Origin: Branchiostoma floridae
Lineage: Eukaryota; Chordata; Leptocardii; Amphioxiformes; Branchiostomatidae
Assembly: GCF_000003815.2 (NCBI RefSeq)
Contig: NC_049982.1
Location: 9,878,890-9,942,889, forward strand
Direction of reading: 5' to 3'
DNA: 64,000 bases
Both the position numbers and the translations under genes were made by a program. The notes below the pieces were generated by a model. It did not search any database, was not told where the DNA came from, and worked only from the letters and a program-made list of their open reading frames with translations. Below are positions 1 through 64,000 of the stretch, one piece after another (position 1 is the stretch's first letter; each line of letters opens with the position of its first letter).

Positions 1-284
1 CTGAATCTACGTGTTACGGCGTCATAACCAACGTGGAACGGGGCCTTCTGATTGGTCCGCGGCGCCTGGCTATATGATAATAATAAATAACAAACAATTT
101 TCCATCTTCAGTAAAGCGCTTAACGTTTAAAACTGATGATGGGACCCAGCATTAAAGCTGGTAAATAACATTTTGGCAAAAGTTAGCTTTATCTAACCAA
201 CAGGAAAGAAAGTCGGGGCTTATTCCAACTTTTCGACTATCAGTCTTGTTCACGGAATAGACGGGAGCTTCCGGGACCCGGCTG

Positions 285-292
285 TGACGTCA
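285..292. promoter_or_regulatory. Consensus CRE palindrome (TGACGTCA)
   Basis: A perfect CREB/ATF octamer lies about 170 bp upstream of the polycystin exon at 464. By itself this is weak evidence of a promoter. The 1-463 stretch holds no other feature I can support. Confidence 0.25.
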
Positions 293-463
293 GAATCTAT
301 TAACTTCAACGACGCGTCTTAGAGGCCATTGTCGCCCCCGTCTCTGTTCAGTGTTGGGAAACACTTAAGTTTTGTTGTTGTTGTCATATTGCTGCTAAAA
401 CTATCAAATTGGTCTTGTTTAGTAAACAAACACTCTTGCCATGTTTCTTTTCGTTCGATATAG

Positions 464-1932
464 AAGCGTGTACAGCACAGAAGAACGGCGTGGTCGGCAC
501 GAGACTACTATCGCTCTACTTCGACTTTTGCAGCGAAGATTATACCAGAGATAACGCGGTTACAGAACATTTCCTGACAAGTTGGGTGAGCCCACCGAAG
601 ACTGCAAACTTCACCCCAAGTGCTTCGAGCCCATGGGTATACCAACACACAGACAGCGTGTGGTCGTTCTCAGGATACGGTACAGGCGGGTACGTCGCTG
701 ATTTCAACGTCAAGACAGCACAAGCATACTTCAAGCTGTATGACCTGGAAGATCAGAAGTGGATAGATCGACAGACCAGAGCCGTAGTTGTTGACTTTAC
801 GATCTACAACGCAAATGTGGACTTGTTCTGTCTGGTGTCAGTACTCATAGAGACGCCGGACACTGGGAATGCCCGCGCATCGTCGACTGTCCGGATGATA
901 CGGCTCTACCAGTACAGGCACGCTATCGACATGGTGGTACTGATATTTCAGGTAGCCTACACACTGGTGATTATCTACGATATCTATGCTGCTGTACGCA
1001 GAATTATTGCTCAGCGAGGGGCGTTCTTCAGGAATGTTTGGAACCTTATAGACATTCTTATTATTCTCCTCTCCTTGACAGCATTTGCCGCCTTCGGTGC
1101 TCGTATGATACTGACCAACCAAACTCTTGCAAGTTTTAGAAAGAACAAAGCTTCATTCCTCAACCTTGTACCCGCGATTGTTGCCGACGAGGCATTAGTG
1201 GCTGTTGTCGCGATCATCGCTTTTGTAGGTTGTATGCGGTGTTGCAGGCTACTTCGGGGCAACAACAGCCTTTACCTGATCGAAGCAACCCTCACACGGT
1301 CCATGGCGCCATTGCTGTCACATGGCCTGATCATAGTCATCATGATGATCGGGTACGCCGTGTTTGGACATCTTGCCTTTGGTCGCCTAGTCCAGTCGTA
1401 CTCTTCCTTTCCCCGAGCTCTCGTCACAGTTTTGAACTTTGCCATCGGGGCCTATGAGATCGACGACTATATTGCATCGCCGGTGCTAGGATCAATCTTC
1501 TTCATCAGCTTCATCTTCTCCATGGGATTCATTCTTCTGAACTTCTTTGCCGCCATCATGATGGACATTTTTACTGTAGAGAAGGAAGAGTTTGAGGTGC
1601 CGCAGGAGGGAGAAATCGTGACTTACACGATCGAGCGCGTGAAGTCCCTTTTGGCATTCAAAAAAAGCCGCCATGATGATGACACAGATAAGCCCTGGAC
1701 AGGTAACCTATTAGACGCTCTGCATATCAGAAGAAGGAGGAGTGGTGTGAAGCTGAACGTGGGCATGAGTGAAGACTCACTTGAGGACCTCTCCAGTGAC
1801 GTGGAACTTGGCCCCCAGTCGGCGTCCGCCGAATCTCTTGGCTTCGTGCCACGGCTCGATTGGCCCCCGAGGGGCGCTCGTTTTAGAAACGTGAGCGGAG
1901 TCCACATATCGGACAAGGATAATCCACGATAG
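464..1932 (+). CDS. Polycystin-family channel, 3'-terminal exon (partial gene)
   Basis: This exon encodes the C-terminal half of a polycystin (TRPP-like) membrane protein, probably acting in plasma or ciliary membrane. In order: most of the extracellular polycystin (TOP) domain, including WIDRQTRAV and the FTIYNANVDLF motif; five hydrophobic segments matching S2-S6; a pore loop around NFAIGAYEIDDY; and S6 ending LLNFFAAIMMDIF. A roughly 100-residue hydrophilic cytoplasmic tail follows, with no EF-hand or coiled coil visible. The frame stays open upstream to a stop at 301, but the first in-frame ATG lies deep inside the domain, so the reading must enter by splicing. Two acceptors are plausible, ending at 463 (after a pyrimidine tract) or 480; I used 463. 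The 5' exons, including S1, are outside the window or absent. The LGD-type acidic residue of cation-selective PKD2 filters is not present. It could be a truncated copy rather than the end of a full gene. Confidence 0.8.
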
Positions 1933-2323
1933 AAATTTGCAAGAAGTTTGTAAACTTACATTACATTACTAATAGGTTCCTTTGATTGTTAGTGCTATAG
2001 AGTGGGGAATGTTTCCGACGAGTCTTGATAAATAACTGCAGTGAACTGAGGCTGGAGCTACATTCAGTCTGGCTCCATTTTGATAATAATTATGCGATTA
2101 TTATAAACGTTGTGTATGACTTTGCATGTTTCACAGTTAAGTGTCGCAAGGGTAATAATTTTGCTCGATAAAAAACGCTAAATCATAGTACATTGTACTT
2201 ATTTAAGACCGTTCGTGCAGATGTAAAGACTTTCCTACTCTCGTTAAGTGTTTGGTTGAACTTGTTAATCAATAATACGTTAAGCTTCATGGTTTTCTTG
2301 TTAAAAATGACTTGTATTGAGTT

Positions 2324-2467
2324 AATAAAATGTAAGCAGAAAAGTTGCGATGACGGGAAGGTTTAAATGCTTGTTATTTTCAGTAAAAACATATTTGTAG
2401 TGGTAAGTAAAACATAAACTGCTTCTGTGCAGATGTGAAGTTGCACACATCTTATGCTATGAATAAA
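2324..2467 (+). terminator. Poly(A) signals of the plus-strand polycystin gene
   Basis: AATAAA hexamers at 2324-2329 and 2462-2467 lie 390-530 bp after the stop codon at 1930-1932, in AT-rich 3'-UTR-like sequence. The stretch from 1933 to about 2830 between the two convergent genes holds nothing else I can identify. Confidence 0.45.
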
Positions 2468-2852
2468 TTGTATTTTTGCCTGTTTTATTAGTGACAAGTT
2501 TATTGCAAATCATTGCCCGATGGCTAATTGCAGGTAACAAATTAAATGGACGGACAGATATTTTAGAACAATAGCATGTATCTAGTTTTAGTCTAAAACT
2601 TGGCTCCAAATTCTTACCTATTGGGTTCGTTTTTTTTGAGACATTGGAAATCGAAGGATCCCACCTTTTCTGTGATGAGTGGGCTTTGCCATATCTAATA
2701 TGAGGAAAGTATTTTTTTCTGTAAACGCGGATAGATTAGGATGTCGATCGAGTAACATGGCTGTAGAACGTTATACATGTAGATTGATAACCCCCTTTTG
2801 ATCATTGACAAAAACAGAGTCCTGAAGCGTGTGTAGACATTGAATTTATGTA

Positions 2853-2858
2853 TTTATT
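2853..2858 (-). terminator. Poly(A) signal of the astacin gene
   Basis: TTTATT on the plus strand reads AATAAA on the minus strand, about 50 nt past the astacin stop codon (2907-2909). That spacing suits a short 3' UTR. Confidence 0.5.
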
Positions 2859-2906
2859 TGATGTCGAATCTATCTTTGATTATTGACCGTTGTAGCGCAG
2901 TCGCCC

Positions 2907-5900
2907 TTAGGCGCAGACACCCTCGAACATCAGGACGTCATCAATGGCGATGTCGCCGCGCCAGCTGGCTCCCCTGATGGCCTCGAAGACAACCTACAAT
3001 GGCAAGAGTTAAAAATAGTCTTAGTTATTTATTGTCACTGATTTCCATGCATTGTAGCAGCTACATGTACGCTGGCGCTGTCTGGTGGAGAAATATTGTT
3101 AAGATTGAAATTGGGGTTAGTACTTTTCTGAAGCCTTGTTTTAGTGTATTTTAACATGTAATGATTTTCTGTGTCTGCATCAGTCATGTCTGTATAGTCA
3201 ATATAACCCAGCTTTGGTGTAACAAACAAGCTTCACAGGCATGTGGCGCGGCAGCAGAATTTCCAAGCAGGATGCGACAGAACCAGCTACAGACAAGGAC
3301 CTAAGACAGTCTTAACAGTAACAGGACAGCAGCATTGTTAGGTTGGTCGTGCAGAACTACTCCTACTCTTCAAGCAGAGGTTCGGTTCCGAATGTTTTGA
3401 CGTATATCACACGGCTAAACCGACATGAAGAAAACAGAACAACGTCGAAAGCCAGACAAAAACGCGTAAACACGCAGCCGGAGCCGAACCTCTGCTTGGA
3501 GTGTAGTGCAGAACATGCCATTAGTTTGCGAACGTGCGAAGATCGTACGACAAATATGACTGGACCCTTACCTGGAAGTCGGCGTCCCCAGGGATGGTGA
3601 GCTGCCCACTCAGCCAGTTGTTTCCTTGGTCGCCGGTCACGCTGAAGTTAGGTGTGCCCAGGATGGAGTTTCCGTCAGTCACGTACACGTTCAACGTGTC
3701 GATGTCTGAAGGGACAAGCGTCAGGAAAGGGAACAGTTACGACCACATGTTACATTACTATGATAAGGTATTGCAACGTTTAACAGCTTGTCATCTATTT
3801 AAAAGGAACGTGGACACGGATATCATACGTCTGTTTCATAGGTGATTGAATACATAACGTTTCCTGTTGTAACCATGTTATTATGCAACACCTGTTGATT
3901 CCCATATATCCTATACTTTAAATATGTTTATGAAGCTAATTGTATTGTCATATGAAAATAATTCTGATGTTTATCCAGACTGGCAGACAGATACACAGAA
4001 AAATGAGAAAAACAGTTCACAGCTAAACAATGGCTGAATTTTCACACGCATTTTTGAGTCGACTCAGCGTCTATTTAGGACTGTGCAAGGAGAACCTTAG
4101 GCCACTCAAGTAGCTTTTTCTAGAATGAAAATACTATCTAAGCAGACCCAAAGCCACATCCACACACGCACACAATTGCAAGGCTCAGAGTCGACTCAGG
4201 AAACGCGTGTCTGAGTAAATCAGGCCACCATCTTTGGCCATGGGTGGTAAAGCGAGCAATGACATAAGAAAAGCGCCCCCACCTGTTCCGTACATGTGGT
4301 ACTTGAACTGCAGACAGTAACCGGCAGGACTGGCACTCTGTGTCGGTGTGCGCAGGCGCGCGGCGTCACCCTGGGTACGGGAGCCAGACGTCTCGATGAA
4401 CATGTAGTGACCTTGAGTTCGAAAGAAACAGAGAAAAAAACCTTATGTTTCAAATCGCATGTGGCGTATTCTTTAGGCCTAGGTCCCATTTCCAAATGGG
4501 GACCCTGCCGGGATGTTTTATTGATTATGGAAACGAAAAATAAAAGTGTTTACCAAGGAATATGCACAAATTATGCTCATGACTAATTTTGTTTACGTTC
4601 TGTGTGTTTTGTTGCCTTTCATATCATATCATTCGTTTCCGAAAGCTACCCGACCGGGCCCTGGGTTGGGAATTGGGACCTAGGCCTTAGGCCTTGGTCA
4701 CATTTTCAAACCGAGGCCCGGTCCGGCAGCTTTCGGGAGCGAAAAGAATAGTATAAAATACACAAGATGTCAAAATAGGATTCGTGGGCATGATTTGTGT
4801 ACATTTCTAGGTACACATTCTAATTTGACGTTTCTTTAAACATCCCGGTCGGGCCATGGTTTGAAAATGTGACCTAAGCCTTTCCCAGGCCAGTCAAGTA
4901 TCGTCCTGGGAAAGACAGTAATGGCAATAAGGACAGACTTTTGTTAAGTCATTATCAGAATTGATGACCGAGTAATCTTTGATCGTACAACTAGCTAGTT
5001 TGCATGTTGAGTTAAGTAATAGTAAACTGATTTACCCACCTGACCCGGAGACGTCAGTGGTGGGCCCGGTGGAGCTGGAAGGAGTGGTGCCGGTCTGACG
5101 GGTCCAGTCGAACTGGTCATCTCCGTCCTGGGTAAAGCCACACAGGTCCGCGTCAAAGCTACAGCTGAAGGCCGTAGGGACTGGAAAAACACGAAGAAGT
5201 CCGTCCTTATTCAAACATCATTTTCATTTATTCATATTCATATATTCATTTCAGAAGCAACCATGAAATTTAAATGTATTTAAAAGTAACTAGTTGTATC
5301 CTGTCAGCTAGTGTGTCTGCGTTTTTGTTCATTCTCAATCACCTTATTCCAGTTTTAGACAAATAGTCATACCCTTGGTTGAAGTCAGTTTCAATAGAAA
5401 TGGTGTGTGTAAAAATGTGTACCTGACTTCTATTGGAGAGGTAAAAGAAAAGACTACCTTTACCTTCTGTCTGTATTATAATCTATTAAAGTTACTAACT
5501 TGAGTGCAGTACTAGTGCCACATTGTCCCCGTCTGTATAGACAAGCAAAAAAAAAAGTGGTGTGACAGTTCCTAAATGTAGGAATCTAATGAGCGTGGTG
5601 ATATGTCCTGCACCCACCGGTGGTGTACTGGATAACATAGCCCTGTCCGTTGACCGAGGCGTCGGAAACAAACTCGATCATGAGGCGGTCTCCCGAGGAC
5701 GTGATGGGAGCGGGGCGGGTCGAGCCGCACATGGAGGCCAGCACAGGGGACGACGTGTCCTCGCCATCGTAAACCTGAAAAATGAATAACACATACATTA
5801 TGTCAAAAGATGCGTCCGTTTTTTAAGTTGTCCGTCCTGCGTTTATATGCCGAGGGATAGCTTGACACGGGCTTAGGTTATCCATCTATTCTGGCATTTG

Positions 5901-8900
5901 ATAACACACATTAGAAATAAGTGTGGAATCGTGATGTGTGCATGTCCTGTTGTATACGGTTTATTTAATTTTACTTGAATGAAACATGAGTAATACAGTC
6001 TAACCCTCATGACGTCATATCCGCACGACGTGTGGCTCTCGACGTCGAACGTCTGGAAGCTAATAGTGACGGTGCTGCCGGCGGTGGCGTTGACCAGGTA
6101 ACGGCAGGTCGCTGCGTCCAGGTAGTTCCCGGGGTACATGGGGGAGGTGATCTCGCCGAAAGCACCGCCGAAGTAGTACTGCCCGCAGTCGGGGTGGATG
6201 CCAACTATGAATCAAAGGAAAGCAAATTATACATGTTGTAAGCGTGGAAAACCTTTGCATAGTTCATATTTTACAATATGAAAAGTGATTATTAGACAAA
6301 ACTAGACTAGCGCTAGCGACCATTACATAGTTATACATATATATATATATATATACTCAGCCCATCCTCAGTGCTGATGATACACATAAATGGTTTGATT
6401 CTTTGCTCTATGACATCTATGCTTTCCTCTTCAGATGTAAAATATATTATGGCTACCTTGACAGGGCCAGGGACAGTCTTGTGTTTCCACGCTGTGTCCG
6501 GTACAGCCGTTCGGGTCGGAGCAGAAGCGCTGGCGGGTCTTGGTGCAGGTGTCGTCACACGGGCTCCACTCGGTCCAGTCACTCCAGCCGACAGGCATGT
6601 CTGGGAAGAGAGACGTAAAAGGCAAGAACATATGCCCTCCTATACAATATGATGTGTACATACTGTTCTTAGCCGAATTTCTATAGAAAGAATACGAGCA
6701 CTAATTTGGCAAAGTTTTCACTTTGCTGTTACAGGCGAGAGCAGAATTGAATGGTCAAAAACGTCGAGGTCTTTCACTGTCCTGACCATCTCTCTCAATG
6801 GGATCTGCCTAGGTCTTACCATTTGTTTTGCTCCATGCCATATCCCAGTTTTTAAAAAAAACGCATGCAAATCCCGTTTGAAAACATCTCTACTCACGGC
6901 AACTGTACAGAGTGTTGAGCTTGGCCACGTCGGTGTCGCTGAAGCCTGACCTCTGACCCAGAGACGGCGCGCCGCTGACGCGCGCCACGATGGTGGGGCT
7001 TCCGTTGGAGCTGAAGGCCGTGGCGCTGTAGTGCATCACGGAACCGTAGTCATAGTCCACACCCAGCCCCGACACGTCAACCTCCGAGTACCTGTTGAAG
7101 TTGTGCTCCTTACCTGGACAACGCCAATGCATTATTATGTTAAGACATGCCGTGCAATACCAAGTGACACCAACTAATATGAACTTTCTTTTTTATCATG
7201 TGCGACGAAGAAGCTGCGGTGTAAAGAAATGTAGTTTCCTGGAGTAAGGAACGACTTGTCTTCCTGAGTGAAGTGTAGTTTCCTGCATTTTGAGTGCCTT
7301 TAATCTTCCTGAAAGAAATGTAGTTTCTTGGAGTTTGAGTGCCTTACCTTCCTGAATGTTCTCCCACTGGATGATGACCCAGTCGTCCCTGTCGAAGCGG
7401 GACTGCTCGTGCCAGAAGCCGGCGGCGTGCATGAACTCGTGGATGGCGATGCCTATGTAGACACAACCGTTCCCGAGGGACAGGTCCTGCCGACCGCCCT
7501 GCACACCCACGTAAGACCAGCATCTGGAAAAAATGTTGAACATTATAATATATAGATAGTCTCCTTCGGTCAATATATTTGACCATGGTAAAATCCTAAT
7601 TGATATCAGACCTCAGCTTCGAATATGACTAAACAGTCCAGAATGGCAGCTGCAGTCTCTGAAAGCTGACCCAGGTCTGTTCCAAAGTTCTTTTCTGAGG
7701 ATCCGCTTTTTTCTGCCATGCGCATCGGTCTGGTTTCTCCCAATTTTAGCTGCCAGGATAGTGTCAGTCTCCAGATGGATCTGCCATTTGCAAGTTTCTG
7801 CCAGTATTCTGTGTTAACGTTAATGTTTATGTCCCTCTTTGGACAGTATACAATTTGTTTTCCGTGTGCATCATATACTCTGTGACCGTTATAACACTTA
7901 TTGCACGAACCCACGACGCGCCAAGAGCCGGAGCAAAGACTTGCTCAACCGCTCCATAATTGATACTAAACCACACGATAATACGTTGTAAGTGCCACCA
8001 GATGGAGAGATCGAGATAAACCCTTACCCTGATCCCTTCTGGACGTAGAGATAGTCTGTCTCAGTAGTTCTCGGGACGAAGGAGATGCAGGTGCGGACCT
8101 CGTACTCATTCATTGCCTGCTGGATCACAGACTGTTCAGAACTCGCTGTAAAAAATATCATTCATAAATATCTATTAGGAAAAACTTTCTGACAGTCTGA
8201 CAGTAGAAAGATGATTGGCCATGTCATGAAGGTCATGTTACATGTCATGTCATATGTGAAGATGATAAAGGAGAATATGATAAAGAAAAATAATAAGCCA
8301 TACGGTCGGAAAGGGTAAAAGAATATAAGTGCTTTCTATGTAGTTTTATTAACCAGATATAAAAACCACAAACATCAGTGTGGTTATATTGTGTTTTTAA
8401 ACGCGACTCTTCTGTCGATGTTATGTCACTTGCAGGGCTATGGCTACAACAGAATGCTACATGGCGCCATATTTACGAGATATACATGTATCTAAGGAGA
8501 ACAGTCTGTCTTATTTACGTAAAGTAGCTCTGAAACTGTCTTACAAAAATCTCCAGCTTTGAGCTCGTAGGGGATGACCCTGGATGCCCAGACCTTGGAA
8601 ACATCACGGATTCCGTTCCTAGAAGTCTGCGAAAGAACAGAGGAAAATCTGATATGCTTCCTGATACGCTTAGTGACCAATAGATTTTCTCGATCTAGTG
8701 ACTTTCAATCAGTCCCGACAGTTACTCACAACACTGTAAAGTAACTAAGGCTGTTTTTACGGATAGAAATCTCATAAGATGGTCGATCGCTGGTCAAGAT
8801 AGGTCGTGATATATCTATGCATGCTTACCGCAGTTTGTGGGATGTCACCCTCAAACATGTTCGTATCTGAAGAGAAAAAAAATCATTTGTTTAACAAAAA

Positions 8901-10310
8901 TAAAGGACTTTCACTACATGAATGCTTCATAATGTTTCAAAGAGGATATTCAACATGTTTGGATTACAAAACTAAGAAAATTGACGAAGTTTTCATCCTC
9001 CCTGAGAATGCTAAGTTTTAGGCACTTTTAGTCCATAATACGCTCGTAGCTAGACTTTTCCCGTGTGTCATGCAAAGGCCGTCACCAGCCAATCGGATTA
9101 CAACTTTGTGAACCTTTTAACGTAATAAAATCTCCCAAACCCACCACTGTTGGCTGATAGAATCTTGTCCATCACGGTTTCCTCTGTAGAAAAAGCAACA
9201 ATGGGAAAAGATGTCATATGTTGTAAGATTCTTTCTACTTCCAATTTTTCGTACTCCAGGCTAGCCTAGCCGGGTGAAGTATATAACGTGGTTCACAGAA
9301 TTACATTTGTAAATGTACAATAAGTGCTTGCTATGTATGTAGGAGTTAAAGTTTCTATGTCGCAGGCATTTTCATAACCTTCACCTTTACTAAGTAAGCA
9401 CCTCTTACGGCACAGACACTCTTCATACGCCCACTTTAGAACAGAGCGACGGCTACGATTTGTAACATGAGAACCGACGCTGCTGTCACAGATGGTAAAG
9501 AGTGGTCCTGTCGGATGATTTTACAACCATGGCATGTAATAGATGTTATAAAACAGTAAAACTTGAAACCCGGAGATTGTAGTTCCTTATTATATAATCT
9601 ATGCTAAACAGCTACTCTTGTATGAATCTACTAGCCAGTGGCGCCTGTCAACGTTGTGTGTTAATGTAATGGGAGTTACAAAAACAAGTATTTTGTACCT
9701 GTACGACCCCTGACTTCCTGCAAACCGGCATCACGGTCACGTACAAGGTTGAATCAAGGTTGGGTCAGCAAAGCAAGGAAACAAAAGAAAACAAAGCAAT
9801 TGGCAAAACAGCGAAAGAAAAAGAAATGATTTGAAAGTAGCCTGGAATGTTTTACGGCAACTTGAGGCATTACAAATTTCTGCTCTTAAAGCATAACACG
9901 GAATATGACATATTTTGTAAACTTGCCCCAATGGAGGCTCACCTGAATTTACATAAATGGCCAAGATGTTAACAATGCGTTTCAAGAAACAGCTTCGTGG
10001 AATAACTTTGAGTAACTTTCAATTTGTGGCCTGCCAATTCTTAAAACGTACCAATAAACTACTGTACTTTCGTACCACCGAAGGCTTAAAACGATCACTC
10101 AGGTGTGATTGTACATAAACCATTTTATACTCTTCAAAATTACGAAAGGTCTGATTTCTGATTTTGTTTACATATAAACATCCAACACAAAACATTCAAT
10201 ATAGCAATAAATGAATCATCTAAACATGTTGAAAAGGCACCTACCATGACAGGAAGACCAGTGCAATGCACAGCCAGAAGAGCCACGGCGAAAATTGTCC
10301 AGATGCCCAT
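2907..10310 (-). CDS. Secreted astacin metalloprotease with TSP1, CUB and MAM domains
   Basis: Zinc endopeptidase of the astacin (M12A) family, expected in the extracellular matrix. I resolved 14 coding exons with matching phases, 574 aa: 10245-10310, 9145-9181, 8829-8866, 8545-8626, 8028-8145, 7348-7523, 6898-7113, 6457-6600, 6005-6204, 5618-5774, 5040-5180, 4283-4411, 3572-3705, 2907-2993. The first exon is a signal peptide ([20 protein letters not shown]). The propeptide carries FEGD near residue 39, the usual aspartate zinc-switch. The catalytic domain (about 60-244) has [11 protein letters not shown] at about 142-152 (three zinc His plus Glu), then HEQSRFDRD, and the Met-turn SVMHY. TSP1 (about 245-292) has [13 protein letters not shown] (about 295-412) has [13 protein letters not shown] (about 413-573) begins [12 protein letters not shown] and ends with the IAIDDV motif. 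All catalytic residues are intact, so activity is likely. The orthologue is not named because astacins expanded strongly in invertebrates. Confidence 0.93.
3352..3508. mobile_element. Short inverted-repeat element (MITE-like) in astacin intron
   Basis: The plus-strand motif CAAGCAGAGGTTCGGTTCCG near 3370-3389 recurs reverse-complemented near 3479-3498 (CGGAGCCGAACCTCTGCTTG), with a loop of about 90 bp. It sits between the last two astacin coding exons. No open frame or clear target duplication is visible. Confidence 0.6.
4473..4694. mobile_element. MITE-like element, copy 1 of an abutting pair
   Basis: Terminal inverted repeats: TAGGCCTAGGTCCCATTTCC at the left and GGAATTGGGACCTAGGCCTT at the right. 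Subterminal GGGACCCTGCCGGG and CCCGACCGGGCC also pair. It lies in the intron between the first two MAM exons of the astacin gene (5040 and 4411). Its right end touches a second related element. Confidence 0.6.
4684..4886. mobile_element. MITE-like element, copy 2 of an abutting pair
   Basis: Left end GGTCACATTTTCAAACCGAG near 4696 pairs with right end ATGGTTTGAAAATGTGACCT near 4856-4875. The inner GGCCCGGTCC pairs with CGGTCGGGCC. It shares terminal (AGGCCT) and GC-rich inner motifs with the element to its left, so both belong to one family. Confidence 0.6.
6338..6356. repeat. (AT)n microsatellite
   Basis: A short AT dinucleotide tract in the intron between the TSP1 and CUB exons of the astacin gene. 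Confidence 0.7.
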
Positions 10311-12554
10311 GATTGTCGTTACAGTCGACCTCAGGATACGGCGTTTTTCTGGAACGAAGTGGCTCTATCTAGCAGGCCTTTTATACCCTGTGCTCATGTA
10401 TAAAACCCTTGATAGTGTACATAAAGATAAGCCTTGAGAGATGGTGTAGGAAATTACCGCGATCGTTTACCAAGAAAGAGTGTTTTTGTTGTTTTAAGTT
10501 TATTGCAAACAGATACTCTGAAGTGCTGTTTTCCCAGGATCTGTCCCTAGATAACCTACAATATAAAACACAAGTACACTCATGTAGCGTGAGTTCCACA
10601 ATATAACATAAGCACACTCACGTAGTGTGAGTAGATTCCACAATGATCAATACATGATATGTTGCCAGAACGTTACTGAAATGTACTGTATCAGATCCAA
10701 CTCAATTGGCTTTTATATTCAATCCTAGAAGATGTTTTTATTTCTTGGCTTGGCATCGGTAGGTCACACTTGGCGTGGTCCTGAAATACACCAGTCAGAA
10801 AGAAATTTCTCAATAATACTCCAATGTTTTACGGGTCTACCGAAAGTGCAAAAAGGAACGAAAAGGTACGAAAAGGCACGAAAAGGAACGAAAGGGAACA
10901 AAAAGGAGCGAAAAGGACGACAAGGAACGAAAGAGAACAAAAACGAACGAAAAGGAAAGTACCGAGAGTGCAAAAGGAACAAAAAGGAACCAACTGTGAA
11001 ACAAACTGAAATAAAATCCATGGGAATGTAAGACGACGGTACTGTGGGTGCCAAAAGTGTTTGCGTGGCCAGATTAATCTCTCGATCTCGTTGATCTGTA
11101 TTTATCTACTAGTATTTCCGCGCGCGTACACGTGCACTTTCCCGCCAGTTCGCCGACATGCTATCCATGTAAACAACATTCACCCAATCAGAGTTTCCGG
11201 GCAATCAGGGCAAACTGCCTGTTAGTTTGTCATCGTTCCTTTTTATCTCCAACCGGAACCTACTAGAAGTCAATGAGAAGGCTGTGGAACGTTATAACCA
11301 CATTAACAGGTATATGAACATAGATATGCATGGTCTTATCTTGGTCTCATCAACTTTGCAACGTCCATTATTCTATGGAACCATTTGGGCTTTAGGCATT
11401 TCGTGGAACAAGCCGAAAAATGCAAAAATAAAACACGTTTCATATACATTTGCCACTAACAGTACCGTTTCCTTATATTATATTCCCATCGATTTTATTT
11501 CACTTTGCTTCAATCTTCTTCCTTTTCGCACTTGCGGTACTTTCCCTTTGATTCCTTTTCGTTCCTATCCGTTCCTTTTCGTTCCATTTTGCTCCCTTTC
11601 GCTCCTTTTCGTTCCCTTTCGCACTTTCGGTACCCCGGTTAAGCTGATGACTGTAAGAGCCATTTGCAAGGTTCTCACACATATGGTACTTGAAGATGTG
11701 GCGCGCTCAAAACAAGTGGTCGTTATCAGGACTTGAAGAGGCCATTGCTTGAGCAAACAAAACACTTTCCCTTGGCAGAATCGACCACTGTAAATAAAAG
11801 AAATCTACAGCTTTCAGAAAAGCATGACCATGCTTAAGTAATATAACCAGTTATATAACGGCGTCAGATACCTGTTCCCTCATCATCACATAATGGTTCG
11901 AGCTACCAGTGCATGTTCATTATCTTCAAGCAGATAAAGGAGAAGATCATAAAAAAGTAAAACCATCATGTTGAAATCAGATAAAATCATTTTATTATCT
12001 TATTACAATAACAGTATTTTTGAGGTACAGGATTTCTGAAAGGACGAACTCACATCGACCGTTTTATGATCACAAAGATACAAACAGTTAGTTGTTGGAC
12101 AACCCAGTACGATGATCCCAGCAAACGTATTGACTAGAAAATGCCACATACCCAGGAAAACATCATGTGGCAGTCCCTCTCAATTAGGAGTTAGACTCAT
12201 TGGCGCATGAGTTGCGTAAGACTACCCGTAATGCAACATTGCATTAGTATACGTAATGAATGGTTATGATCAAAATAGTATGACAACTGCAAAGTGGCTT
12301 ACAAAAAGGAACAATGGCACATCGAGGCGGGGTAAAGCAACTTATTTCAAGCAAGCAAGCAAACAAACAAACAAACAAGTAAACAAATAGACTGAGGTAT
12401 TTCTTGATTACCTTTTGATGTTAACAGTACATTGGCGCCACACATGAATACAACACCTACAATCTTATAAAATCTGTCTTTCTAGAAATGTGGCGATAAT
12501 CATAAACCAAGTATTTTATGTACACATCTGTCGAGCTGACGACCTTTCCTGGTA
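10311..12554. other. Spacer between the astacin gene and the LPMO-like/DOMON gene
   Basis: Holds the astacin promoter and 5' UTR side and the 3' flank of the upstream minus-strand gene. The only structure I recognise is the foldback element at 10832-11643, plus short CAAA/CAAG repeats at about 12350-12388. No host coding sequence is supported. Confidence 0.6.
10832..11643. mobile_element. Foldback element with long minisatellite-bearing inverted arms
   Basis: The left arm (about 10832-11034) starts TACCGAAAGTGC and consists of degenerate 10-bp units of the type AAAAGGAACG, then ATAAAATCCATGGGAAT. The right arm (about 11462-11643) is its reverse complement: ATTCCCATCGATTTTAT, then CTTTTCGTTC-type units, ending GCACTTTCGGTACC. 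The arms enclose about 430 bp of unrelated sequence. Long arms made of tandem repeats are typical of foldback transposons. Open frames across it are by-products of the repeats. Confidence 0.65.
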
Positions 12555-15500
12555 TCACCACCGCAGTGAGTAGGTCGTGGCAGCCAACAGGGACACGAGC
12601 AGGGCCCAGGACACGGTCGGGACACCGGAACCGGAAACTGCAGAGATAGGGAACATGGGAAAATTTATATGGTTTTATAGTTGGATAACTCCGTCATATA
12701 CGCTCCCCCATTGTATACTCTACATAGATGATGTAAACGTGATGATTACCCTGAATTATATCCATCTATCGGCAATGAAGGTTAGGCATCCTGGTAATAA
12801 GATACGTCAAACAGCAGTTACTCAAGCAGTTCCAAAATCATATCCAGTTGCTTGAGTAACTGCTTGTTGGATTATATCTATCTACATATCTATCTATCTA
12901 CATATCTATCTATCGCATGAAAAACATTATCTAAAACACTACTTATGAATATCATAACAACGATGTGTGGCATTGGCTATTCAAACAAAGGAGAAGCTAT
13001 AATCATTCAAACATCATATCTCGGACTTTAAGAATTTCTGACATGACGAATGCCTACCACAGCGAGCTATGCAGATCTCATTGGCTGAGACGATGGGCGT
13101 GGCCTCGTGCTTGGTGATTGACAGGTCGCCCTGATTGAAGGTTCCGCCTTGCGCGAAGAACATGTGGAGACAGTTGTCGGCAAAGGACAGATCAGAGTCG
13201 TCACCTGATGGCAAGAAAAAGAAATGATTGTAATTGTCTTGATATGAAAGATGAAGACAAGACAAATGTAGGTACGCTTCACATAAATATAGCACTATCG
13301 GGACATAGATATTTTCAGGTCTATGATACGAAGACCTTCAGACCAATGCTAACTTTCCAAAATTTTCAAATGCAAGTTGACAAAAATAAGGCCTAGCACT
13401 AAAACAATTGAACAAAATAGCACAAAAAGCTGTCTGTGAGGATAGTGCTGCACCTGTTGCCCGTGCACGTGTAAACTTGATGCGGAGGACCCCGTCTATG
13501 TACGATCCTTCCTTCCCTTCCAGGTCGTCAGAGTCATCCACACCGACACCTGTGGTGGACTTGGCAGACAGCCATCTGCACATGGTAAGAAAAGAAACAA
13601 GCGTAAGCTCACTTTTATCTAGGATGTGATGTAGGAGACAAAAATAGAAATGAAACGCCTGGGACGTTTCAGAAGGTACGAGTATGGAAAATGTATACAA
13701 GGGTGTACAAGGCACATAAGCTGAACTAAAAACGATGTCCTCACTGTACTCCAAGAGGTACCAATTTGCTCTCTGGTCATAAAAAAAATCGAAGACAATT
13801 ATCTTGCTTTTCTTCTGGTTGTGCCCCCATGGCTGATTTATTACTGGTATGGCTTTTTCTATGATATAGCATTTTCTTCGTCACCTGTCCGTGATGGTCA
13901 CAGTCCCATCGTCGTTCCACCATCCCACCACTGCATCAGCGTCGGTCTAGCAATCAAACGAGAAAATAATTCACATGAAGGCCAAAGGCAACATTATATG
14001 ATATAAATCTATATTGACTATAAACTATCATTCTTAATTTAACAGACTGAGTACGTTCATAAGAAGGAATGTAACAAAGCAAGAGCACAAGACATAGAAG
14101 GGTCACAAGAGCCTACCATTGACTGGTCTGTGGAGAAGCCCAGCCCGATCCATCGGTCGCTGGTCTGTCTGCCCATCACGTCGAACATGATCTTGTCTGT
14201 GGTCTCGTCGTACCACCAGCTGGCGGAGTAGTCACAGGCCGTGCCCTGGCAGCCGTCAGGGCTGCTGTAACTACCCAGGCACTCTGTGGAGCCCGAGGGG
14301 CTGTCGGGGTTCTCTAGAATGAATGGAGACAGTGTGGTATGTGATCCACTGTTCCAGTCAGCCTGAAAATTTTTTCTATCTCCTGAATTTTGAATGGAAA
14401 TCTTGTCGAAGGCGTGAAGATCCAAAGGGGTTCGGGGACATGCTCCCCAGGAAAATTGTGAAATCTTGACCCTCTAAAATACTTTTTCGTTTATTTTGAG
14501 GGAAAATATTGCGGGTAGACTCGGTTTGGTTTAATCCATATTTTTACATGCTCGATGGCGGANNNNNNNNNNNNNNNNNNNNNNNNNNNNNNNNNNNNNN
14601 NNNNNNNNNNNNNNNNNNNNNNNNNNNNNNNNNNNNNNNNNNNNNNNNNNNNNNNNNNNNNNNNNNNNNNNNNNNNNNNNNNNNNNNNNNNNNNNNNNNN
14701 NNNNNNNNNNNNNNNNNNNNNNNNNNNNNNNNNNNNNNNNNNNNNNNNNNNNNNNNNNNNNNNNNNNNNNNNNNNNNNNNNCTAGGTTACGTTGATGCAC
14801 TGAGACACGCAAGATAAAAGTTACTCACGCAGCAGGATAGATTTTTCTTTAACGTTTTTCAATACCCCCATCTACAAAAAGAAGGTATCAAAATGTTTAA
14901 GTTGGGTCTATCTCGTCGGCTTATGCTCTGTTCATTTTGATGGCTGCTTCAAACTAACTCAAACTCAGGGAAGCACGGCACATACACGTCACGTACATTA
15001 ACGTTAGCCATCATGACTTTACTCAGCTGAGTATCGTTGCGGTCACCCTACCCTAACTATGGGACATATAACACAGGACTGCGTATTGGGTCCCAACATC
15101 TCCAGCCGAGACATGCTAGACGCGAACGAGAGGGCATTGGCTGCAGTACTGGCACGGAACGATATGATGATGATCATGAATTTATTAAGGGATTTTAAAG
15201 GTTTCGTGACCCACCGTGGAGCTTCTTCCTGAACCTGGCCGTGATGACACCGTTCTCCTCCCTGGCGATGGCGGCGGTGAGGCTGTCCCCTCCGCCGCTG
15301 CCGTACCACCTGTCCCGGCGGGGCGTGGAGCGGTCCCGCGTGTAGCAGTCATCCACCCGGTACAGGTCCCCGCGGGTCACCACGATCACCATGTCCGTAC
15401 AGTCCATGGCGTGGAGGGAACCGCCGCCTGTAGATCATGTAGGGAAAATGTGTTGGTGGTGTGAATTGCTTGACATGTTTTAAAAGTGTCTGACATGCAT

Positions 15501-18500
15501 CATGTAGACATTGCGCACAGTTAAACAATACAATCGCATTCACAATATAAATCAATTTTCAAAAAAGAAAGCATGGATTTATTTCAGGATCGAATATCTT
15601 GTGCATAAAATCTGAACAGTTCCTTTCCTTACTATTATCTGGCCCTTTACTTGATTTCTGAAGGTGTAGATAAAACACAACATACGGAAGCAGAAAAATC
15701 TGCAGAGCTTAACAAGTACTTTACAAGTTTACAAGAACGGTATACCGGTACCGCTTTCCGGCTCTCCCTCCGGTTCTGCTTCAGCAGTGCCTTCCGGTTC
15801 ACTTTCCGGTTCCGCCGTGCCTTCCGGTTCCGCTGTGCCTTCCGGTTCCGCCGTTCCTTCCGGTTCCGCCGTGCCTTCCGGTTCCGCTGTACCCTCCGGT
15901 TCGCTTTCCGGTTCACTTTCCGGCTCAGGCGTTACGCACTGGTCCGGAACGATGGACTCAGCCTCGGGTTCCGGCTCGGACGTAGCCTGCCGAGTGTACC
16001 GCCGAATACTGCGTGCAGACCGCTGGCTCTGTCGTGAGGAAATAACAATGTTGGTTGAATGAATGATGTGTTTGAAGTGCTACTAGCTGAGAGAATAACA
16101 TATTGACAAAAAGAAAGGATGAAGACTGTACAAGTCAAATGGCGAAGTGAAATGATATAATAATCTCATGTGTCTGCTATTGACACTATTGACTGATCTA
16201 GTTAAAAAGTAATACTACGGTCACAACTGCGCCAGTGTGCGTTGGGGGTGTAGCCCCAACCAGATTCTGACGATTATGTCATTTAACCAGGTTCCGTGTT
16301 GATTTTAACTCCAAATTAAAAGAAATCCGGGGCTCGAACGTGCCCAAATATAGCCAGATTGCCACGCAGGGGGCACGTTTGAAATTACATAACAGCAGCC
16401 ATTATACGTGCCCCCTTTTCTACTTCTGACGGAAGCATTACGGGGCTATCAAGAGTCGATATCCCATAAGGGAATCAATAGTTACAGTCACGAAAGGCTC
16501 CTCTTCCTCCTCCCTCGCCGGTTTGACACCCTCATATCCAGCGTAGTTCACCGGGAAATCCCGACATGTGGAGGTTAGACCTATAGGACAACAGCGAGCA
16601 GGAGGGGAGTGAAGTGACATCATGATAAAATGTATTATGGGCGTCAGGTAATCCGTTTGTTCTAATAGTGGTAAAGAGTAATACACTTATTAGTATGACG
16701 GGAAACCGTTCAGTACCAAGGACAGAGACAACGACGAGAGGTCAGATTCCAGTCGCGCTGAGTTGCTCAAAGGAGCCTGGTGGTACCGCAGTTGCCACAG
16801 CTCCAGCCTGAACTTGTACTTGGATACTCATGACGGCATCTACGACGATGTCTGGTACCGATGGAAGGACCCCCACTACTCCTTAAAGCGCAAGGAGATG
16901 GAAATCCGACAATGTACATAATTTTACACGTTTTGTTGTGGAAACCACCATTGTCATTCTACATTGCACTACGTTTGAGAGCATAAATAATAGAACGATT
17001 ATAGGACGTACCTGAGGGTCTCCACCCTACCGCTACCCAGCCCATTCCCTCCGTCTGCAGCATCACTTCTATCTCACCGGAGCTCTGAAAACGGCGTGCG
17101 GACCAGGGGTGGTTATTGTAGGCGAAACTGCCAAGGCGTTTGTCACATACATTCTAAGAACTCTCAATACAGAACAAGTCGATTGGGGTGAATTTGTTGT
17201 AAGAATGTGAAATATATGAATGGGTAAGACTTCAACATTTGAAGGCATCCTATTGTCCTAGTGTGAATAGTGTCGAAAGGGCTGTTATACCGGCTATAAA
17301 GATACAGAATCATGAAATAAAGGCCTGTCCTAGGTTTTTAATCTGCAGTAATATGTATGAATATGATTCATCTTGTACAGAATAAAGGTGATTTTAAACC
17401 CCATAACAGATACGGTAAGTAGTACCTGCATAATCTTCCAATAAAGGTCAAACCCGTCCGTCAGCTCCCTGTGGAAGTAGTCGCTGGTGTCCATGTCAGT
17501 GGTTGTGATGTCAGAGCCTGTTATGGAATCGATGATACGGAAACGAATAATGACTTAGGGTAGAATTTGCTCGGAACTGCTGCTCGGAACTGCTATCGTG
17601 CCGAAGACAGTCCATTGATAAGAAACCTACGATCTCATATCTTTGGGAAATGTTTAGAGTTTGTGTGATTTTTTATTCATTATTGTGAATTTGTCACTAA
17701 TTCTAATCCATTTCCCAGCCTTCCTGTGAGACATTGGACCCGGAAAAATCTGCTGCACCAACTTTCAACCGGACCAAAGAAGCCCCCAATCTTGATTATT
17801 TCCAGTTACACAATTTTCGTACTTACATCCTGCCACCTTGCTTAGACTCAAACCAGCGGGAAACCTTAAACACACACCAAGGCAAAAAACAAACAAACAA
17901 ATAAACAAACAAACAAACGAATAGAAAACAATATCTCCGTTTTAACGAAAGTACTGAGACTTACTTGAAGAACACGTCTCTCCGAACCAGCCGGCCTCAC
18001 AGAAACATCGGTTCATGGGGTAGTTCGTCATCGACACTTTCACACACACGGCATGGTCACCGCAGTCAGCGTCCGTCTCACAACCGTCTGACAAATAGCA
18101 AATCTAGTTATTGACTTGGTCCGTGAAGTAATGTTATGATTATGTGGACAGCGTCAGTTAAGCACACAAGGATTACGAAGGGGCCCCTCAGATACTGTTA
18201 CAACTTGGACCTTTATTACAACATGGCCGCTCGGTGGAGCAAAATGAAACACTCAAAGAACTCGTGACCTAATTAACACACTGAGGTACACCGAGGTGGC
18301 GCAGCGTCTATACTAGGTTATTAGGCTAGTATGTTGGACAAAAGTAATAAGGCACCTCGACAGCTGGCAATATATGACATATTCCACGATAGCTACAGCA
18401 TGTACATGTGTGTATATTTGCCCTTAGGAAAAGACCTTGTGTCGGTAAATCATCGTTGCTGTTCTGTATGTCACCGAGTGCGTGGGTAGAATATCTTTCT

Positions 18501-20712
18501 TATAGCGTCAAGCGGCAAATCCCTGTTAATTCCTTACCCTTAAATCAAGAAGCTAGTTTCCTCAAGAGACTGTCGGCAAATAGAAGTTAGTGTCCTACCT
18601 CTGAACTGACACCTGTCTCCCGTGTACAGGTGATCGCAGGTGCAGGTGGAGCCGTCGTCGCTACAGGTGCCGTGTCCTGAACACCTGGCAGCGTTGCACT
18701 TGTCTCCGTCAAATATGGTAGCAGCTGGGGAAGGGCATTTAACGCTAGTTTACCTTTATTCGCGGGGTAACCTATGTCTGTTGTCTAAAAAAGGGCATTT
18801 GGGAAAATAAAGTCCATGGATGGTGGTTTGAAGCTGCAATATTAAACGTGATTTTTCAAAATGTTGCAGCTTGAAAAACCACCGTCGTCGGCATCGTATC
18901 CCTTAATACCCTGTTTCTGTAGCAATCAATATAGTTTACCACGCTGATAAAGGTCAGCTAGCGTTAGCAGTTTAAAGCCAGTTTTTCTTCATCACTCCAA
19001 ACGAGATTATCTTCACCCACCATGCCGATAACCAAAGGAAGCAAATTGACAGCAATTGTTAGACGAGAAATAAAACAAACTAAAGTCGTCTTAAATGGAA
19101 AGCTTAAAGTTCCCAGTCGCTTACCGTCATCTACGGTGACGTCAGAGCAGCTGTAGAAGACGTAGTCGTCACCACCGGCAGTTGTCCACTCCGCCGCCTG
19201 GCGGGTCAGACGGAGAGTGCAGTTCACGCACTCTGTGCTGATCTGCACGGTATAATTCTGCCTCCTGATCGTGATTGAAAAAAAAATCAGATCTATGTCA
19301 AATGATCAATACTAGTATTTGGCAAAATCTATTTGTGCAGTTCAGTATTAGCAAGTCATGGCCCTCTGTAACAGTAGCTGTTATGAAAACATGACCATTT
19401 TCCGATGTTGAATATTACATGTTCCTAAAAAGCACTGACCCCAAAAAAGATATTTTAGTATTTCAGCGGACACGTATCAAACTTCCGTCATAGCTTATTC
19501 AAATTCTAGATGAGTGACACATGACAATCTCTTGTTCATATATAACATGTTTTCAACTATCTTGCTGTATGTATTGCTAGAAATTGTCTACCGGACCGAG
19601 TGCGTTTTACTGGAGTATATTTGCAGGACGTCTTTTGTAAGTGCCTTATCACGTGATTCACCTGAAAATGTAAACCCTATATAATACAATTGCAGATATA
19701 TTTGTGTGAGACTCACGTAGCGTCGTCGGCCCCCGTGTAACCATTCCCGTCGTCAGGAGTGAGCAGGGTGGGGCTCTGGTCATCCTCGCTCGTCAGAAGT
19801 TCGATTTTGAACCCGCCCTTTTGGAAAGCGCAATTTAGCGGATTACTTACACACAACAAACAATCACGCCCTGAAAAAAAGCCATCACAAAAGTTGTATA
19901 TCTATCTATTCACTTGTTTGTAATGTTTGGCTGTAAACGACATACAGACAGTTCTGCCCAACTAGCCGGTGTCTATCACAACGGGCTATAGCTATGAGTA
20001 GCACACTGCGGTCTTCTAAAACATTGCTATGTTACAACAACATTGTAAGTACTTTAGAAGACGACAAAACAGTTTTACATCAGCGGTTCTGTATATGGAT
20101 GGTTAGTGCACGGTTGGGAAGAAACAATTTGTGTGACTCACGGTGTGAACGTAGGCTTCGTGCCACTCCACAACTACATCCGTGTTCAGTGGCAAGTATG
20201 TGATCTCCGGCGGATCTGTAAAGTTAATAGTTAAAGTAAATGTCGTAAATTTCCCTATTACACATACTAGCAGTGATGCATGTGGATTACCAGAAATTAC
20301 AGCATCTGATATACGATCAAATATGATTTATAAGATTGGTACATCGTTGGCTCAATGTTGATTCTGCAGTCCATGATAGAAGACCTGAGATTACTTCAGG
20401 AAACAGGTGTCCACTTGAACAATACAATAGCATTGGCAAATCAAGAGGATAACACAACCACCGTCAAAATGTCCTGTAAAGTCATCCCCTCACCCACTAA
20501 TGGACTTATTTTCTGTGATACATTACAAAGGTGAAAATATTTTTCACCCGCTCACCTGAAGAGGCCATGCCGCATGGACCCTGGCTCCCGTGCACGTTGT
20601 CGAGAAAGTCGAAGTCGAACCAGCGCGCGGGCGGGAAGGTTAGCCGGACGTGCCCGTGAGCGGTGACGACAAGCCATGCCAGCACTACCAACGTCCTCAC
20701 TGCTGCCGCCAT
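12555..20712 (-). CDS. GPI-anchored LPMO-like / EGF / DOMON surface protein
   Basis: Sixteen coding exons resolve with matching phases except at one gap: 20556-20712, 20142-20215, 19717-19817, 19125-19264, 18599-18724, 17965-18087, 17426-17517, 17012-17084, 16552-16580, about 15752-16028, 15215-15427, 14117-14313, 13885-13946, 13454-13575, 13058-13204, 12555-12637. The start at 20712 gives a clean signal peptide ending AHG, so the mature chain begins HVRLTFPPAR. The first module has His71 and His76 (WHEAYVHT) and YVFYSCSDV, as in lytic polysaccharide monooxygenases. Two EGF domains follow (exons at 18599 and 17965). DOMON 1 runs from YWKIMQ and GWVAVGWRP to SLTAAIAREENG and is interrupted by an acidic EPEGTA linker. 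DOMON 2 has WIGLGFSTDQSM and LHMFFAQG. The C-terminus (SGSG, then a hydrophobic tail) looks like a GPI signal. One exon closing DOMON 1 is probably in the N gap. The layout resembles insect nahoda-like DOMON/EGF proteins; copper chemistry is inferred. Confidence 0.88.
12780..12871. mobile_element. MITE family A, shortened copy
   Basis: GGTAATAAGATACG is followed by AGCAGTTACTCAAGCA, which pairs with TGCTTGAGTAACTGCT at about 12849-12864. The interior seen in the copies at 33332 and 56996 is missing. It lies in the last intron of the LPMO-like/DOMON gene. Confidence 0.6.
14563..14781. other. Assembly gap (219 N), probably hiding a DOMON exon
   Basis: The exon at 15215-15427 ends in phase 1 inside DOMON 1, and the next visible exon (14117-14313) already starts DOMON 2. 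The C-terminal strands of DOMON 1 are not found in the readable sequence between them, so they most likely lie in or beside this gap. Confidence 0.6.
15787..15915 (-). repeat. 18-bp coding minisatellite (EPEGTA repeats)
   Basis: About seven near-perfect 18-bp units (minus strand GAACCGGAAGGCACGGCG) encode tandem Glu-Pro-Glu-Gly-Thr-Ala. They form an acidic linker between two halves of DOMON 1. The period is a multiple of three, so copy-number change keeps the frame. Confidence 0.85.
17881..17919. repeat. (CAAA)n microsatellite
   Basis: A short run of CAAA/TAAA tetramers in the intron after the second EGF exon. Confidence 0.7.
18822..18883. repeat. Inverted repeat (hairpin) in an intron
   Basis: GGTGGTTTGAAGCTGCAAT pairs with ATGTTGCAGCTTGAAAAACC across a loop of about 20 bp. 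It sits just upstream, in gene orientation, of the first EGF exon. It may be a decayed MITE. Confidence 0.5.
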
Positions 20713-23700
20713 GGTCTTGTGATGTGGAGAAGGAGTATGTAAAATCATGATACGTAACGTTACAACTTCCCTATGCACTATGTGGTCTCAGACATATGAA
20801 ACGTGTGTATCATTGGTTGAAACGACAACCATGCAACGGATATTAGAACTTTTTAACAAGGAGGTTCCTGGCAATATCCATGCTTAGAGTATTCATTCTT
20901 GGATAACGTCCTTGGGCAGAACTAAGAGTGGTACGTATTTTATTTGATAAGTCGCTTGCTGACAGGGAAGACGCTCCTTGGCTCAGCTCTGACTTTCTAC
21001 AAACAAACAGCTTCTTTCGAGTATGAAATATGATATGGGTGACCCAATCCGAGCAAAACCTATCTTCACTGTTTATCTACATTTCTATTTTCATGCCTTT
21101 CCTGTATATTTATCCCCTCCCCCGCGATTACATGTGAATTCTATATCAGTCCCACAAACAAAGTGACAAGACCATTCGACTCTCTGACTATCTATTACCC
21201 AACTGTTGTTGTAAAACATTGTATATTTAGGACCTTTACCCCATCGAAGATTCTATCCCACACACGTTGGCCTTTCGCACGCCCCGTCAATTAGTGAAAC
21301 GTGTAGAGTTCCATTTTAGATTGTGCGGCGTCTTTTATTTGCTGAGAGAGGAGCCTTTTTGTTTTGCAAAGATGCTGACGTTTAGAGATGTTTATCTGCC
21401 CACTTGAGGAGCAGGTGGCGCCTATTTGCATACCTGGGAGTTGACTGACAGTTTTCTTTGTTCTCTGCTGGTGTCCCCTTAAGTTTGTGATTGTAAGTGT
21501 CTCGTAGAGGAGGGTATCGGGTTAAGGCTGGCCGTGCTGTTTTTCAAGGTCAGGTCATGTTATTGTGTAGAATTTCTCCAAAATTGGCAACTGATGAAAG
21601 AAAGTGACAATCATGAACTCAACGCAGCGTCTCCTGAGTTTTTGAAGTGAATAATGATTTCAAAGCGGGCTTTTGGGTCTTCTTCCTTGTTGTCAACTGT
21701 ATTAAAACCCGTATAATATGCATCAACTCTTGGCCCACAAGACGTTCGGAAATAGAGATGTTATCGCAAGTTGTGACTCAGCAATTTGGACAAGTCAGGG
21801 TGTCTGGTTGTTGAGGTGAGCTGTCAATCATGTCACAGGAGACTAGTAAAGTGTCTGCCAAACATGTCTCATTCAAAAAAAAATTGGCCTTTGAGCTTTA
21901 GCCAAAGAATCCATGCTTAAATAATCTTCAAAAATGGACGACCATCAATTCATGACGACGAAAATACTGAATTTCAAGCTGTGTTTGAACAAAAAAGTCT
22001 TATCATTGCTCAACAGTTGTTTTGAATACGTGGGTTGGAATGTCCGTGTTTGATAGCTCTCTTCGTGATGGTTTTCAGGCATGCATAACTTCACAATTTT
22101 AAGGTTAAAAAAGTTAAAAAAGAAACTTTAAAGTCTCATGCCCAAACCAGCTTAGGATATCATGAAGTGTAATCAGCTGTTCGCCTGTTATCAGAGACTT
22201 ATGCATGAAGAAAACAATTTATTCGAAAATTTCGTGGATTGTATTTCATTGCACATGACGTCTGGCACAGAAACGACAAACAAAATGGTGGCAAGCAAGT
22301 TAAAAATTTAACATTTCTTGATGTTAGGAAAGTAAACGTTCACTTTATTTTTCTTCGATTGTAGTTCTTACATTGATACACCAAACGTGTAGTTGAATCG
22401 GTATTTTACGAAAACAAAGTCATTTGCGTGATCAGTAAGAGGATAAGAATTCCCTGTGCTGGATCAGGGGCTTCCAATTGCGTCATACCTTAGCGGCTAA
22501 TGCACAAGTACGGATGAATTAAGTCGTTTCCGGTCGCCTGTAAATAACGGTGATCATGTATTTGCACGATAGAAACATATGGGTGTAATGTGTGGTCACG
22601 AAACTTACAATCTCCAAGGAAATGGACTTGGATCATTTTATTAACATTGCCGTCCTATTGTGGATGTTGCATGATGTCTTCACTAGACACTATATCTGCT
22701 TATGCGATTATTTGTATATAGCAAGGACAAGTTCAGTGTGTTGAATCACATTTTAAAGGACGGGTTAAGGTTTAGAATCGAAACGGCTCTTAAGTTTTAC
22801 AATGCCTGCCAATTATAGCTAGACGCATCACTATACTTTACCATAACACGTTACCTTTTATATATATAGATGTGAGTGGATAGGTGCAAGCATTAGCCTA
22901 GTTCTGTCAGTAAATTCGGGGACTCTCGACATACAAGTAACGCTGTATCAATAACAAAAGAGGTTGATATTGATTTAGAGGATATTTGTTCCTTTCTCAA
23001 CGCAGACTACTTTTATTTTCTTTCTTGACAACTAACTAGCCAATTTCTTTTTCGGTAAGTTTTCAAATTGCACAGATATATAATCGAACGTCACCATACA
23101 GCAAAGACAACCTACCACAATACTAGAGAAAAGCAGAAAGGTAAAAGAAAGCCGTTCGCTTACCTGATGATTCTGCCTCCCCTGCTGTGCGTGCCTGACC
23201 GTTAACCAGCGTCCGTACTGTGGAACGTGTACGAGCAGAACTGGTACAAAAGAGACGCGACTCCCGCACGGCTGTTTTAACACCACCCAGATCCGTATTA
23301 GGGCGGCGCCTTTGATGTTTTTGTAAGGGGAGTGACCCGGAGGGTATGTTGCAAACTTCTCCTGTTTAATCAGTTGCCGAAGTCGTGTCCAATTTGGTGA
23401 AAGTGCTAACGACCCCTTTCCACTAGACGGCGATCTCGCTGCGCTCTCACTGCGACCTAAATAGGATATGTGTAACTTTTGCTTTCATACTTGGTATATC
23501 ATACAAAACGTGAAAGTGTGACTAAGAAAACAACAAACACACAAAGTGTTAACATTTTTTCTATAGAATTCGTTGAGCGATCATTCAAATTTGAGGATCG
23601 CAGAGAGAGCGCGGCGAGAGCGCCGTCCTAGTGGAAAGGGGGTATTACGACCCCAGCGTTGGATACAGACCATGCCATTGCCAAAGGAGGTCCTCCAAAC

Positions 23701-25125
23701 TCCTTAATCAAATAGGACTTTATGGCGGCTTCTATCCTAACTCTCCCTTCTCGTCTCTAATTGTTGGTACTATTCTCGACATCTCCCTATTGCAGAGATT
23801 TTCGTATACCAAGCTGATAATATGTTACACATGCATCATATTTTCATGATAACTGATTCTCCTTTCTTTTCTTCATTTTACCCAATGTTGTATGGACTTG
23901 TCAAACACCTACAATGATCGGAAAAAGGTTCTCCAACTTAAGTGGAATGTTCCAAGATCGATTCAATGGGTCCGACGGTATCTTATAACACCACACAAAC
24001 ACTTCGCACTGACTGTGTAGTCACAACACTTTATTGACTAACACCTACGGAAGGCGACACTTATTTTGATCAGAATGGATGAAAAAGCCTAAAGTGGATA
24101 TTTTTCTTGGAAAAATGTGGAGTTCACCTCAGGTAATCTGACTCAAAAAGTAGAGCCAAGGTTTGTAGGGACTCAAGGGCTGTCCTCAAGAGGTTAACAA
24201 GAGTTTTGTTTTGCCAAAACATATTTTTAGGGATACCGTTGGACAGTAGGCTGTGTTGTCTCAAACATGCCAAAGCAAAGTGGAGCTTTGTCGGGACCCT
24301 AGACCTTTTCCTTCAAGGACAAGTCCGTTGTTTTATCAACACATATTTCCGAAATCAAAGGAAAGCTTTGGCTTCGGTAGTTGGCAGTGTCGGTCGTTGG
24401 GTAATCTTCGCGACACAACCTCTGCTTGGAGAATAGGTTACGCTCCTTCCCATGTACAAGAATTGTGTTTTCTGCAAGCGGAGCGAACCGGTATGGAAGC
24501 AACAGAAAACTAACGAGGATGGCACTTAGGCTAGTTTACCTAATCCCCTCGAGCCTCAACTTCTTGAAAGCTGGAGAAGATATTAATCATTGTAATGATG
24601 AAAGATGCCAGGCCAATTACGGATACATGCTTCATATTAGAGTTTCTATTAGTACAGTGTAGTAGTTGTAAACAGCAGAAAAAACAAAACCGTGCAAAGT
24701 TGCTATCATCATAACGCCGAGAACTTGTCAACAATTTTGTAATCCTGAAAGTCGTATATTTTCTAACATTGTTTGATAGGTACGGCGGTAATACACTTTC
24801 AATACCGACATGACGCAAAGGAGAGAAACGTGAGCTCAAACATTCCAGTATAAGCCACTACAGTATACTTTACATCAATCTAACGCCAAAGAGGCGGTAG
24901 TCGTTTCCCTCAGACATAACAGCAAGAACCACGCAACCGCCAATAACATCTTAGCCTGGATGATAGACTCTTTTAAGGGCTTACACAGGACAACTGAGTT
25001 AGACCCAGATAAACAAGTACTCCTTGCATTACATCTAGTCCTCATATGCTCTCAACATGTTTATGCAGTATGTATCCTCTGACATGTATGTCGCATCATT
25101 ATACTCATGACGATACAGTAGTTTA
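20713..25125. other. Intergenic region without a supported gene
   Basis: 5' flank of the LPMO-like/DOMON gene and 3' flank of the cyclase-like gene. Open frames here are short and show no domain or splice logic, including a minus-strand one at 23032-23286. The only structure I recognise is the inverted-repeat element near 23.4-23.6 kb. Confidence 0.55.
23412..23644. mobile_element. MITE-like element with about 40-bp inverted termini
   Basis: The left end CCCTTTCCACTAGACGGCGA pairs with the right end GCGCCGTCCTAGTGGAAAGG. Pairing continues inward through CTCGCTGCGCTCTC against GAGAGCGCGGCGAG. The element is about 230 bp with an AT-rich core and no open frame. I could not settle a target-site duplication. 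Confidence 0.7.
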
Positions 25126-28100
25126 CTATCCGTTTACGGAGACCGCAAAAGAGCTATGAGAGTTCGCCATCTTCGTCGTTGCCTTTGACAGCAGCCAAAA
25201 AGTCTTTGACCCCTGCAAAACACGAGAAGACAAGCCATGTTATTATTGATTGTCATAGAGCAGCAATTGAAATAGGCAACACTTAGGACAATGATCCACG
25301 TTTGCTAGAAAGGGTATTTAGAAAATTTGGTCATCGGTGGATTCCATACCTTGAAATCCTCTTTGTGCAAATTGATTTTCTCTATTTGAACCACATATAC
25401 CTTCCATCATAATCCTACTATCTTTCTCATCATCTTAGCCGTTTGGTTCTTCATGATCAGTATTGGTGATAATTATGAAGGCACTGTACATACTGGCTGG
25501 TTCTTTCTCCAGTTGTGCAAGTCAGTACAATGGTCCAGGAAAAGGAAAAAAGGGACACTGAATATGATGTTACAGACGATGATAGAACGCGCCGCACCTT
25601 CACGCTTTTCGGGGTGTCCGCCCGCGGCACAGTTCTAAACACACCGGTCAGCACCAGTTCTTCATTGGTCGCGCTGGAAATCTGTATCTTATTTCCTGTG
25701 AGGTACATGTAAGACCAATATCAAACAACAAAGAATTTGTAAGTTAAATATTTGAAACTAGTGAATACAAGTATACGTTCTATTGTTACTGCAAATTTTA
25801 AGGGCCAACTCCTAGAGAACATATTAAGACCGGTTTGCTGCAAATCAAAGTTCATTAAAAGTCAATTACTACTAATATCTAGCTGAATGCAAATTGGCTT
25901 TGGCAATTGATGTCTCACGTATGGTGTTGTTCAGCCTAGTCTTGAATACAGTCCTATCTTAAGTGAAGCCAATGCTAGTGTCTCCCAACACTAGAGTAAA
26001 GTTTAAACTTTTCATGACAAGAAAAGGCCCCCGTGAACAAAAAATTACTAGTTGATATAGCGTTCTTGCCATACCTTCGCTGGTGGTCTCCAGCCCCTTG
26101 GCGGTGGTGACAGTGTCTCCGAACACCTGGTACCGAGGTCGCTTGTACCCCACAACTCCGGCCACACACGGCCCTGGAAAAACATCCCAAAGTTTAGAGC
26201 AAGAAGGTTGTTTAGAGATATATCGACAAAACCTTGTAGCTTATAAGAAGAGGTGGTATGACAGTATCTGCAAGAAATATCAAGGTCTACATCTACAATG
26301 TGCGGAATTAGAAGTAAACTTTATTCATATCGGAGACACACCCTTCAAACTTTGAAGACAGCATTAAGATGCCCTTTTCAATAATCTGAGTCATAACATC
26401 GTTGGGTGTTGAGAAAGGCATGTTCAGACCTGTGTTGATGCCGATGCGGAGCTTGATCTTACAGGAGACGTGCACGGGGTCGAACACCTCGGCAGCCGAC
26501 AGGAAGTGCAGCGCCAGAGACGCGATCTCGCTCACGTGCTGGTCGTCATTCGCCGTCGGTAGTCCGGACACCACTTCGTACGCACCTCCTGGGGTAATAA
26601 CACGCGTACGTTTCTAAAACAGCAGCTGCAGATGACGATACTATTGACAGAATGTTTGTATATGTATATATTCATAAAGACTAATATATAACTGCCAGTT
26701 CTACCACGTTGTTGCATAACCCCAAATAGGTCTTCGAATGAACCACATGGTAACTGGACACGTTTCGGTACGGTCACATTTATTTATTTGTCGTAAGCCG
26801 TCGCAAGATTTCGATGTTGCAGAATTTTTAACCAGGCTGTTACAGTAAAAAGTTTGATAGAGATTATTTCTGGTTATAGATCTGACCTGAGCCGTCCAGT
26901 TTGGTGGCGTCATACTGATCAATGACGGAGTCGAAGGTGTGGTAGAGACGGTTCAACAGGTCAATCAGCTGGCTGGACGACAGCGAGGCCGAAATGCGGG
27001 AGAATCCGACGATGTCCGAGAACATGATCGTTGCCTGAAAAGCATCCATATCTTTCTTCAGATCACATAAAATTAAGATATTCGAAAGGAAAATAATGGT
27101 TATTTCCAACATGGGATCAAAATATATCTAGACGTAACACAAGACTGAAGTACACTTACCGTGTCAAAGTGTTTAGGCGGCACGGCTTTGTTTTTCGTCA
27201 TGTCCTGTGCAATGGATTTCGGGAAGATCTGACACAAGAGTTGTTCCGCCTTCTGTCGTTCTTCGTTGAGCTCCTCTGTCTGTTCGTTGAGGCGGGAAGC
27301 GAAGGACTGCGTGTCGTTCGCCATCCTGTAGATTCCGGATGTGATCAAGAGACTGAAAACTAACACCAGCACCAGCACTACGATGTCGATGGTAACTTCG
27401 GTACTGCTCTTCAGCACTTCGTAGTCTGAAATGTTGATAATTTTTTCTGCGATGTGTTTTTCCGCTGTACGGAAGATGCTGATGTAGGTAGTCATGTTGT
27501 CGAACCAATTTAAACCTTCCTCAACATCAGGTACGGTTTTCTTGTTCTGAAGTATCTTCTCGCGCATTCGAATGATGTTATGTTGGAGCGTTGTATTTTT
27601 GAAAAGTCTGTCAAAGCTAGAGACGATTTCTGGATAGTACCAACGTGCCGCATCCAGGTAAGACTGCCCTTTGAATCTGGCCTCATAGTACCGCTTTTCG
27701 TCTTCACTGGATAGCCCTCCTTTGACCAGGAAAGAGAGGGATTTTTACAAGGTAATTCATCCTTGAAATTTCACAAACGACATTCATTTGCATCATCATC
27801 ATCATTAATTAAGAAAAGTTCTGTGTCAGACACATCGTCGATTGATGTATATAATGATCTAGATTTCTTAAGTCACAGTCGGTTATGATAAGACACATAT
27901 GAGAATAGAACTCTCAGACATGAAAGTACACAGAATTTGCTTGTGTAACCCAGATTATCATAACTGCAGGACCATGAATGAGTAACGCTTAATACCTTTA
28001 GCAAAGTAGACGCTCCCCACCGCCCTCTCCAGCCCGACATAGTCTTTACTGGTCAGCAACATGTGGTAGGCCACGCCTGTCGTCCACAGCATGCTCGTGT

Positions 28101-29525
28101 CACCCTCTCGTACCAGGTCTCCAACGTGCGACAGGAAAAACACGTTGATGTTTGTGTAGAATCTGTGGAATATTGTAACATACATCGCTTTATTTTCTTG
28201 TACAGAGGTTTTGTTTTCAGTGTGTCTAGATCTCAGTATTATTTGAATGGAAGAGAGTGATGTTATCATGTATGTGAGAGGAAAGATTGCATAACCAAGA
28301 GACTGGCAGGACTTGGAGGTCAAACTGTTGTTTTAACAAGCTGGCAGGAAGTGATTCCATATGGTAAGTCATGCTCACCGTAGAATGACAGGAAGTGATC
28401 AAAGAATACATGTTAAGTTGATCAAAACCTCGACTCTATTTGCATAATTAATGATCTACAATTTTTTGTATTTCACGGATGCGTAAGATCTTCGCTATTC
28501 TCTTGTTTTCCTATGGTAATCAGTATATTGATTTTTTTTTATTTGCAAAATACATTTAAGTGATCTCACTCTAGTTGCTGGCCGAATGTCGTCTGATTCG
28601 CCAGGAGGACCTTCCTGTTGTCCCGGATGTAGTTCTGTAGGTTTTCTCGACTGTGAAATTGAGACGGTTCGTCACGTGACACCTTCGGCCACTTCTTGAG
28701 AGCATTCAGTGCCTCGTCCGTCTCCCCGTACATCTGTTAAGAATGAGTGAAGATGTGGAATAGCGTGAATCAATCAAAATCTAATGATTGCGATTCTAAA
28801 AACATACAGCAACGAACATTTATTTGTGTTTATCGGTGTTGGCTTCCGTGATAACTTATGCTGAGCTCGTCACATTACCTATGAAAATAATTCAGCCACA
28901 AATCGCTGAATGAAAAACCAGCCAGCAATGAAGTGTTCCTTGCCAGTCGGTGTCTGTTCACTATAAATCTGTACTCATGTGCACCCACAAATAGGTTAGA
29001 GTTTTACGTCAAATACATATCGTACCATTCCTCTGACCACAATTCATACAATTGTCAGCCATCACTAGTTCTGACACTGTGTTTCAGACAAGCTAACACC
29101 ACATCTTATAAAAAAATGTAAATAGCAAATTTGCATTTGCCATGGCGTTAGCAAGAGTGCAACATGCTTACCTTGATGAGTCGCTCGTGCACCGTTGAGT
29201 CGCCGCCGGAGCTCAGGTACAATGCAGTAGTGCCCCTCTCCACCGCCACCTTCACAGCGATCAGCCCCTTTTGGGTACTCAGGGCGATCTCATCAGACAC
29301 CTTCTCACCAAGTTCCTTTTCCGTCTGCGCTTCATGGAGATAGACGCTGTTCTGGATCTCCATCCCCAAGATTAGGACTGCTACAAGCCCGAGGATCCGC
29401 AAGATCTTTAATCTTTTGGATTTATCGGAAATCGCCTCGACGTCGCTGGGTTCTGCGTTTTTAATGTTTAAAGCGTCTTTTACTCGTGAGGTACTCCAGA
29501 CCTTATTGGTGCCTTTCCCCGCCAT
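25126..29525 (-). CDS. NIT-domain membrane guanylate cyclase-like protein, catalytically degenerate
   Basis: Nine exons with matching phases give 609 aa: 29172-29525, 28570-28733, 27996-28162, 27160-27713, 26887-27034, 26430-26588, 26075-26173, 25598-25695, 25126-25212. I chose the ATG at 29525 for its strong Kozak context (CACTATGG); an in-frame ATG at 29594 is possible. Order: cytoplasmic N-terminus; TM1 ([11 protein letters not shown]); a NIT-like ectodomain ([16 protein letters not shown] and further helices); TM2 ([16 protein letters not shown]); a signalling coiled coil ([20 protein letters not shown]); then a class III cyclase domain ending KTFWLL. No kinase-homology domain is present. 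The first metal Asp (MFSDIVGFS) is kept. Canonical GDAY reads GGAY. The Asn and Arg of the NTASR motif read TTAKG, the guanine-site Cys of PRYC is Gln, and VET reads LDG. The domain is therefore probably a pseudocyclase or an obligate heterodimer partner. NIT-GCs of other invertebrates act in nitric-oxide-linked signalling; the ligand here is unknown. Confidence 0.88.
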
Positions 29526-30778
29526 AGTGAAGACTGTTTGTGCCCATCTGATGTTCTGCTCAACACTTATATATATACTTTTCCCCGAAGACATCTGTCA
29601 CGAAGTAACGTTAATGGATTGCTCTTGAATTACGGCTTCCTCTCCGTAGCGTGTGACAGACTCTTGGCTTCTAATACTTCAATCAGGCTGTGAGCACCTG
29701 GCGCTCTATCAAACCTTTAAGTGTGATTATCTTATACATAACAAGTCCTTGAAAAATCCACAAAGAATCCTTGTAAATCTTTTTATCCGTATCTACCCAA
29801 TCATCAAGGAAAACTACAGTTCCTGAACGTGGTTCAAGTCGTACACAACAAGGTGGTATATATAAGTATTGATGCATTCGGCAGATCAGAATGGGTCATG
29901 TAACTACTAATTAATTTCTTACGGTCTTTTGAAAAGGATCTACGGAAAGCTTCTCTTAACATATTAATAATACATATGTATGATTTACACCATCGGATTT
30001 CTGATTGAATGCAAAGAGTGACATCTTACCCTAAATGACGCACGTGAAGTCACAGGAGACACCGGCAGTTGTTTGAGAAGGACCTGCGTGCGGATTGATT
30101 AGAGCCACGCACAACACGCCATATATGAGAGAGTATTTCATGATGCACTTGCAGTACATCACAACAAAGACTATTAAATGTGTGACAGAACCTACGACTC
30201 ACTTTCAGCTGTGCCACTGCCTAGTCTCAATTTTTAAAAACTCATTATGCATACTATGCTCCAGCTGCAATCTATTTTACATGTATTCTATTGATATTTT
30301 GATATATTGTATTCTATTGATATTTGTTCAATTTACGTATTGTATTGTACATGTATGTATGTGGTCACGATATCAGCCTGCTGCCTATGTGTCCATATTG
30401 TATATATTGTTTATGTCACAATGTTTGAATAAAGTCAAAGTCAAATACAGAACCTACCGTTTGCAAGGCTCTACGACAGTCCTTTCAGCACAGCTGACTT
30501 TTGTGCGACACCTCTAGAACTGTCCCAATATTGCCCTGACTTTGTTGCTACAAGTTTACAGTAAAACGATGATCATGGTGACTAGGTCATTGCTATCCGT
30601 ATAAGACCGTGTCTGAACTGCTGAGCGACTATGTTTTGTCTCCCAAACAAGGCGACATGTTTGCCCCTATCAAGATGCAAGTAGGCTAAAACTAACACTA
30701 AAGGTCCTACACAGTTTGAGTACAAGATGAGGCATGTGTATTGAATATATATGATTAGTCGTTCAGATTCAACTCAGT
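29526..30778. other. Intergenic region between the cyclase-like and polycystin-1-like genes
   Basis: 5' flank of the NIT cyclase and 3' flank of the polycystin. It contains the tail of a non-LTR element at about 30270-30446. A plus-strand open frame at 30095-30517 is AT-rich and repeat-derived. No host gene is supported. Confidence 0.55.
30270..30446 (+). mobile_element. 3' tail of a LINE-type retroelement
   Basis: AT-rich sequence ends AATAAAGTCAAAGTCAAA (AATAAA at 30428-30433, then GTCAAA repeated). Such terminal microsatellite tails are characteristic of CR1-like non-LTR elements. Only the 3' end is present. Confidence 0.5.
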
Positions 30779-31803
30779 TTACAATCTCGTCTCCGTGGAG
30801 GTTTGCTCAGGAGCGTACTCCAAGTAGCGATCTGAGCAAGTAGCACAGTCTCTCGCCTCAACGTCTGATGTTGGCCTGTAATGAAGGAGACGAATTTCAT
30901 AATTTGACGACCGCTTCTCACTCCTCCGGCCACACACGAGATCAAAGAAGCTCCTGCGTTTGTGAGAAGATTCAATGTGGCGTTTTCCATAAATCCCCTC
31001 CTCTGCTTGCTGTTCGCCACCATTTCTGGACAGTGGAGCAATGTTGTTGAGAGTGGAAAAATCACACTTTTCTTCTTCAGTATCTGGCACACCTTGGATG
31101 CATTTGCTGTCGTTTGAAGAGTTTCTGGTTTTCAAGAGATTTTCTAAACGTTTGGAAGCAAGATCCGCGATCTTTCGATTCATAGATTTTCCGTTCAACC
31201 TTTCTTCACCTTTGACAGAGTGATAGGCCTCATCCAAGATGGCGAGGAACATCAGGATGATGATGAAGTTAAAGAAGAACAGGAAAGCAAACAGCATCGT
31301 TGGTCCCAGAATCCAGTGCGCTCCTTCTACTCTGTAGTAGTCAAATGAGCCAAGCATCATTTGTAACATGGTCTGCATCGTGGAGATATATGAACTATAT
31401 CCTTCTAGGGAATCACCGAGCAAAAGGAACGCCAGCATAGCAAACGAGGAGAAAACGATGGCAAATATGAGCATGAATCCGCACAGGGGCCGTGCCGCCA
31501 TCTTGGTGACCTTCGCCCCACGTTCCACAAACTTGTTAAAGAGACACAGTTTTAGAAGTTTCAAGGTCGCAAGACAGACCAGACAGCCGAGAACATATGT
31601 TTTAATTGTGTACCAGCTGGTGGCCTGGTGGTACTTGCTGTAGGGTTGGGTTGTTTTGTGGTGCGGTCTGTTGAAGTCGACGAGTAAGTATGACGTGTAC
31701 AGTGTAACCCCGATCTCAGCAAGAGACAGCATGCAAACGCACAGGTCCACAACGTTCCAAAACATCTTGAAGTAGCCTGATCCTAGCAGAAGCACTTTTC
31801 TCA
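30779..31803 (-). CDS. Terminal channel exon of the polycystin-1-like gene
   Basis: A single 1,025-bp exon. It carries S3 (MFWNVVDLCVCMLSLAEIG), S4-S5 segments (CLVCLATLKLLKLCL; MLIFAIVFSSFAMLAFLLLG), the pore helix and filter (MMLGSFDYY), S6 (FNFIIILMFLAILDEAY), and a basic cytoplasmic tail of about 150 residues. At the filter position where PKD2 channels have LGD, this protein has LGS. Like the plus-strand polycystin at 464-1932, it keeps most of the channel in one long last exon. Confidence 0.85.
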
Positions 31804-34800
31804 CTGCAAACACAAATTTTTGATATGATTCAAGATTGAGTTGATAGAAGAAACAAAATAGGCATTGAATATCACTTGGGTGGCAAAGTAGTAATATCAA
31901 TGAAGTATGTTTAATCTTTGTCTGAAAAGACAAAACGATCGAATTAAGACAATAACGGAAAATCATCTTAATTAAAGAAAATTCGTCGACTCACAGTAAC
32001 AAGATAGACAACTTACTTTCTTTAAAGAAGTAGTAGAAAGTGATGAGGACGAAGATGATTTGAAACCCAAGGACAATGTAACTCCAAGTCGTTGTGTACA
32101 ATAGCCTGACCGTTGTTGCCTAGAGAATAATGAAAAGGTTGACTTTGAGTTGATCCTTAGAAAGTTACGGGGGTTTACATCATCATAAGCTGTGGACAGG
32201 ATGTTTCTGGGCATGTAGATTTTCAGAATATTTTACTGAAATGAAATGCAAGTAACAACAAAATGTCAACTAAAGATTCACACTATACCTTCACACTTGT
32301 ATCCACTTTTCCCCACGCCGTGAACTCCGCCAACAGCACGACGACGGAGAACAGGTTGCAGTTGGGGTTGTACACGATGAACTCAATAAACACAGCTCGG
32401 GTCTTGTGATCGATCCAGCCCGACGCCTCAAGTTCAGATAAGGTCAAGTTCATCTCAGTGACGTCAGTGAGTTCTGACAAGTAGCCACCTCCTTCATAGA
32501 AGCCGTGTTTCCCCGGGTGAGGTACCGCTGCTGTGAGACGAGATAAGATTTACAATTCATGTTATGGACGATGAGGAACCCTGATAACATTGAGACATTA
32601 TTCTGAACATTTGGATCCGTCTTTGTGATGTATCATTTTTTCTAAGTATAAGTGAAGCTTTGATTGTAGGTAAATGTATATGAAATATTTGATCACTCAC
32701 GNNNNNNNNNNNNNNNNNNNNNNNNNNNNNNNNNNNNNNNNNNNNNNNNNNNNNNNNNNNNNNNNNNNNNNNNNNNNNNNNNNNNNNNNNNNNNNNNNNN
32801 NACGCGACACGCTCCACCTAATGATCGAAGACTAAGGTTAGCATTTTTACAATGAAAGGGACATCCAGTGCACAGTGGTTCCACACTCAAGCAAACTGTC
32901 TTACAATATATTGACGGCACCACTCGACAAAACATGATACATGACATATAACAAGAAAACATTTAATCGGAAAGCATTTTGTTGGGGAGCTCGAGACGAT
33001 GAGTTCTTTTACATAGTAGATGTCAATTATTTCAATCAAAATTTACAATTATCAAACATCAATGTATGCAATAAAAGCCTACCTGGACCCACACGAACCT
33101 GCCGGAGGGTTATAGGACCCACAAGGTGCGATACTCTGTCCTGTAGAACTCCATGTAGAGGGAACAAGTCACCGTTGTACCAGGACGTTTTACCAACTTC
33201 ACTTGGGAGAGACGTTTTCACATAGCTCCAGAACTCTTCAGGGGAGGTAATCTGGGCAGAAAAACAAACGATGACGTTCTAAATCTTTGCCTAGATACGA
33301 AACTTCCAAACAAAGAATATAATTCGTCGATGTAGGTTAGACATCCAGGTAATAAGATACGCCAAAAAGTAGTTACTCAAGCAACTGGATATGGTTTTGG
33401 TCAGTGTCACTGACGAAGGATTTGGATCTATCCGAAACGTCTGACCGTTTCCAAAACCATATCCAGTTGCTTGAGTAACTAATTTTTGGCGTAAAGAATA
33501 TAATTGTTCTTGAAGAGTAAGCAAGATCTTCTTGTCGTTCATTTTTGTAGTTAAAAGAAAACCTCACTGTGCGAAAAGGGTCGATTTCCGGACATTTCAT
33601 GTATAGAATATGTCTGACAGGGATATAGTGCGTATACGGAAACGTATCCTGTCTTGTAAATGGGAACATGTTTTGTCGCAGCATATGCTTACCTCTTTAA
33701 ACGTGGGGACGAAGATGCTTTCCATGCTGCGAGTCATGTGGTACATGTTGGCGTCACGGTTGCCATTGGCAACCACAAGTAGGACCAGGATGTAGAAAAG
33801 GTAGAACGCCAGTTCGTGCAGAGCTTGTCGCAGCCCTATTTCTACAAACCGCCACTCTCGGGCTTTGTCCAGCTCGGCGCTGTCAGGTGGGACCGATTTT
33901 TGGGGTACCTGGAAAAATGTTTTCTCAGTAAATCTTGTAAAAATTAGAAATAGATGAAAAGGATGGTGATAGAAAAGGCATAGTTAGGATTTTAATTCGA
34001 GGAACATGATGAAAATGTAACGACCTGCATAAAAGGGTTGAGATGTTCCTCGTCATCTTGCAGGGGCGTTGGGGGGACGTAGTCGAGTCCAGCGTCAGGC
34101 GTCTGCAGAAACACGTCATGCTTTCTTTATATATAGAATAGCATTACCTACTTTGTTCATCGTTATTATACTAACAACTTAAGATAGCTTCATGGGTCAT
34201 GTAGTCTTTTGCATTAAGATGATAAATAATGGGTGAATAGTATTACCGTTTCATGATTATCACCATAATCTTTACGAAATGCCATGTGTTATCTCATGAA
34301 ACACGGTCTAAAAGGGCAAGAATAAACACAGCACCTTTACTACGAGTGCGATGAAGAGTCCGATGAGGATGATTTTGATGGGTTGTGTGATGAGGATGTC
34401 GAAGAAGAATGACGTCAGGAAGGTGAGAAGCCACGCCTCTGCCTTATCAGGCCCGTACTCGAACCCGTACAGGATGGTGAAAAACGCCGAGGCCGCACAG
34501 GAGCCAAGGACCAGGAACCAGGCTGGGGAAGGAAAAAAGACATGGTAGATGGTGCAATAACCATAATGAAATCTACCAAATGCCTTCAAAAGTCTTCTGA
34601 AAGAACGCAGTAAAGTAAAGTACTTTATGTATCGTTACTTACCAAAGACAATGAACCACCACGGTAACAAGCAGCCTCTTGCCTTCTTAGAACCTCGACC
34701 TCCTGTTAAGATAAACAGACAATATGCTGACCAATTTAAGTTAGCATTTCACCGAACTGCCATGTAGTCATTTTTAGTCAAGTCAGTGATATTCTTAGCA

Positions 34801-37800
34801 GAGTGAATAACATGGTTGAAGTTATTTTGGGATAACGTTACTATATTTAAAAACACATGCTGGCTGAGAATCACAGCATCTCTGACCTGATCCAACCCTC
34901 CGCTGTTCCCGAGGAGACCTGGGCGCACAGTGGCGGAAGATCTGCACGATCAGCAGGTTCACGGGGAACACCAGCAGGGCACTCTCTATCCCAATGATGA
35001 CCTGATATTAGCAAAATAGCCTATCAGAAATGCACTAAAATACCTTGTTTAAAGTAAAATTGTATTGAAGTCGAGTAAAACATGATACTATACATGATAC
35101 TAGTAGACACTATATTTGACTTCGACGCAGCAATTCCAAATTCAGACATTCATGTCACTTTTTCCATCGCCACTGCACGTTAAATTCATGAATTATATAA
35201 ATCATTCAAAACGACGCATTACGATATAACGTTAAGCGTTTCTTGTATTGCGTTATACCTCTGCCCATGAGATCGAGAGCTGGACCTGGAATCCCATGAT
35301 ATCAAGAGGAGGCGGTCGGTGGTAGGTTTCACCCTTCCCGAAGAACATGATGTTGGCGACCATGGTGCAGAGCAGCAGGGACAGGCAGCAGGAGATGCGC
35401 TCCACCCGTGTGAAGGTGCTGAATGCGAAAGAGCAGGAAGAGTGGTAAATTGTGCAAATCATTCAAGGAAAGTATTCAAACAAGGAGAGTTATTCTTTAC
35501 ATTGGGGAGAACTATAAAGGTAGCGATTATCTTTTTACACAATCAGGTAAGAAGATACACAACGTAACAGATACTCAAGCACCATATGCGGGATACAATT
35601 GTAAGCGATCAGATGTTCCATGTAGCATGCACTAAATTTCGTCAGTGATTGGGGAGTGTGGATGATACCTTAAACGTCTGGTCTTCACGATCCACGTTTG
35701 TTTCATTTGATACATTTGTATATAAAGAGAACTTAGCTTTTCCTAACCTATGCACCGGTCTACCAATGACAGAGTACCACAGATGCCCATCACGGAAGTC
35801 CCGGGACGTTCTTGAGGAGAAAAGAGTTTTGAATCTTGTCAGCTGTTCATCTGTGGCCACAGGAAGAACTCGTTCCACCTTTCCATCGCCCTCCTCTACA
35901 GCAAACCATCTGGAAAACAACAATTGAAAATGCGATGAGGGGCCATGCGCCAAAAGGGCTACAGTAATTTTGCTGGAAAATGTAGCTTGAACAGAATATT
36001 CCATTCTTAGTGCCATCTACGTGTAGTGTGGTGTGGTGTGTCTCTATCTACAGCGATTCTGACCGGTGTTGCAGAGGGGAAAAGATTCACCAGTCCATGA
36101 AAGAAAAGAGTAGGCAAATCAGAGCCAACGGGTTTCCGATGCCAGCGAGGAGGAGTTTGCGCCCACCAATAGGTGCATGTATGTGCGAGAGGAGGCATCG
36201 CTTACCAACAATGTCGGCAAGACCGTCGACGAGAGCGAAAAACGACCATCCTGTCTCGGAAACATGCTTCCCGCCGGAGATCTACCTCTCTTAGAATGAA
36301 TATCTATATACAGTAAGAATATAAATGGATACTTACGTGTTTCCGACAAAGATGCTTCTCGTGTCCTCTTGCAAATCCGTCACGATGATCCTATCAAGGT
36401 ACCTAAACAACATATGATGGTTGGATTTAAAAATGCAACAGCGAAGCAATCTATAAAAAACATTAGATAAATATATTTCCTTTATTAAGATCGCAAACGT
36501 ACCATGATGGGTCGTCACCAAAGTTGTCATGCCACACGTGGATGTGGCCCAGGGCACCGACCGGAAGTGACGTAGTGACGAGGAAGGTGTCCACACCTCC
36601 ACGGGCGAACGTCAGACGGTTGGAGTCCTCTAATGTATGAGGCCCAGATTCGCCGACGTCGCCGTGTAAAATGAGAGAAACCTGAAACAAGTTTGTTTGT
36701 TTGTATGTTGTTTGTAAGTAAAATACCTAACGTTACAGATTTTCGTTTGTTAGCATGAACTTCATTTGACTCTAATATCACATACAGGTTCAACGTCTAC
36801 CGCCAGTGACTTTGTTTCTAAAAGGAAGGAAAGATGCGGTGCTTACCTTTGCAGTAGTTCCAGAGTTGGATCTTGTTCCTGTGAACACCACGATCTGATA
36901 CAAGCCACTGCCCCCTGTAGATGTGCCCAGAATGGTAGCACCCATCTTAGAAAACATAAATGACGTCAATTTTATGGTGTTCCATACATCAGACGTGTCG
37001 TGAAGCAACATATTAATGACGTTATTCAAAGTTTGTAAATGTCGTGTTAAACGATTTTGCTTACGTTAATATTTACAGAAAACTAAAGGAAAAATGATGA
37101 CGAAGTCAACCTGCGACATTAAGAGATGATAGGATCTGGTATACAAGCATGGATGCATCAGTACTGTTACTACCACTAGTACTGCACTCCAAGGGAAGTT
37201 AAGCGTTGTTTACCTTCTTTGTATCATCCATATCCCTTTTTCTTCCCCACAGAATAAGAAGCAGGTAAATCCCTACGATGATCGATATTGTGGACACTAC
37301 AGCCGGGTTGTCGTGGATGTTCTTAAACTCCTTGAGAGCCTCCATGATGTTAAGAGAATTTGGCGCCACGAAGAATTGGAAATCAGAGCCGAATGCCGTC
37401 AGATGATTGCAGAAGCAGTGAGTTTGGCTTTCACTCGTTAAGGGTCCAACCTAAGAAAGTCGTAAAAAGTTAGGACACAATCAACACATTCATACCCTAT
37501 CGGGCTAAGTACAGGCATACAGATATAAAAGGTCATGATGCAGTACACATGGCCTAAAACATGGGTTCTAAAACTATTCTAATACATTTGTTTGGCTTCT
37601 TCTCGTTTCTTAGTAATGTTGAAAATGAACCTTGAGATGTGGCATACATTGTCGACATTGTACATGGTTGGAAACGCACTTTTAGCTCGCTAAATAATGC
37701 TTTGCAGAAATTTGGCAATGAAATGGCAAAAAAAGAGGAAATTTACACTACCTTACAACCATCTGATTTCCACAGGTGTGAGTTAACATCAAAGAAGAGG

Positions 37801-40800
37801 CATTTGGAGGTGAAGATCTTGATGGTATAGTTCAAGGTGATGTTACTTTCTCGAATGTCCAGGTCAGTGTCGTCCCGAAACGGCACATTCTCGCTGTCAT
37901 TTTTGGGGACGTACTCCACACCTAGTAGGTGAAATTTCAAGGTCATGATCATAAGGTACTACAATTCAACGGCACGAACGTGACGAATTCATCAATCTCC
38001 CTAGCTTCTGTAATTACGTCGAGAAGCATGTCCCAGTTTCTAAGACCGTAGCCTACCATAGGCTAAAATACGCCTGCGACACACGTAAATATTGGTCAAT
38101 TTAGACATCTTTACACATGGTGGGCGTATTCACTACACGAGATCCATCAGTGTAGCTTTATCCTTCAAACATGTGCTTTCTTAGTTGAAATGTATTCAAA
38201 AGATACATACCAAGATAACATTCTCCTTCCCAACCGTCAATCTCGTCCTCGGGAATATGGACAGTGTACGGATCCGCTCGTATGTCCTTCTTATCGTCCA
38301 TTGGGATGGTGTAGAGCTGCTCAGGGGCTTGCGGCAGTGTGAAGGTCCAGTTGAACGTTGACCTGGTGGGCGGAGCCAGGTGACGGAGGTACAGGTGGAC
38401 GGTGGCACCTTCTTCATCCGGCTGCAGGGTGATGTGCACGGCTCCTTCACCAGTCACGTTGAACTTGTGGACCTATTGCGAAGCAAGTATAGTTAGAATT
38501 AATGACACATGATGACTGCTCTTGCCCTTCGTCGGAGTGAGATGGAATTGAAATCAAAGGGTTAGGGACAGAGTGATGGCAATTTTTCTTACAAGTTTAC
38601 AAAACCCACCTGGACGCCAGTGCTGATAAATACAAAGACATAGATAAGCAGGACATTAAGACCAAATTAAAGAAAAGACAAAAAAAACATAACAATGTAT
38701 TTATTAAACTTTACAGAAAAAAAGTTCTGCAAGGTGTGGGCAACAGGATGATTTAAACGTCCTTTACAGAACCCACACCTCCAGCACAGTTAAAAACATA
38801 ACATAATACATAGAGAATGGGCAAATTAAAGCTAAGTTCTTTACATAGAGATATTCTTGCAAAATAACAGCAAAATACAAAATAATACCCAGACGAAACA
38901 ACTGTACAAGGGATCAGATAAACTAAGGTTAACGTTAACAAACAAATGAGAATCATGTAACTGAAGGTTGACCACACATTTTGATGTTCATCCAATCAGC
39001 ACTTGCAACAATGGGTCCAAGTGCTTATTAGATGGACATCAAAATGTGTGGCCAGAAGAGAGAAGTAATGCTCAATAACGGACTGCTTAAAACGATTGGT
39101 TGAAAATGTAGGATTTAGCCGGAATTGTCTAATTTCAGGTGGTAAGGCGTTCCATATGTCGACAATTCTATTAAAATAGGAGTACTGAAAGTTTGTAGTG
39201 TGACATACCAGGGATGAGTTTAGCTTGTGAATGTGCTCTTAAAAAGGGATGTGGGAGATTAAGAAAATTGTCAATATCAATATCGTAAAGTCCTAGTAAG
39301 CACTTATATAAAAAACATAGATCTAGTATTTCTCGTCGGTAAGACAGAGGTAAGAGTGAACAATGTATTAATCTCGTCTTGTAGTCTGTTGTGTAATCAT
39401 TAAGAATACACTTGGAGGCACGTCTTTGAACTTTTTCGATTGAGGAAATGAGGTTGTGCGTATAGGGGGACCAAATTACAGAGCAGTACTCCAGTCTGCT
39501 TCTGACTAGAGTGAGATATAGTATTTTTTTTACATTTACAGGGGCATTGAAACCTACAGATCTCTTTAAAAAGCCGAGAGCTGAATTTGCTTTCGAAATT
39601 ATATTATGTACATGAGAATTGAAAGTCAGATTCCACGTAGCTAAGACACCTAAGTCGGTGAATTCAGGAACAGACTCGAGGACGCGATGTCATTCATTAT
39701 GTACGTAAAATTAATAGGATTTCTAGATCTGCTTACTGTGAGGATTTTACATTTGTCGGGATTAAAATTCATTTGCCAAGTATCACTCCAATCGTACATG
39801 CAATCAATATCTCTCTGGAGTGATACACAATCTAAGACAGTAGAAATCTGTTTGAAACATTTAGAGTCGTCAGCGTAAAGGCCCATTTTGTTGCTAACTA
39901 CGGATGGAAGATCGTTGATATATAATAAGAAAAGGAGGGGACCAAGAATTGACCCCTGGGGGACTCCCGATACTTCTGGGAGCCAATCCGAACACGTACC
40001 CTCGACCATTACACGTTGCCTCCTACATGAAAGATAACTATGGAATCAGGTAAGTAAATTTGTACGAAAAGCTAGAAAGTTTGCAAGCCATCAGATCTTG
40101 CTCTCCACCCGATGACGAACCCGATAACAGGACACAGTGTTGTATTTAAGCCGTTGGTAATGTGTACAAGAAAAACCCGAACTGTCTAGCATTTATGGGA
40201 TATAGATCTTGTGTATATAAGGGCATTGGCTTTACCGTCATCAGATTATGACCAATGGGTGCAGTGGCAGCTCGTTCTGTCCGTACAGCCACTGCCCCGT
40301 CCTTCCGTGGCGTCACCACCTCTATCGGCTGGGTCAGGTTGTGTACAGGCAGAGCACCGCTGTCTGTCCGGAACTGTAGGGCAGCTACTGAGGACTTGAC
40401 CATGTCGGCGTTACTGGCATAGCCGAAGGGATTCAATGTCGTTTGGTAGTTCTGCATTTCAGAAAAAAAACATTCATGAAAACTTGCAGGACTATTCATC
40501 CTATAGATAAAGGATGGACTATTTCACTCGCCCCTGATGTCTTAATTTTTCAAAGACATAATTAGTATCATTAAGTACATACATGTACACCGACTATCAT
40601 CTGAGTAGGTTAATATTTCATATATATCCAATCCATAAAAAACAAATAAACACAGATCTAGAATTGACGTTTGAATGAAAAGTAAAGACATACAGTGACG
40701 CATGTACATGGTTTAATAGTTACAAGTCTGGTCGGAAGACAAACACTTGAAGAAAAGAAGGGTCTAACGCGACCCACCTCCGACCCGACCGAGTCCCCAC

Positions 40801-43800
40801 ACGCTTGTCCGAACAGCACGGAAGTGTCAGGAATGCGGAACCAGCTCCCAGCTTTCCCAGCACCACCGGAAGTGCTGACTATTTGGGCGCCCATGTTTCT
40901 GCACCTCTGTTTCGTTAGAGACATCTCAAACTCGTCCTGAACAAAAACTGTCGGCTTCTCGCCCGGTCTTTTCCCATGAAGCAGAAGCTCGTTCATTGTA
41001 TTCATTGTATCGAAGATGGCGGTTGTAGAGTGTTGTACCTGGAATGCAAGTCCCATAATAAGTAATACATTGACATATGTTCCTAACAATCCCAAGTGAT
41101 CGATACGTCGTAGATTTATTTGGAGATTTGAATATATAAATATCAACGTGTTGACGCCATGACTTGAAAAGCAAAGAGTGTAAGACGTACCGTAACTAAC
41201 AAGCTGGAACAATTCCGTTCCGAAAAGATTGACATATAAGCATAGTGATATCAATGAGTATATCGTGTCTTACATTTTGAATATTGCCTCCAGCGTCTGC
41301 TGTATGCTTTGCCTTCTCCACAGCATGTGATGACCCTGCCATTACATTTATGCTCGCTGAAGAAGGAACAAGTGGCAAGAAGAAATAAGTGGCATGCCAT
41401 TAGTCGACGTCATGGTGAAATCAATTAATTATAATTCATTATTTAATTCAGTATAAAATATTCACACAATTTAGGAAGGCACAGCCGTTACTTACACAAT
41501 GTAAGTTTGCTTTTTAGTGAAATAAGCAAATAAAGTGTAAAGCTAAATATGTAGGTTAATAGTAAAACTTTTCCCGCTTTATCTTAATCGTCTGATTATG
41601 CATATTATTTAGACAAAACCCAAAGGTTTGCACTTACAATCAACATAACCTTCTTGCAAAAACCTTTGTTTGGATTTACAGTTTACCCTGTTGACACACC
41701 ACGCAAATGAAAATGCCCCCTCCCCTCTCACGCACGTTTTCTGTGATAGCGCAACAGTACGTACCTGTAAAGATGAAAACTGCAGACTCTTCCACTTTCT
41801 CAGTGCTGATATCCTCCCGTGTCTGACTCCGCAGAAAGTTTGCCATGTTTGACAAGACGCCAGATGCCACCACCTAATAGTTGGGCAAGGGATGGCATAT
41901 TACACGTGAATTTCGAGTATTGTTGCCTTTAAAACTATCTGAAAATCTCGAATTCTTTGCTTGTAATTATAATATCTACAGCCACATGACTTTGTGAATG
42001 TGACTCAAGACCCACTTATGCTCCACAGAAGGTAAATTCACCTGTGTTTCTGTTGACAGCTGATCCGGAGCACGAGTGGCCTGACTGAGACTACCTGCGA
42101 TCGAGTTGACAGACGACATCGATCTGGGCTGGAACTTGGACAGGCCGGTCACCATGGCGGTGCGTATCTGGTGTGGAAATGGTTATCATCGTCATCATCA
42201 TCACTACCACCATTATCAATATCATCGTCCTCCTCCTCCCCATAATCATCATCACCATCATCATCATTATCATTGTCATCACCATCATCATCATCGCCAT
42301 CAACATCATCATCATTTTCATTATCATCATCATCATCATCATCACTATTATCATCATTATCTTCATCACCATCACCGCCATTACCACCATTACCACCATC
42401 AGTCGACATTATAAGAAACATCACAATCAGGTTTATGTTGTAAATACATAAATGGTGGTTCCAAGAAGATCTTTTAATCAAGAAAAAAACTGAGGCGTGC
42501 ACCTTTGTAAAGGACTCTGTTTCAGCTGCTGTCATGTTCCCACGAGCAGCATTGAGCACAGATGAAACACTGCGGGCCAGCTGTAAAACCGCCTGGACGT
42601 CTCCTGTCCGGACAAGGTTACTCAGCGTGCTGTTTTCTCCTCTGGTCAACAGTCCGGCAACGGCAGCGGATTCCTCTGGTGGCAGGTCATTAACCTGTAA
42701 AAATGGATGATGTAATCTAACATATTTTTGGACGTTTTATGCATTGTCCTCGCATTTAGTAACCGGCCTTAGCGTTATTTTCCATAAATGTGTATGTACA
42801 ATGAAACTATGATTTCATATCCATACCTGTACATACAGCGTAACTGAAGATGTTGCTCCAAAGGCGTCCGATACTCGAACATGTAGGGTGACGTTGTAAT
42901 CACGTGATGCTTGACCCACTGGAAGAAGTTGTGGTGGCATGGTAGAGTATGTGGTGGCCTAGCAGGTAAAAATCCACATATATTTCAGAATAAAACATTT
43001 CATCATCATGGTAGAGTATTGTGCTGCAAGGGAAGATCTAAAATCTCAGTTCCCTATTCGCATTTTTATGAGAGGACAGATGTACAGATGTACGTAAGAA
43101 GGACAGTGAGGTGAGAGAGTTGAAGCGCAGGTTAGGACACTGTGCCCTCTGCACATCGTACGCAATTTACTGTGCAAGGAACAACCCTGTATGGGAGTCG
43201 CCGTCCGGGCTGTTTTCCAGCCGATGATATCTTACTGTAAACACCCGATCACTTGTGCAATGTATGTGTAGTTCATAATGACAATGTCACATCTGTGCAA
43301 TAGTTAAGAAGCGACGTATAGAATTGAAATATTGAAAGGCTGATGTATAGCACCACTTTTTTTTGTAACCTTGCGCCCTGCAGATCATTGTGTATCTGAA
43401 TAAGGGGTCGTCCGAGGTGTATTTTTAAACCTTCATCTTGTACTCGTGATTTTAGACGTGTCCTTTTAAAAGTGTTTTCTTGTGAGAAATAAAGATGATG
43501 TTGAAAAAAAAAAAAATACACTTTTTTTATTGATAGATGCCTTTTTCTTCTGCAAGAAGATGAGAGGAATGAAAAGCTTTAAAGGAACAAATGTTCAGCA
43601 CGTTGCCCAGAAGGGTTACATCCTTACCGTTCCACTGTAGAGAAGGGAAAGGGTTTCCCCTGATGTGGTACTGAGAGACGCCAACCTTTCCCCACCTGTG
43701 CTGTACAGGTAGCTGTACGTCAGAGGGGTGTCCTGGTCGTGGAATCCTGTAGATGATTAAAAGGACAACAGCACAATGGTAAGAAGTGCACTCAACTAAG

Positions 43801-46800
43801 TAGTATTGTTATAGAAATATACTATACTTTTATGTTTTAATGTTTGACGTACCGTTGCATGACGCGGAGAAGGATGTGACCAAGGCAGTTCCTACAGGAG
43901 GTGATATTGTGCAGGATCCCACGGTTGGTGGTTCGTTTGTCTCAAAACTGTACTCCGCAAATCCTTGGCGCCCGTCTTCTAGGGAAACCTCAACTCTGAG
44001 CACGTAGTTACCGGAGACCTTGGATTATAAGAATAAGCAAATGATAAAAGCAATGATATCGATATCGATATATTAAGATATTGCGCTTCTCAGTATTCAT
44101 AACATCAGCATGGAAATGACACTAGTATTGTTTCTGTATCAATGACCTAAAAGAGTGTGAAGCAATGACAATGCAAAATGGGTATGCCGACCTACCGTGA
44201 AAACACCAGATCGAACGACAAGATCGGGAAGATGCTTTCCCGTGATGCTCTCTACGTCCCAGTTCAAATCGCTCCGGCCGAATCTCATTGGCGCTTTTAC
44301 TAAGAGCCAGTCATAGGACACGCGGTTGTCCAGCTTACAATTGGAACACGTGGATTCCAGCACGAGCCTCTCTGACGGGTTTGCTCTTCTGTTGCAGTTA
44401 GAGTGACAACTAGAAAGACAGCATCATATCAGCCACCATGTATGGATGATATACATGTATTTCATTTGAAACTTTAAGGCAGGATAAGCAAAGAGATATT
44501 ATTTAGATTCCGACCATACAAAGTGGGAACGTTTTAGACAACCCAAAGAAAACCTTTAGTCTAAGTTTACTTAAATAAAATCTTTGTGCAGGAATTCATA
44601 AAGAAAGGAATCTTTACACTGAGAAGTAAGTAAGACACTGTGACAGTAAGAGAATTACCTGATCGAGACAATTGGGGAGCCCTCCTCCACTATCCAGAGC
44701 GCCTGGGCGAACCACACGGGCTGTCGTCCGGGATAGCTCATGGTTACGTTAAAGGTAAATACAGTCTCGCCAGGAGGTAGTGTTGTTTGGTTGATGAGTT
44801 GGACCGGACCGGATGCTCCATCGTTGAACACTTCATCACACACATCTGCGACAAAGGAAAGGACAGTCGATCACGACGGTTAATAGTTGAATCATGAAGT
44901 ATGTGTAGATATGTAAACAGCCTTATTCTTAGTAATTTGTCACTTGTCATTAAAATTCAGAAGTAAGAATAAAGGCCATATTGCATATAGTTAAGATTAC
45001 ACACAAGTATCATCAGTAGATGTTATAAATTGACGACACAAACACGCTGCTTACACTGCAATTTCTTACTACGCAGACGTTGTTATTGACTATATGCATG
45101 TTGCATAAAAATTACCACACCTTTGCTGCTGTTGTATTCTTCCAATGGATGTCCCGCCATGCACGACCAAGTGTAGTTCAGCGATGAAGCCTCTGTCATC
45201 CCGTCGGGATCAAAAGAAGACGATGCATTCAGTACGATGTCTGTCCCTTCAGCCAAGGATCTCGCTGTTCCACCGAAAATATCAGCCACTAACGGTGACG
45301 GGGCGACTCGGACCCAGCGCTCTGCCTGTTTCAACAACTTCAGACCAGATAGTTCATCCGTTACTATTGCATTCACGAGTAAAAGGATATTCCCATACGG
45401 AAGAACATTCTTTGGCATCAGAAGTTCTGTCCTTGTCGTTTTTATACTTGCAGGCAATAAAATGGGTACTACACGAGATGTTCGTCCGTTCCCGTGTTGT
45501 TGAAATGCAGACCATTCATACTTGACTTTGTTCTTGTCAGATTTACATTCAAGGTTCGCTTGTGCCTGCAACTGCAGGGGAAACCTCCTCAGGACAGTCT
45601 CTGCAGACGACATGTTCGCCCCACCGCCACTCACGGATACGGTAGCAACGCAAGGGAAGCAGGAATAGGATCCGTCCGTGTTAAGACATGTGTGCTCCTT
45701 AGGACAGGAGTGGTCACCTCTTGCACATTCATCCACATCTGGATTTGGGGACAAAATATACCGCCAATTTGAATATCTTTTTATCCGATATTCATTCCAA
45801 CACATGCAATACAGACCAGGGGCTTAAAATTTCTACACCAGAAACTCTCGTCGTACGTAATTCTTTCAATTTATGAGTTAGATGTATACAGTCACGGAAA
45901 ACGACGCGAGAGAATTGTTTGATCTTGTCAATCTTAGTAGTAGATATGAAATTAGATACAATGTCTAAACATTTGTAAACGTGACAAGTTAATGCTACCT
46001 TCACAGTGTGTTCCGGTCCATCCGTAACCCTTCCGCTCACATGTTGGTGTAGCAGTGACTGTGGAGCTGTGAGCTGTGGTAGTGTGGTGCGGCTGTGCAG
46101 TGGTGGAGGGCATGGCGTAGGTTGTTGCCTTAACGGTAGAAATGCTGGAATCTGTGGTATATTCTTCAGCCGTCGTGACAACAGGGGAATCTGTTATACC
46201 ATCGTAACGTTGGGTTGATGAGTCCTGCTCAGTAGTGAATTCCATAACAGGTGCATCGGTGGTATATTCATCTGTGGGGAAGACTTCTGCTGTTGTTTGT
46301 TGTAATTCTGTGACAGCTAAAACATCGGTTGTTCTTCCGTCTGTGGGATACATTTCAGCCCATGTCCCATCCGTAGTCTGCTCACTAGATGTTGTCACGT
46401 GCATCTCTGTTGTCCATGGATCTGTGGAAACTGCAAATCATTGTTAATAAAACAAACATTGATCAATGAAGGTTTGAAAGACAAAAGGTCAATACGCGTG
46501 GGATCGCCTGCCTGACATAGCCAAAATGTGTTTAAAGAGAGACACTGAAGGATCAGTGGGCTGGAATTAGTTGAGACGGAAGAAACAGAAAACACAAGTG
46601 CAATCGCCAATGACGCGCAGAGTGCATATACATACAAATATACAGTAACCTGGAATAAAGGAGCGGAATATAAAGTAAAGTTAGGAATATTAAGTGTCAG
46701 GAAACATGTTACAAAATGTGTAGTTACATTGGGCAGGGCGTGTAGAGGCTCCACCCAGGAGGATATAAATTGGGGCAAAAATCCTGAAAGAGACGGTGTG

Positions 46801-49800
46801 CTTGGACGGTAGAGACCAGAATCCAGAATCAAAGGAAACCCAGGACTCCAGGACATGCTATAACAGTAGTAGAATGCCAGAGAAAGAGACCATACAGGTC
46901 ACAATAATCAGATCAGCAAATTAGACACCAGACATAACTGTGGGAACCATTCCAGGCAAATGGCCGCTTGGAAAAAGGTAGGTAAAATAGTGACAGTAGT
47001 CGCCGATATAGAAACACGTAGTTGAAAACAGAATTTTAGTGTCAGGCAAGCAGCTTTAGTATAGGTTGAAAAAATAGCTGCGGTGGAGGCGAAAGCATTT
47101 AGCTTTGCTATATCTTATGGGGCGTGGCAAGCAATAACAATCATGATAATATCTTACATCCGACAGTTGAGATATCTTGGTCATCTCCAACTTGATAAAA
47201 AGTAGCCCGGAAGCCTGTCGACTCTTCTGTAGAGTTTGTGACAAACACTACAGTCATGCTGCGCCCCGTTGTAGTAACTGTTGCCATGGTGTCACAAAAT
47301 CTCCCTAGCAACGGCGCTGTTGAGCTGTTCCCGTCATGCACTGCGACATAGTCGTACTGGCAGTCGCCATGATCGGCAAGGTCAAGGGTCAAAAAGTTGA
47401 GAGCTACGGTCAGGTTTTCGGCTGCCTCCACGGTCCAACTGCATACAGTGTCACTGCTGTAATGGTCTGATTCGGCGTGAGCGCTGGATATAATTCCGCT
47501 ACTGGACTGGGTGACGTAGAACGACATGTTTCGATCGCAGGCATAGTACGGCTCAATGGACGAAAATGGCATATCGGTCCCTGAAATAGTTGAGATAAAT
47601 ACGGTGTAACACAGACCTCGGTAAATTGTGTTTTCGGCAAAACTGATGATAAATCCAATCTTTAACGTCAAACTATAAGTATAACCAAGATAAGTTAATT
47701 TTAAAAACGTATTACAGTATATACAGTGTCGTATGATAGGAAGTAAGGAACATCTATTGACCTGTGTTTCCGTGTACTTGAACCTCCGAAATGTACGGCT
47801 GGAATCCTGAAATGGTTGAGGTAATCAAGAGTTTCCAGTACCGACTATACGCGATAAAACCGCCATATGCAAGGGTTTGCCTTCCCGCCATGCTGAATGT
47901 TCCAACTGTGGACCAATCGCCTTGCTCTACGTCATCCGACACGAGTAGTTCAAGAGAAGTGGGGTAATGCTGTTCCTCAGTGAGTTCCACGGGACTTATA
48001 ACGCGGATTTTGTACAACCAATAGGATCGCTGCATGTCGAATACTATGTTCCAGCTGTCGTACATGAAGGGTAGGTTGGTGGGGTTCCAAAATGTCGCCA
48101 TGTTTCCGTCAAAAACTTTGGCGGCGTCAAACACGGTCACGCCGTCAAAATATGGCGTTCCTGACGAGTCGATCGGCCAAGACGTGTTGGCAGGTATCCA
48201 GCCTGCGGTCGGTGTCACTGATGAGGGAGGAGAGAAAAGTTTATACAGATATCTCACTGAAGCTACGGTAAGTTGGCGGCGTCGCTGTGTCCTAAATTGA
48301 ATTTGTGTTAGCATTGACTTTATGAAGTATATGTCGTTCAAAATGGAAAGTAATAGACAACAAAAACAGAGAGTCTAAAAAGTATTCGTTTTTATCGATG
48401 CAATTCATTGAGCGCTCTGTCAAATCGCCCAGGCGAAGCGGCGCCAAAGTGCAGAAGCTTCATTGACGAGATATTCGCCATAGTAGTTTATTCATTCATC
48501 GGTATATAACCTGCGGAAGATACATTATCACACGCTTATTTGATGTTATTATATGAATCTTATTTCACTTACATGTCACGGTAACTAATAATTTATTACG
48601 CTACATAATTAACATGTCCCTCTAGTCATGAGTGTCATCGAGCTGTGTTCATTTACCTGTGGCGGTGAAGACCTCAACCTCACACAGCGTCAGGAAGTCG
48701 GTTCTCCCTACCAGCTGGATCGACACGTAACGACCGACGATTGGCTCCTGACAGTCGATGGTGATCACGTGGCCATGTTCTGCAAGGTTGAGGTCGTTGT
48801 CGGTCCTTCCACACTCCCGATTTTCTGACATGTCGAAATGTTCACCCACGTTTACTCGGAGTGTAGTAAGCCGATCACCTGGAAAAAGCAAGCAATCGCA
48901 CATGCCCACATGAATGGGCTAGTCTGGGAATCAATTAACTTTTCTTCAACGAACTAGAGTTGTACGACCTCATACCTTGGACGAATGATTTTCACATGTT
49001 ATCTTTTCCACTCATTATGCAAACGAGGCCCTCATTTGTATAACGTGTGTCAGTTGATCTTTTAATAAAAACAACAGAAAGTATGAAAATCATATCTAAA
49101 CAAAAAGGCTATTCTTGCATTTCCTCATCAGATATACAGACGGAGTCTTGATTTTCATAATCCATGACTAACGATGTTCACACTTACTTAACTTCTTCAA
49201 CAACCTTAATAACTGAAGTTACGTAAGTTTGGTAAAGGTCACCTTGGCGAAGGTGACTTATGATGATGGATGGAGGAAATGGTACTCACCACATCTGTAT
49301 GATGACGATTGCGCCGCTCCACCCAGCTGCCAGTCATCAGGACTCCAGCCAATAACATCACCCTTCTGACAGCCGGCCATGACTTCATCAATTTCTGCAG
49401 ACGTAAACTCCTTGGACCACATGTTCACCCCCGATACGTCACCGGTGTATGCCTAGAGAGAGAAAAACAATATCTATTGACAATATATTTGTGATGCGGA
49501 CTGACCAAAATAACACCAAGTCACATGTGCAGTATTGCATCATCATGATTACTGGTGTACCGTAGCAATCGAGCACTTCTATAGAATCTTTTAATGTTAC
49601 ACGCAACGTTACGTTTTGGTACTCTGTAATTAAAAGATTGACTTTTTCTGTGTTTAGAACAGAACTTAAGACATACTTTAAGCCTTACTGTGAACCGGTT
49701 TTTTTATTGGTTGGTTTGTTCGAATTGTTGGTGCCAATGGTGGTATTTTGTTTTAACGTAGTCAGTAGAAATGTCGTCGTTAGGATCAAAACATTTTACA

Positions 49801-52800
49801 TAATCATTGCCCTTATGGTGATGGCTGTTGACTTGGCTTGTACCTGAAATTTCTGGAAGCCCCCTCCCAGTCTGTCCTGGTCCTGTCCCAGTACCATGAT
49901 GCCGTTCCTGGGGACACGATGTCCGGTCGCAATGTCCGTCCCGTTAGCTTTGACCTGTCCGTCAACGTAGATGTTCCACGAGCCACGCCCACTTGTCCAC
50001 GTGATACACACGTGATGCCACTCTCCATCTAGGATGCCCAGGTCAAGCTGAAGAGTACCAAACAGTATGAAGAAGAGTAAAAGAGAAAACATGCTTATAT
50101 GGGTAAAGATAACATGCTCATATAGGTAATGATATTATCAGGTATCCGTTACAAAACCTGCATCTTAAGGAATGTTTGTGAAATAAGTAAAAAAACATAC
50201 AATATCATGTATCATTTTCACATATCATTACATAGCTATATTGTGGTCATACATTTTGGATACGTATTTCAGATAAAGCAGAATGATATGAAGACAGAAA
50301 ACGTTATGCACACGCACCCTTGCAGCGTATTTACTGTTGATGAAGAGATGATGGGATGTCTGCTGGTTGATGGCGTATAACAGAATCTCATTGCTCTGCT
50401 CAGTCGTGGCGTAGCTGTGGGAGACATCCGATGATTGTTACTGTTAGGTAGGAGATATATGCTCTCATAAAAGGGCACCAGATGCACATATGTTAGTCTG
50501 TAGAATCCGTCGTAGGGGCTGGCGGATGCTGGGCGTGCCGCTTTAAGCTCGATTTAATAAGGCTACATACATGCCAATAGTCTGTGTAACACAAACTCCA
50601 CTGTGAGGGGCTGTAGCTGGCGGATGTTTGGCGGGCTGCTATAAGCGAGATTTAATCAGGCTAACATACCAACACTCGTTAACGTTTAATACCAAAATAA
50701 TGCTTTGGGAAAACAGAAGATGAGAATGAATGATAAATTGTCTGGTAAACGCATCCTCCTATGCACGGTCCCAACGGCTAGCTGACTGCTCAGCCTATTG
50801 GGCCCTGCTATCCCAGGCCCTACCCCCAGGTATTATGATTGTCGCCACAAACTCGCCGCCCTGCTTATAAATATTAATGAGCTTACCCTTACATCATAAT
50901 ACTGGGGGTAGGGCCTGGGATAGCAGGCCCAATAGGCTGAGCAGTCAGCTAGCCGTTGGGACCGTGCGTAGGAGGATGGGTAAACGTGGTGGAGTACAAA
51001 AACATACTATTGTAGACATAGTGTATGAATGAGCCTGATAAAAAAAAAAAAGCTTATAGTGGCCCAACCACCAACAACCAGCCGGCCACCTGGTGGGAAG
51101 GGGCATTTCGATAAATAATTTTCATTGCCATTCTTGTCTAAAGAGGGGAACAAGGGCACTGTGGTCCCATGGCTTGATCATTTGCCTCCTTAGACCTTAC
51201 CCTGAAGAGCGGATCCTCTGGCAAGTATGAAATTCTAATTAATAACCAGGGATGCTATTGGGTGACACGTATACATAGCCACATTTTTGTTTGAGAACAG
51301 GTGAAAATCAACGCGCGCGCGGATGTCATCCATAAAATTAAGTCAGCGTGGCCTTACGTAGAGTTTGCATGAATAGACCACCAAAATATCAAATCCAATA
51401 AGCCCCCTGATGTGTGCAATGATGACCTATTTAATAGTACCTGACGATCGTTCCAGAGACGCGGGCGTCTGTGCGCATGCGGAAGCAGAGGGTAAACTCA
51501 TCCAGGGTGTCGTTCCCATGCAGCCGCAACAAGGCGTAGTTTTTGGCGGACAAGGGAGGTGGAAACGTCAAGTGCTCCCCTGTTAAGATTTTAATGAAAA
51601 ATTGTAAGAAATGGTTACAATAAACTACTGGATATAGGAACACAGTTGATAGTTTATCTAATTTTGTAGATGAAAGCAGTATCATAAGTGTACGACAAGA
51701 TCTTTTGAGTGTACATGCGAATACACTGTACCCTCTCCTGCCAAAGAAGTCAATGGATTCATGTAAATTTCAAAGTTCAACAAAATGCATGAATTTTATT
51801 ATCTGTCCCTCACCACAGCATTCTCCTCGGCTATAGATACGAACCCGCCCAACGGGGTAGATCCCTCCCAGGTCCACTTTAAACCACGGGTCCTTCTCCC
51901 TGTCGGTATGGACACAATCGCCAGAGGGCGTGACTACACCGCTGGTGTAACCGTCCACGGCGAGGCTGGCGGGCAGACCGGGCCAGGCGCTGCTCAGGGA
52001 GGCTGTTTTACCCAGGGCAATGTTTCCACCTTTGAATCAACAGAACACAGAATCTTGAATAATATACACACAGCTACAGTTCGTAGCTTGGGAAGCTTTC
52101 AAGACGAACATGGGGTAAATTGTAGCTCTCTCAAAGCATTTCTATCTTGTCGCAGCATCTTTATACTGTGTAATCATGTAGTTGAACACAGCAGGGCTAT
52201 GTCACGTGATGCCCTCACCTTCAAGTTTTCTTTTGTTGACAAAGGGGCATCACTTGGCATACATGATGTGCGTATCAAAATTCTACTTGAAACGAAAATG
52301 TACTGGTAAACGGGGTTTTCCTTACGATGAAACATGACAGGAACTAAGATTATGAAAGCAATGCGTTTTACAACCACTCTCAATTCTTTTGCGTTTTTTT
52401 GGTCACCTGGAGCTAGCTCGCCATATGCATACTTTTCACTTGCCCCCAGCTGCAACCCTGGTATGAAAGTTCAATTGACAACTGCTAATTACCTGTACAT
52501 CTAGACGAAGTTTTCTCAATCTGTTCTTGGTTGAGGCTCACGTCATACAGTTGAACACAGGCAACTTTCCCACGAAAAGAACCGCCGACTTCGTCACTGA
52601 ACCCCACACGCACCGTCCCGCCCACGGCCATCTGCTCCCGCCCCACCACCGTACTCGCCACCTCCAGGCCGCCGTGCCACAGCTGAACCGCCCCCGAGGA
52701 AGAGCTGTAAGTGGCGCCGATGAAATTCCAGGAGTTCAGGGTCAGGGCATGTCGTGCCGTCAAGTCCGCTAGGCGCGTGCCATCAACTTTGTCAAGACTG

Positions 52801-54331
52801 CCAGGAATGTGAAGGAACAAAAATAAAGAAAGTTTACTATAAAATCAACATTCCCAGCAAACTAGATTTCTTGTCCTTTCTATGTTTAAAAAAAACTGGT
52901 TCTAATAAAGATTCAGAGTGCCGAAATTCATTAAAAGATGAATCAGAAATCATAACAGAAATGCTAGTTTCGGAGGGGGGAGGGTACGCTAAATTATGAC
53001 AAATAAGTATAGTAAGTCGGTTGTTCCAGACTAAAAGATTTGTATACAGCTACCCTATAGGAAAATAAATAGGTTGAATTCTCCCACCCACAAAAGACTC
53101 GTCACATTTTAAAGTAATCCAATTAATTGACGTAATGTTCAAGATGGTGAGGAATTTGTCCCACGGGCAAAGTGTCTGTGTTTGGTTTTCATCAAGGTCA
53201 ACTACAATCTAAAACAGGTAGCTGTCGACGAGAATCTCAGCAAATGTCACCTTGATTCTATGATATAGTATTACTTTGTTGCGCAACAATTGTACAAGGT
53301 ACAAAGAATGGCATCTACTGATACATAACTACAGGTCTATAAGGCTAATCTACTTAATACAAGGGTTGAAAATGGTCTTTTGCAATCATTGGAGGGATTT
53401 CTAGCGTCTAGACATGCTTTAATACATTTCCTATGTATACCATACAGGGGTTGTCACTTTAAAGATATGGATGTCAGTTATGCACGCAGAAAGGGGTGTT
53501 TATTTCTTTCACCTGATGAACAAAGTGCTGGAATCTTTTTGTCCGAATCGCACGCCGTTCCCTTCCGTTAGAATTTGGACTACCGGTCCATCAGTGCCGG
53601 TTGGGTACACGAAGGCCAGGATGGTCATGGAGTGTTCTGTCGTCATCCCGACCGAGTCGAGGTCGAACTCGACGTACGACCCATCAGTAAACATGGTGGC
53701 TCCTCCCCGCTCGCCGTACACACCGGAAGTAAGGGACACGCCCACGCCGTTTCCATGGTTACCACTTCCGCTAATGTCCTGTAACCGATGTTCCCTGTTC
53801 AGCGGCCACAAGGCGATTGGAGGAACTGACGAGATACAAATAAATAAAAAAAGGCTTAAAAGGAGCAAACGAACAATATAATCAACTCTTATTTTTAGAT
53901 AAACTTCGCAATTCATAAAACAGCAAAGATAAAAAGTGTCACACCCACTTGACATTTGATTGTAACATTTGTGTGGGGCAGAGATAGTAATTTAGCAGAA
54001 TCGATTTTCCCGAAAAAGGTTTTGTTTATTTCAAGCTATTTCTTTATAAGCCAGTAAGGAAATATTCATCATGTCACTTTATATCAATCAAAACGGATCC
54101 AGAATAGAAAATTAGGATTTGATAAAGGGAAACCACCATAACACACTACATCAATCCTGGCATCCTGATCATGGTATATGTAGACTACGTTGAAAGGCGA
54201 CAACTTCTACCAGATCGCAGCCCCAGTCTACCATGACATATGAGATATATGTCTCGGTACTCACCACTTGCTGCATATGTCATCAGGCATGACGTCAGGA
54301 ACATCAGCAAACGGCTTGGTTTGTCTGACAT
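30779..54331 (-). CDS. Polycystin-1-like receptor-channel with lectin, CUB, REJ, GPS, PLAT and channel domains
   Basis: One large gene of about 40 exons and roughly 3,000 aa, read from a signal-peptide exon (54265-54331, MSDKPSRLLMFLTSCLMTYA) to a stop at 30779-30781. Ectodomain order: LamG-like domain (53513-53825, 52493-52797); F-type lectin split by a pentraxin cassette (51814-52029, then 49290-51579, then 48657-48878); discoidin-like domain (47762-48217); CUB (47158-47580); Thr/Ser mucin-like stretch plus EGF-like Cys (45999-46430); calcium-binding EGF leading into REJ (45121-45738 onward); GAIN with GPS (37214-37921). The first TM is followed by cytoplasmic PLAT (about 36950-36340), further TM segments, the polycystin extracellular domain (about 33250-32285) and a last exon (30779-31803) with the remaining channel TMs and tail. 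Polycystin-1 proteins couple extracellular binding to channel or G-protein signalling, often at cilia or sperm. Part of the polycystin domain is missing at the gap 32702-32801. The exact family member cannot be named. Confidence 0.9.
32702..32801. other. Assembly gap (100 N) within the polycystin domain
   Basis: The exon near 33250-33075 ends with the TLRQVRV strand, and the next visible exon (about 32535-32285) starts well into the domain (HGFYEGGGYL). The Cys-containing segment expected between them is not seen, so an exon is probably in or beside the gap. Confidence 0.55.
33332..33495. mobile_element. MITE family A, full copy in polycystin intron
   Basis: Left arm: GCCAAAAAGTAGTTACTCAA, then GCAACTGGATATGGTTTTGG. 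Right arm: CCAAAACCATATCCAGTTGC, then TTGAGTAACTAATTTTTGGC. The outer sequence GGTAATAAGATACG matches the copy at 12780. A 13-bp sequence, AAAGAATATAATT, flanks both sides (33312-33324 and 33493-33505) and may be a target duplication. Confidence 0.75.
34890..36950 (-). CDS. PLAT domain and following membrane segments of the polycystin-1-like gene
   Basis: PLAT exons lie near 36950-36850 (YQIVVFTGTRSNSGTTAK), 36682-36500 (LTFARGGVDTFL; HIHVWHDNFGDDPSW) and 36403-36340 (YLDRIIVTDL). The exon near 35905-35680 contains DGHLWYSVIGRP. Exons near 35420-35250 (FTRVERISCCLSLLLCTMVA) and 35005-34890 encode membrane helices. PLAT is a cytosolic lipid- or protein-binding fold in this family. Exon ends here are approximate. 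Confidence 0.85.
37214..37921 (-). CDS. GPS autoproteolysis motif and first TM exons of the polycystin-1-like gene
   Basis: Exon 37752-37921 ends with CLFFDVNSHLWKSDGCK and exon 37214-37450 continues with HCFCNHLTAFGSDF. Together they give the GPS cysteine pattern with an intact HL/T cleavage site. Self-cleavage of the receptor is therefore expected. The second exon then runs into the first transmembrane helix (VVSTISIIVGIYLLLILW). Confidence 0.88.
38640..40090 (-). mobile_element. 5'-truncated LINE (non-LTR reverse transcriptase) in polycystin intron
   Basis: The minus strand reads reverse-transcriptase motifs: SYLSCRRQRV, then [21 protein letters not shown], then LYADDSKCF. Downstream come SRLEYCSVIW and a conserved C-terminal region. 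A stop in the frame just upstream (before FHSYL) and the missing 5' domains show the copy is dead. An internal inverted repeat (CACACATTTTGATGTTCATC near 38972 against GATGGACATCAAAATGTGTG near 39032) lies in the 3' part. It has the host gene's orientation and sits in the intron between exons near 40240 and 38460. Confidence 0.85.
40240..45738 (-). CDS. EGF, REJ and GAIN-leading exons of the polycystin-1-like gene
   Basis: Exon 45121-45738 begins DVDECARGDHSC (calcium-binding EGF) and continues into REJ/Ig-like sequence (ASSSFDPDG, NYTWSC). Further exons near 44845-44659, 44405-44195, 44020-43855, 43750-43630, 42960-42830, 42700-42500, 42165-42040, 41873-41765, 41370-41275, 41040-40780 and 40455-40240 keep the minus-strand frame with good splice sites. 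They form the long REJ-GAIN region before the GPS. Boundaries beyond the first two exons are approximate. Confidence 0.8.
42185..42410. repeat. (ATC)n imperfect trinucleotide repeat
   Basis: About 220 bp of CAT/CAC/ATT triplets in a polycystin intron. All frames are open over it, which explains the His-rich and Asp-rich hypothetical proteins here. It is not coding. Confidence 0.9.
43000..43515 (+). mobile_element. Polyadenylated retroposed fragment on the plus strand
   Basis: Sequence ending AATAAAGATGATGTTG (AATAAA at 43488-43493) is followed about 10 bp later by a 12-A run (43504-43515). That is the signature of a reverse-transcribed transcript end, opposite to the host gene. The left boundary is uncertain and no protein is recognised. 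Confidence 0.55.
45999..46430 (-). CDS. Mucin-like Thr/Ser-rich exon with EGF-like end, polycystin-1-like gene
   Basis: A phase-1 symmetric exon of 432 bp. Most of it is Thr/Ser/Pro-rich with repeated TTD/TTAE units (for example EEYTTDSS), expected to be heavily O-glycosylated. It ends with CERKGYGWTGTHCEG, part of an EGF-like fold. It separates the lectin/CUB block from the EGF/REJ block and would act as a stiff spacer. Confidence 0.8.
47158..47580 (-). CDS. CUB domain exon of the polycystin-1-like gene
   Basis: Single phase-1 symmetric exon. CUB features include CSWTVEA, DYVAVHDGNSSTAPLLGRFC and MTVVFVTNSTEESTGF. The motif spacing fits a calcium-binding CUB. Confidence 0.85.
48657..52029 (-). 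CDS. F-type lectin domain interrupted by a four-exon pentraxin/LamG cassette
   Basis: Exon 51814-52029 encodes the first half of an F-type lectin (FTP) domain, NIALGKTASLSS to RVRIYSRGECC. Exon 48657-48878 encodes the second half, GDRLTTLRVNV to DFLTLCEVEVF. Between them exons 51441-51579, 50318-50414, 49844-50047 and 49290-49452 encode a pentraxin-like fold (LDEFTLCFRMRTDA; DGEWHHVCITW; YVDGQVKANG; VSGVNMWSKEF). The cassette totals 603 nt, enters and leaves in phase 1, and would keep the frame if skipped. Confidence 0.85.
50515..50667. repeat. Two-copy tandem repeat, about 90-bp period
   Basis: GGGGCTGGCGGATGCTGGGCG followed by TAAGCTCGATTTAATAAGGC recurs about 90 bp on as GCTGGCGGATGTTTGGCGGG and TAAGCGAGATTTAATCAGGC. 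Intronic, with no coding signal. Confidence 0.6.
50744..50986. mobile_element. MITE with about 86-bp near-perfect TIRs and an 8-bp target duplication
   Basis: The element 50752-50978 begins CATCCTCCTATGCACGGTCC and ends with the near-perfect reverse complement (GGACCGTGCGTAGGAGGATG). The arms (50753-50839 and 50893-50977) differ by about one substitution and two 1-bp indels. Perfect 8-bp direct repeats GGTAAACG flank it at 50744-50751 and 50979-50986. An 8-bp duplication fits hAT-type transposition. It sits in an intron of the pentraxin cassette. Confidence 0.9.
53283..53370. repeat. Dispersed repeat fragment shared with 62692-62790
   Basis: TTGTACAAGGTACAAAGAAT, GGCATCTACTGATACATAAC and ATAAGGCTAATCTACTTAAT correspond closely to sequence at 62692-62790. 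It is probably a fragment of an old interspersed element. Confidence 0.5.
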
Positions 54332-57300
54332 TTCAGTGATGTTGATGTAGAGTGTACTCCTGTGACCTTCAAATGAAACAAAGGTGATTTTTGTCAACTG
54401 TCGTAAGCAAAAGGCTATATGACTGTGTCTCTAAAATGATACCGACAGGAAATGGGTACGCGTTGATAGGGGAAAAAATGGCGAAATTCATACACTTTGA
54501 AAGACCTTGATAGTGTTTTGACAAAGTATCATGTTCACTGCAAATCTCTTTATCATAAATTGTCAATCTTTGAACATTAGTTGAGCCTAATACAGCGCCA
54601 AAACTGAGATGCTCAATAACCTAACCTGCTAACCTGGACTTCAACTCGTCAGCGTGATCGCAAGAGAAAGTTTGCACAAATTTGCAAAGTTGGCGCAATT
54701 TCCTAACGCATTTGGGGAAGAGTACTAGTAGTTTCCCTTACCCAATTGCAAGTTGCTGCAAGTAGGAAAGAAACATAGAACTTTCCGAACGTAGTCTCCT
54801 ACTAAAGGTCATGTCAAAGAAGTGAAGGTTATCCCCTTCCTTGACAATGTCAGTACCTTCTGGCAATCCTGAAATGACATTCGCATGGGCAGCTTCACCT
54901 GCAAGTGTTTCCGTGACTGTGGTCTGGATTCCGGCAACTCAACTGTCCACCATCATTGACAGATGGGGATAGTCACACAGAGGTGTGTTTATGTGGAGCT
55001 GGAACGTTGCCATGGTAGGGGGCGGGGTTGTGTCACCCTTATAATCATATCAAAACTGTTATCTGAAAAGAACATGTTGATACAAATCATGCATTTTGTT
55101 GCAAGAACTATTAAACCGTCAGGTTTATAGGGAATCCCTCGAGTAAACTGAATGATGATTGGGGAGGGAGGAGGAATGATTTTTCATTATGCACATCACT
55201 GCCAAGGATACTTGCATACTAAGTATGGAAATCTGTCGTTCCTATGTTCCGTCATGCTCCTTGGAATATTTTGACAAAAATACGCCCCTGCAGTTCCAGA
55301 GCAAGCTGTTAGGGGGCCCAAACATACGTCGCCTCTGTCTTACATTACAAGCTATCTGTCATAAAAAAATCACGACACACACGCAGACACGCCCAAAGTC
55401 TAGGCCTTGACATTTAGTATGACCCATAGCTGAGTCCAAGACCGTAGTTCCAGAGTATATGTTTTATTTGCCTTGTTAGATTTAGCCAGCTTCCTACAGT
55501 CGCTCACCTCGAGCTCGTCGGTGTAGCGACCGTTGGAAGCGGACTATGGCAAACAAGACTAGAATCCAGTCTAAACGTTGGGGCGGATAGAGCAAACAAG
55601 AATGGGTTCCCTGCTATGTTTTCTGTGAAGGAAATGTGTCTCTTCTCCTGGTCTTCACCTGTCAACACTCCTGGCACACGATGTTTGGTACTTGAAGTCT
55701 TGGGGAAGTCAGGAAAGAGGGTTTGAGTTACGCCAGTGGAATTTGAAAAACATCATTCACTCATCATTCTCCATGTCAGGAGAGTGAAATGGCATTCAGA
55801 AACATGCTACAAACGCGGTTGTCAGTCTTGCACTTGCGGAAAAGTTCCAGACATTAGAGAAATGACGTCTCGGGACCTGAAACCTGAACAGGGTCAGGGG
55901 TGACTCATATTTTGTATTACTAAACCCTCCACTTATACAATGACAAAGTAAACAAGGCGAGACGCTGAATATATATTTCTTCCATTGAATTGCATTAAGA
56001 CAGGGAAAAGGATAAACACTTTACAAATCCGTGTACCAGCTGCATAATCAACGTAGCCACCAATCTAAGTGGACGTATGACAAAAATTTAAACCATACCG
56101 GGCGGAGCTCTTATATCTTCTTAATCTTTCCCACTCACTCTAAACGCCCGAGGGATTGATTAAGAAGCACAGGTCTTTAAGATACATCAAGTCATATTTG
56201 AGCGGTCCCAAGTGAGTTTTGTTTCTCTTCAAGCCTGTCCACCTGTGACCCAGGTTCCGCTGCTGTTCGTGTAAAGTTTACTTATCACGACAGGCAGATG
56301 TTTTCACCTTGTAACCTGCCTAAAGGGACGGGAGAAAACATACACATGCACGTGTGATGAACGATTCAGGGCGTCGTCTAAGTGTGTCTGTATGTCAGAC
56401 AGATATTTGACAGAATTCTGATGCCTAGCCCGTCCATGTGGTGCTAGAATTACACATATGTATATGCAGCATTAAATATCCCTCCAAACGATAAGTGGAT
56501 GTCACTACCTGCCGAAGGTCACAGGAATAAACATGTACGTTATATCTGAGACAAGTGCAAAGCAAGTGAAGCTTCAACTAAAAAAACAAGAGTCCACTCT
56601 ATTGAACGTTGGATGCCTGACTCGTCCATGTAACACTTCAAATCAAAACTTACAGTTTTTGTCCTGGTGATATGCGTCACAAGAGACGGTTGTGTTGATC
56701 ATAGATAAACTTTTCATCATAACAATACCGTTTTAATTACATATACATATACATATACATATGCTATAGAAGACCAGAGACAACGATATTGAAATGAATG
56801 CAACTTGTAACTTCATTATATACGTTGTCGAGAAGAAATAATTGTCCAAAGGCATGCACTTAACCTTGCGTCTATACATATGGCTGTTGGCCAAGAACAC
56901 ATTTCAAATGGATGTATATAGGGAAAAGCGACGTTTTGGCCCCTAATTGAAGTCATATTCAAACACAAAAACACCCATAGGTACTACGGTACCGGTACGC
57001 CAAATAGCACCTGCTCAAGCAGCTGGATATGATTTTGAAAACAGTCAAACGTTTTCGCCACTGATGAAAGATAATGGATGTTATCTGAAACGTTTGACCG
57101 TTCCAAAATCATATCTAGTTTCTAAAGTAATTGCTATTTGGCGTAAATGGGATCAATTGTGAATAGTCAGTGAGGCAAACAGTTAAACATTGAGATTTGT
57201 TTTTATGTGTATCACTGAAATAGTGCTAAAATCGATGGATGCTCTGTCTCATTCTCCTACGCAGAGACAGACCGGAGTCATCGAATTTCGACGGGTCCGA

Positions 57301-58513
57301 ACTGAGCGGAGTAAAAGCCGCTGGTTTGTCTCTGGAGCGAGACGGGACGAAAGCAGACCATTTACTGAACGTCTCAATTAGGGGCATGTATCCGCCAATC
57401 GACGGAATAAATTGAACTGCTGGAGCAAAGTTGGATGGACACAAGAACGACATGATACCCTTTTGGCGAGAAGATGTTTCTTGATATGCTCCCCTTCAAA
57501 TGCGACAGCCGCTAAAACCACGAACTTGTTTGAACTCAGCTTCAAACAGCTAGCCCGGTCACAATTCTAAAACCTGGTCTTAAATTCGGCTTGGACATAA
57601 AGTAGGATTTACCATATACCGTGCGGGTGACGTGAGGGAGTCTCTATGCTATCTAAACCTACAAATCTTGTAAGTCAATTTAGCAGATTTCAGGGACGCT
57701 CTCGACCAAACACATGTCCTTTAACGGTTAACAGTAAACAAGGTTATACCTTTGACGCCAAATACGATTTTTCATATTAAAGAATACTATCTGCGGTCCT
57801 TAGGTATGCCCTTCGCTCTTATGATGTCGTCATCTAATGTCTGACCTTTCTCAGTGGCTAGCAACTGTTGTGTCTAAAAAGCTTGTATGTGATTTTCCAC
57901 GAGAAAGAATCCCAGCAATTCAAGAAGTGGATCCAATTCATCCAATTAACTTGAATTTGATACACTTAGTTAAAGCCCTTCGTGTTGGACCACGACTCTT
58001 TGAGGTGGACTATAAATAAACTGTTTTAAGAATAAGATGGTGCAACTTCCTAATTAGACATTTTAGTTTCTTTTCAATCTCTCGCTAAGTGTGCAAAATT
58101 TTCAACCAGAAATTGCACAATGCCGATGAATAGATACTTCAAGTGAACGTGGCGTTTCACGAAAAAATGATTTAGTCATTTACATAGTATGTATACAAGA
58201 AAACATCGACATAAGCATTACTGTAGTTACGACTAATGTACATAATGATTTTCTTTAATGGAAGTGATTTCAGGAAACTTATATATTGTAGAAAGCCGCC
58301 TGCTACAACAATTTGAGAGAATGAATAATGTAAGGAACTGGGAATTCGTACAACGCAGCAATACACATTGCAGTTTGAGATTGTCAGGTTTTGAACGACT
58401 TGAAAATGGTCTCACCTTTGGTTGAAAGTCTTGTGTCTCAGGCTTGTCTTGCAGGATACCAATCAGACCCTCAAGTGCGTTGTTCTCTTGATAGCCGCCC
58501 TACGATAAGACTC
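54332..58513. other. Upstream flank of the polycystin-1-like gene, no gene supported
   Basis: No open frame here has domain content or consistent splice sites. A donor-like site (GAGCTCGAG then GTGAGC, minus strand, near 55505) might end a 5' UTR exon of the polycystin gene. A (TACATA)n tract lies near 56742-56763 and a MITE family A copy at 56996-57145. Confidence 0.5.
56996..57145. mobile_element. MITE family A, third copy
   Basis: Left arm: ACGCCAAATAGCACCTGCTC, then AGCTGGATATGATTTTG. Right arm: CAAAATCATATCTAGTTTCT, then TTGCTATTTGGCGT. The centre contains CACTGATGAAAGATAATGGA, comparable to the centre of the copy at 33332-33495. Confidence 0.7.
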
Positions 58514-58816
58514 ACCGTGAACTTGAGTCCTACGTGATGACTTGGAACCGTGCGATCCGCGTCTTTCGCGCCCACTGACTGCTCCGAGTTATGTAAGCAC
58601 GGCTTTTGTTGAGGCGGTTTAATTCTACCCTCGGGACGTCTTTTGGCGACAGGTTTGATAGATCTGATAAGCGCAGGTGATTGTGGGAGTCCATATTTGG
58701 TGGCGTTGTCAGGACCTGCTCTCAAGCCTTGACAGTTTCCCTCCTGATGATAGAGCGAACCTGACGGTGGCGGTGGTTCACGGTCGGGCCGGCTCAGGGA
58801 ATATCGTGGGACTACG
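58514..58816 (-). CDS. Possible orphan coding exon, unknown protein
   Basis: A minus-strand open frame is bounded by a pyrimidine-rich acceptor (CTCCCTCTCGCTTAG) and a consensus donor (GTGAGTC). It encodes a hydrophilic Pro/Arg-rich segment (DREPPPPSG, KPVAKRRPEGRIKPPQQ). I recognise no domain. It could be a 5' exon of the polycystin gene, an exon of an unseen gene, or chance. Confidence 0.3.
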
Positions 58817-58854
58817 TCACCACTAAGCGAGAGGGAGTTGAATGTACTAGTCAA

Positions 58855-60700
58855 GAGTAGATTAGACGTTCATATGCACTTATAAAAGTATGCTATTGTT
58901 TCCATTGTTACATGTATATGATTGTTACCATGTGACCTGTACTCAGCACAGTGGGGCAAAATGTGCAATAAAAAGGTTTTCATTTAATAAATGTTTCGGT
59001 ACGAGTCAAGATTAGAAGGGGCAGAGACCACGAATTATTGACGTGCCAAGAAACTGTTCAAGACAAAATGGTAGTACAAAGAGACGCACAGAAACTACAG
59101 CAGAAAGAAAATGGAGTCGCGAGTAGAATATAGAATAGGTGAAATATGTAATAATAAACTGAATACAGAGACGTCCTTGAACACAACGATCCAACAGTTC
59201 TACAGATTAATTTCAACTTTTACTTTGATACCCTTAAATATCATTGACTTTCATAAAAACGCCTCTTAACTTTTCTTAAGTCATTCAAAATGAAAAGTGC
59301 GACATGTTTAGGCATACTTTATCCTAGACCATCAAGCTAGGACAATCTATTAGTGGTACATGTCATTAGTGTATGGGTCGGAGCTGTGAAACGTGTTGAT
59401 CTCAACTAAGCCATTCAACAGAGTGATAACCAACTTATTTTGTGTCAGTCATACACCTAAGTTTGTACATATATCAGTATGATATCGTGTGAAAAGTATT
59501 TCTGCAGAGTGCTTGAATCTTGGATTACCATAAATGGGCCTGTAGGAAGGCGTAGTTGCCTGCTTACTGTCAACCTATTTGTGGACACCTAAGTTTGAGT
59601 GGCTAAAGATTCCGTAGCCAATTAAGTCAGTCGGATGCCGTGTTTCGGATTAAGAAAGCGATGGGATATGGGGTTTCGAGGTTGAGGTCCGACTGGCATA
59701 GTGTGTAAACATCTGGCCTATAGCTATATTCGATGTTTAACTTGAATGGACGCTATATTTTCTTTGCTTTGTTTTTTTAACCTTTTTCTTTATGATTACT
59801 AACTTAGATTTAAAGTTAAAGACTCATTAGTCTTGAATTTTACGAAGATTGTTGTTTCCATTTATCAATGTTTGTTTTTGTTAACCTTCACCTTTGTCAT
59901 ACGTACTGCATTGCTAAAAAGATGCAGACGGAAAACGAACTTCTTGTTAAAGAAATAGATCTGGTCCTACTATTACACATGGACAGCTTTGACTCTGTTC
60001 TAGGCGTTTATTCATAGAGTCTTAGACCACTCATACCGAAGGTCATGGAAGCAACGACCGTTCTGCATAAGTTCTCGCCGGTGGAATGACTTGCAATTCT
60101 ATAAAGTCTTTCAGCTAAGCCTTCTTACATAGCAGTGCATGGACCAAAGCATTACATAGTCGTTGTTACCCAGTTGTAAATAAAATTGATGATAGGTATT
60201 TTGATGAAACCAGTTTCTAAAAGTTGTGAAATATTGACGCAAGTTATTTTCTCATTCACTAGGTCTCCTCTCTTGGTCTTCTGACACAGTTGCTGATAGG
60301 ACGAAAGCATCAAAAATTTAATCTTTATTCTTTATATGTAAAAAGACTCTGGAGACGGTACGGTAGGGGCTCAGAAAAGATAAATATCACAAGAAGTTAA
60401 AGATGCATGAATCGAAAAAAATACGATTGGATAGTTGGACTTAAACGGAACAATAGCGGCACTAAGGACATTGACGCTTCAAAGCGAAATTGATGTTTAC
60501 TCAGGAAGTCAGCGTCTGTGACCTCGACTAAAGGCCTTTATGTTGAAACAGATGTTTTTTTTGTTGTGCGATATAATTCATATTCTTTAAAACAGGATAA
60601 ATATTGCGTGTAGCCTGGACAGTGAGTAACTGACGACAAGGCACCAGTTTGAATGTTTGATTTTATTCATCAGGAAAGCAGCAGCTCTGTAACAGGAAGG
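58855..60700. other. AT-rich intergenic stretch, nothing recognised
   Basis: Both strands show only short open frames with no domain, splice or repeat structure I can defend. Confidence 0.5.
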
Positions 60701-60705
60701 AAGGG

Positions 60706-60713
60706 TGACGTCA
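60706..60713. promoter_or_regulatory. Consensus CRE palindrome upstream of a possible gene start
   Basis: TGACGTCA lies about 155 bp before a signal-peptide-like ATG at 60868, with an AT-rich TATA-like stretch (GGATAAAATAT) near 60776. The combination suggests, but does not prove, a plus-strand promoter. Confidence 0.25.
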
Positions 60714-60867
60714 TTAGGCAAGGCTCATCCTCGGCCTCCAGACGCAGTTCTCGGTCGCATGACGCTGTTTCTGAGGATAAAATATGACGACGTTGATATG
60801 CCCTACTGGGAGGGATAGTTAAACTAGCGATCCTACCCCTTATTCAGCCGATAGAAATGCCAGAAGA

Positions 60868-60945
60868 ATGGTAGCTGTAGGGATTTTGGCAGCTCTGTGT
60901 GCCTGTATGTCGCTGGTATTCGCCTCGGCTAAAACATCCCCATAG
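60868..60945 (+). CDS. Signal-peptide-like short ORF, possible first exon
   Basis: ATG at 60868 starts MVAVGILAALCACMSLVFAS, a good signal peptide, and the frame closes at TAG 60943-60945. A strong donor-like GTATGT at 60905 could splice it before the stop. No continuing exon is recognised to the right in this window. It may be the start of a gene with a distant second exon, a peptide remnant or chance. Confidence 0.22.
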   Translation: MVAVGILAALCACMSLVFASAKTSP

Positions 60946-61374
60946 CCGCAGTAAGACAAGCCCTGGGACTCCAGAAGACGGAAGGCTCGGATCAAAACAA
61001 AAATTCTACAACCGGAGACAAAATCCAGGCAATGTCTGCACGAGCAGGAATGTTAATCAAGACCAGGCTATAATGCCACAAGATTGTTAGTGATTTAATT
61101 TGTAGGAAGCCATGAATATATTAATGGCTAACATGCAGACGCAAAGCTATTCCTGTCTTGCATACGTTGCACGTTGTGACCTGAGTGTTCCGTATTAGGA
61201 CACATAGCTGCCATAAAACCTACTACGTTAGCTAGAGCATAACGTGATAGACACTTGCCGATCATAAAGCAACGTAGGCTCAATATCGAACTTGATCATG
61301 ATCGTCGTTTTCCTGATCTCTACCCACCTGAAAATATTTGGAGGATCAATCAACAGCTTCTCGAGTTACGCTGG

Positions 61375-61455
<81 letters not shown>

Positions 61456-61776
61456 AACACACACAAACACACACACACACACAAGCACACACATACACAC
61501 ACGCGCGCACGCACCACACACACACAGAAACACGCACGCACACGCACGCACGCGCGTGCGTGCGCGCGCACACACACACACAGCTGCAGACACGTATGTA
61601 CACACGCGCGTACACACACAAGCACACACAAACACACACGCATGCACACACACACGCGCACACACACGCACGCACACACACAGGCGCCCACACACAGACA
61701 CACACACGCACAAACACAGACACACAAACACACTCACACAAAGACACACACACACACGCGCATGCACACACAAATG
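61375..61776. repeat. (CA)n-rich microsatellite, about 400 bp
   Basis: Pure CA for about 75 bp, then interrupted CA/CG-rich sequence with GCACGC and CGCGCG patches. It produces long artefactual His/Thr and Cys/Val frames on both strands. Alternating purine-pyrimidine tracts of this kind can adopt Z-DNA. Confidence 0.95.
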
Positions 61777-62164
61777 CCGCGCAGAAGTTATACACTACCA
61801 ACACCTACTATGCAGTACCACTCCAGGCCGCTGCACTGAGTAGGTCTTGTCTAATTATTTCCCTATTGCCCCTCCCACCATGTGACTCGGCCAGGTGACT
61901 GAAGGTCGGGAAGACGAGCCGATACTCGTAGAAGGACACAAAGACTTGTACCATCACAGGGACACCAAACTGTCCTCATTCATAGCTTTCCGGCACAGAA
62001 GGTACAATCACTACACATCTGGCATACAAACCACCATTGAGGTAGGTACACAATTTTGTGCTTGTGAGGTGCCCATGGGCGTCTGCCCTCAAATCCCGCA
62101 GATTTTAAAGGAACACTTAACAAATGACTACTCCGGCATAGATATGGACAAACCTGGCCCAGAG

Positions 62165-62370
62165 AACCTTCCTTAGAAGAGCAATTTCCCTCTGGGAATA
62201 CCCACTGTCAGATTCTTTTAAAAACAGACTCCAAATATCGCTAAGTTCCTAATATCGCCAGGTTACAGATTACCGCATTTTACATCAAACCTGGGTTTTT
62301 AGAAGCTCTTTTCCCGACCAAGGTCTGCAGTGAGTTGGAAGCAGTATGACCAGCGGTTCTGGAGTCACAC
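62165..62370 (+). mobile_element. LINE-like remnant, copy 1 of a local duplication
   Basis: The plus strand reads FLRRAISLWEYPLSDSFKNR before decaying. This resembles the C-terminal end of a non-LTR ORF2 (the RxxxLWN...F+..L pattern). Sequence such as CCAAATATCGCTAAGTTCCT and GGGTTTTTAGAAGCTC recurs at 63065-63260. Confidence 0.55.
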
Positions 62371-62691
62371 GCAATGATCTTTTGCTTTTGCGAGCCATGT
62401 AACAAGCCGGAAACTTTTTACCCATTTTCAGAATACGTTGTAGGTTGTACCCTCAAATTCAACATATCAAGTTCTTGTCAATTGCTTGTACACGCTACTA
62501 TAAATTTGGAGGCGTTGAACCTCTTCACTTTGGGGCCCTTAACCATGTAAATCCCCATAGGCGAAATACTGTGTCATGCCACCACAACCATTTCACAACC
62601 AGTACATGATCCAACCGAATTCGGAATGCCCGAACTACCACCATAGCCTTTGGAAAAGCTGGTACTGGTCGGCTATCATACAATAATAACA

Positions 62692-62790
62692 TTATTGTAC
62701 AACAGTTGTACTAGATACAAAGTATGGCATCTACATAACTACTGCTCCATAAGCCTCATCTACCTAAAACAGGAGAATGTGTCGTATGGG
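62692..62790. repeat. Dispersed repeat fragment shared with 53283-53370
   Basis: GTTGTACTAGATACAAAGTA, GGCATCTACATAACTACTG and ATAAGCCTCATCTACCTAAA match the polycystin-intron fragment. No target duplication is visible. Confidence 0.5.
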
Positions 62791-62879
62791 ATGAGAATGT
62801 TTACCATCAACGGAGTTTTTTCACAACTTGTTTGGCATTATGATATGGGGGTGTAAGGGAGGCGTGTACAAGTCACGCG

Positions 62880-63390
62880 AGGAACCAAGCTAGTCACAAG
62901 ACTAGGCTATAAAGGACTTTGCCCGACGGCAAATATACCTGCTGCTTATCAAAAGGCTATGGGACGAACGAACGAACGAACGAAATATACCTGCCCTTCA
63001 TTCGCCAGTACACGCCCTTTCACCTTTAACTGCACTTATTTATAAACACACGTGGTCGCTTCCTTAGTAGAGCAGTTTCCCTCTGGGAATACCCACTGTC
63101 AGATTCTTTTAAAAACAGACTCCAAATATCGCTAAGTTCCTAATATCGCTAGGTAATAAATAACCGCATGTTACATCACTTATCTAAACACCTGGGTTTT
63201 TAGAAGCTCCTCCCCGACCAAGGTCGGCAGTGGGTTGGAAGCAGTATAACCAGTGGATGGGGTCACAAGCTAGGCACAAGACTAGGTTATAAAGGACTTT
63301 GCCCGACGGCAAATATACCTGCCATTCATTCGCCTCGTGCACGTCCTTTCACCTTTAACTGGACTTATTTATAAACACACGTGGTCGGGG
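62880..63390. repeat. Nested local duplication downstream of the LINE-like remnant
   Basis: AAGGACTTTGCCCGACGGCA and AAATATACCTGC occur near 62910-62942 and again near 63292-63321. ATTTATAAACACACGTGGTC occurs near 63039 and 63368. A (CGAA)n run lies near 62963-62983. With the LINE-like copies at 62165 and 63065 this forms a roughly 0.4-0.9 kb duplicated block. Confidence 0.6.
63065..63260 (+). mobile_element. LINE-like remnant, copy 2
   Basis: Reads FLSRAVSLWEYPLSDSFKNR, almost identical over about 75 bp to the copy at 62165. It is followed by the same CCCACTGTCAGATTC and CTGGGTTTTTAGAAGCTC blocks. The two copies diverge mainly by small indels. Confidence 0.55.
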
Positions 63391-63815
63391 TGGGCATGTT
63401 ACATCAACAGAATATACGGCAATACAATCTCGTGAAGCAGACCCTTGTATAGCCCGGAGAAATACTTTTGAAATTTATGTTTATGTCTCCGGTTTAAAAA
63501 CATAAAGATAGTACAGTTAAATAATATTATGTAGGTTATTGACAATAATATTATGTAGGTTATTGACAGAGGGCCAAGTGCGCTATCACTCTCTTTTGTA
63601 ACTAATAATATAAATCGCGCCTTACTGAGAAATAGTGACTTATTTTTTTGGGTTATCTTCGCAAAGGACAAACAAATAAACAAACGAGCATTTATGGTCT
63701 GATTCTTTTATTGCTCTGAACTCTATATTACGAAATGACCCTCATTCATAATGTGAAGAACGTATCACATGATGCATAAACTGTTACCTGCTTAAATGAA
63801 CGACCTACGCAGAAG

Positions 63816-63915
63816 NNNNNNNNNNNNNNNNNNNNNNNNNNNNNNNNNNNNNNNNNNNNNNNNNNNNNNNNNNNNNNNNNNNNNNNNNNNNNNNNNNNNN
63901 NNNNNNNNNNNNNNN
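63816..63915. other. Assembly gap (100 N)
   Basis: A run of exactly 100 N, a conventional unknown-size scaffold gap. Nothing recognisable flanks it. Confidence 0.95.
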
Positions 63916-64000
63916 TATAGTCAAACGACAATATTTGCACTGTCAGTCAGACTAAGGCACGTGACGGAGCGCAACAGTTCAAAGGTCGATTAACAGTTCT

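Follow-up and report, generated by a model that had tools for sequence, protein, structure and literature searches.

The stretch of Branchiostoma floridae DNA analysed here (the window, 64,000 nt) carries a gene on the minus strand that was assembled by hand from 16 exons (Table 1). Its spliced reading frame comprises 718 codons plus a stop, with the first base at 20712 and the last at 12555, exactly the span assigned to it in the initial annotation. All 15 introns are of the GT-AG type and the exon phases are consistent with no frame break, and the 3′ end of exon 9 offers two possible donors, ending the exon at 16492 or 16486. The gene model is manual and was built from the DNA alone. The predicted protein begins with a signal peptide and an N-terminal histidine module (residues 21-157); a pair of EGF-like segments and a pair of DOMON domains follow, and the chain ends in a GPI-type tail. 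This EGF/DOMON layout had been read from the sequence beforehand and is borne out by the DOMON match (E 5e-34) and by a paralogue on another contig, in which the same exon order recurs from the signal peptide through DOMON 2. Rfam and tRNA scans of the whole window gave no match.

Table 1. Exons of the lancelet gene and the protein segments they are predicted to encode (window positions).
Exon	Content	Position	Strand	Remark
1	Signal peptide (1-20), then the first part of the candidate histidine-brace module; predicted mature N-terminal His21 codon 20650-20652	20556..20712	-	
2	WHEAYVH, with His71 and His76; His76 codon 20145-20147	20142..20215	-	Paralogue has WHMAYAH
3	Middle strand of module and Gly/Asp-rich loop (GGFKIELL...TPDDGNGYTGADDAT)	19717..19817	-	
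4	C-terminal strands of module, CxxCTLRL and YVFYSCSDV; Phe147 codon 19156-19158	19125..19264	-	
5	EGF-like segment 1, six Cys	18599..18724	-	Pfam EGF models at 167-197, all below cut-offs
6	EGF-like segment 2, six Cys	17965..18087	-	Identity to paralogue 45%
7	DOMON 1 start	17426..17517	-	
8	DOMON 1, GWVAVGWRPS, without Met at the haem-Met place	17012..17153	-	
9	DOMON 1 loop and acidic run	16486..16580 (or to 16492)	-	
10	Low-complexity acidic insert within DOMON 1, EPEGTA repeat	15746..16028	-	
11	DOMON 1 second half (HAMDCTDM...TRDRSTP)	15215..15427	-	
12	First part of DOMON 2, WIGLGFSTDQSM; Met581 (putative haem ligand) codon 14117-14119	14117..14313	-	
13	DOMON 2 (TDADAVVGWWNDDGTVTITD)	13885..13946	-	
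14	DOMON 2	13454..13575	-	
15	DOMON 2 end; His656 and candidate haem ligand His675 (codon 13107-13109)	13058..13204	-	
16	GPI-type C-terminal signal and stop	12555..12637	-	Read by eye

At the start of the protein, AHG followed by HVRLTFPPAR fits, by eye, a cleavage site that would expose His21 as the N-terminus. His71 and His76 lie in WHEAYVHTGGF, and YVFYSCSDV occupies residues 145-153; both histidines and this block had initially been proposed as the remaining brace and axial motifs of a lytic polysaccharide monooxygenase (LPMO). The candidate histidine brace is likely formed by His21 and His76, since an alignment to AA15 sets His76 on the brace residue His91. The same alignment places Phe147 on the axial Tyr184. 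A role for His71 in binding copper is improbable, as it is His76 that falls on His91 and none of 16 bacterial rows has a histidine at the position of His71. Thus His76 and the aromatic place within YVFYSCSDV stood, while His71 did not.

This module has a remote resemblance to the bacterial SCE4755 family of polysaccharide monooxygenase-like proteins (NF043005), which is found with the full protein at E 3.2e-7 (30.5 bits) and with residues 21-157 at E 2.3e-8 (34.2 bits); these scores and that of the paralogue (38.7 bits) lie below the curated cut-off of 75 bits, and by its sequence the window module is a distant relative of SCE4755, not a member. Pfam BIM1-like (PF20238, cut-off 27 bits) reaches residues 21-157 at E 1.6e-5 (25.8 bits) and is absent from the match list of the full window protein; the paralogue module scores 22 bits, below this cut-off, and one bacterial relative (L066) 31.9 bits, above it. 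LPMO_10 (PF03067, cut-off 23 bits) is not among the matches of the window module at E values of 1 or less, and the paralogue module passes it with 23.8 bits. A profile search against LPMO families, suggested as a check at the outset, therefore gave a divided answer, with the paralogue passing LPMO_10 and the window copy under every LPMO-related curated cut-off. When its first 24 residues are removed, a Pfam scan of the module is empty even at an E limit of 10.

Used as the sole query against the PDB, the window module gave four matches, none of them an LPMO; the PDB sequence-profile matches include LPMOs and no X325 chain. The module is related to a bacterial protein (L036) at a profile-profile E of 1.4e-16, and it was this relative alone that was folded. 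Its AlphaFold2 model (pLDDT 92) has LPMOs and LaX325 as structural matches, with the insect AA15 enzyme TdAA15A (5msz) ranked first and LaX325 second. Sequence profiles and the predicted fold of the bacterial relative together indicate a remote kinship of the N-terminal module with the LPMO/X325 class, in agreement with the LPMO-like character first ascribed to it.

A pattern search in bacteria returned at least 116 stretches from at least 80 loci, with 83 matches among those listed. In 80 of these 83, a histidine follows a small residue and a hydrophobic stretch, the other three being unassessable. Ten rows were left out, because they were not homologous (L041, L051), incomplete at the start (L039) or cut, masked or without the end motif (L027, L034, L068, L073, L075, L076, L086), and 73 were kept. 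In these 73 rows His21 is fixed by the start filter, Glu72, Thr73, His76, Pro77 and Gly78 by the search pattern, and the Tyr and Cys150 columns by the end filter; the conservation of the His76 column thus arises because the pattern requires it. Among the columns free of filters, Pro27, Cys47, Gly48 and Cys126 are conserved in 73/73 rows and Cys123 in 72/73. An alignment (A1) was made from 58 of the 73 rows, 14 having been thinned out and one omitted (L060, whose record is labelled Bordetella parapertussis). The bacterial SCE4755-type proteins were inspected by their tails, and a Cys-hydrophobic-Arg tail resembling a surface anchor is present in 34 of the 77 listed matches with a closed 3′ end. 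Neighbourhoods were sampled at up to three ORFs per locus in two sets (41/43 and 117/122 picked ORFs scanned, the rest overlapping or cut). The commonest family among the neighbours reaches 4/117, single matches include one Rieske protein, and among the best 25 of 100 families in the second set no copper gene recurs, the other families having at most two matches each. A tblastn search against plasmids gave no match.

The second part of the protein is dominated by its DOMON domains. Both domains of the initial annotation are confirmed by PF03351 (cut-off 32.7 bits), which scores 117.6 bits with the whole protein, 89.7 bits with DOMON 2 alone and 36.7 bits with the DOMON 1 region. The two EGF domains of that annotation correspond to EGF-like six-Cys segments (167-196 and 202-238), for which every Pfam EGF model stays below its cut-off. 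DOMON 1 falls into two pieces separated by an acidic Pro/Glu insert, and a methionine looked for at its haem place is absent. DOMON 2 spans residues 542-662 in Pfam, with a final strand extending to about 691. PDB searches with DOMON 1 and DOMON 2 gave no relevant match. The C-terminus is hydrophobic past residue 692, where CVSGSGVPTVSWALLVSLLAATTYSLRW was read by eye as a GPI-type signal following a small omega site, and the protein is probably extracellular and GPI-anchored.

The haem ligands of DOMON 2 are likely Met581 and His675. Met581 aligns locally, with low probability, to Met65 of the cytochrome of cellobiose dehydrogenase (CDH) and also falls on the SXDXXM motif of CYBDOM proteins. 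The two points in favour of His675 are its distance from Met581 and its retention in the paralogue. His656, the histidine originally paired with this methionine, is a less likely ligand, as the paralogue has Tyr there and conserves His675 instead; the Met of the earlier proposal keeps its place, and its His is probably a different one. The CDH cytochrome profile (PF16010, AA8) is passed at its curated cut-off by DOMON 2 of the paralogue, with the window copy below it. The Pfam scan found no cytochrome b561 domain in the window protein.

The paralogue module is identical to the window module at 61/131 positions, and His21, His76, the aromatic residue at 147, Met581 and His675 are all retained. 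The genome (513 Mb, 431 contigs) was also searched with PF03067, NF043005 and PF16010, which gave no useful match because the gene is split into short exons and was searched exon by exon; other copies may exist. One match (C13, E 0.8) is an isolated stretch resembling exon 1 followed by a stop and was not counted as a copy. DOMON exons matched 66 times; 30 loci were retrieved, and those that could be read, which we take to be DBH/MOXD-like, added nothing on the haem ligands.

LPMOs need electrons, and we know of no answer to how animal LPMOs receive them outside the cell. The initial annotation had proposed that one polypeptide holds both a copper oxidase and its electron donor. The anatomical part of this idea holds up, with the brace positions filled and a Met/His pair in DOMON 2, and its enzymatic part stays a prediction. 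To read the anatomy as a candidate copper/haem pair within a single chain is fair and well founded because of the LPMO/X325 kinship, the filled brace places, the Met and His of DOMON 2 and the CDH-cytochrome score of the paralogue. In the mechanism that we propose, His21 and His76 would brace copper in an LPMO-type beta-sandwich with Phe147 axial, positions taken from homology, and DOMON 2 would bind haem b through Met581 and His675, as their position and conservation suggest. The EGF-like and DOMON 1 segments would tether the copper module to the haem domain. An external one-electron donor would charge the haem, which would then reduce the copper, and the reduced copper with O2 or H2O2 would oxidise an extracellular glycan or matrix substrate at the cell surface, much as the fungal CDH-cytochrome and LPMO pair but in cis. 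That the gene encodes a redox protein of this kind, with two cofactors, outside the cell and probably on a GPI anchor, is a tentative reading, to which we give somewhat less than even confidence. A bolder version, in which a self-powered chordate copper monooxygenase founds a new LPMO class, with brace enzyme and haem b donor in one GPI-anchored chain oxidising cell-surface or matrix glycans and with the bacterial, often surface-anchored proteins as its sister family, is doubtful. We do not class the lancelet protein as an established LPMO.

Alternatively, the protein could acquire copper in the manner of Bim1 with a reductase of its own, the module capturing Cu(II), the DOMON 2 haem reducing it and Cu(I) passing to a membrane importer, which we regard as rather unlikely. 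The BIM1-like match covers the whole module, LaX325 stands high among the structural matches of the bacterial model, Bim1 itself is described as GPI-anchored and linked to copper import, and CYBDOM DOMON proteins are described as working in ferric reduction, with cupric substrates proposed. In X325/Bim1 a copper-ligand Asp sits on a Gly-rich loop, and the Gly/Asp-rich loop of exon 3 could provide such a ligand; however, the loop Asp, kept in 72/73 bacterial modules, is not diagnostic because AA15 carries it as well (LADGSG). The preference of the PDB profiles for LPMOs, the LPMO-like aromatic residue at Phe147 and the lack of a recurrent copper gene among the listed neighbour families of the bacterial copies also speak against copper acquisition. 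A structural or ligand-binding surface protein, whose LPMO fold and DOMON domains would attach to sugars or to partner molecules with no redox chemistry, is an unlikely account that would suit a DOMON 1 lacking the haem-place Met and the listing of animal DOMON proteins as matrix or adhesion proteins, and the catalytic activity of the lancelet protein is itself a prediction; yet an N-terminal His would not be needed for such a role, and all five positions of the two candidate sites persist in a paralogue whose module is identical at 61/131 positions. That neighbouring genes were joined by hand, or that the brace arose by chance, is very improbable: the model is manual and exon 9 has two possible donors, but introns and phases agree and the paralogue repeats the order on a different contig.

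If the two-cofactor reading is true, histidine-brace copper chemistry extends to the chordate cell surface, and a DOMON/EGF branch that appears in the published text drawn on here only as a remark on the LPMO tree gains a function. If a single chain carries the copper site together with its haem donor, the question of electron supply to animal LPMOs becomes testable in one recombinant protein, for which there are two sharp cofactor predictions, copper at His21/His76 and haem at Met581/His675. No animal counterpart of Bim1 is known to us, and a copper-uptake device would be the first.

That branch was noted by Voshol et al. (2019; PMC6950343) as an early one in the LPMO tree holding LPMO_10 sequences with DOMON/EGF, and it is very likely the lancelet protein's family; the mention covers a few lines, and section 9 of that paper gives no ligands, species or mechanism. 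The passages on tunicate LPMOs and sponge DOMON proteins concern proteins other than the lancelet one, and in PMC5823890 the word “Domon” is the name of an author, not the domain.

Among known systems, the SCE4755 family resembles the window module over its whole length, with a His after the signal peptide, PCG, a second His, CxxCTLQ and an aromatic-x-x-Cys end, at 15-26% identity and with ETxxHPGHYR in bacteria against EAYVHTGGFK in the lancelet. AA15 shares the His1/His91/aromatic place, CxxC and a CADI-type end, and is the best fold match of the bacterial relative's model. Ten cysteines are conserved in the T. domestica AA15 LPMOs and their arthropod and mollusc matches, against four (47, 123, 126, 150) in residues 21-157 here, and the window copy stays under the curated LPMO cut-offs. 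Bim1 belongs to the X325 class, and an LPMO-like fold alone does not imply an LPMO because cellulose oxidation was not obtained with Bim1. To our knowledge, the fungal Bim1 and X325 proteins have neither EGF nor DOMON. AIR12 is described as a GPI-anchored DOMON protein, as is proposed here. The CYBDOM proteins (CG8399, SDR2/FRRS1, HYP1), as described, share SXDXXM of the haem-Met motif, with a His 84-93 residues further on; the lancelet DOMON 2 differs in having no GXD part of the motif and no accompanying b561 domain. Finally, the CDH cytochrome offers a DOMON-type haem domain with Met/His ligation, whose profile the paralogue satisfies, and in contrast to the fungal CDH and LPMO, the candidate haem domain of the lancelet shares its chain with the putative copper module, and that chain has no flavin dehydrogenase domain.

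The span 12555–20712, read as one gene in the initial annotation, was confirmed as a single minus-strand gene. Anchor peptides were located, every splice site was inspected and 16 exons were joined across GT-AG introns of agreeing phase, giving a product of 718 residues that ends at 12555. The run of N is intronic, falling between exon 11 and exon 12, and leaves the coding sequence unaffected. When the genome (513 Mb, 431 contigs) was searched with the N-terminal histidine module, matches beyond its own exons were limited to a pair of exons on contig C15 and a single questionable stretch on C13. The C15 locus, a paralogue, has the same domain order through DOMON 2, with two EGF-like segments (the first at E 0.02 only) and DOMON 1, and its module is identical to that of the window at 61 of 131 positions. 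Because two loci carry the same domain order, a false join of exons is strongly argued against. In a genome search that scored the best candidates to a limit of E 0.1, these two loci were the only ones with a DOMON 1 of this kind. The C13 stretch, HVVFVFPPCRWFDYSFIG followed by a stop (E 0.8), is perhaps the relic of a third copy or a chance match.

Features of the gene product, its paralogue and the surrounding window
Feature	Position	Strand	Remark
Signal peptide	residues 1-20		
Histidine module	residues 21-157		
Two EGF-like segments			C-terminal of module, before DOMON 1
DOMON 1			broken up by acidic Pro/Glu-rich insert with EPEGTA repeat
Exon 10	15746-16028	-	acidic EPEGTA repeat in mid DOMON 1
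DOMON 2			after DOMON 1
GPI-type tail			C-terminus, after DOMON 2
N run	14563-14781		
Paralogue module motifs	contig C15		AHIRLTFPPAR, WHMAYAH, GGIRLEIL, CxxCTIRL, IFWSCADV
Lone exon-1-like stretch	G000:C13 17263358-17263441		locus L011, about 7367-7441
Polycystin-type exons	304-1932	+	
Polycystin-type exons	30779-31990	-	
Polycystin-type exons	45083-48374	-	
PKD channel exons		both	among polycystin-type stretches
REJ, EGF, CUB exons		-	among polycystin-type stretches; sub-cut-off F5/8 match
HNOBA match	27100-27744	-	with sub-cut-off NIT match
Astacin-type metallopeptidase exon	7196-7612	-	open frame takes in repetitive stretch 7223-7356
Retroelement reverse transcriptase remains	39171-40045	-	RVT_1 at 39653-40045
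AC dinucleotide repeat	61377-61772		about 400 bases

Polycystin-type exons flank the gene on both sides. Elsewhere in the window, the pairing of HNOBA with NIT resembles receptor guanylate cyclases with a nitrate/nitrite-sensing-like domain.

Judged from its sequence, the N-terminal module is related to the LPMO class. In the profile search proposed in the initial annotation, the window module stayed below every curated cut-off, including those of the bacterial 'polysaccharide monooxygenase-like' family SCE4755 (NF043005; E 2.3e-8) and BIM1-like (PF20238; E 1.6e-5), whereas the paralogue module passed that of LPMO_10 (PF03067; 23.8 vs 23 bits) and matched SCE4755 at E 9.2e-10. No Pfam family matched the window module without its first 24 residues. 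With hhalign, the amphioxus pair aligned to 58 bacterial modules at probability 98.8 and E 1.4e-16. Against all PDB chains, the mixed amphioxus and bacterial profile retrieved 10, nine of them LPMOs (a naming that partly assumes GH61 to be AA9), with AA15 best at E 3.7e-8; LPMOs also made up all eight chains found with 18 bacterial plus two amphioxus modules and all seven found with a purely bacterial profile. The amphioxus pair alone placed AA15 first but weakly (E 0.029, one LPMO among four matches), and the window module alone found no LPMO in the PDB.

The bacterial relatives were collected with a degenerate DNA pattern for ET[IV]xxHPG[HY][YF]R, which gave at least 83 matches in at least 80 loci, with record titles among those listed naming Myxococcota, Acidobacteria, Alpha- and Gammaproteobacteria and others. 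In 80 of the 83 listed, a His follows a small residue and a hydrophobic stretch; in the other three (two chance matches, one cut) the His is not assessable. Among the 73 complete modules listed, P27, C47, G48 and C126 are kept in all and C123 in 72, while the His, Tyr and last-Cys columns were set by the search pattern and filters and are not independent conservation. The modules are of two kinds, one ending in Y-Y/F/W-x-C-A-D and the other in Y-H-H-C-A; next to its axial Tyr, the latter has two additional His that could bind metal. Of the 77 listed matches whose 3' end is closed, two of which are chance matches, 34 terminate in a Cys followed by hydrophobic residues and an Arg-rich end, a tail like that of MYXO-CTERM surface anchors. 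Since bacterial relatives have such anchor-like tails, surface anchoring of the module may be ancient or may have arisen convergently. No hint of function came from the genes next to the bacterial copies.

In the mixed-profile alignment, the second module His falls on AA15 His91 and the module aromatic on AA15 Tyr184, described in the AA15 paper as brace and axial residues, respectively. The window equivalents are His76 and Phe147, with His and Phe also in the paralogue. Of the two downstream histidines pointed out in the initial annotation, His76 is the likely copper ligand and His71 probably is not one. Signal cleavage ahead of His21 would complete a brace holding a candidate copper.

DOMON 2 of the window is a clear DOMON match (89.7 bits). 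Its paralogue counterpart exceeds the threshold of the cellobiose dehydrogenase (CDH) cytochrome model (28.7 vs 27 bits, E 1.3e-6) and has a CDH cytochrome as best PDB match (E 0.085), whereas the window domain reaches only E 0.062 against that model. A Met stands, by alignment, at the haem place: hhalign sets Met581 locally on CDH Met65 (E 6.5e-4, probability only 27.5), the CDH ligands presumably being Met65 and His163 (places counted on the aligned sequence). The haem His was placed by no alignment, and His675 is therefore a putative ligand. It lies 94 residues after STDQSM581, the paralogue has SEDRSM and FSQH, and it replaces the originally suggested His656, which is Tyr in the paralogue. 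Met/His ligation is described for CDH and for CYBDOM haem DOMONs (Met286 and His379 in CG8399; M90 and H174 in HYP1), although the CYBDOM motif SXDXXMGXD continues with a GXD that is missing after Met581. DOMON 1 has no Met at the haem place (GWRPSG in the window, GWRPQG in the paralogue). From the position and conservation of Met581 and His675, DOMON 2 is predicted to bind haem.

The combination of a copper module with its own haem donor, as originally proposed, is partly supported by the LPMO-class module, the DOMON 2 Met and conservation in the paralogue, with neither His71 nor His656 upheld. The favoured reading is a surface redox protein, presumably anchored by its tail, in which DOMON 2 haem would reduce the brace copper and the reduced copper would act with O2 or H2O2 on a substrate outside the cell. 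The chief alternative is that the protein captures and reduces copper to be taken up, by analogy with Bim1; there, an Asp from a Gly-rich loop is described as occupying the fourth copper site, and the published account reports no cellulose oxidation. Gly and Asp are also abundant in the exon 3 loop, but AA15 too has the loop Asp that is conserved among the bacterial relatives, and the sequence is therefore no arbiter between an LPMO-like and a Bim1-like role.

A search of the open-licence PMC literature found no account of the brace and haem ligands of an animal protein of this type, or of how it would work. The domain architecture of this candidate redox protein had been glimpsed earlier, very likely as an early branch with DOMON/EGF sequences in an LPMO tree (Voshol et al., 2019; PMC6950343). 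Ultimately, both kinds of component, the histidine-brace protein and the haem DOMON, are already known, and it is their residue-level copper/haem pairing that appears to be new.
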